Assembly: GCA_910890315.1 (NCBI GenBank)
Contig: CAJVGD010000046.1
Location: 62,001 to 126,000 of the forward strand
From: Serendipita indica DSM 11827
Taxonomy: Eukaryota; Basidiomycota; Agaricomycetes; Sebacinales; Serendipitaceae
Direction of reading: 5' to 3'
DNA length: 64,000 nt
A model generated the notes under the pieces. It ran no database searches. It was not told the origin of the DNA and saw only the letters and a list, made by a program, of their open reading frames with translations. Both the position numbers and the translations under genes were made by a program. This document shows, one piece after another, positions 1 to 64,000 of this stretch (position 1 is its first letter; each line of letters begins with the position of its first letter).

Positions 1-1207
1 AAGGCACGACCACCAGCATGCGGGAGAGAATGTGTTTGCATTCTGCAAACGAGGATCAATCACAGAAAGAGTCACCGAAGAGACGACGGACCGGCACTCA
101 GCCATGTGGGATAATCGACGATTCCGCGCTTGATCTTTGCATGAAGCGCGGGCATATGCTGATCGTCAAACGGAACCTTGCCGCAGACGAGTACATAAAG
201 AACGACTCCAAAGCTCCAGATGTCGACCTCTGGACCGGTATAGGCTTTGGCATTGAGAAGTTCGGGGGCGGCAAAATACAAAGAACCGCAAAACGTGGTG
301 AGATTGGCGGCGGGGTTATAGAGATTGGAGAGGCCGAAATCAATGATCTTGATGTTGCCCGACTCGGAGATGAGAATGTTTTCTATTTTCAAGTCTGGGG
401 GAAACATGAGTGCCAAACCCCGAGGTTGGTGAAACACGTCGACGTACCTCGGTGGACGACGTTGTTCTTGTGACAATACTCTAATGCGGAGCCAATCTGA
501 CGAGCAAATTTGCGCGCTACACGCTCGCGTAATCTGCCGTGGCTGATGATATAGTCGAGCATCTGGCCGCCGTTGACAAACTCGAAGACGATGTAGTGGT
601 AGTTTGGCTGGGCAATAATCTCGCGGGTGCCACAGATGTACGGATGGAAGAGAATCATGGACAGAGCGGCCTCTCTGACGGTGCGAATCTCCTTTGAAGC
701 GTCCTTTGCGGCCTGTCTGGCGAGAAACGAGGCCGTCGGGTTTCCCTGGTTGGAATGGGATCCGCTAGGCCGTGGAACGATTTTGATAGCGAGCTGTAGA
801 CGTACTGGATGAGCGTTGTGTGTGCTGCGCGCCTGTATACATACCTTTTCGCCCGTCTGGTTGTGATATGCGAGCTTTACTTTGCCCATCGAACCCGCTC
901 CCAGCGTCTTTCCGAGCGAGTAGTTTCCAATCACCCGCACCGTCGCCCGCGAGCCGCCTCGTCGCGTCGTCGCCGTCGAATGTGTGCGCGCGTCGTGGGC
1001 ATGATGGCCTTGTTCCTGCGTCTGCTGGGCTACAGAACCGTCTGGATTGGCAACGGGAGGCATTGACATTGGCCTGGGACGGCTGTGGGAGCTCCTCGCC
1101 GTCCGTCGTGCTCCCGGCGGACGCTCAGATGGTTCATCCACATTGTTCCCGACGCCAGCAGCGCCAGTCCGCTCGACATGCTCAATGCCAGCGTCCGTGT
1201 TTTCCAT
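1..1207 (-). CDS. kin1: KIN1/KIN2-type serine/threonine protein kinase, partial (C-terminus outside window)
   Basis: The protein has a disordered Ser/Pro-rich N-terminus of about 100 residues and then a kinase domain. Visible motifs are the glycine loop [12 protein letters not shown], the lysine strand AIKIVPR, the catalytic loop [22 protein letters not shown] and the APE segment with [14 protein letters not shown]. The phrase [20 protein letters not shown] is typical of fungal KIN1/KIN2 (MARK/PAR-1 relatives), which act at the plasma membrane in polarity, exocytosis and septation; that role is family knowledge. Two introns can be placed: 794-844, joining GEK to LAIK, and 395-447, which restores HR-DLK. 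I chose the ATG at 1205-1207. An in-frame ATG at 1324 would overlap the stop of the upstream gene (1321-1323). The gene continues past base 1, so any KA1 domain is not seen. Confidence 0.88.
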
Positions 1208-1283
1208 TATCGAGTTTGGTGTCGAGTATGGTGCTGACCAGGCTTGGGCCAACTCACTCCAAAACCCGGCTCTCGGCTCAGCA

Positions 1284-1292
1284 CATAAATAC
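1284..1292 (-). promoter_or_regulatory. possible TATA-like element of the KIN1-like kinase gene
   Basis: The minus strand reads GTATTTATG here, about 80 nt before the chosen kinase ATG. It lies inside the 113-bp gap after the stop codon of the upstream gene. It supports the inner start codon but is weak evidence alone. Confidence 0.25.
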
Positions 1293-1320
1293 TTTTTGGT
1301 TTCGCACTTGGATAGCTCGC

Positions 1321-3160
1321 TCATTCCCTTCCAGTCCCGCTCTCCTCATACCCTACACTCACTGCCGCTCCCTCCCCTCCAACAAGGTCCTCGTAAAACT
1401 CTTGACCAAGCCCAGCCTTCCGTCTATCTTCGATGTTAAATGGACCCTTGAGGGGACCCTGGAACCGCTCTCGCACCAGCGAGCTGTGCGCAATCAGAAC
1501 TCTTGCAAACAGCCTAGGCTAGACGTACCGAAACGTCGAGACAGGGTCTAGCTGACCCTCTGCGTCACACTTCCATGTGAACCAGCGATGCCCAGTGGTG
1601 ACGTGTGTAATCTCATCCAGGTGGATGACCTCGAGTAGCGCCACACTCTCTGTGTCCCCAGCCTACGTATCCATCAGTCTCTTTCCGTTCAACCCCAAGT
1701 CTCACCTTTTCGAACTTGGCAATCGTCGCGGGGTTCACATCCAGCCCCCGAGCTTCATGGACCAGGTGGATAATGGCGAGGCGTGCGAGGAGAGAGTCAC
1801 TCGTGTTGAGTGCAGATTGCCACAACGAGCTATGGATAGGCAATGAACCATACTGCGTCCCCAGTTGAGAGAGTCTGTTGGACAAAAGCGTGAAATGTTT
1901 CGCCTCGTCCAACGCCATACGTGTAAAGTCGATGTAATATCCACTCGGTATGCTCTTGTCATTCCCAAAACGTGCAATAATATCCCATCTATCCGTACCT
2001 GTGAGCGAGTTCTCTAGTAAGGGGAGGGTGCGCGACGTACGCCAAGTCTATTCTAAATAGGTACGTCAGGCAACAACTTCCGTTGATACAGTTTCCCACT
2101 TACGCCCACTGTTCAATGTTCGCAAGTGCGTGAAGCATCGTGATCCGGCTTCGGAGACTACCGCCCTTTCCACGCTTGGCCACTTTTGTCGGGTCCACCA
2201 ACATCATCCCAGCGTCGCGCGGCGGCACGGTCGGAGGAGTCGGCGCTTTCCCATGGCGACCTATCGACTTGATACCGCCAGTTCGGAAAAGTTCGACAGC
2301 ATGCCGTGTCCTCTGCACTTTGAGCACGGCGTCGGGTGTGTTGAGGATGAGGACGGCCCATTCCAAGAGCGTAGTGGGAGCTGGCGTAGGGACGACGGGT
2401 TCTTCGATCTTTGACGAAGTAGACTCGGGATTCTGGATAATTGGGGGATCCCTGCCAATGTTATTTATATCCGCAAAGGCTGCAGCATGTAAGAAGGAAA
2501 CGTAGAGTACAATAAGCACACCTTCTGAGACCGGTCTCAACTCGACAACTTCATACTCTTCATTAGACGGAGACTCTACCCAGAGTTCAGGCCCCTCGCC
2601 TAGTGGCTCCTCTCGTATCTGAAGACCATAGACACACGCCCGCAGACCCGTATCGCTCCTTCCAGTCTTGAGATTGAAATTATATCTGTGCCATGGACAG
2701 ACCGTCACAACCTCTGATCAAGAGATGAGTGAGAGACTCGTAAACGGCCATCTCCAAAACTCGCCGTCTTCATACTCTTCAATCTCTGCATGAGATAAAT
2801 CCGCTCCTAGATGCGGACACTGTGCCTCCATTGCGTACATCTGGAGCTCTTCCACTGCCCGAACCTTACTCGCAGCCGACTCGAGCTGCGTCTTCGTGTC
2901 ATGCGACGAACCAGCCAATCGAAACAAGAGTATCGAATGATACTTTTGCTTTCCAGCTCTTAGTGTAATCAAATAGCGCGAATGTGTAAAGAACTTGGTC
3001 CTATCCAGCGTCGGAAGGGATCGTCGAAACCAGTTGCGCTGAAAATACGCACAATGCACCAAGCCTAAACAATTCAAAGCACAAGTGCGAGCGATATTAG
3101 TGCAAAGTCTCAAAAGAGGCTGAGCCAAAAGGAAGCCAACCGGAGATATGGCGTCGACAT
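1321..3160 (-). CDS. Rieske [2Fe-2S] domain fused to DUF455 ferritin-like domain
   Basis: The N-terminal half is a Rieske domain: ligands CPH (CPHLGADLSH) and CPWH (CPWHRYNFNLKTG) would hold a 2Fe-2S cluster. The C-terminal half is DUF455, a ferritin-like family related to diiron proteins. It shows ANIEQWAIDLAWDIIARF, LDEAKHFTLL, HEARGLDV and LDEITHVTTGHRWF, giving two ExxH motifs and partner acids, and ends with the family tail FQGPLKGPFN. Splicing by hand: a GC-AG intron 2714-2764 between the two cluster motifs, an optional 42-nt intron 2480-2521, introns 2053-2103 and 1989-2040 around a 12-nt microexon, then 1648-1705 and 1484-1528. The stop is at 1321-1323. The start is uncertain: the ATG at 3158-3160 is the only good one upstream, but the first exon joins are unresolved. 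Substrate unknown; a self-contained oxygenase is a plausible inference. Confidence 0.82.
2041..2052 (-). other. 12-nt microexon of the Rieske-DUF455 gene
   Basis: The minus-strand exon AATAGACTTGGC lies between an acceptor ending ctatttag and a donor gtacgtcg. It supplies A-ATA-GAC-TTG-GC, which joins IEQW to WDIIARF as IEQWAIDLAWDIIARF, the expected DUF455 helix. Its flanking introns are 51 and 52 nt, the normal size in this window. Confidence 0.75.
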
Positions 3161-3379
3161 GGTAGGAGCCAAAGCGTCTGGGCAACTTGGATCTCAACCG
3201 TAAACTTCACACGACATACAAGGCACTGCTAGCATGAAACACTCTGAATATACCGGAGACCGGAGAACCATTAACGAGGACATGGGGGGATTGTGGATTT
3301 TGTGACGAGACAATGTACGCATGCCTCTGGGGTTGCACTAGATCATGACACGGCCGTAACACCGAGACAACCGAAATGT

Positions 3380-6037
3380 TTATACTATGCCCTTGACAAT
3401 CATCCGCTCCAACCTGCAAAACTCGGGGACAATCGCTGCATAGGTCAGGAATGTATCATGATCTGCTTCCGCCACCTTGACCAGACCCAACTGCACATCT
3501 GCGTCGTCTGTCGGAAGAGCTTGGATCGGGGCGAGTGGCGGATGACCAGAGCCGGGGGCACTCTCTAGCCCAACCTCTAGCGCGATATTGGGGGTGGGAG
3601 TGGAAGAAGACCCGGAAAGGGAGCTGAGAGAGGGAGTCCCAACCGACGAGACGGTAGGAGTGGGGATGTTCTTCAGAGTTCGCGGAGGCGTGACGGCACC
3701 CGAATACTGGCCAAACGACGCTTCATAGCCCTCTTCGTCCTCTTCTTCCTCCGCAAACGAGCTGGTCGCCAAGCCAGATTTTGCGTGAAGAGGCTTGAGC
3801 GATCCGGGTACAGGCTGCGACCCTGGTGCTGACACACTTCGGGATCGGTTTCCACCTGTGGCTGGGCCATTTCCAGCCACGGTCAATTTTCTCGTCATAA
3901 GCCACCTAACTTCGTCTTCAAACCCTGGGTGCTTTTCATCCGGTCGTGTCTTCTTGCGCCATCCCCACCGTGCAACATATGCCGCGCCTAGCGCTGGCCG
4001 AGCAGCTGAAGGGAGCTTGGGGATTGTATCATTCGCTTGTTCCACCAAAGAGTTGGGAATCAGAACTGGAGCATTAAAGACGTCTCCCAAGAGGCTCACG
4101 ACCGATGGGAATGTACAAGCAGATCCAGTAGCGAGGATGCGCTTTGGAAGGTTGGTGGTGTCGTATGGGTCAAACTTGACCCCAATGCCATCGACGACTT
4201 GACTATTTCGAGGCTGCTTCAGTGTGCGGCTCGGTAGGAAGACCCCGTTTGTGTTGAGATGAGCTAGACGGACTCGGAAAGAAAGAATCTGGCTCTCCAG
4301 CAAGCACCTGACCGCGGCTGATGAGCACAAGGAATGCTATAGACACCAAAAACATACCTTGGATTGGCGCGAAGGTCTCGGAACTCTGCAGCCTTGACAC
4401 CCGTTTCAAACCGGTAGACACCCTTGATATGTGAAAAGGGAAACTGCTCCTCTTGAAGCAGCCAAAAACTGAACAGCTTGTCGTCCAACCTGGTGATATT
4501 TAGTTACATGTTTCAGCCAATGTGACTTGCATACCCAATGGAGCCTCCGGGAGGGACGACGGCGACAAGCCTGTCGAATGCACTCCAGCTTTTGGTGTAC
4601 GCATCTCGTACGAGAGCACGAGGTACATCTGCATTCCTGGACAAGTTTCAGCGTGGAGAGTTGCTTCAATAGCCTAATCCGTACCGTGCTATTAGCATGG
4701 ATATGTACTTGCGTTGTTTTTCGGCAACAACATCCTGCGCAGGATGGGGAACAGTGATAAAATGAGGTGATTGAACCACTTTTGTCGTTGGAGTAAGGAG
4801 GATGTCGGTGGTGCCAAATTCGACCACACAGTCGGCTGAGCTTGGTGCAAGTGAAAGATACGAAGCGAGATGCTCCGAGGTAAAAGGATAAACAGGAAGT
4901 CCTGGGACGCGGTCAGAAGAAGAAAGAAATACGACTGTAAGCACATACCCGCTTCGAGCCCATATTTCGAGGAGAAGTAAGAAGAAAGGGTTCCCACGGG
5001 CTTTGCAGAGCTGCGTGCGACGACTCCGAGCATCTCCTTGATCCGATCAACCGTCTCTCCCGAGTTGGCGATAGCCTGCAGCACTGATTCCTCCCATTGT
5101 TCCTTTGATAGAGAATACAATCCAGTCGATGCCGCTTCTGATTCACCAAAAGGCACAATCGATCCGGTGATGATCGAGCAGAAGAAGCCACTAGCGAGGA
5201 CAACTCGCGAGGTTTGCGCCCATACGTTTGCGTTTGTGGTGCGGAGATAAAGCATCTGGGCGGACAACAACGAGGCGTGTGCGGTAACCCCGACCAGGCT
5301 GGCCATTGCCTCTGGTCCGCCGAGTGTCGTCTGAAGTGACGAAGCAAATTGTGTGGCGGAATTGTCATTGATGCTTGGTATATGTTGGACAGATACGCCC
5401 TTTGGGAAGATCTGCTCTCGTAGGGAGCTTTTATCATCGAGAGATTGTAGAATAGATGCAAAGTCGGCAGTAAGCCAAACTGGACTGGACTAGCATAATC
5501 GTCAGTTGTTACGTTGCAGCTCGATTGGGAATGAGCATACCAGCGCCGCTCCGGAAACTGCCTTTATCTTGGTTAGATCATAGTTCTTTTGTAAACGCTC
5601 GAACAGCATGTCTTTAGGCATCATAAACGAACATCCAAATCACAGGGACCAGGTGGACATACCTAGAGCTTTGAGCCAAAGTTCGACCGAGGACATGGAC
5701 GCGTCGCCATTAGTTGCATGAGAGCCTGTACGGTTTCTACGTTGTGTCAGCGGGCGTATTTCAGCTGAGAATGAGTGTCATGTCGCCGTCGAGATTTTCG
5801 AGCGTTACTCCGGAGGGTGCCACGCATCATACTAGCGTGATCCTTGAAGCGAAAATATGTACAAAGACGGGATTTGTGTGATGAGAACGAGAGGACTCAC
5901 TGATGTTCAGGGAATTCTGTGGTAAAGTCGATGTGCTCAGATCCAACGAGTTCGAGCTGTTCGTCAACAATGGCAGCACGAAGAGCGTCTGCAGACAGCT
6001 GGAGCCCGAGAAAGTGTTGTGAGGCTTTTGGAGGCAT
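3380..6037 (-). CDS. xylulokinase-like sugar kinase (FGGY family) with acidic/Ser-rich insert
   Basis: Starts MPPKASQHFLGLQLSADALR, the FGGY N-terminal strand with GLxLS, from ATG 6035-6037. Further family blocks follow in order: VELWLKALDMLFERL, IKAVSGAAL, GGPEAMASLVGVTAHASL, GTLSSYFSSKYGLEAG, a FGTTDILLTPT block (usually GTSDTL), KAAEFRDLRANPR and RILATGSACTFPSV. A GAAYVARWGW block follows (family GAAYRA). It ends VPEFCRLERMIVKGIV. Xylulokinase makes D-xylulose 5-phosphate from D-xylulose and ATP in pentose use. Oddities: the segment that usually reads S-D-x-S/A-G-M/T-N is GESEAASTGLY here, so the catalytic Asp position looks like Glu, and about 130 low-complexity residues with an EEEEDEEGYE tract are inserted before the final helix. 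At least six introns interrupt it. It may be a divergent or regulatory paralogue rather than the main xylulokinase. Confidence 0.78.
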
Positions 6038-6369
6038 TTGAGATTGGCTAGATCGGCGAGCGTGGTGCGGTAGATAATTAGCGGCTTCTACGCTGTTGCT
6101 GGCAAAAGCTCGAGTGAACGACAGAATAGGTTACAGAAACCAGGCGAGAGTGAATTTATTTGCAAGACGGTTGTCGGCCAAAACTGTAATCGTGGTCAAG
6201 GTCGAAGGCGTGGGCCCTTGATTGCCTGTCTTTGGCACGTCGCCGGCAAATTTTACTCGTGCTTTATCCGTTTGGACAATACACGGAGCCGAGGATTGGC
6301 TCCATCTCGGAACAGTTAACAGCCATTGTTTGCACTATGTCACACATTTCTACTCTGAGAGCCGATCAT
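6038..6369. other. intergenic gap, no gene seen
   Basis: This 332-bp stretch separates the stop of the permease gene from the start of the xylulokinase-like gene. Both are on minus, so it should hold the 3' end of the first and the promoter of the second. Short ORFs here lack exon structure or family motifs. Confidence 0.6.
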
Positions 6370-8686
6370 TCATGTCGCTGGTTCAGCCTCGTTCTCCTTT
6401 TCGAGCTTGTCGAGCTTGCCCTCAGCTCGCGCCTTTTCGACAGCGCCTGGCTCCATCTACAGCACGTAAGAATGATCGCGAGTGTATTTCAGTACGTACC
6501 ACATCAATTCCGAGCTCGGCCAAGGCAATCTGCCGTCTTGGGCCTTCGAACCACTTCCGAGCCGAAAGGAGCCATGTGCCCATGGCGTACGCCATCACAA
6601 TGCCGACTGCAACAATAGAATAGTTGAGAGTCTGGCTTGTGACAGGGTAAACCTGAAATGACAGTCAGTAGGCTCCTCAAAATGACATTGAGCGTACTTG
6701 GGGCAAGATGAAGAGAATTGCAATAAGTGCGATCCAAACAACTGCAAGTGTTGAGATGAGAATTGAGAACTTTCCGAGGTGCCATGGGCCTTTCACAAAG
6801 CGTTTGCGGCCGAGGACGCGAAGGAGAATCGGGATGCCATATGAGATGTAGAGACCAATAGTGCTGCAACATGTCAGAATATGCTACTCAGAATCGGCAG
6901 GAACGCACGCAATACTGGTAGCCGCTGCAAAGGCGACCGTGCTGCCCAAGCTGGGCAGAGCGAGGATGAAGGAAAGTGTGCAAGCGAGCCAGACTGCAAC
7001 ATGTAAGATAATAATATGGATGGAATAAACCCTACCTGTTCTAATTGGCGACTTGCGCTTCACGTCGACTTTGTGGAAAAAGCTCGACGCCGGGAGTGCA
7101 CCATCACGGCTGAATGCATACTGAATCGCGAATTAGTGTCAAATCATGCTCCATTCAAATAATTTAGCCTCACCATCATGCGCGAGTTGCTAGTAATTGA
7201 AAAGGTCCTGGATACTGTCAAGACGATCATCAGGGCGGAGTGGGGAGATTTACCCGCAGAAGAACATTGCAACGACAATGATCACCATAAGTGCGATCGC
7301 TGCATCCGGTCCTACGGCATCTATGATAATTTGGGCGACTGGCTGGCCGGTCGCTGCACCGATTGTAGCTTCATAATCTTGAATTGAGAAGAGTAGGCCA
7401 AGAATAAGGAACCAGCCGAGTACGGCAGATACTCCGATGCTCATTATGATGCCCCAAGAGCCCGCTGTGGCCGCGTTTGTAGTCTCCTCCGTCCTGGGCG
7501 CATGTAAACTCGCGATAAACAACCAGAAAAATCACCTACATGTGCGCAGAAGCATCGAAGCCAGTGAGCGTGTACTGAGCAATCAGAATACCTGGTGTGT
7601 GTGAGGAGAGGTGGGGAGAGGCAAGGCGAGGCGAAGGGAAGAGGATTTGAGCGGACCAGCGTCAACGCATCAGATTCAGAACATCCTCTTCGCATATACT
7701 TACCAATACAGATCACATATCCATTCCCAGCGTGTGCTGCCCATCCTGTTCCATCATAGAACTCGGTGAAGACGAATTTTGCCGTCTGGTGCGTCTTCGC
7801 TTTGGCAAGAACCGAGATCACAAGCGCACTCGTTCCGAATGCGTGCCACCAGATAGAAATGTTGTTGAAATACTTGAGTAGATGAACCCCAAATGTGTTG
7901 ATGAGACCCTGAGCAGTCAGAACAGCAGCGTAGATGCCGATTACCGTCTTTGGATTCGGTTCATATGCAGACGTCCCGATAGCAATCGTCGTCGACAGGA
8001 ACGTAGCACACGCGAATGAGATACCTGCGAGGTCTGTCAGAACTACGTGCGTTCAAACTAAAGACTGACCAGTGGTCACGGCGACTTGGCTGAGCCACAA
8101 ATCAGTATAAGATTCCACATAGGGATACGCCGAACATACCCGATGAGATTGAACCAACCAGTAATCCAGGCAGCAAGCGGCGCCTGACTTGGAGTCGAGA
8201 GCTTTGCACTCCAGAAGTATGGTCCACCCGAGGTTGGATGCGCTGAGCAAATCTCGGCCATTGCAGCTCCAACACAGAGGGTGAATGCCGACACGACGAT
8301 CCATCCCCAGCTAGTCAGGCGTTTTCAGAGAGACCGCACAATGTTGGGAGAGAACATACACCATGACGGCTGGCCCACCCGTCGTCAATCCAAAGAAAAA
8401 TAGTGATGGAATCCCCGTGATGATGGAAATGATGGAGAACGAGACACTGGCTAGATAAGCCTCACAAATCCATCGTCAAATGACAGGTCGACATACCCAA
8501 AATTCTGCGCACTGTCAATTGCCTATTCAATGTTTAAAAGTTATTCGCACCTGGAGTAGCGTCAAATCTCTCTTCAGCTCTTGCTTATATCCGAGCTTTG
8601 CAAGCTCCGCTTCGTCTGCAGTCTCATTCCGCTGAGCCTCTTGATCCTTCACCGAAGCAACTCCCTACTTTCTCCGACTCGGCCAT
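6370..8686 (-). CDS. amino-acid/GABA/choline-type permease (APC superfamily)
   Basis: A multi-exon membrane transporter. Seen blocks are AELAKLGYKQELKRD, IISIITGIPSLFFFGLTTGG, AMAEICSAHPTSGGPYFWSAKL, AAWITGWFNLIGYV, GSWGIIMSIGVSAVLGWFLI, LFSIQDYEATIGAATGQPVA and ARKWFEGPRRQIALAELGIDV. These match fungal UGA4/HNM1-type permeases, normally 12 membrane helices, moving amino acids, GABA or choline across plasma or vacuolar membranes. The last intron is followed by MEPGAVEKARAEGKL and ends at TGA 6370-6372 with a charged cytosolic tail. The ATG at 8684-8686 sits 61 bp below a TATA box. But MAESEK and the next block (DQEAQRNETADEAEL) are out of phase by one base; only a 22-nt gt...ag segment would join them. 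The first exon is therefore doubtful. Confidence 0.85.
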
Positions 8687-8746
8687 TCTTCAGAGCGATA
8701 AGGGAGGGAAGATAAGGGAAGCCACCGACCAGATCGTGAGTGCAGG

Positions 8747-8754
8747 CCTTTATA
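8747..8754 (-). promoter_or_regulatory. TATA box of the permease gene
   Basis: The minus strand reads TATAAAGG, 61 bp upstream of the ATG at 8686, a normal TATA-to-ATG distance in fungi. Confidence 0.5.
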
Positions 8755-9410
8755 GTCGACAGAGAGCGATAACAAGTCTTACTCAGAGCTTGTGACCACT
8801 CTGATTCGGATTCAGTAGAAACGTCAGGTTCGGGGATGTACAGGCCCGGGCGATAAGCAGTCAAATGTGTCCATGTGGTACCTCCAAGCGCTTGCTGCGA
8901 GTTACGTACGTCAATACTAAAGGGCCACATATTCGCTCTAGAAGCCGAATGACGAGGTTCACCTATCGAATCGAGGCAGACGATGCTTGTAGTACCTGAC
9001 CACCATGGGTTGTACTGAACCACATCAGTAGACGACCCGTATACTCTTCTCGATACGCTCTATTCTCTAGTCATGTCCCTTCACATAACACGGGCCACCA
9101 AATTCGTCATGTATCGACTTCTATGCCGAGGTTTGATCCCAGATTAACCACGTTGTAATTGCCACGCCACCGACCGAGTATCACGGATCCGGGTATGACC
9201 GCAATTACATACAAGCGACCAGTGACTAATCTGGCGTGTCATTCAATGCTCTCGGGACAATTTAGGGCCTCCTCCAACCGGCCAAGAACCGCGTATTCGA
9301 AGTGTGTCGGAGATATGGCCTTGATAGCTGGCCCCTTCTGTCTAGCAACGATCACATTGTCATGTTTGATTCGCTTTGTCAAATTTGGCAGTGACTCAAC
9401 AAGGCGTGGG
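8755..9410. other. intergenic region, no gene seen
   Basis: The permease promoter lies at the left edge, and the 3' flank of NLR1 at the right edge. Short ORFs on both strands show no motif, and no tRNA or transposon end was found. From 9411 the sequence matches the 3' flank of NLR2 in inverted orientation. Confidence 0.55.
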
Positions 9411-9572
9411 CCTCAATGTAGGGCGACTAATCCTCAGAATTTGGAAACGCCAATCTGTTGGTCGGAATTGCATCTACACTGTGCTCCTACAATCAATGTG
9501 ATACAAACTCCGAGAAATCGAATATAAGAGGTTCCGAAGTCCTGGTCCAGACCAGCATGGCATTCCCGCTTG
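9411..9572 (-). repeat. 3'-terminal block nearly identical to NLR2 end (inverted copy of 22671-22832)
   Basis: About 162 bp covers the last 24 codons of NLR1, its stop and the noncoding flank ending at the block that reads cattgagg on the minus strand. By eye it matches the NLR2 end at well over 90 percent, including noncoding bases, whereas codons just upstream match much less. Confidence 0.8.
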
Positions 9573-12500
9573 CTAACCATAGGTGTGGCTGATAAGGGGT
9601 GTCAAGGGCGAAAAGTAATTGTAGATGTGTGGGGATCGGTACGATTGGACCTGGTGGGAATGCAGAGTGAATCCATCCATCCGCGTAGGTGAGAAGTGAG
9701 TATGGGTAAGCTTGGAGAGATTTTGGTTTCGTCAAGCTCCTATATCGTTTAATACTGCCTAATTCAACCTCCCAGACTAACGATCCAAGCACAATAAACT
9801 TCCCATCAGAGGAAAACCCCAGTTTACACTGTGTGGACACTGATTTGGGATCCTCGTTGTCTCCCTCGCCTACAAGCTTCCCTTTAGAATTATCCAGATC
9901 CCATAGCTGAATGCGTGGTTTTCCGAGGCGCCCAACTTGGTGAAGGACTGCCAAACTACGCGAGTCAGGAGAGAACGCCATAAGCCTTGCAGGAATATCA
10001 AGTGATATGATGGCGCTGCCATCCATTTGATAGACGAAGACGTGATTGGATGTAGCCACTGCCAGATGTGTGTCACTCGTCGTATATGAAGTAACAGATT
10101 CCGGATTCCTATACGCATTCATGATATGTCTACCAGTCTTATACTCCCAAACCTGGATAATATCCCCGTTCTCCACAGTATTCAGCAGGGCGAGGCGATC
10201 CCCACTTGAGGAAAGGCATACTCGTGCTGCAGGTGACCGTGGTGTGCCCCTGACTTTCTCGAAAGTCCTTGAAAGCTGCTTGTGCGTGACAAGACTGTAA
10301 AGGGATGCATTTCCCAACTCAGACCAGCATATCACTTCTTCAAAGTCTGGTGTGACGCAACTCTTCTTGTAGTAATCTGCATTTGAAAGCTCTCCCAAAA
10401 TCGCAATGAGCTCCAGTGTTCCGCTCGTTGTTGACCAAACACTCAGTACCTTGATGCCTTTCTGGGGACCAGATATTAGAACAAGCATGGATTTTTCTGC
10501 AATATATATTCCACTTCGGGTGTGATGATTGGATTTACGAGCCTTTGGACCGGTGGGACTGGATGCCAAATCATAGATGGATGCTTCCTGGACTTCTGTG
10601 CACACAAGGTGACTCCATTCACATGACAAGGTAACACAGCTTGAATTTGTGTATCCGCTAAAGAAGGTGTCGAGCTTGGTACCAGTTCCAACATCCCAAA
10701 CATTGATTTGTTCATCTACCGAGAGACCGGCAAGGCGCCGGGCGTCCGATGAAAACCATACTTTGCTAAAACTATGAGAAGTACGAACATGTCTTACGAT
10801 TCGTCCGGTATACTGATCACGTAAGACAATGCCTGATCCTTTGGGTGAGGCAGTTGCCATCATATTCCCTTGCGTCGCAAAAACAACACAGTGGGACGCA
10901 GGTTCATCGGGATCCACCATATTAATAACCTTTCCGGTGGTACAGTCCACAAGTGTAAGTGGTGCTCTTCCGTCTATGTCATATATTGCGCTCCTTGTAC
11001 CATCCAATGAGATCTGAATATCACGCTCGTCTGAAGGTGAGAAGGTAAGATGCTGAAGATAAATGCATCCACGATAACCAACAGGGTTTGTTGGATCACT
11101 ACTTGTAAGCCCATCATAAAAGACGAGGTCAGCTACAGAGGCACCATCCACGCGCCTGTCCCCTGTGGTTGTATAAACTGCACGGGTTCCGTTTGGGCAT
11201 AGCTTGAAGCGGTCTACAAACCACAAAAGCCCAATCATCTTTGGTGACTGTTCACCAGATAGTGTATGGTATAATGTTATGTAACTTGCCCAATTTCTAT
11301 CGAATTTTCGATAGTGCATCACCACCGCGAGATAAGGCTCATTGAGAAGAAAGAAAATGGATGCAATTGCAAGATTCAGGTGGCCTATGGATGGTCTAGT
11401 CTTCCAGAGAGTATCTCCACTAGAGATATCCAAGAGGTGTACCTCTTTGGCGGTTGTGGCGACTGCCAAGTATCGTCCATCTGGTGAAAACTCCAAAGCT
11501 TGCACAATAGCAGACGAGCCATTCTCAGTTGAAAATATTGTGGGTATAATTTCCCCTGTATCCGTGTCCCATAAGCGTAGGTGACCATTTGAGCCTGCCA
11601 TGACCACGCGGCTCACATCTGGCGAGAGTAAAGTATGGCTAATCCTCCCTGGAAAAGAAAGCGATACTGCTCCCATAGCCCATTCAAGGTAATTGGAGCC
11701 GATAGTTTTGACGACAGGGGAGCCAAGTTTTGCGGTAGACCTCACAAGAGGTGAAGCTGACGGGATAAGCCCAGGTGGAATAGTGTATGCGTGAAGTGCG
11801 GAATCTTGAATAGTATCTTGAAACCTGTGTACAAAATGCGCTGTGTGTAGTATGGTGAGCAAATCATCGGAGGTCTGCTCACAGAGGTCAGATGTTTTTA
11901 GACTGAGAAGAGTGGATTCACCATGGGAGACCGTGCTCTCGAGGCATCTCTTCTGATCCTAGCTCCAAGTCGCGCAAGACCGCGAACTCCATGAGCTAGA
12001 GCTCGTCGCCATCCCATGAACTCCGCCCAGTGTAGATAGTGATTCTGTAGGAAGGAGGCAGCCCTTCTCCAGTCAGACCACGATTCGTCAGAGGCTGAAA
12101 CGTGATGGGCCCAGTATGAGCTGGCGTATCGCAATGCCGCAGACGTTTTGGTTAAAATCCGGTTCTCCAAGTCTGCGACCTCTTCATTCCTCGGGAGGTG
12201 CGAAAAGCTTGATCGAATGTCAAGAATGTCATATTTGAGTGTCTTCTCTAGAATATCCAAGCAAGCCATAGCGAGCATCGAATGGGACGGCTCCATTTGA
12301 ACTAGAAATCCATTCGCGCGATCTTCATTCGACGCAATGAACTCCCTGAAAGTCGGGTGGAGTACCTTGATAGGTCGGTCCGGGTGTCCATCCTTGAACA
12401 CCGCACCGAGGTCCTGCACAAACTCGTTGACTGCGTCCACCTTTGGGAACAACGCGGAGATGGAATTGATGGAGATGGGCTGAAAGGTTGAGATGACTAC

Positions 12501-13785
12501 CTGCAATACTTTGCGAAAGTCTTCCGCGGCGGTTTTGTCCACAAGAGCTTGTTTGAGGACAGCAAGGTACAGCGCGTCGAGAGGATCTGCGACCTGGGAG
12601 TGGGAAAAGTCGTCCAGGAGTCGCTTGGCGAGATTGCTTCGTTTGAACGCTCTGCAGAATGTCGCGGCCCATATGAATACACCATCAGAGTATTGAACGA
12701 TTCGCTCCTGCTCCTTGATATCGAGCTGTTGGTCCAGATTTGCACGGACGTAACGCGCAATATCCTCATGAGAACGGTTATTGATGTCAAGAAGGTGTCC
12801 CTCGCATATATATACGGGATCGCTGAGTCGGTCGCCGATGTCTGGTATTGGTCTACTGGTCAGCAAGAGCTTGATCCTTGGCGCCGTCCGCAGTTCTTTG
12901 AGTACGACATTCAGCAGCCGCTGTCTCGATTTGAACTCGCAATTATCCAGAGCATCTATGACGAGGAATATACTCGTCGTGCTGCTCAGGCTCTGAAGTG
13001 GATCCAGGATGAGTCGGACGAACTGCATAGCGAAGTCCATTGTGTCTTCTGGGCTTGCGATCAGAATCGAGTTGATGGATGTAGCAAGCTGTGGATGGTT
13101 GGATACTATATCGTATGCCACGATACGGCAGAAATGACGAATATCTTGGTCCAACGCGACGTTGGGATTGAAGAAGAATCGACCTCCGAGTCGGCCCTGG
13201 CCTTGCCATTCTTTGGCTATCGTCGTGGCTACTGTCGATTTGCCCGTGCCGGCAGCATCACTTAACCAGAAGATTTGCTGTGGTGGTTCGCGTCATCTGC
13301 CCAGTTGCGGATTCTCGTCAAGATCTCAACGCGTGTTCCAGATTCGCAAATCTCGAGGTCAGTCCCATACGAGAGGCGGATTATTGATTCATCAATGCTG
13401 TCTGCTGGAAATGAGTGAGGGAAAGCCAGGTGTCGAAACGTACCGTTCCCTCTATGTAAATTGGAAGCAACCACCTCTTGTACGTCTCCTCTCAGCTCTT
13501 CTACGAGTACACCGATCTCCATGACTTTATCGACAGCAACCTGGTGGATATCAGGTGGATTTGATGAAATAGCGAGTAGCAGACATGATAGCGCTTTCGA
13601 AACGGGTCCATATCGACATTAGGAATCATTTGTCTTGCGTAATCTTCACCGACATTTGTTGTTGGGCCACCGGCCATCATCGATGGCTCGCAGATGCTGC
13701 TCGGTACACTTGTTGAAGAGTCTTGCGGCCCAGAACTGGCTTGGTGTCCTGCCTTATTTTGATTTGCCTCGAACATTCGCTCCAT
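9493..13785 (-). pseudogene. NLR1: NACHT-WD40 STAND receptor, frameshifted and lacking the helical N-domain
   Basis: Order from the N-terminus: a linker starting MERMFEANQNKAGH (ATG 13785); a short jump to KRYH with none of the helical exons seen in NLR2-4; a NACHT domain with P-loop DAAGTGKST, Walker B FLVIDALDN, LLLTSRP and the winged-helix-like region ending HPTFREFIASNED; then about 790 residues of WD40-type repeats (LRLWDTDTG, VHLLDISSG, IQLWDLDN), ending FSEFVSH. Introns: about 11886-11932 between NACHT and WD40, a 39-nt intron ending near 13405, and one at the YH junction. Compared with NLR2, one base is missing near 13278-13288, just before the P-loop, so the frame breaks there. Fungal STAND proteins of this layout (HET-E type) sense non-self and trigger cell death; that role is inferred from family. 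It is probably a decayed copy, or else a sequencing slip at one site. Confidence 0.8.
12205..13443 (-). repeat. NACHT conversion-like block, inverted near-identical copy of 18803-20046
   Basis: Begins at the 39-nt intron before IDESIIRLSYGT and ends at the codons for DIRSSFS. By eye the proteins agree at about 96 percent and the intron is also almost the same. Outside these borders the two genes drop to about 55-65 percent protein identity. Confidence 0.8.
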
Positions 13786-13929
13786 TTTGGGAAGGCTGAA
13801 AGGCCGCGTTCAAGATGGGTTGGTGCAGGTGGCTGACAGGAAGCCCCCGTTTATCTCGAGGGATGCTCACAGAAAACATCCTACTATTCCCCATTGTCTA
13901 TCAACCAGGTTCCGGACTGAATACAACGT

Positions 13930-16502
13930 TCAAGCCTGACGGATCAGGGAAGCCGCACCGTCAACGGAGTCACCTATTCGTGGTTTTCTTTTGACGTAGT
14001 GTAATAGAACCAGCAGGGATGCTGGAGTCATTCCTTCCATCCGCTTTGCCGCTCCCTTCGATGTTGTGAATAAGCATTCTTCCGCCTAGCTCTGTCGTAC
14101 TTACGATTGTGCGTGGCTTCATTCTCTGCAATCTTTCCTTGACTTCTGAGCTCAGACCGTGGATTGACGCATAATCAACGTTATCGGCAAGCTCAACCGA
14201 CTCGTCCCGTTCGAAGACCTCGACGTCTGTGCGTTGTCTCTTAAGGTAGAAATGATAAACAGCTTTGAGCAGTCAACCAGTTGTAATGACGTAAATGACG
14301 ACCATACTCACCCTCGATCCATATTCGGGTAAGGATTCGACGATCTACGCCCTCTAGACCAGGAATGGAAGACATGATTTTCTCCATTGGACAATTTGGC
14401 ATCTGTAGCAAGTCATAGGCGCTATATCACTGTTAGACTGGTCAAAAATCTTTTAGAGAGGAATTAACCTTCTCCAAACGCCATCATGATTGCACGCAAT
14501 CCCCTGAGAGGCCCAGCCCTGGGGCGTCTTGGTTGTCGCTTGTAGGACGTCCCGCACGCGAAGCATCTCTCCTTTCGTCCACTCGTATATCTTCCATCTC
14601 TCATCACTGATCGCGCCAGCCTTTCGAGCTAATGATTATGCATAAGCATCAAAAGGAAAATATTTCGCAATTAAGAACTTGCCCTGTTCTGTGAGTCGTA
14701 GATCTGCATTGTCCGAACGAATAGTCAACCGATACTCTGCTCGTGACGTGAACATGCGATCTACCACCAAGCAATTAGTAATTCTCTGTAGATGGCAACT
14801 ACGACGTACAAGGCTCTTCGACTCCTTTGCTTATCAAGTCGTCGATCATGACACCTAGATATCCGTCTGACCTTGACAGAATGAGAGGATGCTTCCGTTG
14901 AGCAGCAAGGCCAGCATTGAGTCCGGCCAATATGCCTTGGGCGGCGGCCTCTTCGTATCCTGTCGTGCCGTTGATCTGCCCAGCGAGGAATAATCCCTGA
15001 GGAGAATGAGGAAAACACCAAATGAGATATTTCCCTAATAAACTCACTGTAATGCGCTTTGTCTCAAGTGTAGGGTTCAACTCCCGTGGGTCAACGCAAT
15101 CGTATTCGACTCCATAAGCTGGCTTCACAATTTTGGCGCCCTCTAAACCAGGGATAGTTTTGATCATTGCCTCTTGGGCATCCTCTGGAAGCGAATTCGA
15201 GATACCGTTGGGGTAAATCAGGTCTACACAACCAGTATCAGAGCCGAACACGTAGCCATCCTTGGACGCACCCGAGTCGTAGCCTTCAGGCTCAAGCCAT
15301 ACCAAGTGGCTTTCCTTGTCCTTGAACCGGAGTATCTTGGCTTCCAGGCTCGGGCAATACCTTGGTCCCTTGACGGTTTCTCGGATGTGAATCGAACGAT
15401 GAAGGTTGGCAAGTACAACTTGACGAGTCGTTGCTGTCGTCCGCGTGAGATGGCACGGTATTTGATTGCTCTATATCCCACGTTAGCACTGGTGGTGCCA
15501 TATGGCCAATCACCCACCTTATTTGCCACCTCGTCTGTAATGAAACTGAAGGGCCAGGGGTCAATTTCCCCATCTTGTCGCGTCATCCCAGTGAAGTTGA
15601 TGGTATCCTTTGCCAGGCGTGCTGGAGTGCCGGTCTTGAGGCGACCCAGCTTGAAGCCGGCTTTATTTAGTGTGGAAGAAAGACCAGCAGGAGGCGACTC
15701 TCGGTCTCCCATCCGGCCAGCCGGAAACGAACGAAGACCTGGAGTGGCGGTTGAGTGATGTGCAATTGTCCTAGGAGCAAACGTACCAATGTGGATCTCT
15801 CCAGCAAGAAAAGTACCAGTGCAAATCACGACTTGACTACACGAAACAACTTCGCCCGATTCAAGCTTCACACCAGCGACTCTAGGCCTCTCAGACTCAT
15901 CCAGGCTGGGTTCTGCAAGAACAAGGTCGTGAACAGTTCCTGCCATCAAGGAAAGATTCGGATAGTTCTTGAGGGCGGATTGCATATGGAGTTTATAAAG
16001 CTTTCGATCAATCTGCGCACGAGGGCCCCAGACTGCTGGGCCCTTGGATCGGTTGAGCATCGTAAACTGGACTCCAGCAAGGTCTTTTGTATATTAGATG
16101 AAATAAATATGCTCGAGATATAAATTTACCGGCGATCTGACCCATAAGTCCGCCCAATGCATCGACCTCCCGGACAAGGGTTCCTTTACCGACGCCGCCT
16201 ATTGACGGATTGCATGACATCTCACCAATAGTGTCAAGGCGCTGAGTGAGGAGCAATGTACGTGCGCCGAGACGAGCAGCTGCAGCGGAAGCCTCGATTC
16301 CAGCATGGCCCGCTCCAATCACGCAGACTGGCACACTAAATCAGACCAGTTTACCAAATGAGGTCGACTCACCATCATAATCGAGTTTTGGACCTGAATT
16401 TGTTGCAAAACCACGCGCTTTTGAAGGTATGGAGTATTTTTCCTGGCAATGTTTGTTGAAAAGACTGTAAATGCGACCGGAAGATATGATAAATCGCCTC
16501 AT
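13930..16502 (-). CDS. MTO1: mitochondrial tRNA uridine 5-carboxymethylaminomethyl modification enzyme MTO1 (MnmG/GidA)
   Basis: FAD-dependent enzyme that, with MSS1/GTPBP3 (MnmE), modifies wobble uridine 34 of mitochondrial tRNAs. The N-terminus [19 protein letters not shown] with a following RGFATNS is rich in Arg and hydroxyl residues, a typical mitochondrial presequence. Then come the FAD motif [28 protein letters not shown] (GidA signature), [33 protein letters not shown] (second GidA signature) and [18 protein letters not shown]. The tail is [15 protein letters not shown] then [18 protein letters not shown]. The first intron joins YDV to CVIG with acceptor tgccag; the last intron (gtaagt...tcgaag) precedes GAAKRMEG. 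Stop TGA is at 13930-13932. All exons join without frame breaks. It lies between the inverted receptors NLR1 and NLR2. Confidence 0.95.
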
Positions 16503-16834
16503 AGCATTATTAGGGGTGTCGCTGGGAGACTAGCTGCCGTCCACTAGGTTGAACGGCTGATCCTCGAGTGTTGAAGAGTTCACGCTGGTAAACCACATGG
16601 AGCCGGTCCAAGATTGATTGGCTCAACTAAATAACTATGATAAATTGTAAGAACCTGTGTAGCTCCACCGCAGCTGGGTCAACGATCTTCCATTCGCTTA
16701 GCCTTGGCCGGCGGTCTAGACAAGACCTCTTGGAATCCGCTTGCTATGGGCGGAGCCATAAAAGTGGCAACAGTCGTCCCCTCAGATTTTGCAGGTTGAA
16801 CCGCGCCACTTCACCACATCCCGACAGGCTCATC
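16503..16834. other. divergent promoter region between MTO1 and the small membrane protein gene
   Basis: This 332-bp gap lies between two divergently transcribed starts (MTO1 at 16502, minus; membrane protein at 16835, plus). No further gene or clear TATA box is seen. Confidence 0.5.
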
Positions 16835-17451
16835 ATGAACACGACTCTCAATACCCAGCCGCTTCCACAGGCATCTATGGACACTTCCATCCATTGGATG
16901 TTGGACGAAAAGCGCGTTCAAACCGTTGATGGCAGCTGCGAGCACCGTCGCCATCACAGTTGCTCTAGACGCAAGCTTAATATCGGAATCATGATCCTTA
17001 TCATGTCTCTTCTCCTCGGTGCCCTTACTTTTATCTTCCTCAACCTGTTGGAAGCGACCGGCGATGACCTCCTTGGCGGATTCTGGAAGCGGGCCCTAGG
17101 AGATGGAGTCTCCGGTACTGGGAACGAATCTACATTTACGAGGAACAAACGTAAGTCGGCCTTTCTTAAAATCTCCGCACGCCATTTATCTTGTGACTTC
17201 AGTGTATATTATCGTCATTGTAGTCGGGCTCTTCTTCTGCCTAGTCGCGGGAATCATGCTTTCTGCTTGGTGCTGCAGGGGCGCCTTTGAGAATCCTTTG
17301 TGTTGTCCTTGCTACTTATGTGCATGCTGCGGAGGTCTTGGTACGTCGATGGTTGCCTGGCTGCGGAATGCCATTCATCTGACCTGCCCTTCTAGCTTGT
17401 CTTCAATGTATCAGTTGTGGCCTTTGCGCAGAACTCGCAGATCAGGCCTAG
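16835..17451 (+). CDS. small two-helix membrane protein with Cys-rich C-terminus, unrecognised
   Basis: Exons 16835-17150, 17203-17340 and 17396-17451 join to a 169-residue protein; both introns are GT-AG, 52 and 55 nt. It has a polar N-terminus, a first hydrophobic helix IGIMILIMSLLLGALTFIFL, a loop ending NKLY, a second helix YIIVIVVGLFFCLVAGIMLS, and then a tail with about 14 cysteines (CCRGAFENPLCCPCYLCACC, then CLQCISCGLC). The Cys clusters next to a membrane helix suggest palmitoylation or metal binding, which is inference only. I do not recognise the family. It starts 332 bp from the divergent MTO1 gene, so a shared promoter is possible. Confidence 0.7.
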
Positions 17452-17912
17452 CATACGCGCCTCGGCTATCACCAATGAACGCTTTCTGACACGGTTAGAG
17501 TTGTAGGAATTCTGTAGTCTATGAATCATGTTATCGTGCTCAGTAGTGGCAGCGAGTGTGAACATCACTCGTAGTCTCTGCTAGTTCTCCTTGAAAATTG
17601 CCGCCTAATCTCTCTGAACCAGGCCAGGACAAACGACACTCATCAAGGGATGACTCGAACCGGCCACCTTCCCTTTGCAAAATGCCATAGCTCTTCCGCA
17701 AGAATTATAGCATCTGCACCCATAGCTTCGCCTCCAAGTTCAGGGGTGCCGGTCATTACGTGAAGGTATTCCTGTCGATCTCGGTGGTCACCCAATAGAA
17801 GCTCGATTAGGCTTCTTGGTGTCCTATGCCATCTCTGGGATATGGCTGCAATGAGTTCAATTTCGGTGGTAGCTCAGAGATAACTTGATCTCCACCATTG
17901 TCGAGAATCACG
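17452..17912. other. intergenic region upstream of NLR2
   Basis: No gene, tRNA or repeat is evident in these 461 bp. A GGTTCGAGTC-like string near 17650 on minus does not fold into a T-arm. Confidence 0.5.
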
Positions 17913-20900
17913 ATGAAGAGGCTATTCAAGCCAAAGAGGATCAAAGAGGTGAAGGGGAATGCTTCCATTCCACCAAATTCGTCACAAGTGCACGGAGTAG
18001 TCTTCTCCAAGCGTCGGCAGTAGCAGGCGAATCATTGAGGGGTGCCAATGAAAGAGCTCGGGATCAGGTTACATCAAATGTCGACATATACTGGCTTCCT
18101 AATACTGAAGACACGTACAGAGCCACCGTTGACTGGCTCGAAAAAGGATTTACGCTACTTCGCGACACATCAGACGCAATGCCGGCCCTCACACATCTCC
18201 AATATACCTCTACACTTATCATTCGTGCACAAGAAACCTTGATGGTAGATATGAACGCAGTAATTATTTTGATTGACGAATCCTTGTAGGATGTTCACAA
18301 TGACGACCTTGCCTGGAATGAAATGATTAAAGATATACGACTTCATGCAATGCAGATTCAGGAAGGTCTTGAGAGACTGGAAAAGAAGGGCGTGTCCAAC
18401 TCTGATTACAACGGCCTCTTGGACGCTATGGACGAGTATATGGGGTGAGGTCTAATCGACATGTTTTGAATAGCTACTTACTCGGAACTAAGTGCTCTCA
18501 AATCTATCAGCAATGATGCACATGTCGCAATGAAAGAAGCTAGAGATCGCCTTGGAGCCAGCAGTTCACGATTTGGGACAACAAGGATCAACAAGGAGCA
18601 GATATATCGCCTCCGTGAAGCAGAATACACGGCATATCAGCGTTATCATGTCTGTTGCTCGCTACTCTGACGAAATTATCTGATATCCATCAGGTTGCTC
18701 TCGAAGTTCTCCTAAACCAAGTCATGGGCGCAAACGCGCTAGTTGACGAGCTGAGAGAAGACGTGCGAGAAGTAATTGCTCCTAATTTACATGAAGGGGA
18801 TGGTATGTCTCGACACCTGGCTTTCCCTCACTCATTTTCAGCAGACGGCATTGATGAATCAATAATTCGCCTCTCGTATGGGACTGATCTCGAGATTTGT
18901 GAACCTGGAACACGCGTTGAGATCTTGACGAGAATCCGCAACTGGGCAGACGACGCGAACCACTCACAGCAGATCTTCTGGTTGAACGACGCTGCCGGCA
19001 CGGGAAAGTCGACAGTAGCCACGACGATAGCCAAAGAATGGCAAGGCCAGGGCCGACTCGGAGGTCGATTCTTCTTCAATCCCAACGTCGCGTTGGACCA
19101 AGATATTCGTCGCTTTTGCCGTATCGTGGCATACGATATAGCATCCAATCATCCACAGCTTGCTCCATCTATCAACTTGATTCTGATCGCAAGCCCAGAA
19201 GACACAATGGACTTCGCTATGCAGTTCGTCCGACTCATCCTGGATCCACTTCAGAGCCTGAGCAGCACGACGAGTATATTCCTCGTCATAGATGCTCTGG
19301 ATAATTGCGAGTTCAAATCGAGACAGCGGCTGCTGAATGTCGTACTCAAAGAACTGCGGACGGCGCCAGGGATCAAGCTCTTGCTGACCAGTAGACCAAT
19401 ACCAGACATCGGCGACCGACTCAGCGATCCCGTATATATATGCGAGGGACACCTTCTTGACATCAATAACCGCTCTCATGAGGATATTGCGCGTTACGTC
19501 CGTGCAAATCTGGACCAACAGCTCGATATCAAGGAGCAGGAGCGAATCGTTCAATACTCTGATGGTGTATTCATATGGGCCGCGACATTCTGCAGAGCGT
19601 TCAAACGAAGCAATCTCGCCAAGCGACTCCTGGACGACTTTTCCCACTCCCAGGTCGCAGATCCTCTCGACGCGCTGTACCTTGCTGTCCTCAAACAAGC
19701 TCTTGTGGACAAAAATACCGTGGAAGACTTTAGAAAAGTGTTGCAGGTAGTCATCTCAGTCTTTCAGCCCATCTCCATCAATTCGATCTCCACGTTGTTC
19801 CCAAAGGTGGACGCAGTCAACGAGTTTGTGCAGGACCTCGGTGCGGTGTTCAAGGATGGACACCCGGACCGACCTATCAAGGTACTGCATCCGACGTTCA
19901 GGGAGTTCATTGCGTCGAATGAAGACCGTGCAAACGGATTTCTAGTTCAAATGGAGCCGTCCCATTCGATGCTCGCTATGGCTTGCTTGGATGTTCTAGA
20001 GAAGACACTCAAATATGACATCCTGGACATTCGTTCAAGCTTTTCAGTCCTTCCGAGGAGCAAAGAGGTCGCAGACTTGGAGACTCGGATCGCAAGGAAG
20101 ACCTCTCCGGCACTGCGATATGCAAGTTCGTACTGGATTCACCACGTCTCTTCCTCTGAGGAGGCATGGGATTGCTGGAGAAGAGTAACTAATTTCTTGC
20201 GTGACCACCATCTACACTGGGCAGAATTCATGGGATGGCGAGGCACCCTAGCTCATGGAATTCGTGGACTTTCGCAAATTGGAACCAAAATCGGGAGAGA
20301 GGCGCTGACCTTGTCTCCCCTCGTATTGTATTTCTCTGTTATTCTCTCTCTAACCTATTTGATACCCTGTACAGAACTCGGACGATTTCTTCACCTTGCG
20401 ACACGCGACACATTTTCTACTTAGGTTCCAAGATATCATCCACACGTCTCCACTTCACGCATACACCATTCCCTCTGAATTGGTCCCAACAAACTCCCCT
20501 CTTGTGAGATCGAATGATCCTAAGACTTGCTCGGCAACTGTCAAAATCATTGGTAAAGATCACTTGGACTGGATCATGGATGCGATCCCTCTCGCTTTAC
20601 CAGCCGGAATTAAGCGTGCTTTGCTATCCCCAGACGGAGCACGTGTAGTAATGAGCGGCTTGATAGGATATCTACGCTTGTGGGATGCCAACACAGGAGA
20701 GCTCATTCCCACCTCATTCTCTGCGGAAGAGGAGCCTTACACTGTTGTGCAAGCTCTAGAGTTTTCCCCGGACGGGCGATACTTGGCGATTGCAACAGAC
20801 ATCAGCGAAGTGCACCTTCTGGATGTTTTGACTGGTGACACTCTGTGGAAGGCGAAAACTTACTTGGGGCACCTGCATCTTCGTATTGGAGCCATGTGTT

Positions 20901-22751
20901 TTCTTCCGAATGAATCGTATCTTGCAGTGGTGCTACACTATAAAGGATTTGATAGGATGTGGCAGAGTTATGTGATATACTATCACATAGTCTCTGGTGA
21001 GCAGTCTACCAAGACTGTTGGTCTCTCCAGGTTTGTGGATACCTTCAAGGTTTGTCCAGGCGGAACTCGGGCAGTGTATACGGCTAGAGGATCCAGGCAT
21101 ATTGATTGCGTCATTCTGGCTGAGCTCGTTTCTTATGAAGGCTTGGAGTCGGACCAAGATGACTACGATGGATGCGTTTACTTATTACAATTGACCATTC
21201 CGTTGTCCCTCAATCGCGTAATTGAGATCTCAATAGATGGGACAACGAGTGCTATATACGACCCAGAAGGAGGGGCAGCACTCATACTTCTTGACTGCAC
21301 GACCGGAAAACACATCGAAATGGTGGACCTTGATGAACCTTACTCACAGTGTGCTGTCTTCGCACCACAGGGAGATTTAATGGCAACCGCCTCGTCCAAA
21401 GGTTCAGGGATTCTGCTTCGTGAGAAGCATAGTGGGAGAATTACAAAGCGTTTTGGCACTACTCATAGTTTTAGCAATATCTGGTTCTCGTCTGATTCTC
21501 AGCGCCTCGCTAGTCTTTCAAATGATCAGCGAATCCGTATTTGGGAGGTCAAGAGTGGCGCCCAGCTTGAAACCTTCTTCGATGGGTATACACCTGGACC
21601 TCGTGTTAGCTTGTCGCACGATTGGACCCGATTACTATGCATCCAAGGCCAGGAAGCACTAGTTTACGACTTGACATCCAAGGTTGCTGGTCCAAAAAGC
21701 CGTCAATCCAACCAAAATTATAGAACGGGAGAATATATTGCAGAAAACTCTATGCTTGTTGTGCGGAGTGGTGCATTTCCAGCCACCAGAGTATTGAGTA
21801 TTTGGTCGACAGCAAGTGGAACACTGGAACCCATCGCAACATTAGGAGAGCTTCCAAGTCGCGGGGTGGAGACTTGCATTACACCGGACCTCTGCGAAAT
21901 ATTATGTTGGTCCTCGCAAGGCGATATATCCCTCTATAGTCTCGTCACTTACAAACGACTCCCGGTATCCTTTGAGAATGTCAAAGGAACTCCTCAATCG
22001 GCTGCAGCAAAGCTATGTTTTACTTCAAACGGAAGGCTCGTTGCGCTCTTGAATACGTCCAATAACACAGAGGCTGTTCAGGTGTGGGAATATAGGACTG
22101 GCAGGCATATCATGGACACGCAGCATCGAAAAGACACAGTCAAATCATATACACTGAGCGATACATATCTGGCGGTGTCTACGTTCGACCAGGTTCAAGT
22201 CTACCGAGTGATAGACGGCAACCTCGTAGCAGCTGAGAGGATATCCTCCACAAAGCTTATGACATTTTCTCCCAATTCAGACAAATTGGCCGTATTTCGA
22301 AGCAAGGGGTCCTCTAAGGGACCTCTTCTCCAAGCATGGGCTGTCAGCCATACCGGGATTGAGGCTGATGGGTGAGGCAGAGAGCGAGAATGAGGATCAT
22401 ACGCTTAATGATAAGTACAATTTGGGATTCTCAGCCGACGGGATGCTCATAGTGTACGGGTCGCTTGTCTGGGAGCTCGGCTCTGAAGGACTTCGAAGAT
22501 ATCAGAGCTTGACACTACCAAAGTCTCTTGAGGACTATCCCCACTCGCTTCTCACGTATGCAAACGGGTGGATTCACTCTGCGTTTCCACCGGGTCCAAT
22601 CGTACCAATCCCAACTCATCTACGACTACTGTTTACTACCGGTGCCTTCTACGATGCCCAGATGTGGTCGGCGAGCGGGAATACTATGCTGGTCTGGACC
22701 AGGACTTCGGAACCTCTTATATTCGATTTTTCGGAGTTTGTATCACATTGA
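17913..22751 (+). pseudogene. NLR2: NACHT-WD40 STAND receptor with frame breaks
   Basis: The ATG at 17913 opens MKRLFKPKRIKEVKGN, like the start of NLR4. This frame closes after about 36 codons and the homologous helical region (DTYRATVDWLEKGFTLLRD) continues in another frame, so a break lies in the linker. Exons DVHNDDLAWNEMIKDIRLHA and ARDRLGASSSRFGTTRINKE follow, then the NACHT domain: P-loop DAAGTGKST, Walker B FLVIDALDN, LLLTSRPIPDIGD and HPTFREFIASNED. After an intron (donor CTC-gtattg, acceptor tgtacag) come WD40-type repeats: LRLWDANTG, VHLLDVLTGDTLW and VWEYRTGRH. The WD40 frame breaks again near 22300-22375 and resumes to FSEFVSH. By family, a NACHT-WD40 sensor of non-self; this copy looks decayed. 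It is the inverted partner of NLR1. Confidence 0.78.
18803..20046 (+). repeat. NACHT conversion-like block, partner of 12205-13443
   Basis: Starts at a 39-nt stop-free intron (gtatgt...tttcag) and ends at the DIRSSFS codons. Near identity to the NLR1 block in coding and intron bases stands against lower similarity on both sides. Confidence 0.8.
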
Positions 22752-22832
22752 TTGTAGGAGCGCAGTATATATGCAATTCCGGCCGACAGATTGGAGGTTC
22801 CAAATTCTGAGGATTAGTCGCCCTACATTGAG
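22671..22832 (+). repeat. 3'-terminal block shared with NLR1 (inverted copy of 9411-9572)
   Basis: Covers the final codons of NLR2 (SASGNTMLVWTRTSEP onward), the stop and about 80 bp of flank. Match to NLR1 is very high through the noncoding part and stops abruptly after cattgagg. Confidence 0.8.
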
Positions 22833-22837
22833 GGTCA

Positions 22838-22978
22838 CATGGATTCATTCCAATCCCAACGCATATACGGCTACTTTTCACCTTGCAGACCTCTTACGAA
22901 CACCAGATGTAGTCGGCTAGCGGAAATAGTATGCTCGTCTGGACGGATGCATTTTCACCACTCATATTTGAATTCTAA
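22838..22978 (+). pseudogene. relic of a second WD40 C-terminal end
   Basis: Right after the shared 3' block, bases 22841-22978 again resemble an NLR WD40 tail. One frame reads SASGNSMLVWTDAFSPLIFEF and ends at TAA 22976-22978, aligned to SASGNTMLVWTRTSEPLIFDF of NLR2, with a stop where the Trp before SASGN is expected. The middle of the tail is shortened. It looks like the original end of NLR2 left behind when a new end was copied in upstream. Confidence 0.7.
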
Positions 22979-23300
22979 GCCTTTGTAGCACAGTAATCCT
23001 TAGGGTATTACAATACAAACGAGGGTGCTTTACTGCTTCCGCGTCTCATTCATCAGCAAATAGGCTAACGAATGTCGGTACATCCATTCCTGCCTCAATC
23101 TGGTACCCCCTTAGCACCCATTGCTGAATTTCTGCGACAATGTTTCGACGGGATCACGCCTCTGAATTGGTACGCGCATGAAAAGCCCGTTAAATCTGGC
23201 AAAACTGGCTTACATGTTCAGCCCTTTGGCGTAGTAACATGTGAAACTAGTCATCTATTGGACGTGATATATCCTATCACCACTCTAGCGAGCTCCAAAG
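22979..23300. other. intergenic gap, no gene seen
   Basis: Convergent 3' ends: NLR2 and its relic on plus, the F-box gene on minus. A short plus-strand ORF at 23072-23332 has no recognisable motif. Confidence 0.5.
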
Positions 23301-24659
23301 TCAATAGAGCTCATTCAGAGTCGTCAATTTGATGTGCCTCTGCTGGCAATGAGCTCTAAGGGCATTCATAGCCATTATATCTGACTCCCTCGGGGATAGC
23401 CTGGGATCAAGTATGAGGGAGCCATTCTCGTTGCGTAGTATCACGCTCTCCAAGCAGTTTGATGCAATGTCCAGGGCTGTTTGCAAACCATTCGCAAACG
23501 AGCTGACCATTGAGGATCCACATTGAGAAATCGTATTCAGTCTTGAAATGAGGCGACGAATCGACACATTGTCTGCTTTGGAGGTGGCTTCGAGATGTTC
23601 GTGGAGGTATCGAAAGTCGGTACTCAGACTGGACAAGGTAGAGAACGCATCCCAGAGGTCACTTTCATCAAAAGGTAGGATGTTTGGTGATCTATAAGGA
23701 AATGCCCAAGGACCTGGTTGTAGTCGTAAGCCGTGGATCTGTTGAGCGTGCCTGCGGAGGAAATGAACGACCACTGGGGATATCCTAGGTATTCGATTCA
23801 CATTATGATTCTTCTCCATCGTGTGAAGTGAAAGGACACTGAGCGAATCGAACCGCCATAATCGAAGTCCGTCCTCCTCTACGCCATAGACTGGAAACTT
23901 GAGGAATAAAACGCGGAGTCGCAGAAGGTGAAGGGGTTGATAGAGAATCTCTCTCGTCCCGTTGGCACTCATCACGAGGCTCAACGTTGTGAGACCTCCC
24001 AGGAGGTCTTCGACGAGCATGGAGGATAGCGGATCATAGCCAGCACTCGCCTGTAGTCTAGGAGCACAGTACTCTAGATCCATATGCAACACTTTCAAGG
24101 TCGTGTGGGTGGGTAGTAGCTCCTCAAACGAATAGAACTGCGCAGTAACTCCTCGTTCGGCAACGCTACGCGACACAAAGAGTCTGTATGTCTGTACTGG
24201 CCTAGAGCATTTCACGATTAGACGATGTGTGTGTTCAAATGCTAGCCTGAGGTCGAGCCGAGCGCATTGTTTATTGCTCTCGTCTGTCCACCGCAGCTTG
24301 GGGGCGATGTATCCTATAGGTTCGTTATCAGCTTGATAGAGCCAATCCTCGGTGGACTTCTTGGGAATAGACTGCACGAGGGTTCGAAAGAGACGGCAAA
24401 CGAGGGATAGGGATTGACGCATTCTGTGGGCAACCTTGCATGCGAGCTTGTCGTGGGCGGTAGTGGGGTTTGTGATTGCATGATGGAAGTGCTCAAGGTT
24501 TGTCGCGAAGCAATAAGGGTCGAGGATGAGTGAGGGCTCCATCGCCTCTATGAGAATGGGAAGCCATAGCTCGTTTGGAAGCGTTGGGAAATTGTAGGAA
24601 GATTTATCTACATTCTTGGGACCACGTTTCTTCCGTAGTTGAAAGCTGAAGTTGGACAT
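23301..24659 (-). CDS. F-box-like protein, intronless
   Basis: A single exon of 452 codons from ATG 24657-24659 (MSNFSFQLRKKRGPKNVDKS). The F-box core is FPTLPNELWLPILIEAMEPS at about residues 25-44. The rest shows weak leucine-rich spacing (TLKVLHMDLEYC, LLGGLTTLSLVMSANG, LSVLSLHTMEKN), as in large Agaricomycete F-box families. Such proteins usually bind SKP1 in SCF ubiquitin ligases; target unknown. It faces NLR2 tail to tail and lies 256 bp from the divergent transporter gene at 24916. Lack of introns is unusual for this window but common in expanded F-box families. Confidence 0.75.
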   Translation of the reverse strand: MSNFSFQLRKKRGPKNVDKSSYNFPTLPNELWLPILIEAMEPSLILDPYCFATNLEHFHHAITNPTTAHDKLACKVAHRMRQSLSLVCRLFRTLVQSIPKKSTEDWLYQADNEPIGYIAPKLRWTDESNKQCARLDLRLAFEHTHRLIVKCSRPVQTYRLFVSRSVAERGVTAQFYSFEELLPTHTTLKVLHMDLEYCAPRLQASAGYDPLSSMLVEDLLGGLTTLSLVMSANGTREILYQPLHLLRLRVLFLKFPVYGVEEDGLRLWRFDSLSVLSLHTMEKNHNVNRIPRISPVVVHFLRRHAQQIHGLRLQPGPWAFPYRSPNILPFDESDLWDAFSTLSSLSTDFRYLHEHLEATSKADNVSIRRLISRLNTISQCGSSMVSSFANGLQTALDIASNCLESVILRNENGSLILDPRLSPRESDIMAMNALRAHCQQRHIKLTTLNELY

Positions 24660-24915
24660 GGCGAAGAACAAGTCTCAAGCGCTGTGTGTCGGCCATGTGC
24701 AGAGGTCCCGATAAAACGCAAAAAATAGGGTTGAGGCTGCGAGAGATGTCCGACTTTGAGAGCCCGTAACGCAGTTTGCGAACAAAGTATGGAATTTCAT
24801 CATAAAAACCGTCTGGGCCCATAATTTTCTAGTTTGGGGTTTGTTGGAGTTGGCAGCAGGAGACTGGTCTTGTTCTGCCACCACAATGGTGACTCCGGCT
24901 AGGCGATGAGCAAAT

Positions 24916-26396
24916 ATGGCGCAACGCAGTGTCCCGGCAGATATCCAACTCTCCCAGTTACCTCTATTATCCCCGGAAAACTCTTCCAGCACGAATAGCA
25001 CGTCCAATCTCTCAAGCACACGACTACCGCAACAAGTGCCGACCATGGCCGATGACCAAGCGACACCCACCGAGCGCGATAAGCGTGAAAACCGTGACTT
25101 TGTGCTCGGGTTGTTTCTGCTCGCCATCGTAGTCATTCTTTGGACATCATCCAACTTTATCACCCAGGTATGTCCACTTGGGGTCATCATGAAAAAGCCC
25201 AGAGTTTTATACGGCACTAGGATCTATTTGTTGGCGGATTTGACAAGCCATTCCTCGTCACCTATCTCAACACATCCTCCTTTGCCATTTACCTTATTCC
25301 GTTCATCTATCGGAGGTGGAGGCACCGGAAGTCAAGCGCATACGCCTATCAGTCGCTCACGACCGAACCCCCGCAAGAAGAAGAGGTCGCGCAGACGACG
25401 ACGGCGCATAACACGTCGACGCTTCCTCCTCTGACCACGAAAGAGACTGCCAGTCTTGCGCTCTTATTCTGCTTTCTATGGTTCATTGCCAACTGGACCG
25501 TCAATGCCGCATTGCGCTATACAAGCGTAGGCAGCACGACCGTACTCGCAAGCACGAGTGGGTTATTTACAATGGCCATGGGAGCGCTCCTAGGCTTTGA
25601 GCGCTTCTCCCTATCACGACTCGGCGCAGTCTTGACGAGGTACGCAAAAACTTGTATTCTCCACTCCATATCCTCACCGATTTTTCATCTTCAGCTTCTT
25701 CGGCGTCGTGCTCGTCACATTGGCCGATTCATCCACAATGGCACCCGCAAATCAACCACCAACGCCAACACAACAACACGTCTTCCCACGAATGATACTT
25801 CCTCCACCATCTCACCCCATCGTCGGCGACGTACTGGCGTTGCTGAGCGCGGCCTTTTACGCGCTTTACCTCTCCCTCCTCAAAGTGCGCATCAAGGACG
25901 AGTCACGCGTGGACATGCAACTCTTTTTCGGCTTTGTAGGCCTTTTCAACATTATAGGGTGCTGGCCACTCGGTCTCGTTCTCCACCTCACGGGGATTGA
26001 AGAATTCGTGTGGCCAAGTGGATGGAAAGCATGGTCGGGTGTGATTGTCAACGTACGTCCCTGGTCACTCAAAGAGGATATCTGACAAAAGCTGGCTATA
26101 GATGGGCGTCACGTTTTCGTCTGATTACTTATACGTAATCGCTATGCTCAAGACGACACCATTGGTACGTTCCACTTTGCCCTTTGGATGAGGGATTGAC
26201 TCGAGGATGGTAGGTCGTGACACTCGGGTTGACGTTGACGATTCCGCTCGCCATTGTGGGTGACATGGTGCTTCAATCCCGCTTTGCGAGTGCGCTCGGT
26301 CTCTTTGGCGCATTGCTCGTCGTGGGCGCATTTGGAGTGATAGGATGGGATGATTCACGCAACGACTCGGACACTCGAGCAGTCGAAGTGTCGTAA
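24916..26396 (+). CDS. EamA/DMT-family transporter (SLC35F5-like)
   Basis: Exons 24916-25167, 25221-25639, 25695-26052, 26102-26164 and 26214-26396 join in frame to 424 residues. A polar N-tail precedes about ten membrane helices: FVLGLFLLAIVVILWTSSNF; FLVTYLNTSSFAIYLIPFIY; ASLALLFCFLWFIANWTVNA; then YTSVGSTTVLASTSGLFTMA, the EamA core. A His/Pro-rich loop (ADSSTMAPANQPPTPTQQHV) separates the halves, followed by HPIVGDVLALLSAAFYALYL, DMQLFFGFVGLFNIIGCWPL and VVTLGLTLTIPLAIVGDMVL. Architecture fits yeast YML018C / animal SLC35F5 proteins of vacuole or Golgi, substrate not established. The tail ends DSRNDSDTRAVEVS. Introns are 49-55 nt GT-AG. Confidence 0.88.
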
Positions 26397-26897
26397 CCAA
26401 ATAGACGGACATTTGATGAGACGACAATCTCGTAGCCCAGCATATGGACATTTCTCGCATACTTGCTCTTTCATTCTAATATCACCAGATTCACTCGGAT
26501 CCCACAATTGAGTATTGTACAATCTTTGATTCACGCGTACCCTACTAGGTCGCAACAAAAACAGAACCTCTACAATATTGGCTGATGCGATGGACAAATT
26601 CGGGAAACTAGCTCTCGAACGGTTGAACGGATGTTATGGTACTGTAAATGGATGGATAGTGATGAGCCGAAAAAGGATTATGGTTTGCACAAATGAAAAA
26701 AAACACAAGGGCTTGATCGTGAAGCGTGTCGAGATGGAGGACGGTCGCACTGATGCGTCCTCGTCTAGAACGATTATGTTGATGGTTGGTATCGAGTGAA
26801 TATCGATAGAGTCGCAAGGATGCTTGATAAAACGGCATCAAGTGGGGGGAAGTGAATCCAAATCCAGAGTTGGGAGAGAGCGAAAGTTGGAGGGAGA
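26397..26897. other. convergent intergenic region, no gene seen
   Basis: 501 bp between the ends of the transporter (plus) and the DUF6593-like gene (minus). It is AT-richer than its neighbours and should hold both 3' UTRs. Short ORFs show no motifs. Confidence 0.5.
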
Positions 26898-29604
26898 TCA
26901 ATGCACCAATGCCAATCCCAACATACCATCCTGTCCATGAGGCCCAAACGCCCTTTCATTGTGCGCGTTTGCGTTGGCCTGTCGATCCCGGACGCGCGGT
27001 TGTCGTACACGTACTGTCCACTCAATCTCATTATACGAAGGCAACGCCTCTCCAACACCATTTCCCGTTTCCTCTACACCCAAGTCAATACCCAAATCAC
27101 GACCGTCGACGCCCAGTTGCTCAAAGTCTTCAATGGGCACGGTACGTGTAATAGGCGAACGAGTGTGTGTTTCGAGACGAGGAGAAGAATGGACATTGTT
27201 GGTGGTGTGAAGAGTAAGATGCGGTTGAGCGAGACGAGGCGAGGATTGTAAAAGTGGATGTACCTGCGCACGCGGAGATGCATGAGGTCGAGATCCGGTT
27301 CCAAAGAAATCGGCAATTCCGAGTGCTTCGAGGTCCGATGCAGATGGAGCAGGTACCTCTTGGAAGATGCGCGTAGGTCGACCCGCGCCAGACGCAGACG
27401 CCGAGTCTCGTCTTGATTGGGTTACTGCTGGCATCGATTCTCGTCTGGTATGTTGGGGTTGAAGGGTCATGGTGGTGCTAGACTCTCGTCGGTGCTGGGA
27501 AGATGGCTGGGAAGACGACGACTCCCGCCTCTGCTGGGGCATGGTTGAACTTGCGTTGGAGGCGTACTGTCCCGTCTCGAACATGATGTGATACATCTCC
27601 GTCGTATACTGCAGGGGAGATGGTCCACTAGAGCTGGTATTCATGTCCGTCTCCAACAAAAGCGCATTCTCTCCTTGATGAGGCAGCTTGCTGGTTTGTG
27701 TAAGAGGCGAGCGCGGCGGGAGCGTGTAGGGAGTGATCGTCGCATCCCTCGACAAGGTCGAACCAGATCCAGAACCAGACGACATCGAATGAGCAGGCGT
27801 CTGATGTGCATACGTCGTCACAGACGCCGGGGCCGATGGAGGCGGGGGAGGTGGGTGCAAAGGTGTCGGCGGAAGTTGATAGGGTGTGATAGCGCTTGGG
27901 CCGGGCTCTGGCTCCCGCTCCCGCTCTTCATCATTGGTTCTCGTGCGTGAATTGCTTTTACCATGACCACTTGTACTAGCCGATTTGGTACTCTGCGAGT
28001 GTGAATGGTGATGGAAAAATGCAAGCGAGCTGAGAATTGGACTCGGGAGCTTGTTGGCAATCTTGCGTGGGATTGCACCATGAGAATGTGAACGGCCCAT
28101 GGCATGACCTGCGCTCGTGTTATTGGTCGAACTCGCGGGTGGTCGCGTCGGTGTCGGCGCATACGTCCTTTGGGACGCGACGTTTTGCGTAGACACGTGG
28201 GTACTCGGAGATGTAGGAGAGGGCGCATAATGAGTAGACGGCGAGGTGAATGGGATATACGTCATGGGTGACTGGGTAAACGTTGCCGTGGAACTACTCG
28301 AAGCCGACGTCGGAGAGCGAAGTTGACCATAGGATGTCGAGTGGCTCAGGGTCCTATGCTCGTGCGAGGCCGGCAAAGGGATCTGGAATGGCACCGTGGC
28401 CTCTTCATTCTCTGCCCGTTGATCACGGTGAGAGCCATTGAGGACTTGATAATTCGCCGTTGCAAACGTGTCCTGGTTCAACGGACTGTGTACACCCATG
28501 TGCGAAAACGGAGTCACGGGACTGGCAGGGAGAGACGATACTGAACCGCCGGCGACACTCGAACTCGAACTGGCACTCGAAAAGGGTGACGGACACGCGC
28601 TGAGCGGTTTAAGCAGCGGCGAGGCTCTCATTCTCGGCGAATTTGTCACGGGCTTGAGCATGGGCGAGTGCGGTGGCTTGCTGGGAGAGTATGGGGTCGT
28701 GGGCGACGGTACGTCTTCATCCTCGAGCAAGTCGAGAACGGGCCTTGTTCCTGGTGTCCTGTGGCCTCCACTGCGGGTACTTCGCGTCGAAGTAGAGCGC
28801 TGACAAGCGGCGGCAGGCGAAGTGGAGAAGAGGGGTGAATACGAGCCAGACGAGGACGAAGAGATGGTGGTTGGTGTAGTTGGAGCGAGGAAATGCGACG
28901 AGTTTCTAGTGGTGTTCAAAGGCGTATTGTGGCCCGAGTGATCCTTGCGGAGGAGCAAGATGGTGGTGGCGATCAAGTACTCTAACAAGGAGACGTCGAC
29001 ACCCTTGTAGGTATCTGATTGATTTGAGGAGACGGACGAAGTGTAAATGCTGAGCCGGGGGAGGGCCGTGGTGTGGCCTGGCTCGAGGGTTGCCACGGCC
29101 CTGTGCGCGGTACAGGCATGCGAGCAGAGGGTGCACTCGTAGTGAGAGCCGACATGTTTCCATTTGAGCGCGTTTGACTGTCCAGGCACGTGAAATTTAC
29201 GCGATCTAACCATCCGGTCGTTGGTCAGTCTCCAAAACGAACACTCTGCCAGGAAGAGGCTGCAACTTGGGGGAGGGGGGGGTTTCATTTACTCACCCGC
29301 CTAGGACGGTCTTTTTCAAGAAAGCGGATGAAAAATGGGTGCTACCACTGATGGAAACGAGTGTTTTGTTCGAGGTAGAAGACCATTTGATAGCAGCGAC
29401 GAGGCGGGCGGTCGGGTCAGGATGGGCGTCGTGGTCAAGACGATAGACAGAGGTATCGTCGTTTGCAGATTCGATGCTGAAGAGTGGTCTGAGTGTGTTA
29501 TGATTGTCGTCTGCGTCGAGGACGAGCGTGTCGAGGACCGACAACGAGCCAAGACGAAGAGAGACGAGGGGCAACGGGAGGAGCGGAGGAAATGTAGGGC
29601 ACAT
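26898..29604 (-). CDS. DUF6593-like N-terminal domain with long disordered Ser/Pro-rich tail
   Basis: Exon 1 begins at ATG 29602-29604 (MCPTFPPLLPLPLVSLRLGS) and joins VLGG to LFLAECSFWRLTNDR through an intron gtgagt...ttgcag near 29237-29297. The N-terminal 190 residues carry YRLDHDAHPDPTARLVAAIKW, ALKWKHVGSHYECTLCSHAC and SLLEYLIATTILLLRKDHSG, a layout resembling basidiomycete DUF6593. The remaining 600 or so residues are low complexity, with repeated RRES/RRDS motifs (QQRRESSSSQ, QHTRRESMPA, SRRDSASA) that could be kinase sites, and short helical pieces (DLEALGIADFFGTG, PIEDFEQLGVDGRDLGIDLG). Function unknown. A homopolymer of C near 29270 lies inside the intron. Confidence 0.65.
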
Positions 29605-29949
29605 GCACTGTCAGACAATTCTGTATATTTTTTAAATATTTGTGCAAATGTGCTGTCGGTCGTGGGCGGCGGCAAGCCTTTTGCTTTGCGTCTGACTGCG
29701 CGTCGACTGGAGCCGGGTTTATAAGCAGAAGGGCAACGGCGCTACCACGACCCACCCTTTGTGTCATCCTCCGAGCCGCCAACTGGCGCCGGAAGATCGG
29801 AGGTGGTGACGGGAATGACCCTATTCTGGGTGTAATAGCCCCTATCTTTCTTTTCTATTTCCGACTCGCCGGCCGTCCTCTTTGACCACAGATCGATCGC
29901 TGGCAGGGGACTCTATATTTTCCGGCCTTTGGGTGCTGCCGGGCTCCAA
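29605..29949. other. intergenic gap, no gene seen
   Basis: 345 bp between the DUF6593-like gene start and the 3' end of NLR3, both on minus. An AT-rich run near 29625-29640 may belong to the promoter of the former. Confidence 0.45.
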
Positions 29950-32900
29950 TTATGCGCGCTCGGGAAGCCTCCAGGCTGGCACCAGCACCAAGATGACAGG
30001 CGAATAGCACTCATCCCATACTAGCACCCGCCATCCCCGGACACTGTAGCGCCCATACGACAACCACGGGCGCATATACGTGGCCACCGGAATTTCTCTA
30101 CGGGGTCCATATGCACCACTCCATATCCATCCGTCCTCATATCCCACAATCAAATCCCGGCTTCCCTTGCATCTCTCCATCACCACTTGGTCCCCTTGCA
30201 TCCCTAATTGCCAGACTCGGTATCCATAAACCACATTCTCGTCAAACACCAGCGATTGTCTCTCAAGAAAACTTGCTGTAAAGTCTTCTCGTGCGACCAT
30301 TCCCATCGCCCGTTCTCCCACTTTCCACACCTCGAGCCCTTGTTTGGTAATCGTCGCTACCATCCTTCCGTCCTTGGAGAATGCAAACCGAAAGTAGAGT
30401 CCAAATAAATCATCCCTGTCACTCTTGATCCACTCCTTTTGCTCCAAATCATACACAGCAAGTTGCTTCTCCTCCTCCAGCTTGCCAACAATCCTCGTTC
30501 CATCAGACGAGAGCGCTACATGGTCACCTAGCCCAACCGTTCCTCCTGCTTCCCAAATGAACTGGCCACTCGGATACGCCCACACCTGGGTAAACCTCTG
30601 GTTCGAACACGCTAGGATTCGTCCATTCGCCGAGAATACCTTGGTGCCAAGCCCACGCGCTACTTCGTCCCGCATGTTTTCCAGTCGAATCAAAAGTGGC
30701 TCCGGTCGACAGGTGGTCGAGTAGAATACTAATCGCCCAGGGAGAGTGAGCGCCATCGACTGTCCGTCTGGACAGACAATGCATTCGCTCAATCCTTGCA
30801 GTTCGTCCATCGTCTCTACAATCTCCATTCTCTCCTCTTCACCTGGGACGATTCGCCAGATGCATGTCGGATGCTCCGTGTCAGAGTAAAACGGTCCGAT
30901 GAACCGCATATCATCAACAAACACGCCCCTTGTCGGTGGAGACTTGATCTTTTTCTTCTTCCTCGTGGCGGGGGAGACGACGGTAATCGCCCCTGTAGGC
31001 GTCAGGGTATCGTAGACGCAAATCTCATTGCTGCCCATCCACGAATATGCAAACAATTTGCTCCAATCTTCTGAGAGCACGACATGCTCGCCATCACCCC
31101 CCATGCCGACATATCCACCAAACCGACGGGAAACGATAGAGTGCGTAGCCACATCCCACACATCAATCGTTTCCTCACTCGATAGTACAGCCAGGCGCTT
31201 CCCGTCGAGAGAGAACCACGCGTCCAGGGTCTGCGCTCTCGACCGGAGAAAACCAACATCACGTCCCGTTCGCCTATCCCGCAGGACGACATCTGACCCT
31301 GTCCGCGGGATACATGCCATGATTTCTCCAACGGGCGCGAATCGCACAAGATGGAATGATGGCGACGACAGCGGCGGCGGCGACTCGTCTACAATTTCGT
31401 CTCCCGTCCTCGCGTCCAAGAGAACCATGGGCGCTTTGACGTCTTTTCTTCCTAGACGATTGAGTCGAAAGGTGATGGCGAATCTGGTACTATCCGCCGA
31501 TACAGCAATGGAGAGGGTGAGGAGCTCCATGTACGCCATCTCTATCCGAGAGAGCTGTCTAAATGTCTCCATATCATACACAAACGCCACCCCGACATTG
31601 GCGGTTTCCCGTTCCCCAACAAACACTGCACGTTGTCCGTCTGGGGAGAATTCAAAATCCAGAATGGCTTCGTCTTCAAATAAAACCCTCTGATCCATCG
31701 GGACTCCCACATCCGTATCGTAAAAGCTGACTATCGTCCTCCAGTCCACACCTTGACCATGACACCGCGTCAAGAGTGCCAAATAGGACTTTGTAGGTGA
31801 GAACCGAAGGATATGACCCCACGAATTTGGCTCGTACCACGGCTTCAAGTCGCGCTTGTAATTGCGTTCCCAAATCGGACGTCCGAGCGATGCGTCCCAT
31901 AAATGGAGCATACCAGGACCCGTCGCATACGCTAGACGCGTCCCATTGATGCAAAGTTCTGCGTAGCGAACTGCTCGTCCACCACGTTGTCCTTCGATAG
32001 GTGTACCAACCATGCTCCCGGTATCCGTGTCCCAGAGACACAAACTTCCCTCGGCACCAACGCAGAGCACTCTATCCGCGTCCCGTGAGATGCGTACAGT
32101 CTGCAATCCGTCTTTGTTACCAGTGAGTAGGATCTGATGATCCGACGACGTTGCCGTCTCGGAAGTGATGACCTTTAGTGTCGGGATTGTCTTTACCGTG
32201 CGTACTTTCCTCAGTAGAGCAGAGTCACGGCGAGACAGGGCCACAGGAACTGTGTACGTATGTAAAGCAGATTCAGCTATGAGTGCTTGATACTTGAGTA
32301 AAAAATGGAATGCCTGCTGGACGATTGCCTTGTCCCACGGGCGAATCTAGAACATGTCAGCACTTGTTCGAGATATAATCAACGGCTTTACTTCTGTGAT
32401 AGAACTACGCTTTACCATTCGATTCAGTTGAGAGAGGGCGTAAAGCGCGTGGCCAACCATCCCTCTCCAACTCATCAGTTCTACCCAATGCACAAAGTTT
32501 TCTTGTAAGAACAGCCTCAGTCGCGTCCAATCACTCCATGCGCCATCTGAAGACGTGATATGGAGAGCCCAGTACGCGCTAGCATATCTCACTGCGGCTG
32601 AGAACTGTTTCTCCACCAGCGCTCCCAGATTCGCAACGTCTGCATTCCGTGGGATACCACCATCCCCCCTTGCATGTAAGACTTGCAAGAGATCAAACTC
32701 TAGGACACGAGCTAGGACATTCATGCACGCTTTCGCGAGCATTTCATGCGATGGGTCCAACTCTACAACAAACCCATTCGCCCGGTCCGGGGTCGACGCA
32801 ATAAAATCTCGAAAGGTAGGGTGTAGGACCTTGATGGGACGATCTGGGTGTCCGTCCTTTAGCACGCCCGCGAGATCCTGCACGATTGTATCGACCGCCT

Positions 32901-34785
32901 GCACACGTGGAAAGAGTGCACAGATGGTGTTAATAGAGATGGGTTGAAATGCAGAAATGATGATCTGCAGTATTCTTCGAAGCTCGTCCTTTATTCCCGT
33001 ATCGACTTGACGGGCTTGTTCGAGCACATCGAGGTAGAGTGTATCCAGTGGGCTCGTAACTTGAGCATGGGAGAGATTATCTAGAATTCTCCTTTGCACT
33101 CGTGGGTCCTTGAAAGCTCGATAAAATGTTGCGACCCAGATAAAGAGGCCATGGGCATGCTTAGTGATCCGCTGCCGGTCCTCTGTGGTCAGGTCTTGGA
33201 GCCTGGCATCGACATAGAGTCTGATGTCTTCATAAGGTATATTATCAACGTCGAGAAGCTGAACATCGTCGCCACAAATCATCGGCGACCCATGCAAAGT
33301 ATCGACAATATCCTGAAGAGGTCGGCTCGTGAGAAGTACCCTCAGGTGCGGTACTGATGAGAGTGTAGCGAGCATAGTCTTGAGCAAAGATTGCCTGTCG
33401 TAGTACTCGCAATTGTCCAGCGCGTCGACGACGAGAAACACTGGCCGTCTACCGACCTCTCGCAGAGGTTCCAGCACAAGTCGTTCAAATTGGACATGGA
33501 AGCTTGAAGAGTTTTCTTGAGAAGATAGTATTGCAGCTTCCACCCTATTGGCTATGTTGTCAAAGTGAAATGCAATGTCTTTGGCGATCGCCCGACAAAA
33601 GTAATGAATCCCTCGGTTAGGCACGACGTTTGGAGTGAAGAAGAAGCGACCGGCGAGTTGATTTCGGGATTGCCACTCCTTGACCATTGTTGCTGCGACA
33701 GTTGATTTGCCAGTGCCGGCCGCGTCCTTCAGCCAGAAGATTTGCTTTGCCTCTGGACGCATGTTTGATCCCCAGTCTTCAATCCTCATGAGTACATCAC
33801 GCCTTGTTCCTTTTTCACAAGCTTCGAGCTCGGTGCCATAGAACGATTGCATGATCGAAGCAAGCGCACCATCTGATTATTGGTCAAAGAATACTCGCTA
33901 TCATTATATTTCACCCACAGTCGTCGTTCCTCTGAGTCCAAGATAGCGAAATTTCAACCTCCTCACGGATTTCGCGAATCGTCTTGGCTGCATCCCCAAC
34001 TCTACTATACAGCACAACAGAGGCAGACGCCTAGATGCAGAATTAGAAGATATTGTGCGCAAATACGATAGAACTCACCCTGTACCGTTGGAAAGCAGTT
34101 GCCTCACGTTCACGGAGCTGCTCAATCCGTTTCTGATCGATTCGCATCATCCCAAACCGTGATGCTCGTGGGTATGGCATTGCAGCGCTTAAACCACGTT
34201 CCGCTTCCACCATGATATCCTGGATCACTCTAAAAGCTTTGTGAAAACGACCGAAATGCCACCGGAACCACTCACCCGAGGTACTGGCCTATCGCTTCGC
34301 GTAGTTGAGCATTCCCGTTTAGTTCTAGCTTACTATGCTGCCTATCCATAATGTAAAGATCGATGACCTCAGCGTGGAGCTGAATTTCCGCGATCAATTC
34401 TGCCCAGGAATCGCTCATGTCGTGGATTTCCTAGATCCCGTTGAGAGTAGGAAGACGAGGCATCTTTACTTACCCGCGCAATCTGAATCCCACTGAGTAA
34501 TGCCGCGTATGTGGCCTTGAGAGGCTCGCGGGTATCCTCTGCGAATTGAGCGCTTTGCTCAAGCCAGTCGCACAGCGCTCTGTACGCGGTCATGGAGTTC
34601 ACAAGGGAATAATCGTTGATTACACCGCTATCGGACGCCAATGTGTCGCCGGCTTTCGAAATTGATGGTTGATTGATATTGGATTGTACATCCTGAAGGC
34701 TGCGGAGCTCTGTACTAGATGAGATTTTGCCATATGGAATACTGTCGGTAGAAGGATCCTTCTTGCGCCTGAATAACTGCCTCAT
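29950..34785 (-). CDS. NLR3: NACHT-WD40 STAND receptor, reads through intact
   Basis: ATG 34783-34785 opens MRQLFRRKKDPSTDSIPYGK. The helical N-region contains AYRALCDWLEQSAQFAEDTR, then in later exons EIHDMSDSWAELIAEIQLHA and RIDQKRIEQLREREATAFQR. The NACHT domain has QIFWLKDAAGTGKSTVAATM, FLVVDALDNCEYYDRQ, LLTSRPLQDI, LFIWVATFYRAFKD and HPTFRDFIASTPDRANGFVV. A phase-0 intron (gtaaag...ttctag, about 32302-32350) leads into a single WD40 exon of about 760 residues with LCLWDTDTG, MLHLWDASLGRPIWE, FSPDGQRAVFVG and IDVWDVATHS, enough for two propellers. By family, ligand-induced oligomerisation through NACHT drives cell death or defence. It is the most diverged in WD40 of the four receptors and the only one without a visible break. 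NLR4 lies 195 bp upstream on the same strand. Confidence 0.85.
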
Positions 34786-34979
34786 ATAACTGAGCTTCGC
34801 GGGGGGGTGGAAGTTACGGAATGCGTACCGTAGTATTACACCACTTGGTGAGATTATCTATTCTTGTGAAGATACGCTTTACACTCGGACATCTTAGTTT
34901 TTAGACTGGTAGTATCCATTGGAGAGGTCATACATTGTATTGAACATAAAAAAAGCAAGTTTCGAGCTCTTTGGCGTCG

Positions 34980-37900
34980 CTAGTACGACACGAGCATGGA
35001 AAAGTCGAGGATAAGTGGCCCCTCGTCGGTGTAAATAGTGACAGTATTGCCACTCGATGTCCAGAGAGGACCCTGCTGCATACCAATGCTGAAGAATGTT
35101 CTCAAGTGGGTCGGAATAGGCGCGATGCGTCGAGTTGGGAATGCCGAATAGATCCATCCATCGTCATAGGTGAGAAAGGAGTACGGGTAATTTTTGAGCG
35201 CAGGAGGAATCGGCCCAGAGTACTCAATGAGCCTTTCTGTTTCTATATTCCAGACCATGGAGCCGTACACCACCCATTTCCCATCCGCGGAGAAGCCTAG
35301 ATAGTGTGCGCTTCCGATTTCATGTTCAAATTGTACCGCGTCCTTGAAGCTCACCGAATTGAGGGAGGATACTGACCAAAGGCGCAGGATCCTCGGTTTA
35401 CCGATAAGCTCTCGGTGTACTGAAACAAAGGAGTTCGAGTCTGGGCTAAACGCCACGCTTACTGCATCAATCTGGTCACTGAAGTCAAACTGATCCGTCG
35501 CGGTGTCTACTATTTGCTTCCTCCTGTCCATTAAATTGCATATCCAGAGTTTTGAGCCATCCGCTACTGCCATGAGCCTCCCGTTTGGCGCCAAAGCGAC
35601 CGGAATAGATGTCTCTCCAACGTATTCGTATACTATGTTGCCTTCTGAAATCTCCCATACTTGTGTTATCCACTCTTTGCGATCCTTATTTTGGAAAGCA
35701 ACGAGTCGTCCATCAGATGAGAACACGGGAGGACGAGTTGGTCCGCCTTTTGCTCCATCGAGTGAAATTGACACTTCTTTATAATCGATTAGACTGTGGT
35801 AGGTAATTTGACCTTGCGATGAGCAACAGAGAAGGCGTTGGCGATTGGGTGTTATGCTCGTGTAGATTGTCCCATTATATTCTCCGAGAGACTTGGCTAG
35901 TTTGCGCTGTCCGCCACTAATTTCCCAAATGCATACTCTTCCAAGACCACCAACGTAGGAACGTTCGACAAGTATTGACATTGTGGCAAGGTACTCTCCC
36001 GCCGGGCGCGGACCGCTTTCCAGTGAGGATTCGACAAGAATCTGGGACCCTGTCTCATATATAAAGGCGGCGGTAACTTTACTCAGAGCAAGTCGGGCCC
36101 AGTCCTGAGAAAGCACGATACGCTTGCCTCGGACGTTACCACTGATAAGACTAGGGAGTTCATCTCCGGTCGAGATGTCCCACAATGTCATTTCTGTATC
36201 TTTTGAAAGACTGGCCACGCGAGTGGAATCTGGCGAGATCCATATATCGTCCAGACGCTCTCCTGGAGTGGGAATCCATCTCAGGATGCGGGCATCACGG
36301 CTATCTCGCACATGCACACCCGAAAGGCCTCTAGGGGAAGTGATCATCAGTAATGAATTAGGAGAAAAGAGTACTAGGTGGGCGTCAGTATCCTTCGGGT
36401 CTGCTGGCTCGATAATAGAGCCATCACTGCCATCAAGCAGTAGCATCGGTGCCTCTCCGAAATGAAAGGGCACATAGAGGGCTATACGACTTCCGTCTGG
36501 AGAGATCTCGATGTTGCGACGCATAGATGAGGGTATATTCATATGCGCCAATTCATCAGATGTCTTCGTGTCAATAACGAGCGCAGAAGTCACGGTATCG
36601 ATTCCGCTCTCCTGGCTTGTTGCTGTGTAGACGGCATGCCTCTTGTCAGGCGTCAGTTGGAACTGATGAACCGGATAGCGCAGCGTGGAAAGTATGGGAA
36701 ACCTTTCTCCCGACTTTCTGTGATAGAAGGATATGAAGCCTCCAATGAGATTCTCGGGATACCTGGTCCTGAGATTACGCCCCGTAATTGCGATATAGGT
36801 GTCATCTGGGAAAGAAATGGATACAACGAACGGGTGTAGACGAGCCGCCACGTCGGTAAAATCCTTGTAAACCTCTGTTTTCCAGATGGTTTCGCCATCG
36901 TGAGTGTCCCAGAGATAGAGGATGCCTTCACTATTTATGATGGCTACGCTTTGACTATCTGGTGAGAACTCTAAGGCTTGCACTAGAGTTCCCCCTTCAT
37001 GTCCGTCAGGTAATCCGGGCCCGAGAGCTTCTCCAGTTTCGACGTCCCACAAACGTAACCCCCCTGTTCCACCAAGAGTGACAATGCGGCGAGTGTCTGG
37101 CGAGAAGGTCATTCCAGCTATTCCACTCTTCATTCCAGTGATCATCACTTCTGGTTTCCATATGCTCCTTGGGGTAACAAGCGCTTTGACAAGATGTTTT
37201 GCATCCCAGGAAGAGAGCAGAGGTGAATCTGATGGGGTGAGGGAAACAGGTGTCGAATATGTGTGCAATGCTGACTCCTTGATTATATCCTGGAATCGTA
37301 GTAGAAACTGGAACGCGTGCTCGATTGCAAGCAAGCCGTGGGTGTCCTACTTAGGAGTTGGGTCATACCGCACAAATGAGGCAAGGGACATACCAGAACA
37401 TTTCCAGAAAGTGGTATCCTGGATCTCAATTCCCGAAGTCCTTGTAACCCATGCGTGATTGTCCCCTGCCAACCAACTAGCTCCACCCAGTGCAGGTAAT
37501 GTTTACGTAGAAAGGAGATCACCCTCCCCCAGTGCATCCAAGCATCCTCAGACGCAGCAATATGATGGGCCCAATACGAGCTTGCATATCTCAATGCCGC
37601 AGAGATGTGCTGAGTTGACGCTGCACCCAAATTTGCAACCTGCTTGTTCAACGGCAAGTTTGCGCACGTCACTGGTAGTTGAAGTATGTTGTATTTCAGT
37701 AGTCTTTCCAGTACATCAAGGCAGGCATTTCCGAGGATCGAGTGAGAAGGTTGCACTTGGACGAGAAAGCCATTGGCTCTGTTCTCATTTGAGAAAGCAA
37801 ATTCGCGAAAGGTGGAATGAAGGACTTTGACAGGCCTGTCCGGATGACCATCTTTCAAGATGGCGCCGAGATCCTGGATAAAGTCGTCCACTGCATCGAC

Positions 37901-39805
37901 ATTTGGGAAAAGTGCGGAAATGGTGTTGATTGAGACTGGCTGGAATACGGAAAGGACGACCTGAAGAACTCTTCGGAAGTCATCCTTTGCCCTCTCGTCT
38001 ACAAGTGCTTGACGGAGAACGGCTAGGTAGAGAGCGTCCAGCGGATTTGTAATTTGAAAATGCAAAAAGTTGTCCAGTAGATGTTTTCCGGCTTTGGTTC
38101 GTTCAAACGCTCGGCAAAACGTGGCCGCCCATATGAATAGTCCAGCTGAATAATGAATGATTCGTTGTCGATCCTCGAGACTAATTTTATGGTCAATCTA
38201 GTGTGAACATAATGTGCGATGTCCTTGGATGAAGGGTTATTGATGTCAAGGAGCTGCTCACACTTGACCAGGCTCCGATTGCCGAGGGCGTCCGCGATAT
38301 CTGGGTAAGGTCGACTTGTTAAAAAGACTTTGATGTATGGCTCATTAGGAAGTTCCCTGAGAAGCGCGTTTAGGAGCTTTTGTCGGGCGCCATATTCACA
38401 ATTGTCAAGCGCATCGATGACCAAGAAGACCGGGACATAGACTTGTCCTGGCTTACGAGCGTGCGAGTCCCGGACCACCCGTGGATCGAGATCGTCACCT
38501 TTCCTCAATTTGCGAAGTGGTTGGATAACAAGACGAACAAGTTGGGTGGGAAAGTCCATGGTGGCTTCTGGAGAGGTACTGAGCGTGGATTGGATGTCAA
38601 TGGCAAGTTGCGCATGATTGGCTGCAATATCGTATGCGATAGTGCGGCAGAAGTATTTGATATCCTGGTTGAATGCAATGTTCGGACTAAAGAAAAACCT
38701 TCCACCCAGTTGACGTTTGTCTCTCCATAGTTTTGCCATGGTCGCGGCGATAGTCGATTTGCCCGTTCCGGCCACATCGTAGAGCCAAAAGATCTGCTGC
38801 GATTTGTTCCCAGAGTCTCCCCAGTTTCTTATTGTCTCAAGGATTTCGGTGCGTGTGCCCTCTACACACAGTTCCAAGTCAGTGCCCAATGAATATCCCA
38901 ACGCAGATTCGGCAGAAGCGTCTACCATCGTAATAAGATTAAGCCAATAACTGCCAGTTTAAGGCTCACAATTGACCTTATTCATATCGCTAATCGTCAA
39001 AGATTGCAGATCTGCTCTGATTCCCTCGACGAGTTCTCCTAGCGGGGTGTCTTTGCCCAGCAGGATGTCAGAGGTTATAATCTGTCGATTATGTTATTCC
39101 AGGTCCCCATTAAACGCATTCCCTTACACTATAACCTTGAAAGGCTTTTGCCTCTATCTCACGGAGATGTTGTATCATGCCCTTGTCGATTCGAGTTGCG
39201 ACGAACCGGTGAATGGTCGATCTTGCATTCATACTAGCTTCCTTGAGAGCCACATCGGCTTCAGAAAGGATCATCCTGAGAGAGCTGTACCGAATTAGTG
39301 TTCAAAGTTGGAAGACTCTGCTCCTACTTGAGATGTTGTCTCAATGCTTCGACAAGTTTATCCCAAGGGGCAGAATGCGTTCTTTTCTTCAGATCCTCCA
39401 CGGCATCCTGCATAGATTCAACGTGAAGATGAATATCGAAAACCATGTCGTCCCATGCCATATCGTCGTTATGCAAATCCTCGATAATAACTCAGCATCC
39501 TGAGCTTTGATAGACAAGCACCTTACCTGTGCTATTTCAACCGCCCTGGACGCTAGGGCATATGCTGATTCCAGGGGTGTGGGGGCCGGGGTTGCCTCAG
39601 AGACTCCCATAGCAAGGTCCAGGCCTTCAAGCAGCCAGATCGCTATCGCTTGTTTGGTCTCTAAAGAGTTGGGAAGATCCGTGTCATCTTTCCCGCTATT
39701 CCCTGTGGATCCGCGAGCATCGTTCTGATTCGATAATGATTCTGGTACATTGGTATTTCCTTTATGTTGTTCTTTATTTTTTCTTCGTTTGAATAGGCGC
39801 TTCAT
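34980..39805 (-). pseudogene. NLR4: NACHT-WD40 STAND receptor with one frame break in NACHT
   Basis: ATG 39803-39805 opens MKRLFKRRKNKEQHKGNTNV; the helical region follows (AIAIWLLEGLDLAMGVSEAT, then DLHNDDMAWDDMVFDIHLHV in exon 2). NACHT: QIFWLYDVAGTGKSTIAATM, FLVIDALDNCEYGARQ, FLTSRPYPDIADALG. A charged insert (RKLRKGDDLDPRVVRDSHAR) precedes Walker B. Near 38185-38200, after HYVHTR, one base appears missing; the next frame reads DHKISLEDRQRIIHYSAGLF, as in NLR2 and NLR3. After an intron near 37345-37395 comes a WD40 exon of about 790 residues: LRLWDVETGEALG, LYLWDTHDGETIWK and MTLWDISTGDELP, ending LILDFSMLVSY. All other exon joins are clean, so this may be a young pseudogene or a base-call error. 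It sits head to tail with NLR3. Confidence 0.78.
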
Positions 39806-40829
39806 GCTTGCACTCGAGTGGCGTCGATGGTGGTCAACCCAACTTATCCACTGACCACCAGGGATTCAGATTCAAAAAGAGGTTGAGGAAGCACGTTCTC
39901 GTCTCCGATCCACATTACCAGACCACTTGTTGTCTGTCAACTTGGAGGATTACGCATCAACATTCGACTGACTAACCTCCACTTCCTCCTCAAATTGGCC
40001 TCAATATGACTCAATTCGTCATCTATACCTTCTGAGAAGCAATGGCGGCATCATCATCACCAGTTGGGGGTCCAAGACGTGGTTACCTTCGACCTTTGCG
40101 AGAGCGCGCGGCTCCGCCATGTATTCAGCCCCACGACCATGGTTTTGTCAATAACACAGTATCTCATCTGTCGATGTATGACGAAAGGCTGGGTGAGCTC
40201 ATTTCCTCTGACTTACCCAATTTCTCGTTGGAAACGGACCGTTGAGGATTTCACTGACAAAATATCGGCCTCAACTCTGAGAACGTCTTCAAATCTATAC
40301 AGGCTGATCAATATGGCTTTACTCACGGCTAACCAGAGCCAATTTGTATATAGGTTCTCCCAGTACTTGGGTACGGCAACAATAACTGTTCCGTGCCTTT
40401 GTGCTGATACAATCATGACATAGGGATCATCATGGGTTTCCACCGAACCATGCTTGGGACCAAGAATCAAGAGCTACTTGTGCCATCAGTGCGTCACTAG
40501 CGTGGCTTTCAGAAGAGGTACCTTGTCCACGGGATCTTATTATCCGCATAATACAGTAATATCGGTGTTTTTCTTGTCTCCCTTCGTCAGCATATCGACC
40601 AGGAGGCTGGCAGCTGACATCTCGCAAAGGTGAGTCCTGCGCATGAAGAGCGCTTTCGTGCCAAGTCAATGACAGGTTTATAAGACTCTGGGCCCACTTG
40701 GTACAAGAGATGGGGCAGAAGGATCGAAGCAAAGCGAAGAGAATATCTCCCAAACCACGTTTCGCACATAAAAGCACGGCCATAATTCTACTCACCAACT
40801 TTCACTCCCTACTCTAATATTCGAAGACG
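39806..40829. other. 1-kb intergenic region, no supportable gene
   Basis: Holds the promoter sides of NLR4 (minus) and of the beta-trefoil gene (plus). Overlapping ORFs near 40042-40423 (plus) and 40213-40798 (minus) have no recognisable domain and no convincing splice chain, so I leave them uncalled. They could be gene remnants. Confidence 0.45.
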
Positions 40830-41465
40830 ATGCTCGCAATTCTTGGCCTTTTTGTGCTCACAGCACTCTCGGTCGCCCCTACGTCTCACTCTGCCTTGGT
40901 ACCATATGCAAACCAGACACAATGCCTTACTTCATCTCTGGGAAATTCAAATGGCTCGGCCATTATCCTATTTCCATGCACGCAAGACCTAGCGAGTCAA
41001 GCGGTGGTAAACACGACATTGGGACAATTGACGATGTATAATGGGACAATGTGTTTTGTACGCTCTCTAGCTTGGATGTTGATATCACCCGCTGATTGTC
41101 TTCATTATACCAGGATGTAACTCGTGGCGTTGACCGGGACGGCACACAGGTGCAGCTCTGGCAATGCTTTCCAGGGAGTCGAAAACAACTCTGGGCGGTC
41201 AATTACAATAACGACACGTTCGCGCGTTCACTACACACAACAACCCAGCTATTACTGACATTCATATCATAGTGTTACGTGGTTGGGCCATAACAAGTGT
41301 CTCGTACGTCCCTATTCTATTGACAACGAGATGACATATCTCACGACTCCCCAGGATCTTGCAGAGAACTCGTATGACCCATACAATCGAGTTCAAGTGA
41401 GGACCTGCGAGCAGGGTAGACAGAGTCAAGGCTTTGTAATTACTAACGAGACACAATCGTCATAA
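40830..41465 (+). CDS. small secreted beta-trefoil (ricin-B-lectin-like) protein
   Basis: Exons 40830-41057, 41114-41217, 41273-41303 and 41355-41465 join to 157 residues. A signal peptide is clear: MLAILGLFVLTALSVAPTSHSA. The mature part has a beta-trefoil pattern of C-L/C-F followed by DVTRGVDRDGTQVQLWQCFP and KCLDLAENSYDPYNRVQVRT with C after, the same shape as CLDVxGG...GTxVQLWxC repeats of the ricin-type lectin fold. At least six N-x-S/T sites (NQT, NGS, NTT, NGT, NDT, NET) suggest a heavily glycosylated extracellular protein. Fungal members bind sugars; here ligand and role are unknown. Only about two repeats match well, so it is diverged. It looks whole. Confidence 0.72.
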
Positions 41466-41633
41466 TTTACCCGCCAGGGTCTGGTAGAACCGATGATCGA
41501 TATACGTCACCGAAATGTCACTGCTTTCCTAATCAAATTACATTAGTTTGCCTACCCTTACAAGGGACTTTCAGACTGTACCACGCCGCACTCAGAGATT
41601 TCTTTCGCATTCCAAGTGTCTGGTTAGTGATAA

Positions 41634-44600
41634 AGATCTGCCCAGCCAGGCCCAGGCTCGTAATCTGCTCCAACACCGCCTTCGAATTTGTGATTAAGTA
41701 CCAATCTTAGGCGAGGCTTGATGCCTTGACCTCTTTCCATTGCCCAAAGGGCTACAGCCAAGGTACTCGGCAACGTCAGTCGTGAGCAAAATCCCCCCGA
41801 GTGAACTTACTTTGGACCGTGATGATTTAGAATCCCTTCATGGACCACGAACTTTGTCTGGGGTCTGGTCATTTGTCAGTCAAGGAAGCCATGGCGGGGA
41901 GATTTCGTCACACACCCCAAGTTTCCGATACGTTTACCCATGTTCCATCCATTCACGAACACAAAGGCCCGATATGGAGAAGGAAAATCATCCTCAAACT
42001 CCAACGAGATTGAAATGTCACAGTCACGAGGTAGATCCAAAGCGAACGTCGTGCGGAAGAAACCCACGCCCGCACGATCGTCAACTAGGCCCATTTCCAG
42101 GGACCTGGACTCCCATTTCTCATCCGGGAATCCGGGGAGATGCCATCCGAGCCGCTCGCCATGTAATCCCCCATTATTGAGTAAGCCTCGATACCTGTCA
42201 ACGAACCTATTTTGGCGTCAGTATTTGGTGAAAAGGTTGCCTTTCCTACCTATCGTAACCACCGAGACGTCCTTGAACCTTCCATGAAGTAAAGTTTCCC
42301 CCCGAGTGGAGTGAGTATCCTCGGATACCGCGGGGAGATTTGGACTGATTAGCGTCATCTTTTTCATTCGTGTCAGACAGAGATTCCTGTAAAACATTTC
42401 TTACAATGTGGACCTGTTTCGTCCATGCCCATGTTGTCCTTTAGAAATTGAGTTGAAACTAGAGCGCTCGATATAGGATGTGCTCACCTGGAGAATCACC
42501 AAAACATTCCGTTCACCCTTTCGCAGTGACTCCTCTGGGAACTCGAATATTTCATCCGTCTCACAGATGATATTCGTATTTCTCGTGGAGCTATCATTGT
42601 CAAAGCATGGAAACGCAGGGGTATGATGATGACTCACTTTCCGTATGTAGTCTTCAGGAAGTGACCGTTCAACCAGACGCTGGCCGCAAATGCTTTCAAT
42701 TGTCAGCAATCATAACTCAGCAGAGGTGTAAATGCGAACCTTCTCCTCCGTTGATGACCATTCGAACCGCCCTGTCCTCATTAGTGGCAACAAACTCCCC
42801 GCTCCAAATGACGGTCCCCTCGCAGAAACCATAGTCGCACGCGTATAGCACGGGACCATCGCCGAACAGTGGCTTGTACGAAGAATTCGTCACAATGTTC
42901 TCCGCTACGGTCCATGCATCATAGTTGAAGCTGTCCGTTATCTCTGGTAGACTATCGCGGTATCTCCAATTCTCCAGCGTGGGTAGTGTCAGCAAAGTCG
43001 ACTTTCTGACCATTCCAAGGGGAACAGTAAGCACGCTGAGCACCTCTTGGAGCTCGAAGTCGGTTCCGACGTCAATCCCGTTCCACGTAATCCTATTAAG
43101 ACCTTGTGGGAGTCCAACAAGTTGGAGCATCGTATCTCCTTCAAGGTCTCCAAAAAGCGCGAGATGACCGTCATCCAAGGTTGCGTTGCGTACAATATAA
43201 GGTCCACCAACCACAATAGTGTCGTTCGATCCTATGTTCCAGAACGTCGCAAACGGGTCCGAGGTGTTGCGTCTCTGAAGCATTGGCGCATGTAATTTAA
43301 ATGCAGTTTCTGTGTCGCAGTAAAGAACAAGCTGTTGATCCGTATCCCACACTTCGACTACCTGCCTGATTCCAGGCAAGAAAGATATAGCAGTTCCTAT
43401 TCCATGGTATTGGTTTCTGACCATTGATACTGATGGAGAAGTCGTGAGTCTCCTTGGCTTCCCTCTGAGGTGAATGATTGCTTCGTGTGCTTGCTCCATA
43501 TCACCATAGAGGATGAGGACATCTCTATCTGCCATTTTCCCCGCGAAAAAAATGGAAGCCGATGTATAGGTGATCAAGGAATCACCAAAGGATATGTCTG
43601 TCATGATAAGGTCGGTCGTCCTACCTCTCAGCGTGAATAAGGAGCTGAAAAGAGGAAGGGAAAGTTCTTGGTGGATAGTATTCAGCTTCAGCGAGTAATC
43701 AAATGAATCTCTGGACTCGGTTAAAAGACCGCGAGGAGCAGTGAAGGTAAAAACGCACTGTGTCGACACATTTACATGGCGAATGTAGTAAAACCCCGCG
43801 TTTGTGATAGGATTCTTGAGATGAACGACGGTGAGTTCGCTTGTACTCCCCGTTCGCAAAAGGCTTTCGTTTTCCAGGACGTCGGTGTGGTACATATCCG
43901 GCATACTACGCAAGAACAACCCAAGCAGCTTGAGATGATCGTATTTATCACTCAACGCCCTCGTTTCGCGAATTGGGCTCCCATAATCGTAGGAGGTGTA
44001 GACACCAGGAAACGGTATGTTTCCCCACGATGTACCGCCGTACATCATATATAGGTTGATCATTTTGGCGTTACTTGCGAGCATATGATTGTATAGATTG
44101 TTCTGAAAAGAGGGTCCCGTCAAGATACGGCAGTTATCGTATGTCCTAGGATATTTGAGCTTCAGAAGGATGGAATATTACTGTACATACGGTGCTGAAG
44201 GACCCCATGGATCGAACGCTCCCGCCTGCGCCTCTGGTATGTAAAGAGGTGACTTGGGAAAAGTTTTCATATGGTAGTCGTGGTATGCTTTCGTTAGGTT
44301 CTTCCACACTAGCGGATTGGCGCAATCGAATCCTTGAGGATAGTCGTCGAATCCATAAATGTCGGGGGAACCCTTGCCGTCGACGAAGTACCCGTTCATT
44401 CCAGCATCGTTATGAGTAAGAGGTACGACAACATTGGATTTGGTGAATGCGTCCCTCAACTGAGCCATCATCTGTCGCTTGTGTGACGGTCCCTCTTCAG
44501 GGTTACTGGTGAACTCGTTCTCGGCCTGAACTGCGATAATAGGACCACCTTCTGTAATTTGATTTCGTGCGATGATTTCCGAAATGTGTCGAATGTAGGG

Positions 44601-45364
44601 AGACCAGGCCTCGAAGTATGCAGTGTTATTGCTCCTCAAATCGTCGGGCGTCTGTGCAAGAACCCAACCTAGATAGAGTCAGAGTTGAAAAGAGACTTAG
44701 ATAATCATATACCCGGGATACCGCCACCGGTTGTCTCGGCGTTGATATACGGCCCTAATCGCATAAGCTTGTGCCCACTACAAGTTGAGGCCACTCACCA
44801 GGCCTAAAGACCACCCAAAGACCGACCTGCTTCGCAATATCCAAGAAGACTTGCCAGTCCTGCCAACCGGTAAAGTCGAAGACACCAGGGGAAGGATTAT
44901 GGAGGCCCCTAAAGCCCAATAAGAGGATATCTGAGAGGAAGAATCAATCCTTACCAGTGTGAATATACAGATATAGCGTTCATTCCACTAGCCTTGATCT
45001 TTTGTAGAACATCGAGCCATTGCGACCGAACTGGAATACGCCAAGGATGAATCTCTCCAGACCACAAAAGTACTCTTCTCCCTTTTATGAATAGGCTATA
45101 TTCGTCCCATTGAACATCTTTTGTCAAGCCATTGTCGCGAAGGAGCACGGTTGCGGGTGATAGATGGACCTTGGTCCGCCCTCGAGGTCCTATCAGGTCG
45201 AAAATGTTCCACGCCAAAGGATTTCGTGCGGACTGAATGAGCCATATCGTGACCGTGGCTCCTAAAAGCATCAACATTTGGACGTGAATCCGCCCAACGC
45301 GGTTATAAGGACGGAATGCATTAGAATTCGCTTTTTCCGCTGGAGTAGTCCATCGTGATATCAT
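41634..45364 (-). CDS. GH35 beta-galactosidase with N-terminal membrane anchor
   Basis: Starts MISRWTTPAEKANSNAFRPY (ATG 45362-45364) and then has a membrane helix MLMLLGATVTIWLI at about residues 30-43, before the catalytic domain: VQWDEYSLFIKGRRVLLWSG, EIHPWRIPVRSQWLDVLQKI, GMNAISVYSHW. The TIM barrel carries AVQAENEF (acid/base Glu of GH35) and LYIPEAQAGAFDPWG (nucleophile Glu), then MINLYMMYGGTSWGNIPFPG. Later exons hold the beta-sandwich domains (DAWTVAENIVTNSSYKPLFG, VGFFRTTFALDLPRDCDISI, AFVFVNGWNMGKRIGNLG), ending GADYEPGPGWADLYH at TAA 41634-41636. Length is near 1000 residues, as in fungal GH35. It cleaves terminal beta-galactosides. A positively charged stretch before the helix suggests a type II anchor rather than plain secretion. 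About eight short introns. Confidence 0.9.
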
Positions 45365-45565
45365 TCCTCGATGAGATTACAGCAGTGGAAATGTCGAGGT
45401 CGGGTCGAGGTGAGTGGTGTGGTGCTTCCATGTTTACAAAGCTGAACGAAATACAGGTGGGGATACAAGCACAAACATAGAGGGGATACATGCAAGCGTT
45501 ATAGTATCGCAGGATGGAGAGATATCATAAAGTGCGTCGCAGGTCATGAGTCAAAACGGACAAGC

Positions 45566-47716
45566 TCAAACCTCCTTTTCCAGGGCCATTATGTAGTCAT
45601 TATCCAGCCACTCGTCTGTGTCAATCTCGTTTGAAAAGTTTGTCTCCTGTGCCTCGCCGAGAAGACCTCCAGACGTGAGAAACGACAACTCCCCTAGGCG
45701 AATCGACTGTGGAGCGAGCATAGGTGCGACCAAGAATCGAGAAGCTGTGGCCGTAAAGGGAAAGATTATTGCTCCTCCGGTTGTTGAAGCAGTAGGGTTA
45801 GTGATGTAGGGCGGTGGGGTCCTGACCATTCGAGTGGTCAAAATCGGGGGAGACAATTGGCCTGGTACGATACTGCTGCCTAGCGAATGGTGATACGCTA
45901 GTGGGTGCAGGATGGCCGTTGGTTGCATAACAAGAGGGTCCGGACTTGAATATTGTGGCGTGGCATTCGTCATAACGGGATTCTTCATAATAACTTGAAA
46001 ATCTAATTCGGGAGTGCTTCTCCTTCCGCTCGAGATGCTGTAAAGAGTAGAGGGCGACCCTGGCGCAGATGTCTCGACTTTTACGATAGGCTCCAAAGCC
46101 CCTTCCTGTGAAATGATTCTTCGTCTCTTCACTTCTGGATGTATTGTGCAGACAGTGGATTCTGCGGGTCGCCTGAGACCGGAGGTAGAACCCCAGGCGA
46201 TGTTCCCGAAAGCATGAGCAATTACAGGCATGGGTGGTGAACGTTCTTTCTTGACATCATTCGTTTCTTCTGTGTACTTTTCATCACAACCTATGTCTGG
46301 TGAGTCCCGATAGACATAGTCCGCGGATTGACGAAGAGTATCTCGTCCTGCAAGTTTATTGACACCTGATCTCCGGTTTTTTCGTGTGATACGCTTTTCC
46401 ACATCTAATATATGCTCGAATATTGTCGCTTTGCTTGGAATGTCTGCATTTGGAAGCCGCAAAACCTTTGCGGTCGCGTGAGCCAGCGCGCCAATCTGGA
46501 AAGCTACTCACAAATCGACTGAGCACCTTGTACATACACTGCTCCAAGTTGCCCCACTCGAAAACTTTGAGGCTCTTCTCGATGGACCGTGGCTTTGGCG
46601 ATTCGAAACTCATGACCAAAGAATATGGATCGTTTTGGAAATCAGTTTCCGCTACGTTTAGGAGTTTCACTCTTGGGAGAGTGATCGAAGTCACGCTAGC
46701 CATATTTCTTCTCGCTCGGTTCTTGACCTCTGTGGTCATTCTTGTTTGCAGCGCGAATTCGAGCAGTCGAATGACATCGAACGAAGTCACGAAGAAATAT
46801 CCAGGTTCGTTTGGCCATTGAATGCACGAAATTACGACCGAAGGGCTTTTGGATTCTGGGGCGGTCTCGGCGATTGCCGACTCGAGGCGGACAGCCGCTC
46901 CAAGCTGCGCACGCTTAAACCAGACGAGACGCCTTCCTGCCCTTTTCTCTGCCTCTGTCCAGTTTTTCTGTGCGTCGAGAAGATCTCCGAGGAGCTCGAA
47001 CTGTAGTTTCGTGTAGCCAGCAAGTGCGACAGGTCCATGAAACAGCTCCTGAGCAAGTTGGAGATCTGCACTGGCTGCCATCCGTCTCTCGAGACTCGAG
47101 TCCACTTGTCTCATCGAATTAGAGGCACTTTTCTTTCGAGTCGTTTTTCTGGGGATAGGAGATGGTTCTATTGCCGAGTTTCAGTCAGCATCCGTACCAA
47201 AGGGACAATGCACAATGACACACCTGACGACTTACGGACTATTCCAATGAAAAGCTCGTCATGAACCTTGTTGTCAAGTATCACTTGGAGTGCGATATTC
47301 AAGTTAAGGTCATTGACCGCCTCTGCAGGAAAGTAGCCCCAGACGTAGCTTGATCCGTGATTCGAGGCTTGTACATAGGTATCTACGCCGGTTGAACCCA
47401 TAATGAGCTTGACAAACTCGTTCTTCTGACATTTAGAGGCGTAATAAAGGATGTCAAGGATGATGACAACTTGCAATTTGTCCTTGTCGTCTCGTCGAGT
47501 GGCGAGTTCTGCACCTGAGCAGCACAGCTGGCGATTGCGGGAGAGTTTCATGGGCTCATAACGAGACTCGAGCAGTAGCGAGGAAGGCGGGGGGGAATAT
47601 ACGAAAGGTAAAGCAGGTGCTCGAGGAACCAAAGTAGTCCGAGCTGCTTGGATAATGAGCGGAAGCTCTTGGGTCCTGCAAGAATGGAATTCTGACTCAC
47701 CTTCTTTTTGATTCAT
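45566..47716 (-). CDS. DUF7082 (Medusa/MedA-like) transcriptional regulator
   Basis: Exon 1 is only 16 nt (ATG 47714-47716, MNQKE) and joins to ARTTLVPRAPALPF through gtgagt...aagcag. The middle block QVVIILDILYYASKCQKNEF and NHGSSYVWGYFPAEAVNDLN is followed by the DUF7082 core: RAGRRLVWFKRAQLGAAVRL, VISCIQWPNEPGYFFVTSFD, NRARRNMASVTSITLPRVKL, and SPKPRSIEKSLKVFEWGNLE. The last 300 residues are disordered with a basic patch (HPEVKRRRIIS), ending DNDYIMALEKEV. MedA/Medusa proteins control conidiophore development, adhesion and morphogenesis in Aspergillus; here a nuclear developmental regulator is inferred. The intron at about 46457-46508 joins LSRF to VLRLPNADIPSKAT. It is divergent from the CUE gene, sharing a 681-bp upstream region. 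Confidence 0.82.
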
Positions 47717-48397
47717 GATGAGGGTAGTTGCGATGGAAGGGGACGAAGGCGGGTCTTGTCCTTACTCCTTGCCATAAAAGACGTCGCACTGAATAGTCGG
47801 CCAGAGGCATCTGAACCGAGTACAAGGATACAATAGGAAGTGTCAGAGTCATTATGACTGTTGCAAACTCAGGGGTCTCGGCGGTCTCTCTACACGCGAG
47901 AACACGAATAGGGACCCGGAATAACTGTCGCACGGCGAAAAGTCTTCTCGTCATGGTGCTAGGTGGCGGCTCCAATCAGAAAAATCTCTCGATATGATTT
48001 AGGTTTGTCGCTGACATCGGGGCTGTCATCCCAAAGGGCGGGCGTTAACAGGACAAGGCACCAGCTCCCGTTTTTGCATGCTTCTGCTCGCCTCCGATTA
48101 TCAAACGCGCCACGTCAACATTCCCAAGTTGTTCGCACATATGTATATTCTGCGGACCGTCCACTACCCAAAGCCTTCTGGACTTCATCACAGCAGAGAC
48201 TTCCAAGTGACTGTCTGATCTCACTTGCATGATATTGAAACCCAGAGATCAATTCTTGCCCTCCAGCCTGCGAATGAACTTTCAACGCATCGAGGCCAAT
48301 AAATTTAGAATTCAATCTCTCCCATTGTGGGCGTAATTGCTACGAAATTCGCTGCCGGGACAGAAAAATCTGACAAATTTAGAACATTACATTAGAT
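47717..48397. other. divergent promoter region (DUF7082 gene / CUE gene)
   Basis: Separates two divergent starts. ORFs in it (47697-47975 minus, 47963-48232 plus) lack family motifs; the minus one overlaps the real first exon in another frame. Confidence 0.5.
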
Positions 48398-49578
48398 ATG
48401 GCAGAAACTTCTGCGACGACTCCTGCGACGAATACGGCGCCAGCCAACGCAGCTTCACATGACACCACGGCACCTGCTGCGCCGCCGCTCGAACGCAGCG
48501 AGGATGAACGGCATCTCCAGTCTATATTCCCTGACCTGGACGAAACAACCATTCATGATTGCTATGTACTATGCGAGCGAAATGTAGAAAGGACGGTCGA
48601 GTTTTTGTTAGGAACGGATCAGAACGACGTGAGTGATTACACTCGCAGACAGAATAAGCATAATTAAGTCTGAATAGGCACCGAGCAACACCAACGCTGT
48701 ACCAGCTGGCATGGTACGTATCATGATTCACCAACTGGCCTTCTTCCTAATCTCTTGTATAGTCTCAAAGTGAAATTGACGAGCAATTAGCGCGGCAATT
48801 TGAGCAGGAAGAGCTAGCTGCTGCTGCTGCGGCGTGGAATCCTCGGCCCGTGGCCGCGCCCGCTCCCAATGCCCGTCCTTTCAACCAAGATAGTCATGTC
48901 CAAGGGTCTCAAGCTACACCAGAATCCAACGAGCCCAACTTTCAGGAGCAATTCAACAAGTTTGCAGAGAGTAAATTCTGATTGTCTTCCAGTGAGGGTG
49001 ACTGATCGATTTCATAGCTGGGAAGAAGACGATAACTTCAATATTCAACAAAGTGAGGGAAAAAATCAAGGAATTCGAAGCGCCTCCCCCTGGTGGCCCG
49101 TGCGTTTTCACCTTTGACTCCAGTCTTACTTAACGCCCCTTGCACAGTTCTAACCCACAGATGCAACAACATCAGCAACAGCATTATCAGTACTACGCAC
49201 CCGAACCCGTCTCACCACGACCCAATGTGCAGACCCAAGGTAACTCCCCAACACCGTACCAGTCAGCCTATGCCCCGCCAGCTGTGCCACCTCCTGGAGC
49301 TACAGAGTCACACCAAGCACCCATCCCTGGCCCTTCAGCATCATCCAGTGTGGCAGCTCCAGTAGCGGCGGATAACCCTGTGACTTTGACGAATTCTCCG
49401 TCCACTGCCACACCGAATATTGATCTTTGTAAGTACCGCCAACTTTACTCACGTAGGTGTCGTTCTAACCACTGTTGATTTAGCCAAAACCGCGTTCCTT
49501 CCCAGAAAGCCTGCGCCGTTGCCAGAGAACAAACCAGAAGATTTAACAGAGAGTCCTTTTGAGGACAGAGGTCGCTAA
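48398..49578 (+). CDS. CUE5: CUE-domain ubiquitin-binding protein (CUE5-like)
   Basis: Exons 48398-48628, 48678-48713, 48763-48970, 49018-49099, 49148-49428 and 49484-49578 join in frame to 310 residues. The CUE domain is at about residues 33-75 (RHLQSIFPDLDETTIHDCYV, then ERNVERTVEFLLG), with FP and the terminal LL contacts for ubiquitin. A helix SEIDEQLARQFEQEELAAA follows, then ETGKKTITSIFNKVREKIKE, which is the conserved second block of Cue5 proteins. A Gln/Pro-rich disordered tail ends ENKPEDLTESPFEDRGR. Yeast Cue5 links ubiquitinated aggregates to Atg8 for autophagy; whether an Atg8-interacting motif is present is not certain here. Confidence 0.85.
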
Positions 49579-49690
49579 CAAAGGAAGTCGATCATTATGC
49601 ATAACCCGTCTCAAATCTGACGGCAGATTGCGCCCTGCAAAAATTGCTGCATAAATTGAATATAAATACGTGATCCGAGCCTGGCATACG

Positions 49691-52600
49691 TCAACGAGTC
49701 ACAAGTGATCGAAAACGCGCCGTGAGCCACATCCATGACTCTTCGAGAATTATCTCGACCGCGTCCCTTTGATTGCGATCAAGCGACGACGGTTCGTGCT
49801 CTTCTTTCTCAATGAATCGAAGCACATCCTTGACCGTGATCAGCCCAGTAAGAGTCCCAAATTTCTCGATTAGAATAACGCGTGGTCTAGGGAAAGCCCG
49901 CAATCAGCGAGAGGACCGCGAGCTGTCATGAACGCACCCAAGCCGCTTGAACATCTGAACGACAGTCTCAAGTGGCGTCTGTGGCCCAACAGTCAATGGG
50001 GTCTAGAATATCGATTAGAAGCGACGGCGTCGAGCGAGTGATCGGACGCGAGACAGTCCGCCGTTGGTGACAGATGTCAAAAGAGTCCACTCACCTGGTT
50101 CACCCAAGGTTCGAGTCGTAGGACGCCATCTCTTGCCACCTCCGCCTCCTCGCTCAACAGGCCGAGCTCGATTTCATTGTCCTCTATCCCTAGCGCGGCT
50201 CCAGCCGACCACGATGAGGACAGAGCCCCAGTATTCCGGGACGATACCTCAATTATGCGAGCTGAGGCTTCTCGACTGACCCTTGCCGCCTCGATAACGG
50301 CGGTTCGAGCCTCGCTCACAAATTCGACTGGCGTTTCTTGATCCAGCCCCCCAGAGTGCTGTGCCTTGTCTGCAATATACTGTCAACAACACAGCATACA
50401 CACGAGTGGGTAACTTACCGAGGACGTACTGTAGCTCAGACCTCCCAATGTAGCCGAGTAAAGCTCGTTGACTGTCAGGAGAAACAATCGGGAACCCATG
50501 GACGGTGGTGGTAGCGAGCTTTTGTTCTGTGTACGTGTCAGGTTTGACCCTTTCTTGGCGTTTCAACTTACCTACTTCGCCCAGTGTCAGCCCTCGAGCA
50601 GCAAGCGTATACAAGTGTCGCCTCATCACCCGCGACACTGAGACAGAGTCAGATGGTGAGTGACGCTCAGGTAGAAAATGATACCTGGAATATTAAAGGA
50701 TTTGTCTTCTTGTTCCAGGAATGGATAACCGTTGAATTTGATCATTTCGTCTGCAATACCGCCAGTTCCTAGCCAATCGCCCACTGCCTTTGTTACTAAA
50801 AGGACGATCTAAACGCAATGAGTGATATACACCCCTTCTTACCAGACTTACCATGGTCGGTAGGATATATGTCAATGCACCAGTCAACTCGAACATGACT
50901 GCGACGACCGTGACCGTGATGCGCATTACACCGCTGTTAAACGTCAGCGGACTGCATACTGTTTAGATGATATCGAACCTAAGAGCGGCTGCTGCCCCTA
51001 AGAAAGCATATGTCCCTGGTGTAATGCAGGGTATGTTTGGGTCACATACGGCGAACCAGCTAGATTCAGGATATTGGCTGAAGACTTTAAGCTTGGAACC
51101 TTAAAGTATGCTGATAATTTACCGATAAATGGCTTTGACGAGAATTCCCACCATTCTACCGAAAGTCGCGCCAACAGCCATAGAAGGAATGAAGATACCA
51201 GCTGGAACCTTGCACCCATAAGACACTATGACGAGTAGGACACGGAACATGGTTGCAAGGAGCAACGAATTCGCCATTCGCCATTGAGCCCAGGTTCTAC
51301 GATGGTCAACTAAAAGGTCCAGAGGGGGAGAGGTGACTCACTGGCAGAGGTTATCATAGTCCCCACCGCCTTCGCATTCCCGGAAAAGGATAAACAGGCT
51401 TTCCGTCATGTCAAGGCGGAGGAATCGATTGAAGAACCCAATCATGGCAGTTAACGTAGCCAGAAATACCGCTTCTGCTACTGCGTAATTGCCAAGATAC
51501 TTTCTTCTAAAGGCGGCAACCTGTAGGTTGAACTTGACAACGAAAGCGCCGTAAACACCCTGATCTAGGTTAAGTTCGAGAGCGTTCCCTGCGGCAGATA
51601 CGTACCCCAAATACACCAATAAGGATAAAGAATAATATTTCAAAGAAATGCCAATCTCGGTCGTACGTGACCTGGAAGAGCACAAGCTTCCCTGTCCTAA
51701 AAGGGTTCATAGCCTTGGATGATCAGTACTTGCACATTGATGCAACACATTCCCTACTGAGAGTGTTACGGTGGCAATGAGCGCACAGAAGAAGCTTCTC
51801 CACATGGTCTTGATATTGAACGAGTTGTTCATTTCCTGCAAGCACGTCAGCCAGCACCTATCTGGAACCATGATACGGACCTCTATCGAGAATATTACGC
51901 CACCAATAGGAGATCCAAATGCAACTGCTACTCCTGCGGCGCTCGCTGCAGTGATGATCTCCCGCATTTTGCCTATAATACGTGGGCCAGAGTGAGTGAC
52001 CACAGTGATAACACTGACCTTGGCTTTGAGAGAATCGAGCGAAGAAGCTAGCTACCAGGTAGCCAATGCAGCATGCGACATGAACTGAGGGTCCCTCTTT
52101 GCCCACAGAGAGCCCAGACGCGATGACCAAAGGCTAGGGATTGTTAGAATGTCAAAAGTCCATGGAAGAAACCTTACGAGTGTCAGACTCTTGATGAAGA
52201 ATGTCCACGCTCCCAGATATCCTTTCATAACGAATCCGGCGAGAATACATTTGATCTCCGAAATTCCAGATCCAGCTGCGTATCTCGCAAATGCCCGAAC
52301 CAAATACGCGGCTACGAATGAGAACAAGGTCTGTGGAGAATGAGGATCTCGATGTCGGCTGAACAGTCAACTGACCGCAAAAAGGACGTAGATGACCCAC
52401 TGGACCATGGCGAAATCACTCCACGAGTGCCAAGCATCGCATCCAGCATCTTGTTCCTTTTGATTCTCCCAACAGCAGAAATTCTGATTTAGCCACCAGC
52501 CGTCTTTGCAGTATCCCATTTTAATGTCAGAGAGCCATTCCGTAGTGATAGATATTAATGCTGCATTGACTCCAATCAAAGCACCTATAATAAAATGGGT

Positions 52601-52970
52601 ATTCTGGCTTAGCAGCATTCCTTCATGGACACGCCCAATACTCACCAGCGAGGGAGACGACGAACCAGCTCTGGCCTGAGATGGCAAGCTTTTGAAGTTG
52701 CTTCCACGCCCAAGATATCGTGTACGGCTTACTCCATTGGCCGATGGTGCTGGAATGCAGTTGGTCCAACTTTCTCAGTCGTCGGTTGCGTTCTAGGGTA
52801 GCATCTTGTATCCAGTCTACGTGATATAAGCCACCATGGTATGTAATTTGCAGCTCCTTACCGATAGTCGTAAAGTCTGCGTACCTGTCGTCAAGAACGA
52901 CTGTTAGCTTGGCGTATATCACGTCTTGCGTCGACTTACTTTCGACTCTCAAATTCTTCATCGACTCCAT
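49691..52970 (-). CDS. GEF1: CLC-family chloride/proton exchanger (GEF1-like) with C-terminal CBS domains
   Basis: Starts MESMKNLR (ATG 52968-52970). An N-tail with [16 protein letters not shown] leads into the channel core: [20 protein letters not shown]; a Cys-rich lumenal loop [40 protein letters not shown] (selectivity GSGIP-like); then [20 protein letters not shown], with the gating Glu of GKEGP. Further on are [38 protein letters not shown] and [19 protein letters not shown]. The two CBS regions are [20 protein letters not shown] to [12 protein letters not shown], and [20 protein letters not shown] to [17 protein letters not shown]. The gene ends [13 protein letters not shown]. Yeast Gef1 acidifies Golgi/endosomes and supports copper loading of Fet3. 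It has more than ten introns, all of which appear to join in frame. Confidence 0.93.
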
Positions 52971-53057
52971 GATCGTCCGAGGTAATCACTGCCCCGTCAT
53001 GAGGCATAGGGCAAGTCGGGTGCGGCTCCAAGTTTGTTCTCCACCACCACCGTCCAT

Positions 53058-54623
53058 ATGAAGCGGAGATGGAGCCCAGGAGCTACAGCCGAAGCTCATG
53101 CAGTTAAACGTCAGCGGACATTGCATTCGATAAGGCGTCGCTTTGACCTGACGAGCGCACTTGCCGATGAGCTGTGGCTACTCATCTTCTCTTTTATGGA
53201 CGCGCAGGACCTATGTCACGTCGAGGCCGTCAGCAAGGGCTTTCGAAGAGTCGCTACAGATAACGAGGTGAGACAGCTGGGCCCACAACCCCTTGTGCGA
53301 TGTCATTCATCTCTCCGGTGTCGATAGCTCTGGAAGGAGTTGTTCCTTAGGACGTTTGGGCGGCTCCGAGGGGGGCGTTCTCAGTTTACATTCACCAAGA
53401 GACCATTGGTGTCTTTGCCGGCACACTTGCACACTACTTCTGTGTCGTCGGCGGTTGACTGGAAGAGCCTGTATATGTAAGCAGTATTACTTTCGTGGGA
53501 TGGCCGCTCAAGGTGCCATAGTATTGGAAATAACTGGCGAAGGGGACGAAGTGTCATCAGACAACTTGAGCTAGCACCAAAAGATGGTACCCCAAAGCCT
53601 CTGGTCCTCTTCCTTGGCCAACAAGGATTGGTCCTGACGAGTGGCGACCTCAGCTTCTCCCCATCTATTGCAGTCTCAAGCTCTGATACTGAGATGCACC
53701 TATTTTCGGGTGGACAGATTATCGTTCCAATCAGGATCTCGTCCCTCTCCCTGAACCAGCTAGGACAGAGTGTTGGCGATGCCCATTCGTCCATCCTCCT
53801 GGCCGCATTTTACTCTACGGACACTAAGCTTCATCACCTTTCAATATTCGAAATCTCGACGGGCATACATTCCTCTCGAGAAGTACACATCATGTCCCCA
53901 CGGACTCCGCGACGTCCGATAACCTGCAGTGCATTCCACTCCAATCTCTTATTATCTCTGTCCGAGGGCTTTCAACTGGATATCTATCTTACACCTACCG
54001 GCAAACCAAGCGACATGATGTTGATGCGAACCCTAACATCCTACTCATCCTTTCTCCCATCGTCCCTTACACTCTCGAGGCCGTCAACGTCACTCCATCG
54101 AATACTTTTATCCTACACCGTCCCATTATACCCAGCACATTGGTCGGTCGCTTGCACACAGTTTCAGCTGGACAGTCGAGGAGAGACTGTCGATTCAAAG
54201 ACGTTGAGAGTGTTTCCATATGGATGGAAGGATATACTTGACGATACAGAGGATGACTTTCCCCTTCAAGGAGGCAGATTTCTCAACATCTCCGCCGTGC
54301 AATCCGACGGCAAGTGGATGGTCGTCGTTCCGCAAGCAGAAACATTTGTGGAGCTTTATCGCTTGCGTACAAACTCTATATCATTTGTGCGGGTTCTCTC
54401 AGGGCCTACGGCCCCTATCTGTGCAGTCGCAATTGCTGACGGAAGGGTCGTCGCTGTCGCGCTCGATGGATCCATATGGATCTATGATCTTGAAAGGAGC
54501 TGGACTATTGAGTTGCGGAATAAGGCCTTGGGAGCAGAATTGGACGCTACGCGCATCTGCTTCGATGAAAGACGGATAGCCATTACTACTCCAAGTCATG
54601 TACAAGTGATTTCTTTCGACTGA
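53058..54623 (+). CDS. F-box protein with beta-propeller-like C-terminus
   Basis: Exons 53058-53267, 53328-53476 and 53522-54623 give 486 residues. The start is the ATG at 53058 (MKRRWSPGATAEAHAVKRQR), which includes a basic nuclear-type patch. The F-box is DELWLLIFSFMDAQDLCHVE AVSKGF at residues 35-60, followed by the usual LWKELFLRTFG and DWKSLYIIGNNWRRGR, a pattern shared with F-box/WD40 proteins. The C-terminal 380 residues have irregular strands (RVVAVALDGSIWIYDLER), consistent with a degenerate propeller. Likely SCF substrate adaptor. It converges on the gelsolin gene with only 64 bp between stops. Confidence 0.8.
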
Positions 54624-54687
54624 TACAATGACAGTCCATTCCTATATCTTCGCGTTACAATAGTCGTTGCAAATAAAGGCCCGATGC

Positions 54688-57600
54688 CTATTTGGGAATC
54701 ATGTCTGGCGAAATGCCTAATGGGAGGAACTGAGGGTCGCGTAACTTCCGAGCAGACCACTGCCGACGGCCCAGCTACACATGGAATGAGAATTTTACCG
54801 GGAAACCGAGAACGAACCACAAACCTGTTCCTGTGCCTCTGCTAAGGTCAAAAGGTTGATATGGTCAGGATTGAGCGCCTCTTCCTGGTTATAAATGAGC
54901 ATTAAGGGAACTTTGTCCGTATCGACTCACCGAATCACGTAGATCCATCAGGCGGAAGCCAGCGCGCAGGTCGAGAGGTATTCTCGTCGGCAAAATCAAG
55001 ACGTGTACGGGTGGAGGGAAGAATCTCGTGACGGCGGAGGCAGCAGCCACGCTTTCGGCAGCAGCGAGCGCCAACCGAATGTCCTGTCGTCGACCCCTCG
55101 CACCTTGGCATACGATGACAAAGAGTTCAAAGACACCATCATACATGTATATAGCGTCTTCCCGCAGGTCAGTAGCGGAGAATGGAACCACTGGATGTAA
55201 AGCATCATTTGCAATGTTCCAGAGGCGGGGGACGAAGAGCTGGCTTTGGTCCCTAAACTTCCAATAATCCGCATTAGCATATCCGGCATCATCCATCATG
55301 GCCCAGAACATCTCGTCGTCACGTCCTTCTTCCATTTCTGTCGGAACAATTCCTTCAGAGACCAATGTTCCAGCGTATGTTTTCGCCGCTTCTCTTTCCG
55401 CAAGAAGCGCACCTCGACCGTGCCAGATGATGACCGCGTCCAGGACAGAAAGGCAGAAGGTGAACGCCGAACAAACGTTGCGAGATACTAGCTCAACTTC
55501 CTCGATAGTGATACAGTTGCTCCCGTGAGTTCGAACGCAGTGAAGTGCAGTATTTTCTTTCGACCACCGTGAACGAGCCCCGTGGCGTATGGCAATGATT
55601 CCCCCCAAGATCTGAACCAAATCGAATGGCTCCTTGCCTTGAGGTACTTTGATCTAAATCGTGTTCAGTTGGATTAGTAAAGACAAGACATTACGTACTA
55701 GAGTCGTGTTGAATCGTGAAGCAACTTCCTGTAATTTGCCCTCTTCCTTTTCACCACAAGAGGCCCTTGACCCGACCCAAGCCCAAACAGTAGTCGCGAC
55801 CTGGAGACCATCATTCGAGAATCTATGGATTGGCGTGTATAACTCACAAGCCCGGAAGTCCTGTTCTTCTTTCTTGACACAAACGCCAGGATTTCTTGAT
55901 CGTAGACCACATGGATAGAATCCTTGATTGCCGTAGATGAGGTACCGGAAATCAGAAAGGCTTCAATCGAGATCACATCTCCCAGAGAACCTTTGGCACT
56001 TCCGGGCAGTGGCGCCAGTAATCGGCTCAAGCTAAAGGTTGGAATTGGTGGATTTGGGTCATCAGCTGGTGGCTCATAAGTGGTGTCCTGAAGAAGTGTG
56101 TAGACATACTGATGTGGACGAGGCTGTCTTGTGGAGAAACTGGGCTTTTGCCACTTGCCCGAGCCTTGCTCAGGTCCTCTTTAGTATCTGGAATCTGTAG
56201 AATCTCCAACTTGCTCGTTTCCTCTTTATCTACTGTCTTCATCAATGACTGGTGAATGTCTTGGACACTTGGTGCTACATTTCCGGGACCGTTGGGGGCA
56301 ATCTTCAGGGATCCCTCGGGTGTCGGAACTGGCGTCTTTTCCTCCTTCAAGGCAGGCAGCATAATAGATGAGTACCTCTGCGTGATTGACCTTCGCCGTT
56401 CGGACGACTGACTCAGAGGACGGGGCCGAGGTTGCGGCAACGGCAATGTTGGTGGGTTTAGCACTGGGGGAACGGTAGGTTGGTGTTCTTGTGTTTCCAT
56501 TTCTTCTTGAGTAGGAAGTGGATCGCTTCGTGCCTGATCCTTCACTTGCGTGACCTCCTCCAGTAGTGAGCTGGATCTCTCAGTCGTTGGCTTTGTCTGC
56601 TGCTCCTGGCCCCAGTTCAGAATGGCACTTCTTACACTCCCCCTTTGCACAAGCTCAGAATCAGGTGAAGATGTGATGCGGCCTGGTGGGGGGCTAGAAG
56701 CTATGCTGTTGGACGGAGGAGGAGCAGAGCGAGTTCGAAAAGCACTTGATTGCTCCGAGGGCGTAGCTGCGGGGCTCTGTTCTGCAGGGGACTGTTGCGA
56801 GTTTCTTCTAAGAGCCATTGGTTTAGGTGCAATAAGTGGAGGTGGTTGCCTGGAGCGTGAGGACCTCTCGGAATCTGAGGCAGCTGACCATAAATTTTGG
56901 GTCGGTGACTTGACAGATGGAGAACTGCGGGGAATCATGACTTCAGCCGGCGCTATTGTGGTTGGTCTGTCGACTGAGGGGGGATTTTGGACGACATTCG
57001 AGCCCACTGGTTCAGATTGAGTATGTTTTTCCTCGTCTTCTACATGCGTTTGAGATACGATCGCCGGTTCACGCCCTTTGCGGGGCTTCCGGACACGATC
57101 TTTGGTAAGCTAGATCTTCGAGTGAGACATCATTTCATTTGTTTAATAGACAGTGCTTACATGGGTGAGCTTCTTGGAATTAGACACATCTGTCTGATGG
57201 CCACCAGCTATCGCTGGGGTCTCGTCGTCGTTGGGTTTATCCAGGTCGTCGAAGTGAACACTCCTGCGTCGAGTGACTTCTCTTAGTAAGGATGTAGACG
57301 ACGAAGGTTTCTTCATGGCACTTGAAGTTGCAGAATCAGCTGCGAGTCCAGGCAGCCGCCGGGGAACCGCGCCAGGATTAGCGACAATGCTATCTTGAGA
57401 TCCAACTGGTGGTCTGACTAGCTTGCTTGGAGGGCCAGCCCCACCAATACCAGGGAGCTTTACCGGAGTCTTGTCGAACTCCTTTGTCCGCTCCTTTACA
57501 GATTTGATACTCAAGGGAGTATTGATCGATGGAACGGGTTCGTGAGCTCGAACTACAGGATTAGCCGGCAGTGAACGGGCGAACTCTCGTTTCGGTATAT

Positions 57601-58872
57601 CTTCACGTCTCTCGGGAATTGCACCCGATGCTCCTCCTTCGCCAGGCCAGCGTTGTAGAACCTTGTTCTTTTCTCCAGACACACGCACGGGTTTAGGGGT
57701 TTCTTCAATAGTTGTAGACAGTTTAGCAGATGCCTTGACCTGTCTCTCCACAAAACCTCGGCCTTGGAGTCTTGTAATACTCGGCCGCTCTTCCTTTGGT
57801 GGTGGGGGTTTCAGGAATGCAGGAGATGGGTTCGTAGCAGGAATAAACTGCTGAACCGGTGGAGTCGCTGGCTGTGATAGTGGCCTTGCAAGCATGTTCA
57901 TACGGGGCTGCGAGTTGGAAGGCGGAGAACTGGACACACTAGATGATTTGGTGGGTGTCGTATTAACCGCGGCAGTCCATCTCGCAGTCACTGGATTAGC
58001 TGGAGGGCTTGAGACGGGACTAAGTGTTTTCACTGGCGTAGAGGATCGTGCCGCTTGTTCCGAAGCTTTGGGCGATATATAGCCAGCTGAGATGGAGGAG
58101 CTCAACATACTCGTCCTCGATGGCTCTTCAGCTTCTGCTTGGGGAGATGAAGATGGCTGGATTGACGCGGAGCGGGGTTGTGTTGACAACGATGATACGC
58201 TGGGTACACCTGGTTGTTTGATGTCTTTCGGAGCCTCCGAGGATTTGGGTGAATCCTTTGCTAATCCAGGAAGGGCAAATGGAGGCGCAACTCGTTGGAG
58301 TAAAGGAGCAGAAGATGCGTTTCGCTTTCTCTCTTCATACTCTCGCACAAACTCCTCTGTATCTGCCTGAGGCGCGTGGCGGTTCAGCCGTGGTCCTGTG
58401 GCCCGTCCACCCATGAATTCGGCCAGAGACACAGCCTTTGCACCTGTTGGTGCAGTTCCGCTTGATGAGCTCGCAGGTTCCCTTGATTCTCGCTCTCGTT
58501 CAGCAACATCGGTCTCTCCCGTGAGACGCCGCAACGCGCTTTGGCGATCCGTATCGCGATGTGAATCATCTAGAGCCGTTGAGAGTTGACTAACCGAAGC
58601 TAGGGTATAAAATTGATGAGCATACAGCCAGAACAGCCAAATTTGTCCGGCCCACCTGGATCGATCCTCGTCGGGGTGGCCAATGTACTCCTCCGCTTCG
58701 CCCGCTCCATCCTAGAGCGGGCAATTTCGGCTTCCAAACGCTGTTGCTCCTGCAGACCGTCCTCATCGACTTGCTTTTGGAGGTTTTGTATCCTTTGGCT
58801 CCATTCCTCGGGCGAACCAGAGCCAAACGTGTTGTCCATCGTGCGTCGTTTGTACTCAGAAGTCGAGGACAT
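54688..58872 (-). CDS. DUF4045-gelsolin domain protein
   Basis: The N-terminus (ATG 58870-58872) is MSSTSEYKRRTMDNTFGSGS, then a coiled coil IQNLQKQVDEDGLQEQQRLE AEIARSRMERAK. Next comes SLAEFMGGRATGPRLNRHAP, typical of DUF4045, and about 900 disordered Ser/Pro/Lys-rich residues. The C-terminal third holds gelsolin-type repeats: DAVIIWHGRGALLAEREAAK, then ADYWKFRDQSQLFVPRLWNI, IYMYDGVFELFVIVCQGARG and RRQDIRLALAAAESVAAA, a domain order known in fungal DUF4045-gelsolin proteins. The end is rebuilt as QLGRRQWSARKLRDPQFLPL GISPDMIPK with stop 54688-54690. Gelsolin repeats usually bind actin and calcium or phosphoinositides; the function of this fungal family is not settled. An actin-linked role at cell tips or septa is inference. 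Confidence 0.82.
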
Positions 58873-59033
58873 CGCGTCTTAGTCACGGATCAAAGACGAA
58901 GTCAAAGAGGTCACAACCAAAATGCCACTTGCGCACACAGCCACCAGCTGGAGTAGTCAAGCATGAGACCAGACATGGTTGCATTCATCCAAGAGACAAC
59001 AAGATTATGCCAGAAAATACTTTCTAAAGACGT

Positions 59034-60383
59034 CTAATCAAGCTCGGCCAGGAGCGCACGGCCCAGAATGATAACCCAGAGGATATCCTCTGGTTGGTGG
59101 GGATAGGGAAAGTCACCTCCTTCCTCTTCGTTTGCTTCAAGATCGGATATTGCATTGTCTTCCCAGAGATCTAGAGGGCCCGTCCTCTCTTGGTCGCTCG
59201 AAGATGCAAGAGGTGCATGGCCAACCCCATACTCGCCGAATGCACGCATAAATGTCCGTGGAAAGTGAGCTCGGATGGATGCAGGGGTGAGATGGTTGAT
59301 GTTTCGGCGCCGGATATTTTGGTTGTGACTGCTGCCGCGACTGCGGGCGAGTATATCCCGTAACCTCCTAGTGTCATCCCAGTTGAGAGTGAAACGAGAT
59401 TCCGGCGTCCTTCGCAGATCTGCTAATGCTAATCCGTCCGACGCACTGGTAGCCCTTATAATCGGAGTGTTGGTGTCGGACGAATTGGTCGGCCTTGTGC
59501 TTTCAGGAGTCGGATTCGATGTCGGGTTCGAACTCTGTGGAACAGGTGATTGTAGGTGTTGATTGGGCGCGTATCGGAGCTGGTTATCGAATTCAGTCCG
59601 TATTCGGCTGATATACTCGCGGTCAATCTGTATTTCCATCGCGTATTGAAGGAAATGACTAACAAACATCAGCATATAAGATATAGATGAGAAACTAAAT
59701 TGTACTCACAGATAGGACAAAAAGACGTCGAGCTTTGGGCTCGGCTCTTTGCTCGCCAGGCTGTTGAAACGTTCTATTGTTACGTGAAGAACACGAGAAA
59801 GAGACTTCCACGCCGGTGGACGATTGAAGAAGAAGCCAAATGCATAGTTCAGAATTGATTGAGCGTATAATTGTGCACCTTTGGAAGACTTCATGACCTG
59901 GGAGTCCGCGTCTCCAGCGTGCTTAAGATCTGTCGCACGTTTTGTATGAATATGACTAATCTCCTGGTGGGGTAGTTGTGGCTTTCGCTTCCCGCGAATC
60001 GGTACTTGGTATTCCCCGAGCCTTTGTCGTTTATTCGGGGACATGGAGATGTCAACGGACATTGAGTCGTCATTTTTGCGCTTCAAATAGCTGGATAGCG
60101 AGTCTGGGCTAGTTTCTGTCTCTGGAGCAGAGCTGGACGGGGGCGAGGGAGGAAGCAACGGAGAAATCGGACGTGACTGGCGAGCAGCTTCAAATATCTA
60201 GCCATTTTATCAGATGATAAGACACCAAAGTGTCTGTATACACACTTGTCGGTACTCGTTAATGTCCGCCTGTGTCAACTGTCTGCCAATACATCAAATC
60301 TACGAGCTTTGTATACTCATGGAAACTCCTTACCGGCCACTATAAGTCGTAGATGGAGTCGGTGTTGCTCTAGAGCTTTGCAT
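59034..60383 (-). CDS. conserved-looking protein of unknown function, NLS-containing
   Basis: Exons join MQSSRATPTPSTTYSGR (ATG 60381-60383), QLTQADINEYRQ and IFEAARQSRPISPLLPPSPP. A middle part has a basic patch SPNKRQRLGEYQVPIRGKRK and a helical block SILNYAFGFFFNRPPAWKSL, SRVLHVTIERFNSLA and LQYAMEIQIDREYISRIRTE. The C-terminus reads IRAHFPRTFMRAFGEYGVGH, ending EDILWVIILGRALLAELD. I do not recognise the family. The basic patch suggests nuclear location. It is divergent from the TOR gene, with only 166 bp between start codons. Confidence 0.65.
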
Positions 60384-60522
60384 AGCGTGATACAAAGTAC
60401 GTAGAGGATGGCGGAGGCAGCAACAAGCAACTTGGAAGCGCACCCACATTCGGGGCTCATCAGTGAGCATCAAAAGTGGGCCATATCTCGAAGAGAAAGT
60501 TCAAAATAATCGCAACTGGTTC

Positions 60523-60528
60523 TATAAA
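60523..60528 (+). promoter_or_regulatory. possible TATA element before the TOR ATG
   Basis: TATAAA occurs 21 bp before the ATG at 60550, inside the 166-bp divergent gap. The distance is short for a functional TATA box, so transcription may start near or past this ATG. Confidence 0.2.
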
Positions 60529-60549
60529 CAAGACGGATGTCCTCTCGTT

Positions 60550-63500
60550 ATGGATGCTAAGTTTGCCTTTATCTTTGGCGAGCTCAAGAGCCGGTACGCC
60601 ATCGAAGTTGAGAGTGATCCCTGTTTTAAGCATTAAATCAGTGTCCCAGAAGTCAGGGAGAACGGTGTAAAGGAGCTATATACCTTCGTGGGTTCAAATG
60701 GCAACGTCTATTGTCGACCATGCTGAGATCTGCAGGTCCAATCATGGCTCGCTGCACATCCACCAGAAGCTGCTCCCCAGTTCTGGAATGAGGTCAACCA
60801 GAGGATCATCTTTCCATTAACGACGCAGTCTAGCAACACCTTTGAACGGCTCGGAGGGATTGCCGCGATCGGTGAGCCCCTACGTCGTTCATGAGCTATG
60901 CTCATATAACTCAAGACAAGCTACTGGACTTGGAGTCCGAGGGGACCTTGGAGACAAATCGTAACCTCTATCGATTCCTCAGATATCTCAAGAATGTTCT
61001 GCCGACCATTGAAATCCCAGTAAGGATACTTGAAGGTCTATGACACAGTCTAACTCCGTTTAGGTGATGACGGCGGCTGCTTCAACGTTTGGAAAGATTC
61101 TCCAAGTTGGCGGGCCATCCTTTGTCACCGGAAGTCTCATCGATGGAGAAGTACAGAGGGCCGTTAGTCTCATGGTTGAAGATAAAACCGAACACGGCCG
61201 CTTTGCAGGAGTCGCAATCTTGACAGAGATAGCAACACACGCTAGCCAACAGTTCTACCGACACGTGAGCACCGTCTTGAAAGAGATAATTGTTCCTTTG
61301 CGTGATTCAAGGGTACGATCCCGAGGTATTCAGCTCGATTCCCGGTTGACAGCCTCTAGGAGAGCATCCGAAAAAGCGCTTCAACACTCCTATCAAAATG
61401 CCTGACCCTCGTCGCAAATCAGGACCGAGCTTCGAGGACGCAGATTCTCACCAACATATTGATGGAGGCTCAAAAAGGAGTGTCGAATCCCTCCTCCGAT
61501 GTTGTTCAAGGCTCGTTACACATGTATAGGGAACTGTTGATGTCGACCAACGACTTTATGGAAGAGCATTTCGTCGACACCTGCGAAAAAATCTTGGGCT
61601 TGCGAATGCACAAGGTACTTCCCTCTACGGGTCTGAGCTTGTCTCATTGACATTTGATAGGATCTTGCAGTAAGAAAGGCAGTTACGGGGCTCCTTCCCG
61701 TCTGCGCACGCTACAACTCTATGATTTTCAACGAGCATTTCCTGTACAAAACCATGGCTTGGCTACTATCTCAACTCTCGAAGCCATCGGAGAAGCAATA
61801 TGGTCAGTTAACCACTGCGTACAACTCATCCATTAAACCTTTTAACAGTTCTCGAAGCAATTGGTCCGATCGCTCTGTCCGTTACGAGTGAGATGAAGCA
61901 GTTTATGCCAGATATCATGGTTCAAATCAAAGAGTCGCTCGAACAACGAGGGTAAGGCTCCTCTATGCTCACATACGGTTACTTATGAGACAATAGCAAG
62001 AAAGGTTCAGTCTCTGACAAAGCAATTTTCGAATGCATCCGTATGTTAGCCGCGGCAGTTGGCCCCAACTTGACCAAACTACTACACGATCAACTCGACC
62101 TCATCTTCGAACACGAATTCAACGAGAATGTTCGGCACTCGCTTGCCGCTTGTGTGGTGTCAATACCGCCCCTATTAAGCTCGATACAAGGTATATATAT
62201 TAACATGTGATTGCATTGATTCTCAGATACATTTAGATCGACTACTGGACAAGATTTCGGTCATCCTTACTGGGCAAAGTTATAAACCATTGGGAGCACC
62301 TCTGCCAACTCTCAGACCGCAAATGTCCTTGAGTCAGATTACCTCCTCTACCATTCAAATATCCGCCAGGAACCCAGAAAGCATACACCTGGCTCTGGAT
62401 ACCCTTGCAACGTTCGATTTTAGTGGTACGCTCGTTGTTGGAGACAAAGCAGTTTCTAAGTCCAATAGGTCACCAGTTGAATGACTTCGTGCGCATCTGT
62501 GCTCTACCCTATTTGGAGGACGACATTCCGGAGATACGGCTCAAGGCCGCTATTGCCTGTTGTCAACTGTTCATGAGAGAACCCAGCATGGGCCAAAGGA
62601 GCGCCTGTCCCCTCGAAGTAATCAATGAAGTGTTAGAGAAGTTGCTCATGGTATCGATCGCGGATGCTGGTTAGTCTATCCTTCCAAGCCCACAACGAAG
62701 CTCAATCTCTGTTAGACTCGGGTATCAGAGGCACAGTCTTATCAAATCTCGACACACGTTTTGACAAGTATTTGTCGCAGCCCGAGCATATCCGCCTCTT
62801 GTTTATGGCTATGAACGACGAAGCGTATGAGGTGCGCTTCAAGGCAGTCGCGATAGTAGGGCGTCTTGGATCCTTCAACCCGGCGCACGTAATGCCTTCT
62901 CTGAGAAAATCACTCATACAATTGCTCACCGAGCTTGAGTATACCACTGCGCCGTATGTTCGTTTCCCATGCGTCGCGGGAGGCTAAGTTCTCTATAGCG
63001 CGGCACGCAATACGACGGCAGAGTTCCTTACCGTTCTCATAAAAGCTACAGAGCGTCTCATAAAACCATACGGACTCTCACTCCTCAGGGTAATTCTCCC
63101 AAAAGCAAATGATCCATCGCCCATATTCTCTCGGTATATGATCGAGTGCACCGGTACATTAGCCGTTATATGCGGAGATGAAATATCGCCACACATTCAA
63201 GAGATCATGGAAATTATTCTTCGAGTCTTACAGGACCCCCAAGCGCCCTCTCAGAAGAAGGATTCCGCTCTCGTTACCTTGGGGCAAGTCTGCGCCAATA
63301 CAGCCTATGTGATAGAGCCAATTGTAGAGCATCCAGAACTCTTCGCCATCTTCGCGCGCCTCCTCAAAACAGACACAACTGCAGAGACCAGACGGGAGGT
63401 GCTCAGGGTTCTCGGCATTCTCGGTGCCATCGACCCATACGCTCGTAGGAAGGTATGAAGTCAAATTTTCCGTGTTTAGCACTAAACGATAGCAGCGTTT

Positions 63501-64000
63501 GTCCCAAGACGACGGCTCGAAGGACACCTCAAGTCAGAGAACCGCAACCACGATCAGAATGAGTGGTATGCCCCAGGACGAGTACTTCCAGACTGTCGTC
63601 ATGTCTGCACTTCTCAATATTCTGAATGACGGCGCTCTATCAACGCAATACCTGGGGGTCGTTGAGGTGATCATGAGCATCTTCAAGGGTCAGGGCCTCA
63701 AATGCGTTTCGTTCCTCCCAAAGGTACGGTAACTTCTTACTTGGAAACCGCAGCTGCAGCTGACCGCTCTTCAGATTATCCCAGCCTTCCTCACCGTGAC
63801 GAAGCTTGCCAATTCGCGGCATCAGGATTACTACCTTCAGCAACTGGCACTACTCGTTGAAATTGTGAAGAATCAAATTCAGGGGTTCGTGAAAGAGATT
63901 CTCGACATGTGCAAGGATCTATGGCCGAATCAATTTCTTCACCTTTCCATCGTCGCTGTTATCGAAACGCTATGCAAAGTACTCGATGCCGGGTTCAAAC
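60550..64000 (+). CDS. tor: TOR (target of rapamycin) kinase, N-terminal HEAT-repeat part, partial
   Basis: The ATG at 60550 gives [15 protein letters not shown], joined by short introns to [16 protein letters not shown] and [20 protein letters not shown]. Diagnostic TOR blocks follow: [40 protein letters not shown], then [53 protein letters not shown], and [15 protein letters not shown] (the GxLGAxDPY block). Near the window end [19 protein letters not shown] and [19 protein letters not shown] continue the HEAT array. The FAT, FRB and kinase domains lie beyond 64000. TOR controls growth in response to nutrients. More than a dozen introns join cleanly, which makes this gene a useful control for local sequence accuracy. 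Confidence 0.92.

What the first reader, a model, noticed from the sequence alone, without database searches (positions are those of the whole stretch)
12205..20046. Sharp identity jump: NACHT block looks recently gene-converted
Between 12205-13443 and 18803-20046 the proteins agree at about 96 percent by eye and even the 39-nt intron is nearly the same. Immediately outside, the linker and WD40 parts fall to about 55-65 percent. Near-identical neutral intron bases argue for recent copying of this module rather than selection alone.
Basis: partly seen in the sequence, partly recalled or inferred. Interest (0 to 1): 0.78.

Follow-up and report, generated by a model that had tools for sequence, protein, structure and literature searches.

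The report
Gene-converted NACHT module in fungal NLRs
Two neighbouring fungal immune-receptor-like genes have nearly the same central engine but very different sensor ends, best explained by one copying its middle part onto the other, and some other neighbouring receptor genes in this genome show signs of the same.

Summary
Gene A (minus strand) and gene B (plus strand) are inverted NACHT-WD40 (NLR-type) paralogues on either side of a GidA/MTO1-like gene. Identity is 96.2% over A 13436-12202 / B 18810-20045 and 63.5% in the WD40 part; nothing aligns upstream of about 13600.

Synonymous divergence is 0.10 in the block and 0.66 in WD40 (Fisher 4e-51); a more distant paralogue, D, shows no such step against A or B, so constraint alone is rejected. 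The intron in the block is 92% identical, the intron just outside 49%.

There is more than one event: a nested core (2 mismatches in 535), a second tract over the gene 3' ends and 3'UTR, and a 67-bp patch where A matches a third, degenerate copy C. A has one and B two apparent frameshifts.

Among 25 NLR genes compared, 3 of 8 neighbouring pairs show a NACHT-only synonymous-identity tract at every setting tried; 2-6 of 213 non-neighbours pass, by setting. Best reading: short-tract ectopic gene conversion among neighbours, centred on the NTPase module, the reverse of Podospora, where WD repeats are homogenised. Direction and advantage are unproven. Main rival: recent duplication, then WD40 replacement.

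The parts
9411..13620 (-). Gene A: NACHT-WD40 (NLR-like) gene. N-terminal region does not align to that of B; 1-nt deletion relative to B near 13282, just before the P-loop; probable pseudogene
   Evidence: alignment and three-frame translation; Pfam NPHP3_N 2e-22, NACHT 7e-9, WD40; DNA search with 13444-14100 finds only itself (that search also missed the 71% match to B, so it is insensitive)
17914..22833 (+). Gene B: paralogue in inverted orientation; apparent frameshifts near 17980 (against C) and 22360 (against A), read by eye
   Evidence: Pfam NPHP3_N 2e-24, NACHT 1.5e-8, WD40 propeller hits
12202..13436 (-). A side of the high-identity NACHT tract (96.2%)
   Evidence: maximal segment 47 mismatches/1236, 0 of 2000 shuffles; pS 0.10
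18810..20045 (+). B side of the high-identity NACHT tract
12534..13068 (-). Nested core, most recent tract: 2 mismatches in 535 (B 19179-19713)
13405..13443 (-). 39-nt intron of A at the edge of the tract, 36/39 identical to B 18803-18841
18803..18841 (+). 39-nt intron of B
11863..11912 (-). Next intron of A (limits read by eye), outside the tract, 49% identical to the B intron (about 20326-20375): neutral control
9411..9558 (-). Second high-identity tract: last codons plus about 80 nt of 3'UTR (A side)
   Evidence: 8 mismatches/148, 0 of 2000 shuffles; UTR 75/82 A-B but 32/82 A-C and B-C
22686..22833 (+). Second high-identity tract, B side
13069..13135 (-). Patch where A mostly equals copy C and B differs: probable short A/C conversion tract
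   Evidence: A-C 70/73 (13137-13065) against 439/523 elsewhere in the exon (Fisher 0.004); scan p 0.0004
9584..12201 (-). Linker and WD40 part of A, outside the tract (59.6-68.6% nt, pS 0.58-0.66 to B)
20046..22685 (+). Linker and WD40 part of B, outside the tract
14000..16520 (-). GidA/MnmG (MTO1)-like gene lying between the inverted pair
   Evidence: Pfam GIDA 3e-38 on ORF 15224-16060; outer limits read by eye, MTO1 name recalled

Best explanation
A and B are old paralogues, an inverted pair with NACHT blocks 5.3 kb apart. Homologous recombination repair used one as template for the other, so that about 1.2 kb covering the NTPase (NACHT) module and most of its leading intron was overwritten, without the linker, the WD40 sensor or the N-terminal exons. 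Shown: a local drop in synonymous and intron divergence with sharp edges, absent against the outgroup paralogue. Shown: at least two age classes in the block, a second tract at the 3' end, and a short A/C patch, so exchange was repeated and involved a third local copy. Inferred: conversion without crossover; tract position set by where paralogue identity is high enough for strand invasion (NACHT is the most conserved part compared); possibly kept because a shared engine is tolerated or useful while sensors diverge. Direction unknown. The block still evolved under constraint after the copying (dN/dS about 0.16); the frameshift in A is a later or separate lesion.
For: pS 0.10 inside against 0.66 outside, with outgroup control flat. 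0 of 2000 shuffles for the block and for the 3' tract. Intron inside 36/39, intron outside 25/51. Fourfold sites A-B 11/157 in NACHT against 98/184 in WD40; A-D 74/126 against 109/173. Nested core 2/535 against 53/728. A/C patch. 3'UTR 75/82 A-B against 32/82 with C. Same-direction pattern in some other neighbours: WD40 minus NACHT pS is +0.58 (A/B), +0.29 (C1a/b) and +0.13 (C27a/b), against median -0.04 and 99th percentile +0.086 in 264 non-neighbour pairs. DNA searches found no other long close copy of either WD40 part: A's only other match is B (67%); B's are A (67%), 411 nt of C (72%) and two pieces of D (65-67%).
Against: No related species or strain could be compared, so the ancestral state is inferred only from paralogues. 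The 3' tract (9% divergent) and the block outside the core (7%) have about the same divergence (p=0.43), which also fits one recent duplication followed by replacement of the WD40 part. WD40 synonymous sites are near saturation, so the age contrast is only a minimum. 5 of 8 neighbour pairs do not pass the segment test at every setting, and E/F shows nothing. Assembly or polishing errors cannot be checked without reads.
Confidence: 0.78

Rival explanations
1. Recent whole-gene duplication: the block and the 3' tract are what is left of a young duplicate, and the WD40 part (and 5' end) of one copy was later replaced by recombination with a more diverged paralogue.
For: 3' tract and non-core block have similar divergence (16/173 and 53/728, p=0.43). 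Domain swapping around highly similar NODs is reported in fungi (PMC4986451, section 12 read). C10a/C10b here have unrelated N-termini and a jump to 97% at the NACHT start.
Against: No full-length donor for either WD40 part was found in this assembly; the best long match of each is the other, at 67% (the DNA search skips common words, so absence is not proven). No homology beyond the gene ends. The nested core and the A/C patch still need conversion. Some other neighbour pairs also show NACHT-centred tracts.
Confidence: 0.14
2. Purifying selection alone keeps the NACHT block alike.
For: NACHT is the more conserved part (A-D 73% aa against 50% in WD40).
Against: Synonymous and intron sites show the step; A-D and B-D show none; 264 non-neighbour pairs show no excess.
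Confidence: 0.02
3. Assembly artefact: chimeric contig or cross-polishing between two similar genes produced the block or its core.
For: Core has only 2 mismatches in 535; reads not available; single-base frameshifts in A and B could be sequencing errors.
Against: 53 further differences lie on both sides of the core inside the block; the A/C patch and graded divergence are not expected from collapse; the same kind of pattern occurs at some unlinked pairs.
Confidence: 0.04
4. One copy received the block from an unsampled allele or strain (introgression or allelic recombination), not from its neighbour.
For: None here; recalled: fungal NLR loci can be highly polymorphic.
Against: The closest sequence found in the assembly is the inverted neighbour; not otherwise testable.
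Confidence: 0.02

Closest known systems
Zebrafish NLR-B30.2 family (Howe et al. 2016, PMC4852459; passages seen)
   Same: Conversion acts differently on the NACHT and the recognition domain; NACHT homogenised within groups, shown by synonymous divergence by domain
   Different: Nearly 400 vertebrate proteins with LRR/B30.2, NACHT and B30.2 on separate exons, and B30.2 also converted across groups; here WD40 receptors of a fungus, short local tracts between neighbours, WD40 not homogenised between A and B
Podospora anserina nwd/hnwd genes het-d, het-e (PMC1805685, PMC2873952; passages seen)
   Same: Fungal NACHT-WD40 paralogues exchanging sequence
   Different: There the WD repeats undergo concerted evolution and NACHT domains are more divergent; here NACHT is copied and WD40 diverges; no tandem-repeat array found in either WD40 part
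Fungal NLRs with highly similar NOD and different N-terminal domains (Dyrka et al. 2014, PMC4986451; section 12 read, other passages seen)
   Same: 80-99% identical NODs in otherwise different genes, including a Piriformospora indica pair (80.8%); the A/B block and the C10a/b pair look like this
   Different: That section infers N-terminal swaps and gives no synonymous or tract analysis; here both flanks differ and the shared part behaves as a conversion tract

Membership tests
Fungal NACHT-WD40 NLR (STAND) gene | NACHT-type P-loop NTPase with Walker A | tested here: met
   NPHP3_N 80.5 and 87.0 bits (cut-off 24.8), NACHT 36.2 and 35.1 bits (cut-off 26.7) for A and B; GTGKST motif read in both
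Fungal NACHT-WD40 NLR (STAND) gene | C-terminal WD40 propeller | tested here: met
   PF00400 32.7 and 35.3 bits (cut-off 27), ANAPC4_WD40 46.7 and 46.2 bits (cut-off 22.9)
Fungal NACHT-WD40 NLR (STAND) gene | Recognisable N-terminal effector domain | not tested
   N-terminal exons of B and C were aligned but not scanned against a family library: one search failed and the repeat left that piece out
Fungal NACHT-WD40 NLR (STAND) gene | Intact reading frame | tested here: not met
   A: 1-nt deletion before the P-loop; B: apparent frameshifts at both ends. Alternative splicing or sequencing error not excluded. D reads open from NACHT to the end apart from an intron-like break
Ectopic gene conversion tract | Locally low synonymous and intron divergence with abrupt edges | tested here: met
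Ectopic gene conversion tract | Step absent against an outgroup paralogue | tested here: met
   A-D p=0.11, B-D p=0.16
Ectopic gene conversion tract | Direction and ancestral state shown with orthologues | not testable with these tools
   no relatives held for this genome
WD-repeat concerted evolution (Podospora nwd type) | WD repeats homogenised within and between genes | tested here: not met
   A-B WD40 pS 0.66; no tandem repeat array at score 40 or more in either WD40 part

The most novel reading that the evidence does not exclude
In this NLR-rich fungal genome, neighbouring NLR genes recurrently exchange their NACHT engine by short conversion tracts while sensor and N-terminal parts diverge: an engine-homogenising, sensor-diversifying mode opposite to the WD-repeat shuffling known in Podospora NLRs.
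Probability: 0.4. Interest if true: 0.68.

Novelty: new variant of a known kind. Interest (0 to 1): 0.48.

Why it matters
It shows that in fungal NLR families the NTPase module can be the homogenised part, so NACHT trees can misdate or misgroup receptors, and it gives a testable mode of receptor evolution: common engine, divergent sensors. The test needs only other strains or sister species.

Tried and rejected
RIP as source of differences: block changes are 44 transitions and 10 transversions with no strong one-way C-to-T excess; CpA context was not tested. GC-biased conversion: GC3 is higher in NACHT than in WD40 in 20 of 25 genes, but a 5'-3' gradient would explain this as well. Direction of transfer from distance to C or D: A and B are about equally far, no answer. 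Structure model of the B NACHT part: mean pLDDT 57, mainly the NTPase core confident; Foldseek returned general AAA+/STAND ATPases with low TM-scores, Apaf-1 at rank 40; no PDB sequence match to the profile at E 0.01; weak support for an NTPase fold only. Rows '3p patch CDS' were in a wrong frame and are dropped; nucleotide counts are used instead. The exon-4 rows are poorly aligned and not used. The species is not known from any call; P. indica / Serendipita is a guess from genome size and NLR number.

Segment test on neighbours: the count at p<=0.01 changes with setting and seed. It was 5 of 8; it was 6, 3 and 3 of 8 for three settings (non-neighbours 6, 4 and 2 of 213; 4 of 213). Only A/B, C1a/b and C19a/b pass at every setting. 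Of the 4 non-neighbour hits, one lies wholly in NACHT, two straddle, one (the strongest) lies wholly in WD40. 79 of 300 pairs and 28 of 300 pairs were left out for too few comparable codons.
Full report
What is there. The window is part of a 1.34-Mb contig (G000:C44:62001-126000) of an unnamed 24.7-Mb genome with short introns. A family search scored 150 of 258 candidate NPHP3_N-type NACHT loci and listed 150 matches, so the number is a lower bound. That size and number resemble Piriformospora indica (25 Mb, PMC3192844 passages; 274 NLRs, PMC4986451 passages), but no call names the species. Gene A (minus, 13620 to 9411) and gene B (plus, 17914 to 22833) are NACHT-WD40 genes in opposite orientation with a GidA-like gene between them. 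A third copy, C (G000:C44:42435-44501), keeps N-terminal exons, the first half of NACHT and the 3' end but lacks the part between. A fourth, D (G000:C10), is full-length and reads open from NACHT to the end apart from an intron-like break.

Check of the observation. Columns 13436-12202 of A against 18810-20045 of B hold 47 mismatches in 1236; no shuffle of 2000 reaches this. Around it: 71% just upstream, nothing alignable beyond about 13600, 68.6% in the linker, 63.5% in WD40. The 39-nt intron differs at 3 of 39 sites; the intron after the linker differs at 26 of 51 columns (p=1e-5).

Test of the interpretation. Synonymous divergence (Nei-Gojobori proportions) A-B: NACHT 25.0 of 248.5 sites, WD40 306.6 of 464.0; Fisher 4e-51. 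The same regions for A-D: 171.5 of 248.7 and 348.3 of 467.7 (p=0.11); for B-D p=0.16. At fourfold sites A-B differ at 11 of 157 (NACHT) and 98 of 184 (WD40). So the step is not seen against D, and it is seen at silent and intron sites: constraint cannot make it. Divergence that did accumulate in the block is mostly silent (dN/dS about 0.16; 25 of 248 against 14 of 822, p=3e-8), so the block was under selection for most of the time since copying.

More than one event. Inside the block a 535-bp core has 2 mismatches while the other 728 columns have 53 (p=5e-11); shuffles within the block also reject even spread (0 of 5000). Near the gene end a second segment, A 9558-9411 / B 22686-22833, has 8 mismatches in 148 (0 of 2000 shuffles); it includes 3'UTR where A-B is 75/82 but A-C and B-C are 32/82. 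Between 13135 and 13069 B is the odd one at 7 of 10 informative sites, with A equal to C (scan p=0.0004), and A-C rises to 70/73 from 439/523 elsewhere in the exon (p=0.004). This is what repeated short-tract conversion among three local copies would leave.

State of the genes. A lacks one base relative to B just before the P-loop, which puts the P-loop in another frame; B shows apparent frameshifts in its first exon (against C) and near 22360 (against A); C has lost the second half of NACHT and most of WD40. These are read from single assembled sequences without RNA or reads. The three local copies look degenerate; D does not.

Is it general? WD40 minus NACHT pS: A/B +0.58, C1a/b +0.29, C27a/b +0.13, C40a/b and C10a/b +0.06, C19a/b +0.03, C1c/d -0.01, E/F -0.04; 264 non-neighbour pairs have median -0.04 and 99th percentile +0.086. 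So 3 of 8 neighbour pairs exceed that percentile. In a segment test on synonymous third positions the best segment lies wholly in NACHT in 8 of 8 neighbour pairs (in E/F it is three codons and not significant, p 0.996), and A/B, C1a/b and C19a/b are significant at every setting (p about 0.001); the total at p<=0.01 ranges from 3 to 6 of 8 by setting, against 2 to 6 of 213 non-neighbours. At the middle setting this is 3 of 8 against 4 of 213 (Fisher 0.001). 'Non-neighbour' includes some pairs on one contig tens of kb apart. The pattern therefore recurs, but is strong in a minority and rests on a small sample.

Mechanism. Most likely: double-strand-break repair in one paralogue using its inverted neighbour as template, giving tracts of roughly 0.1-1.2 kb. 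NACHT is the better-conserved stretch (A-D 72% nt against 58% in WD40), so invasion should be easiest there; the tract edges near the intron and the linker may simply be where identity falls. Whether selection also favours a shared engine is not shown. A crossover between inverted copies would have flipped the 5.3-kb spacer; this cannot be tested without relatives.

Rivals. Recent duplication with later replacement of WD40 explains the equal divergence of the two tracts, but needs a donor that was not found in the assembly and still needs conversion for the core and the A/C patch. Constraint alone is refuted. Assembly error is unlikely but unchecked.

Known ground. Domain-restricted conversion in NLR families is described in zebrafish, where NACHT is converted within groups and the recognition domain behaves differently (PMC4852459, passages). 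In Podospora the reverse holds: WD repeats evolve in concert and NACHT domains are more divergent (PMC1805685, passages). Dyrka et al. list fungal NLRs with 80-99% identical NODs and different N-termini (PMC4986451, section 12). A 2025 Sordariales study says clusters could promote conversion (PMC12258605, passages). Searches on conversion with NACHT/WD40/fungi, concerted evolution with NOD-like receptor/NACHT, Serendipita indica NLR (0 papers), conversion with NLR/homogenization (0 papers), conversion with NACHT/NLR/exon, Piriformospora with NACHT/WD40, ectopic conversion with fungi, and conversion with NLR/basidiomycete listed no paper that, by title and abstract start, reports NACHT-restricted conversion in a fungus. 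The library holds only open-licence papers and most listed papers were not opened.

Noticed in passing
L030 (G000:C40:2065800-2075300) and L032 (G000:C10:514301-522300): Non-neighbour NLR pair with a synonymous segment of 118 codons at 89% wholly in the WD40 part: a possible WD40-side exchange between contigs.
   Followed up: no
L042 and L043 (G000:C10:603600-617400): Tandem NLR pair with unrelated N-terminal parts (about 34-56%) and a jump to 97% identity at the NACHT start, then mostly 82-98% through WD40: an N-terminal domain swap.
   Followed up: partly
window 22605-22699 and 22850-22944: Partial direct repeat (78%) of the end of gene B just downstream of it.
   Followed up: no
window 13600-13900, minus strand: Gene A's N-terminal region matched nothing else in the genome by DNA search (insensitive), while B and C share homologous N-terminal exons.
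   Followed up: partly
L044 and L045 (G000:C19:327400-339400): Neighbouring NLR pair with identity mostly 69-88% in the 5' part and early NACHT, dropping to about 50% some 360 bp into NACHT: a breakpoint inside the NTPase domain.
   Followed up: partly
window 26898-38928, minus strand: Further NLR genes (E, F; 50-67% aa to B's NACHT) in a local cluster; no sign of recent exchange between E and F.
   Followed up: partly
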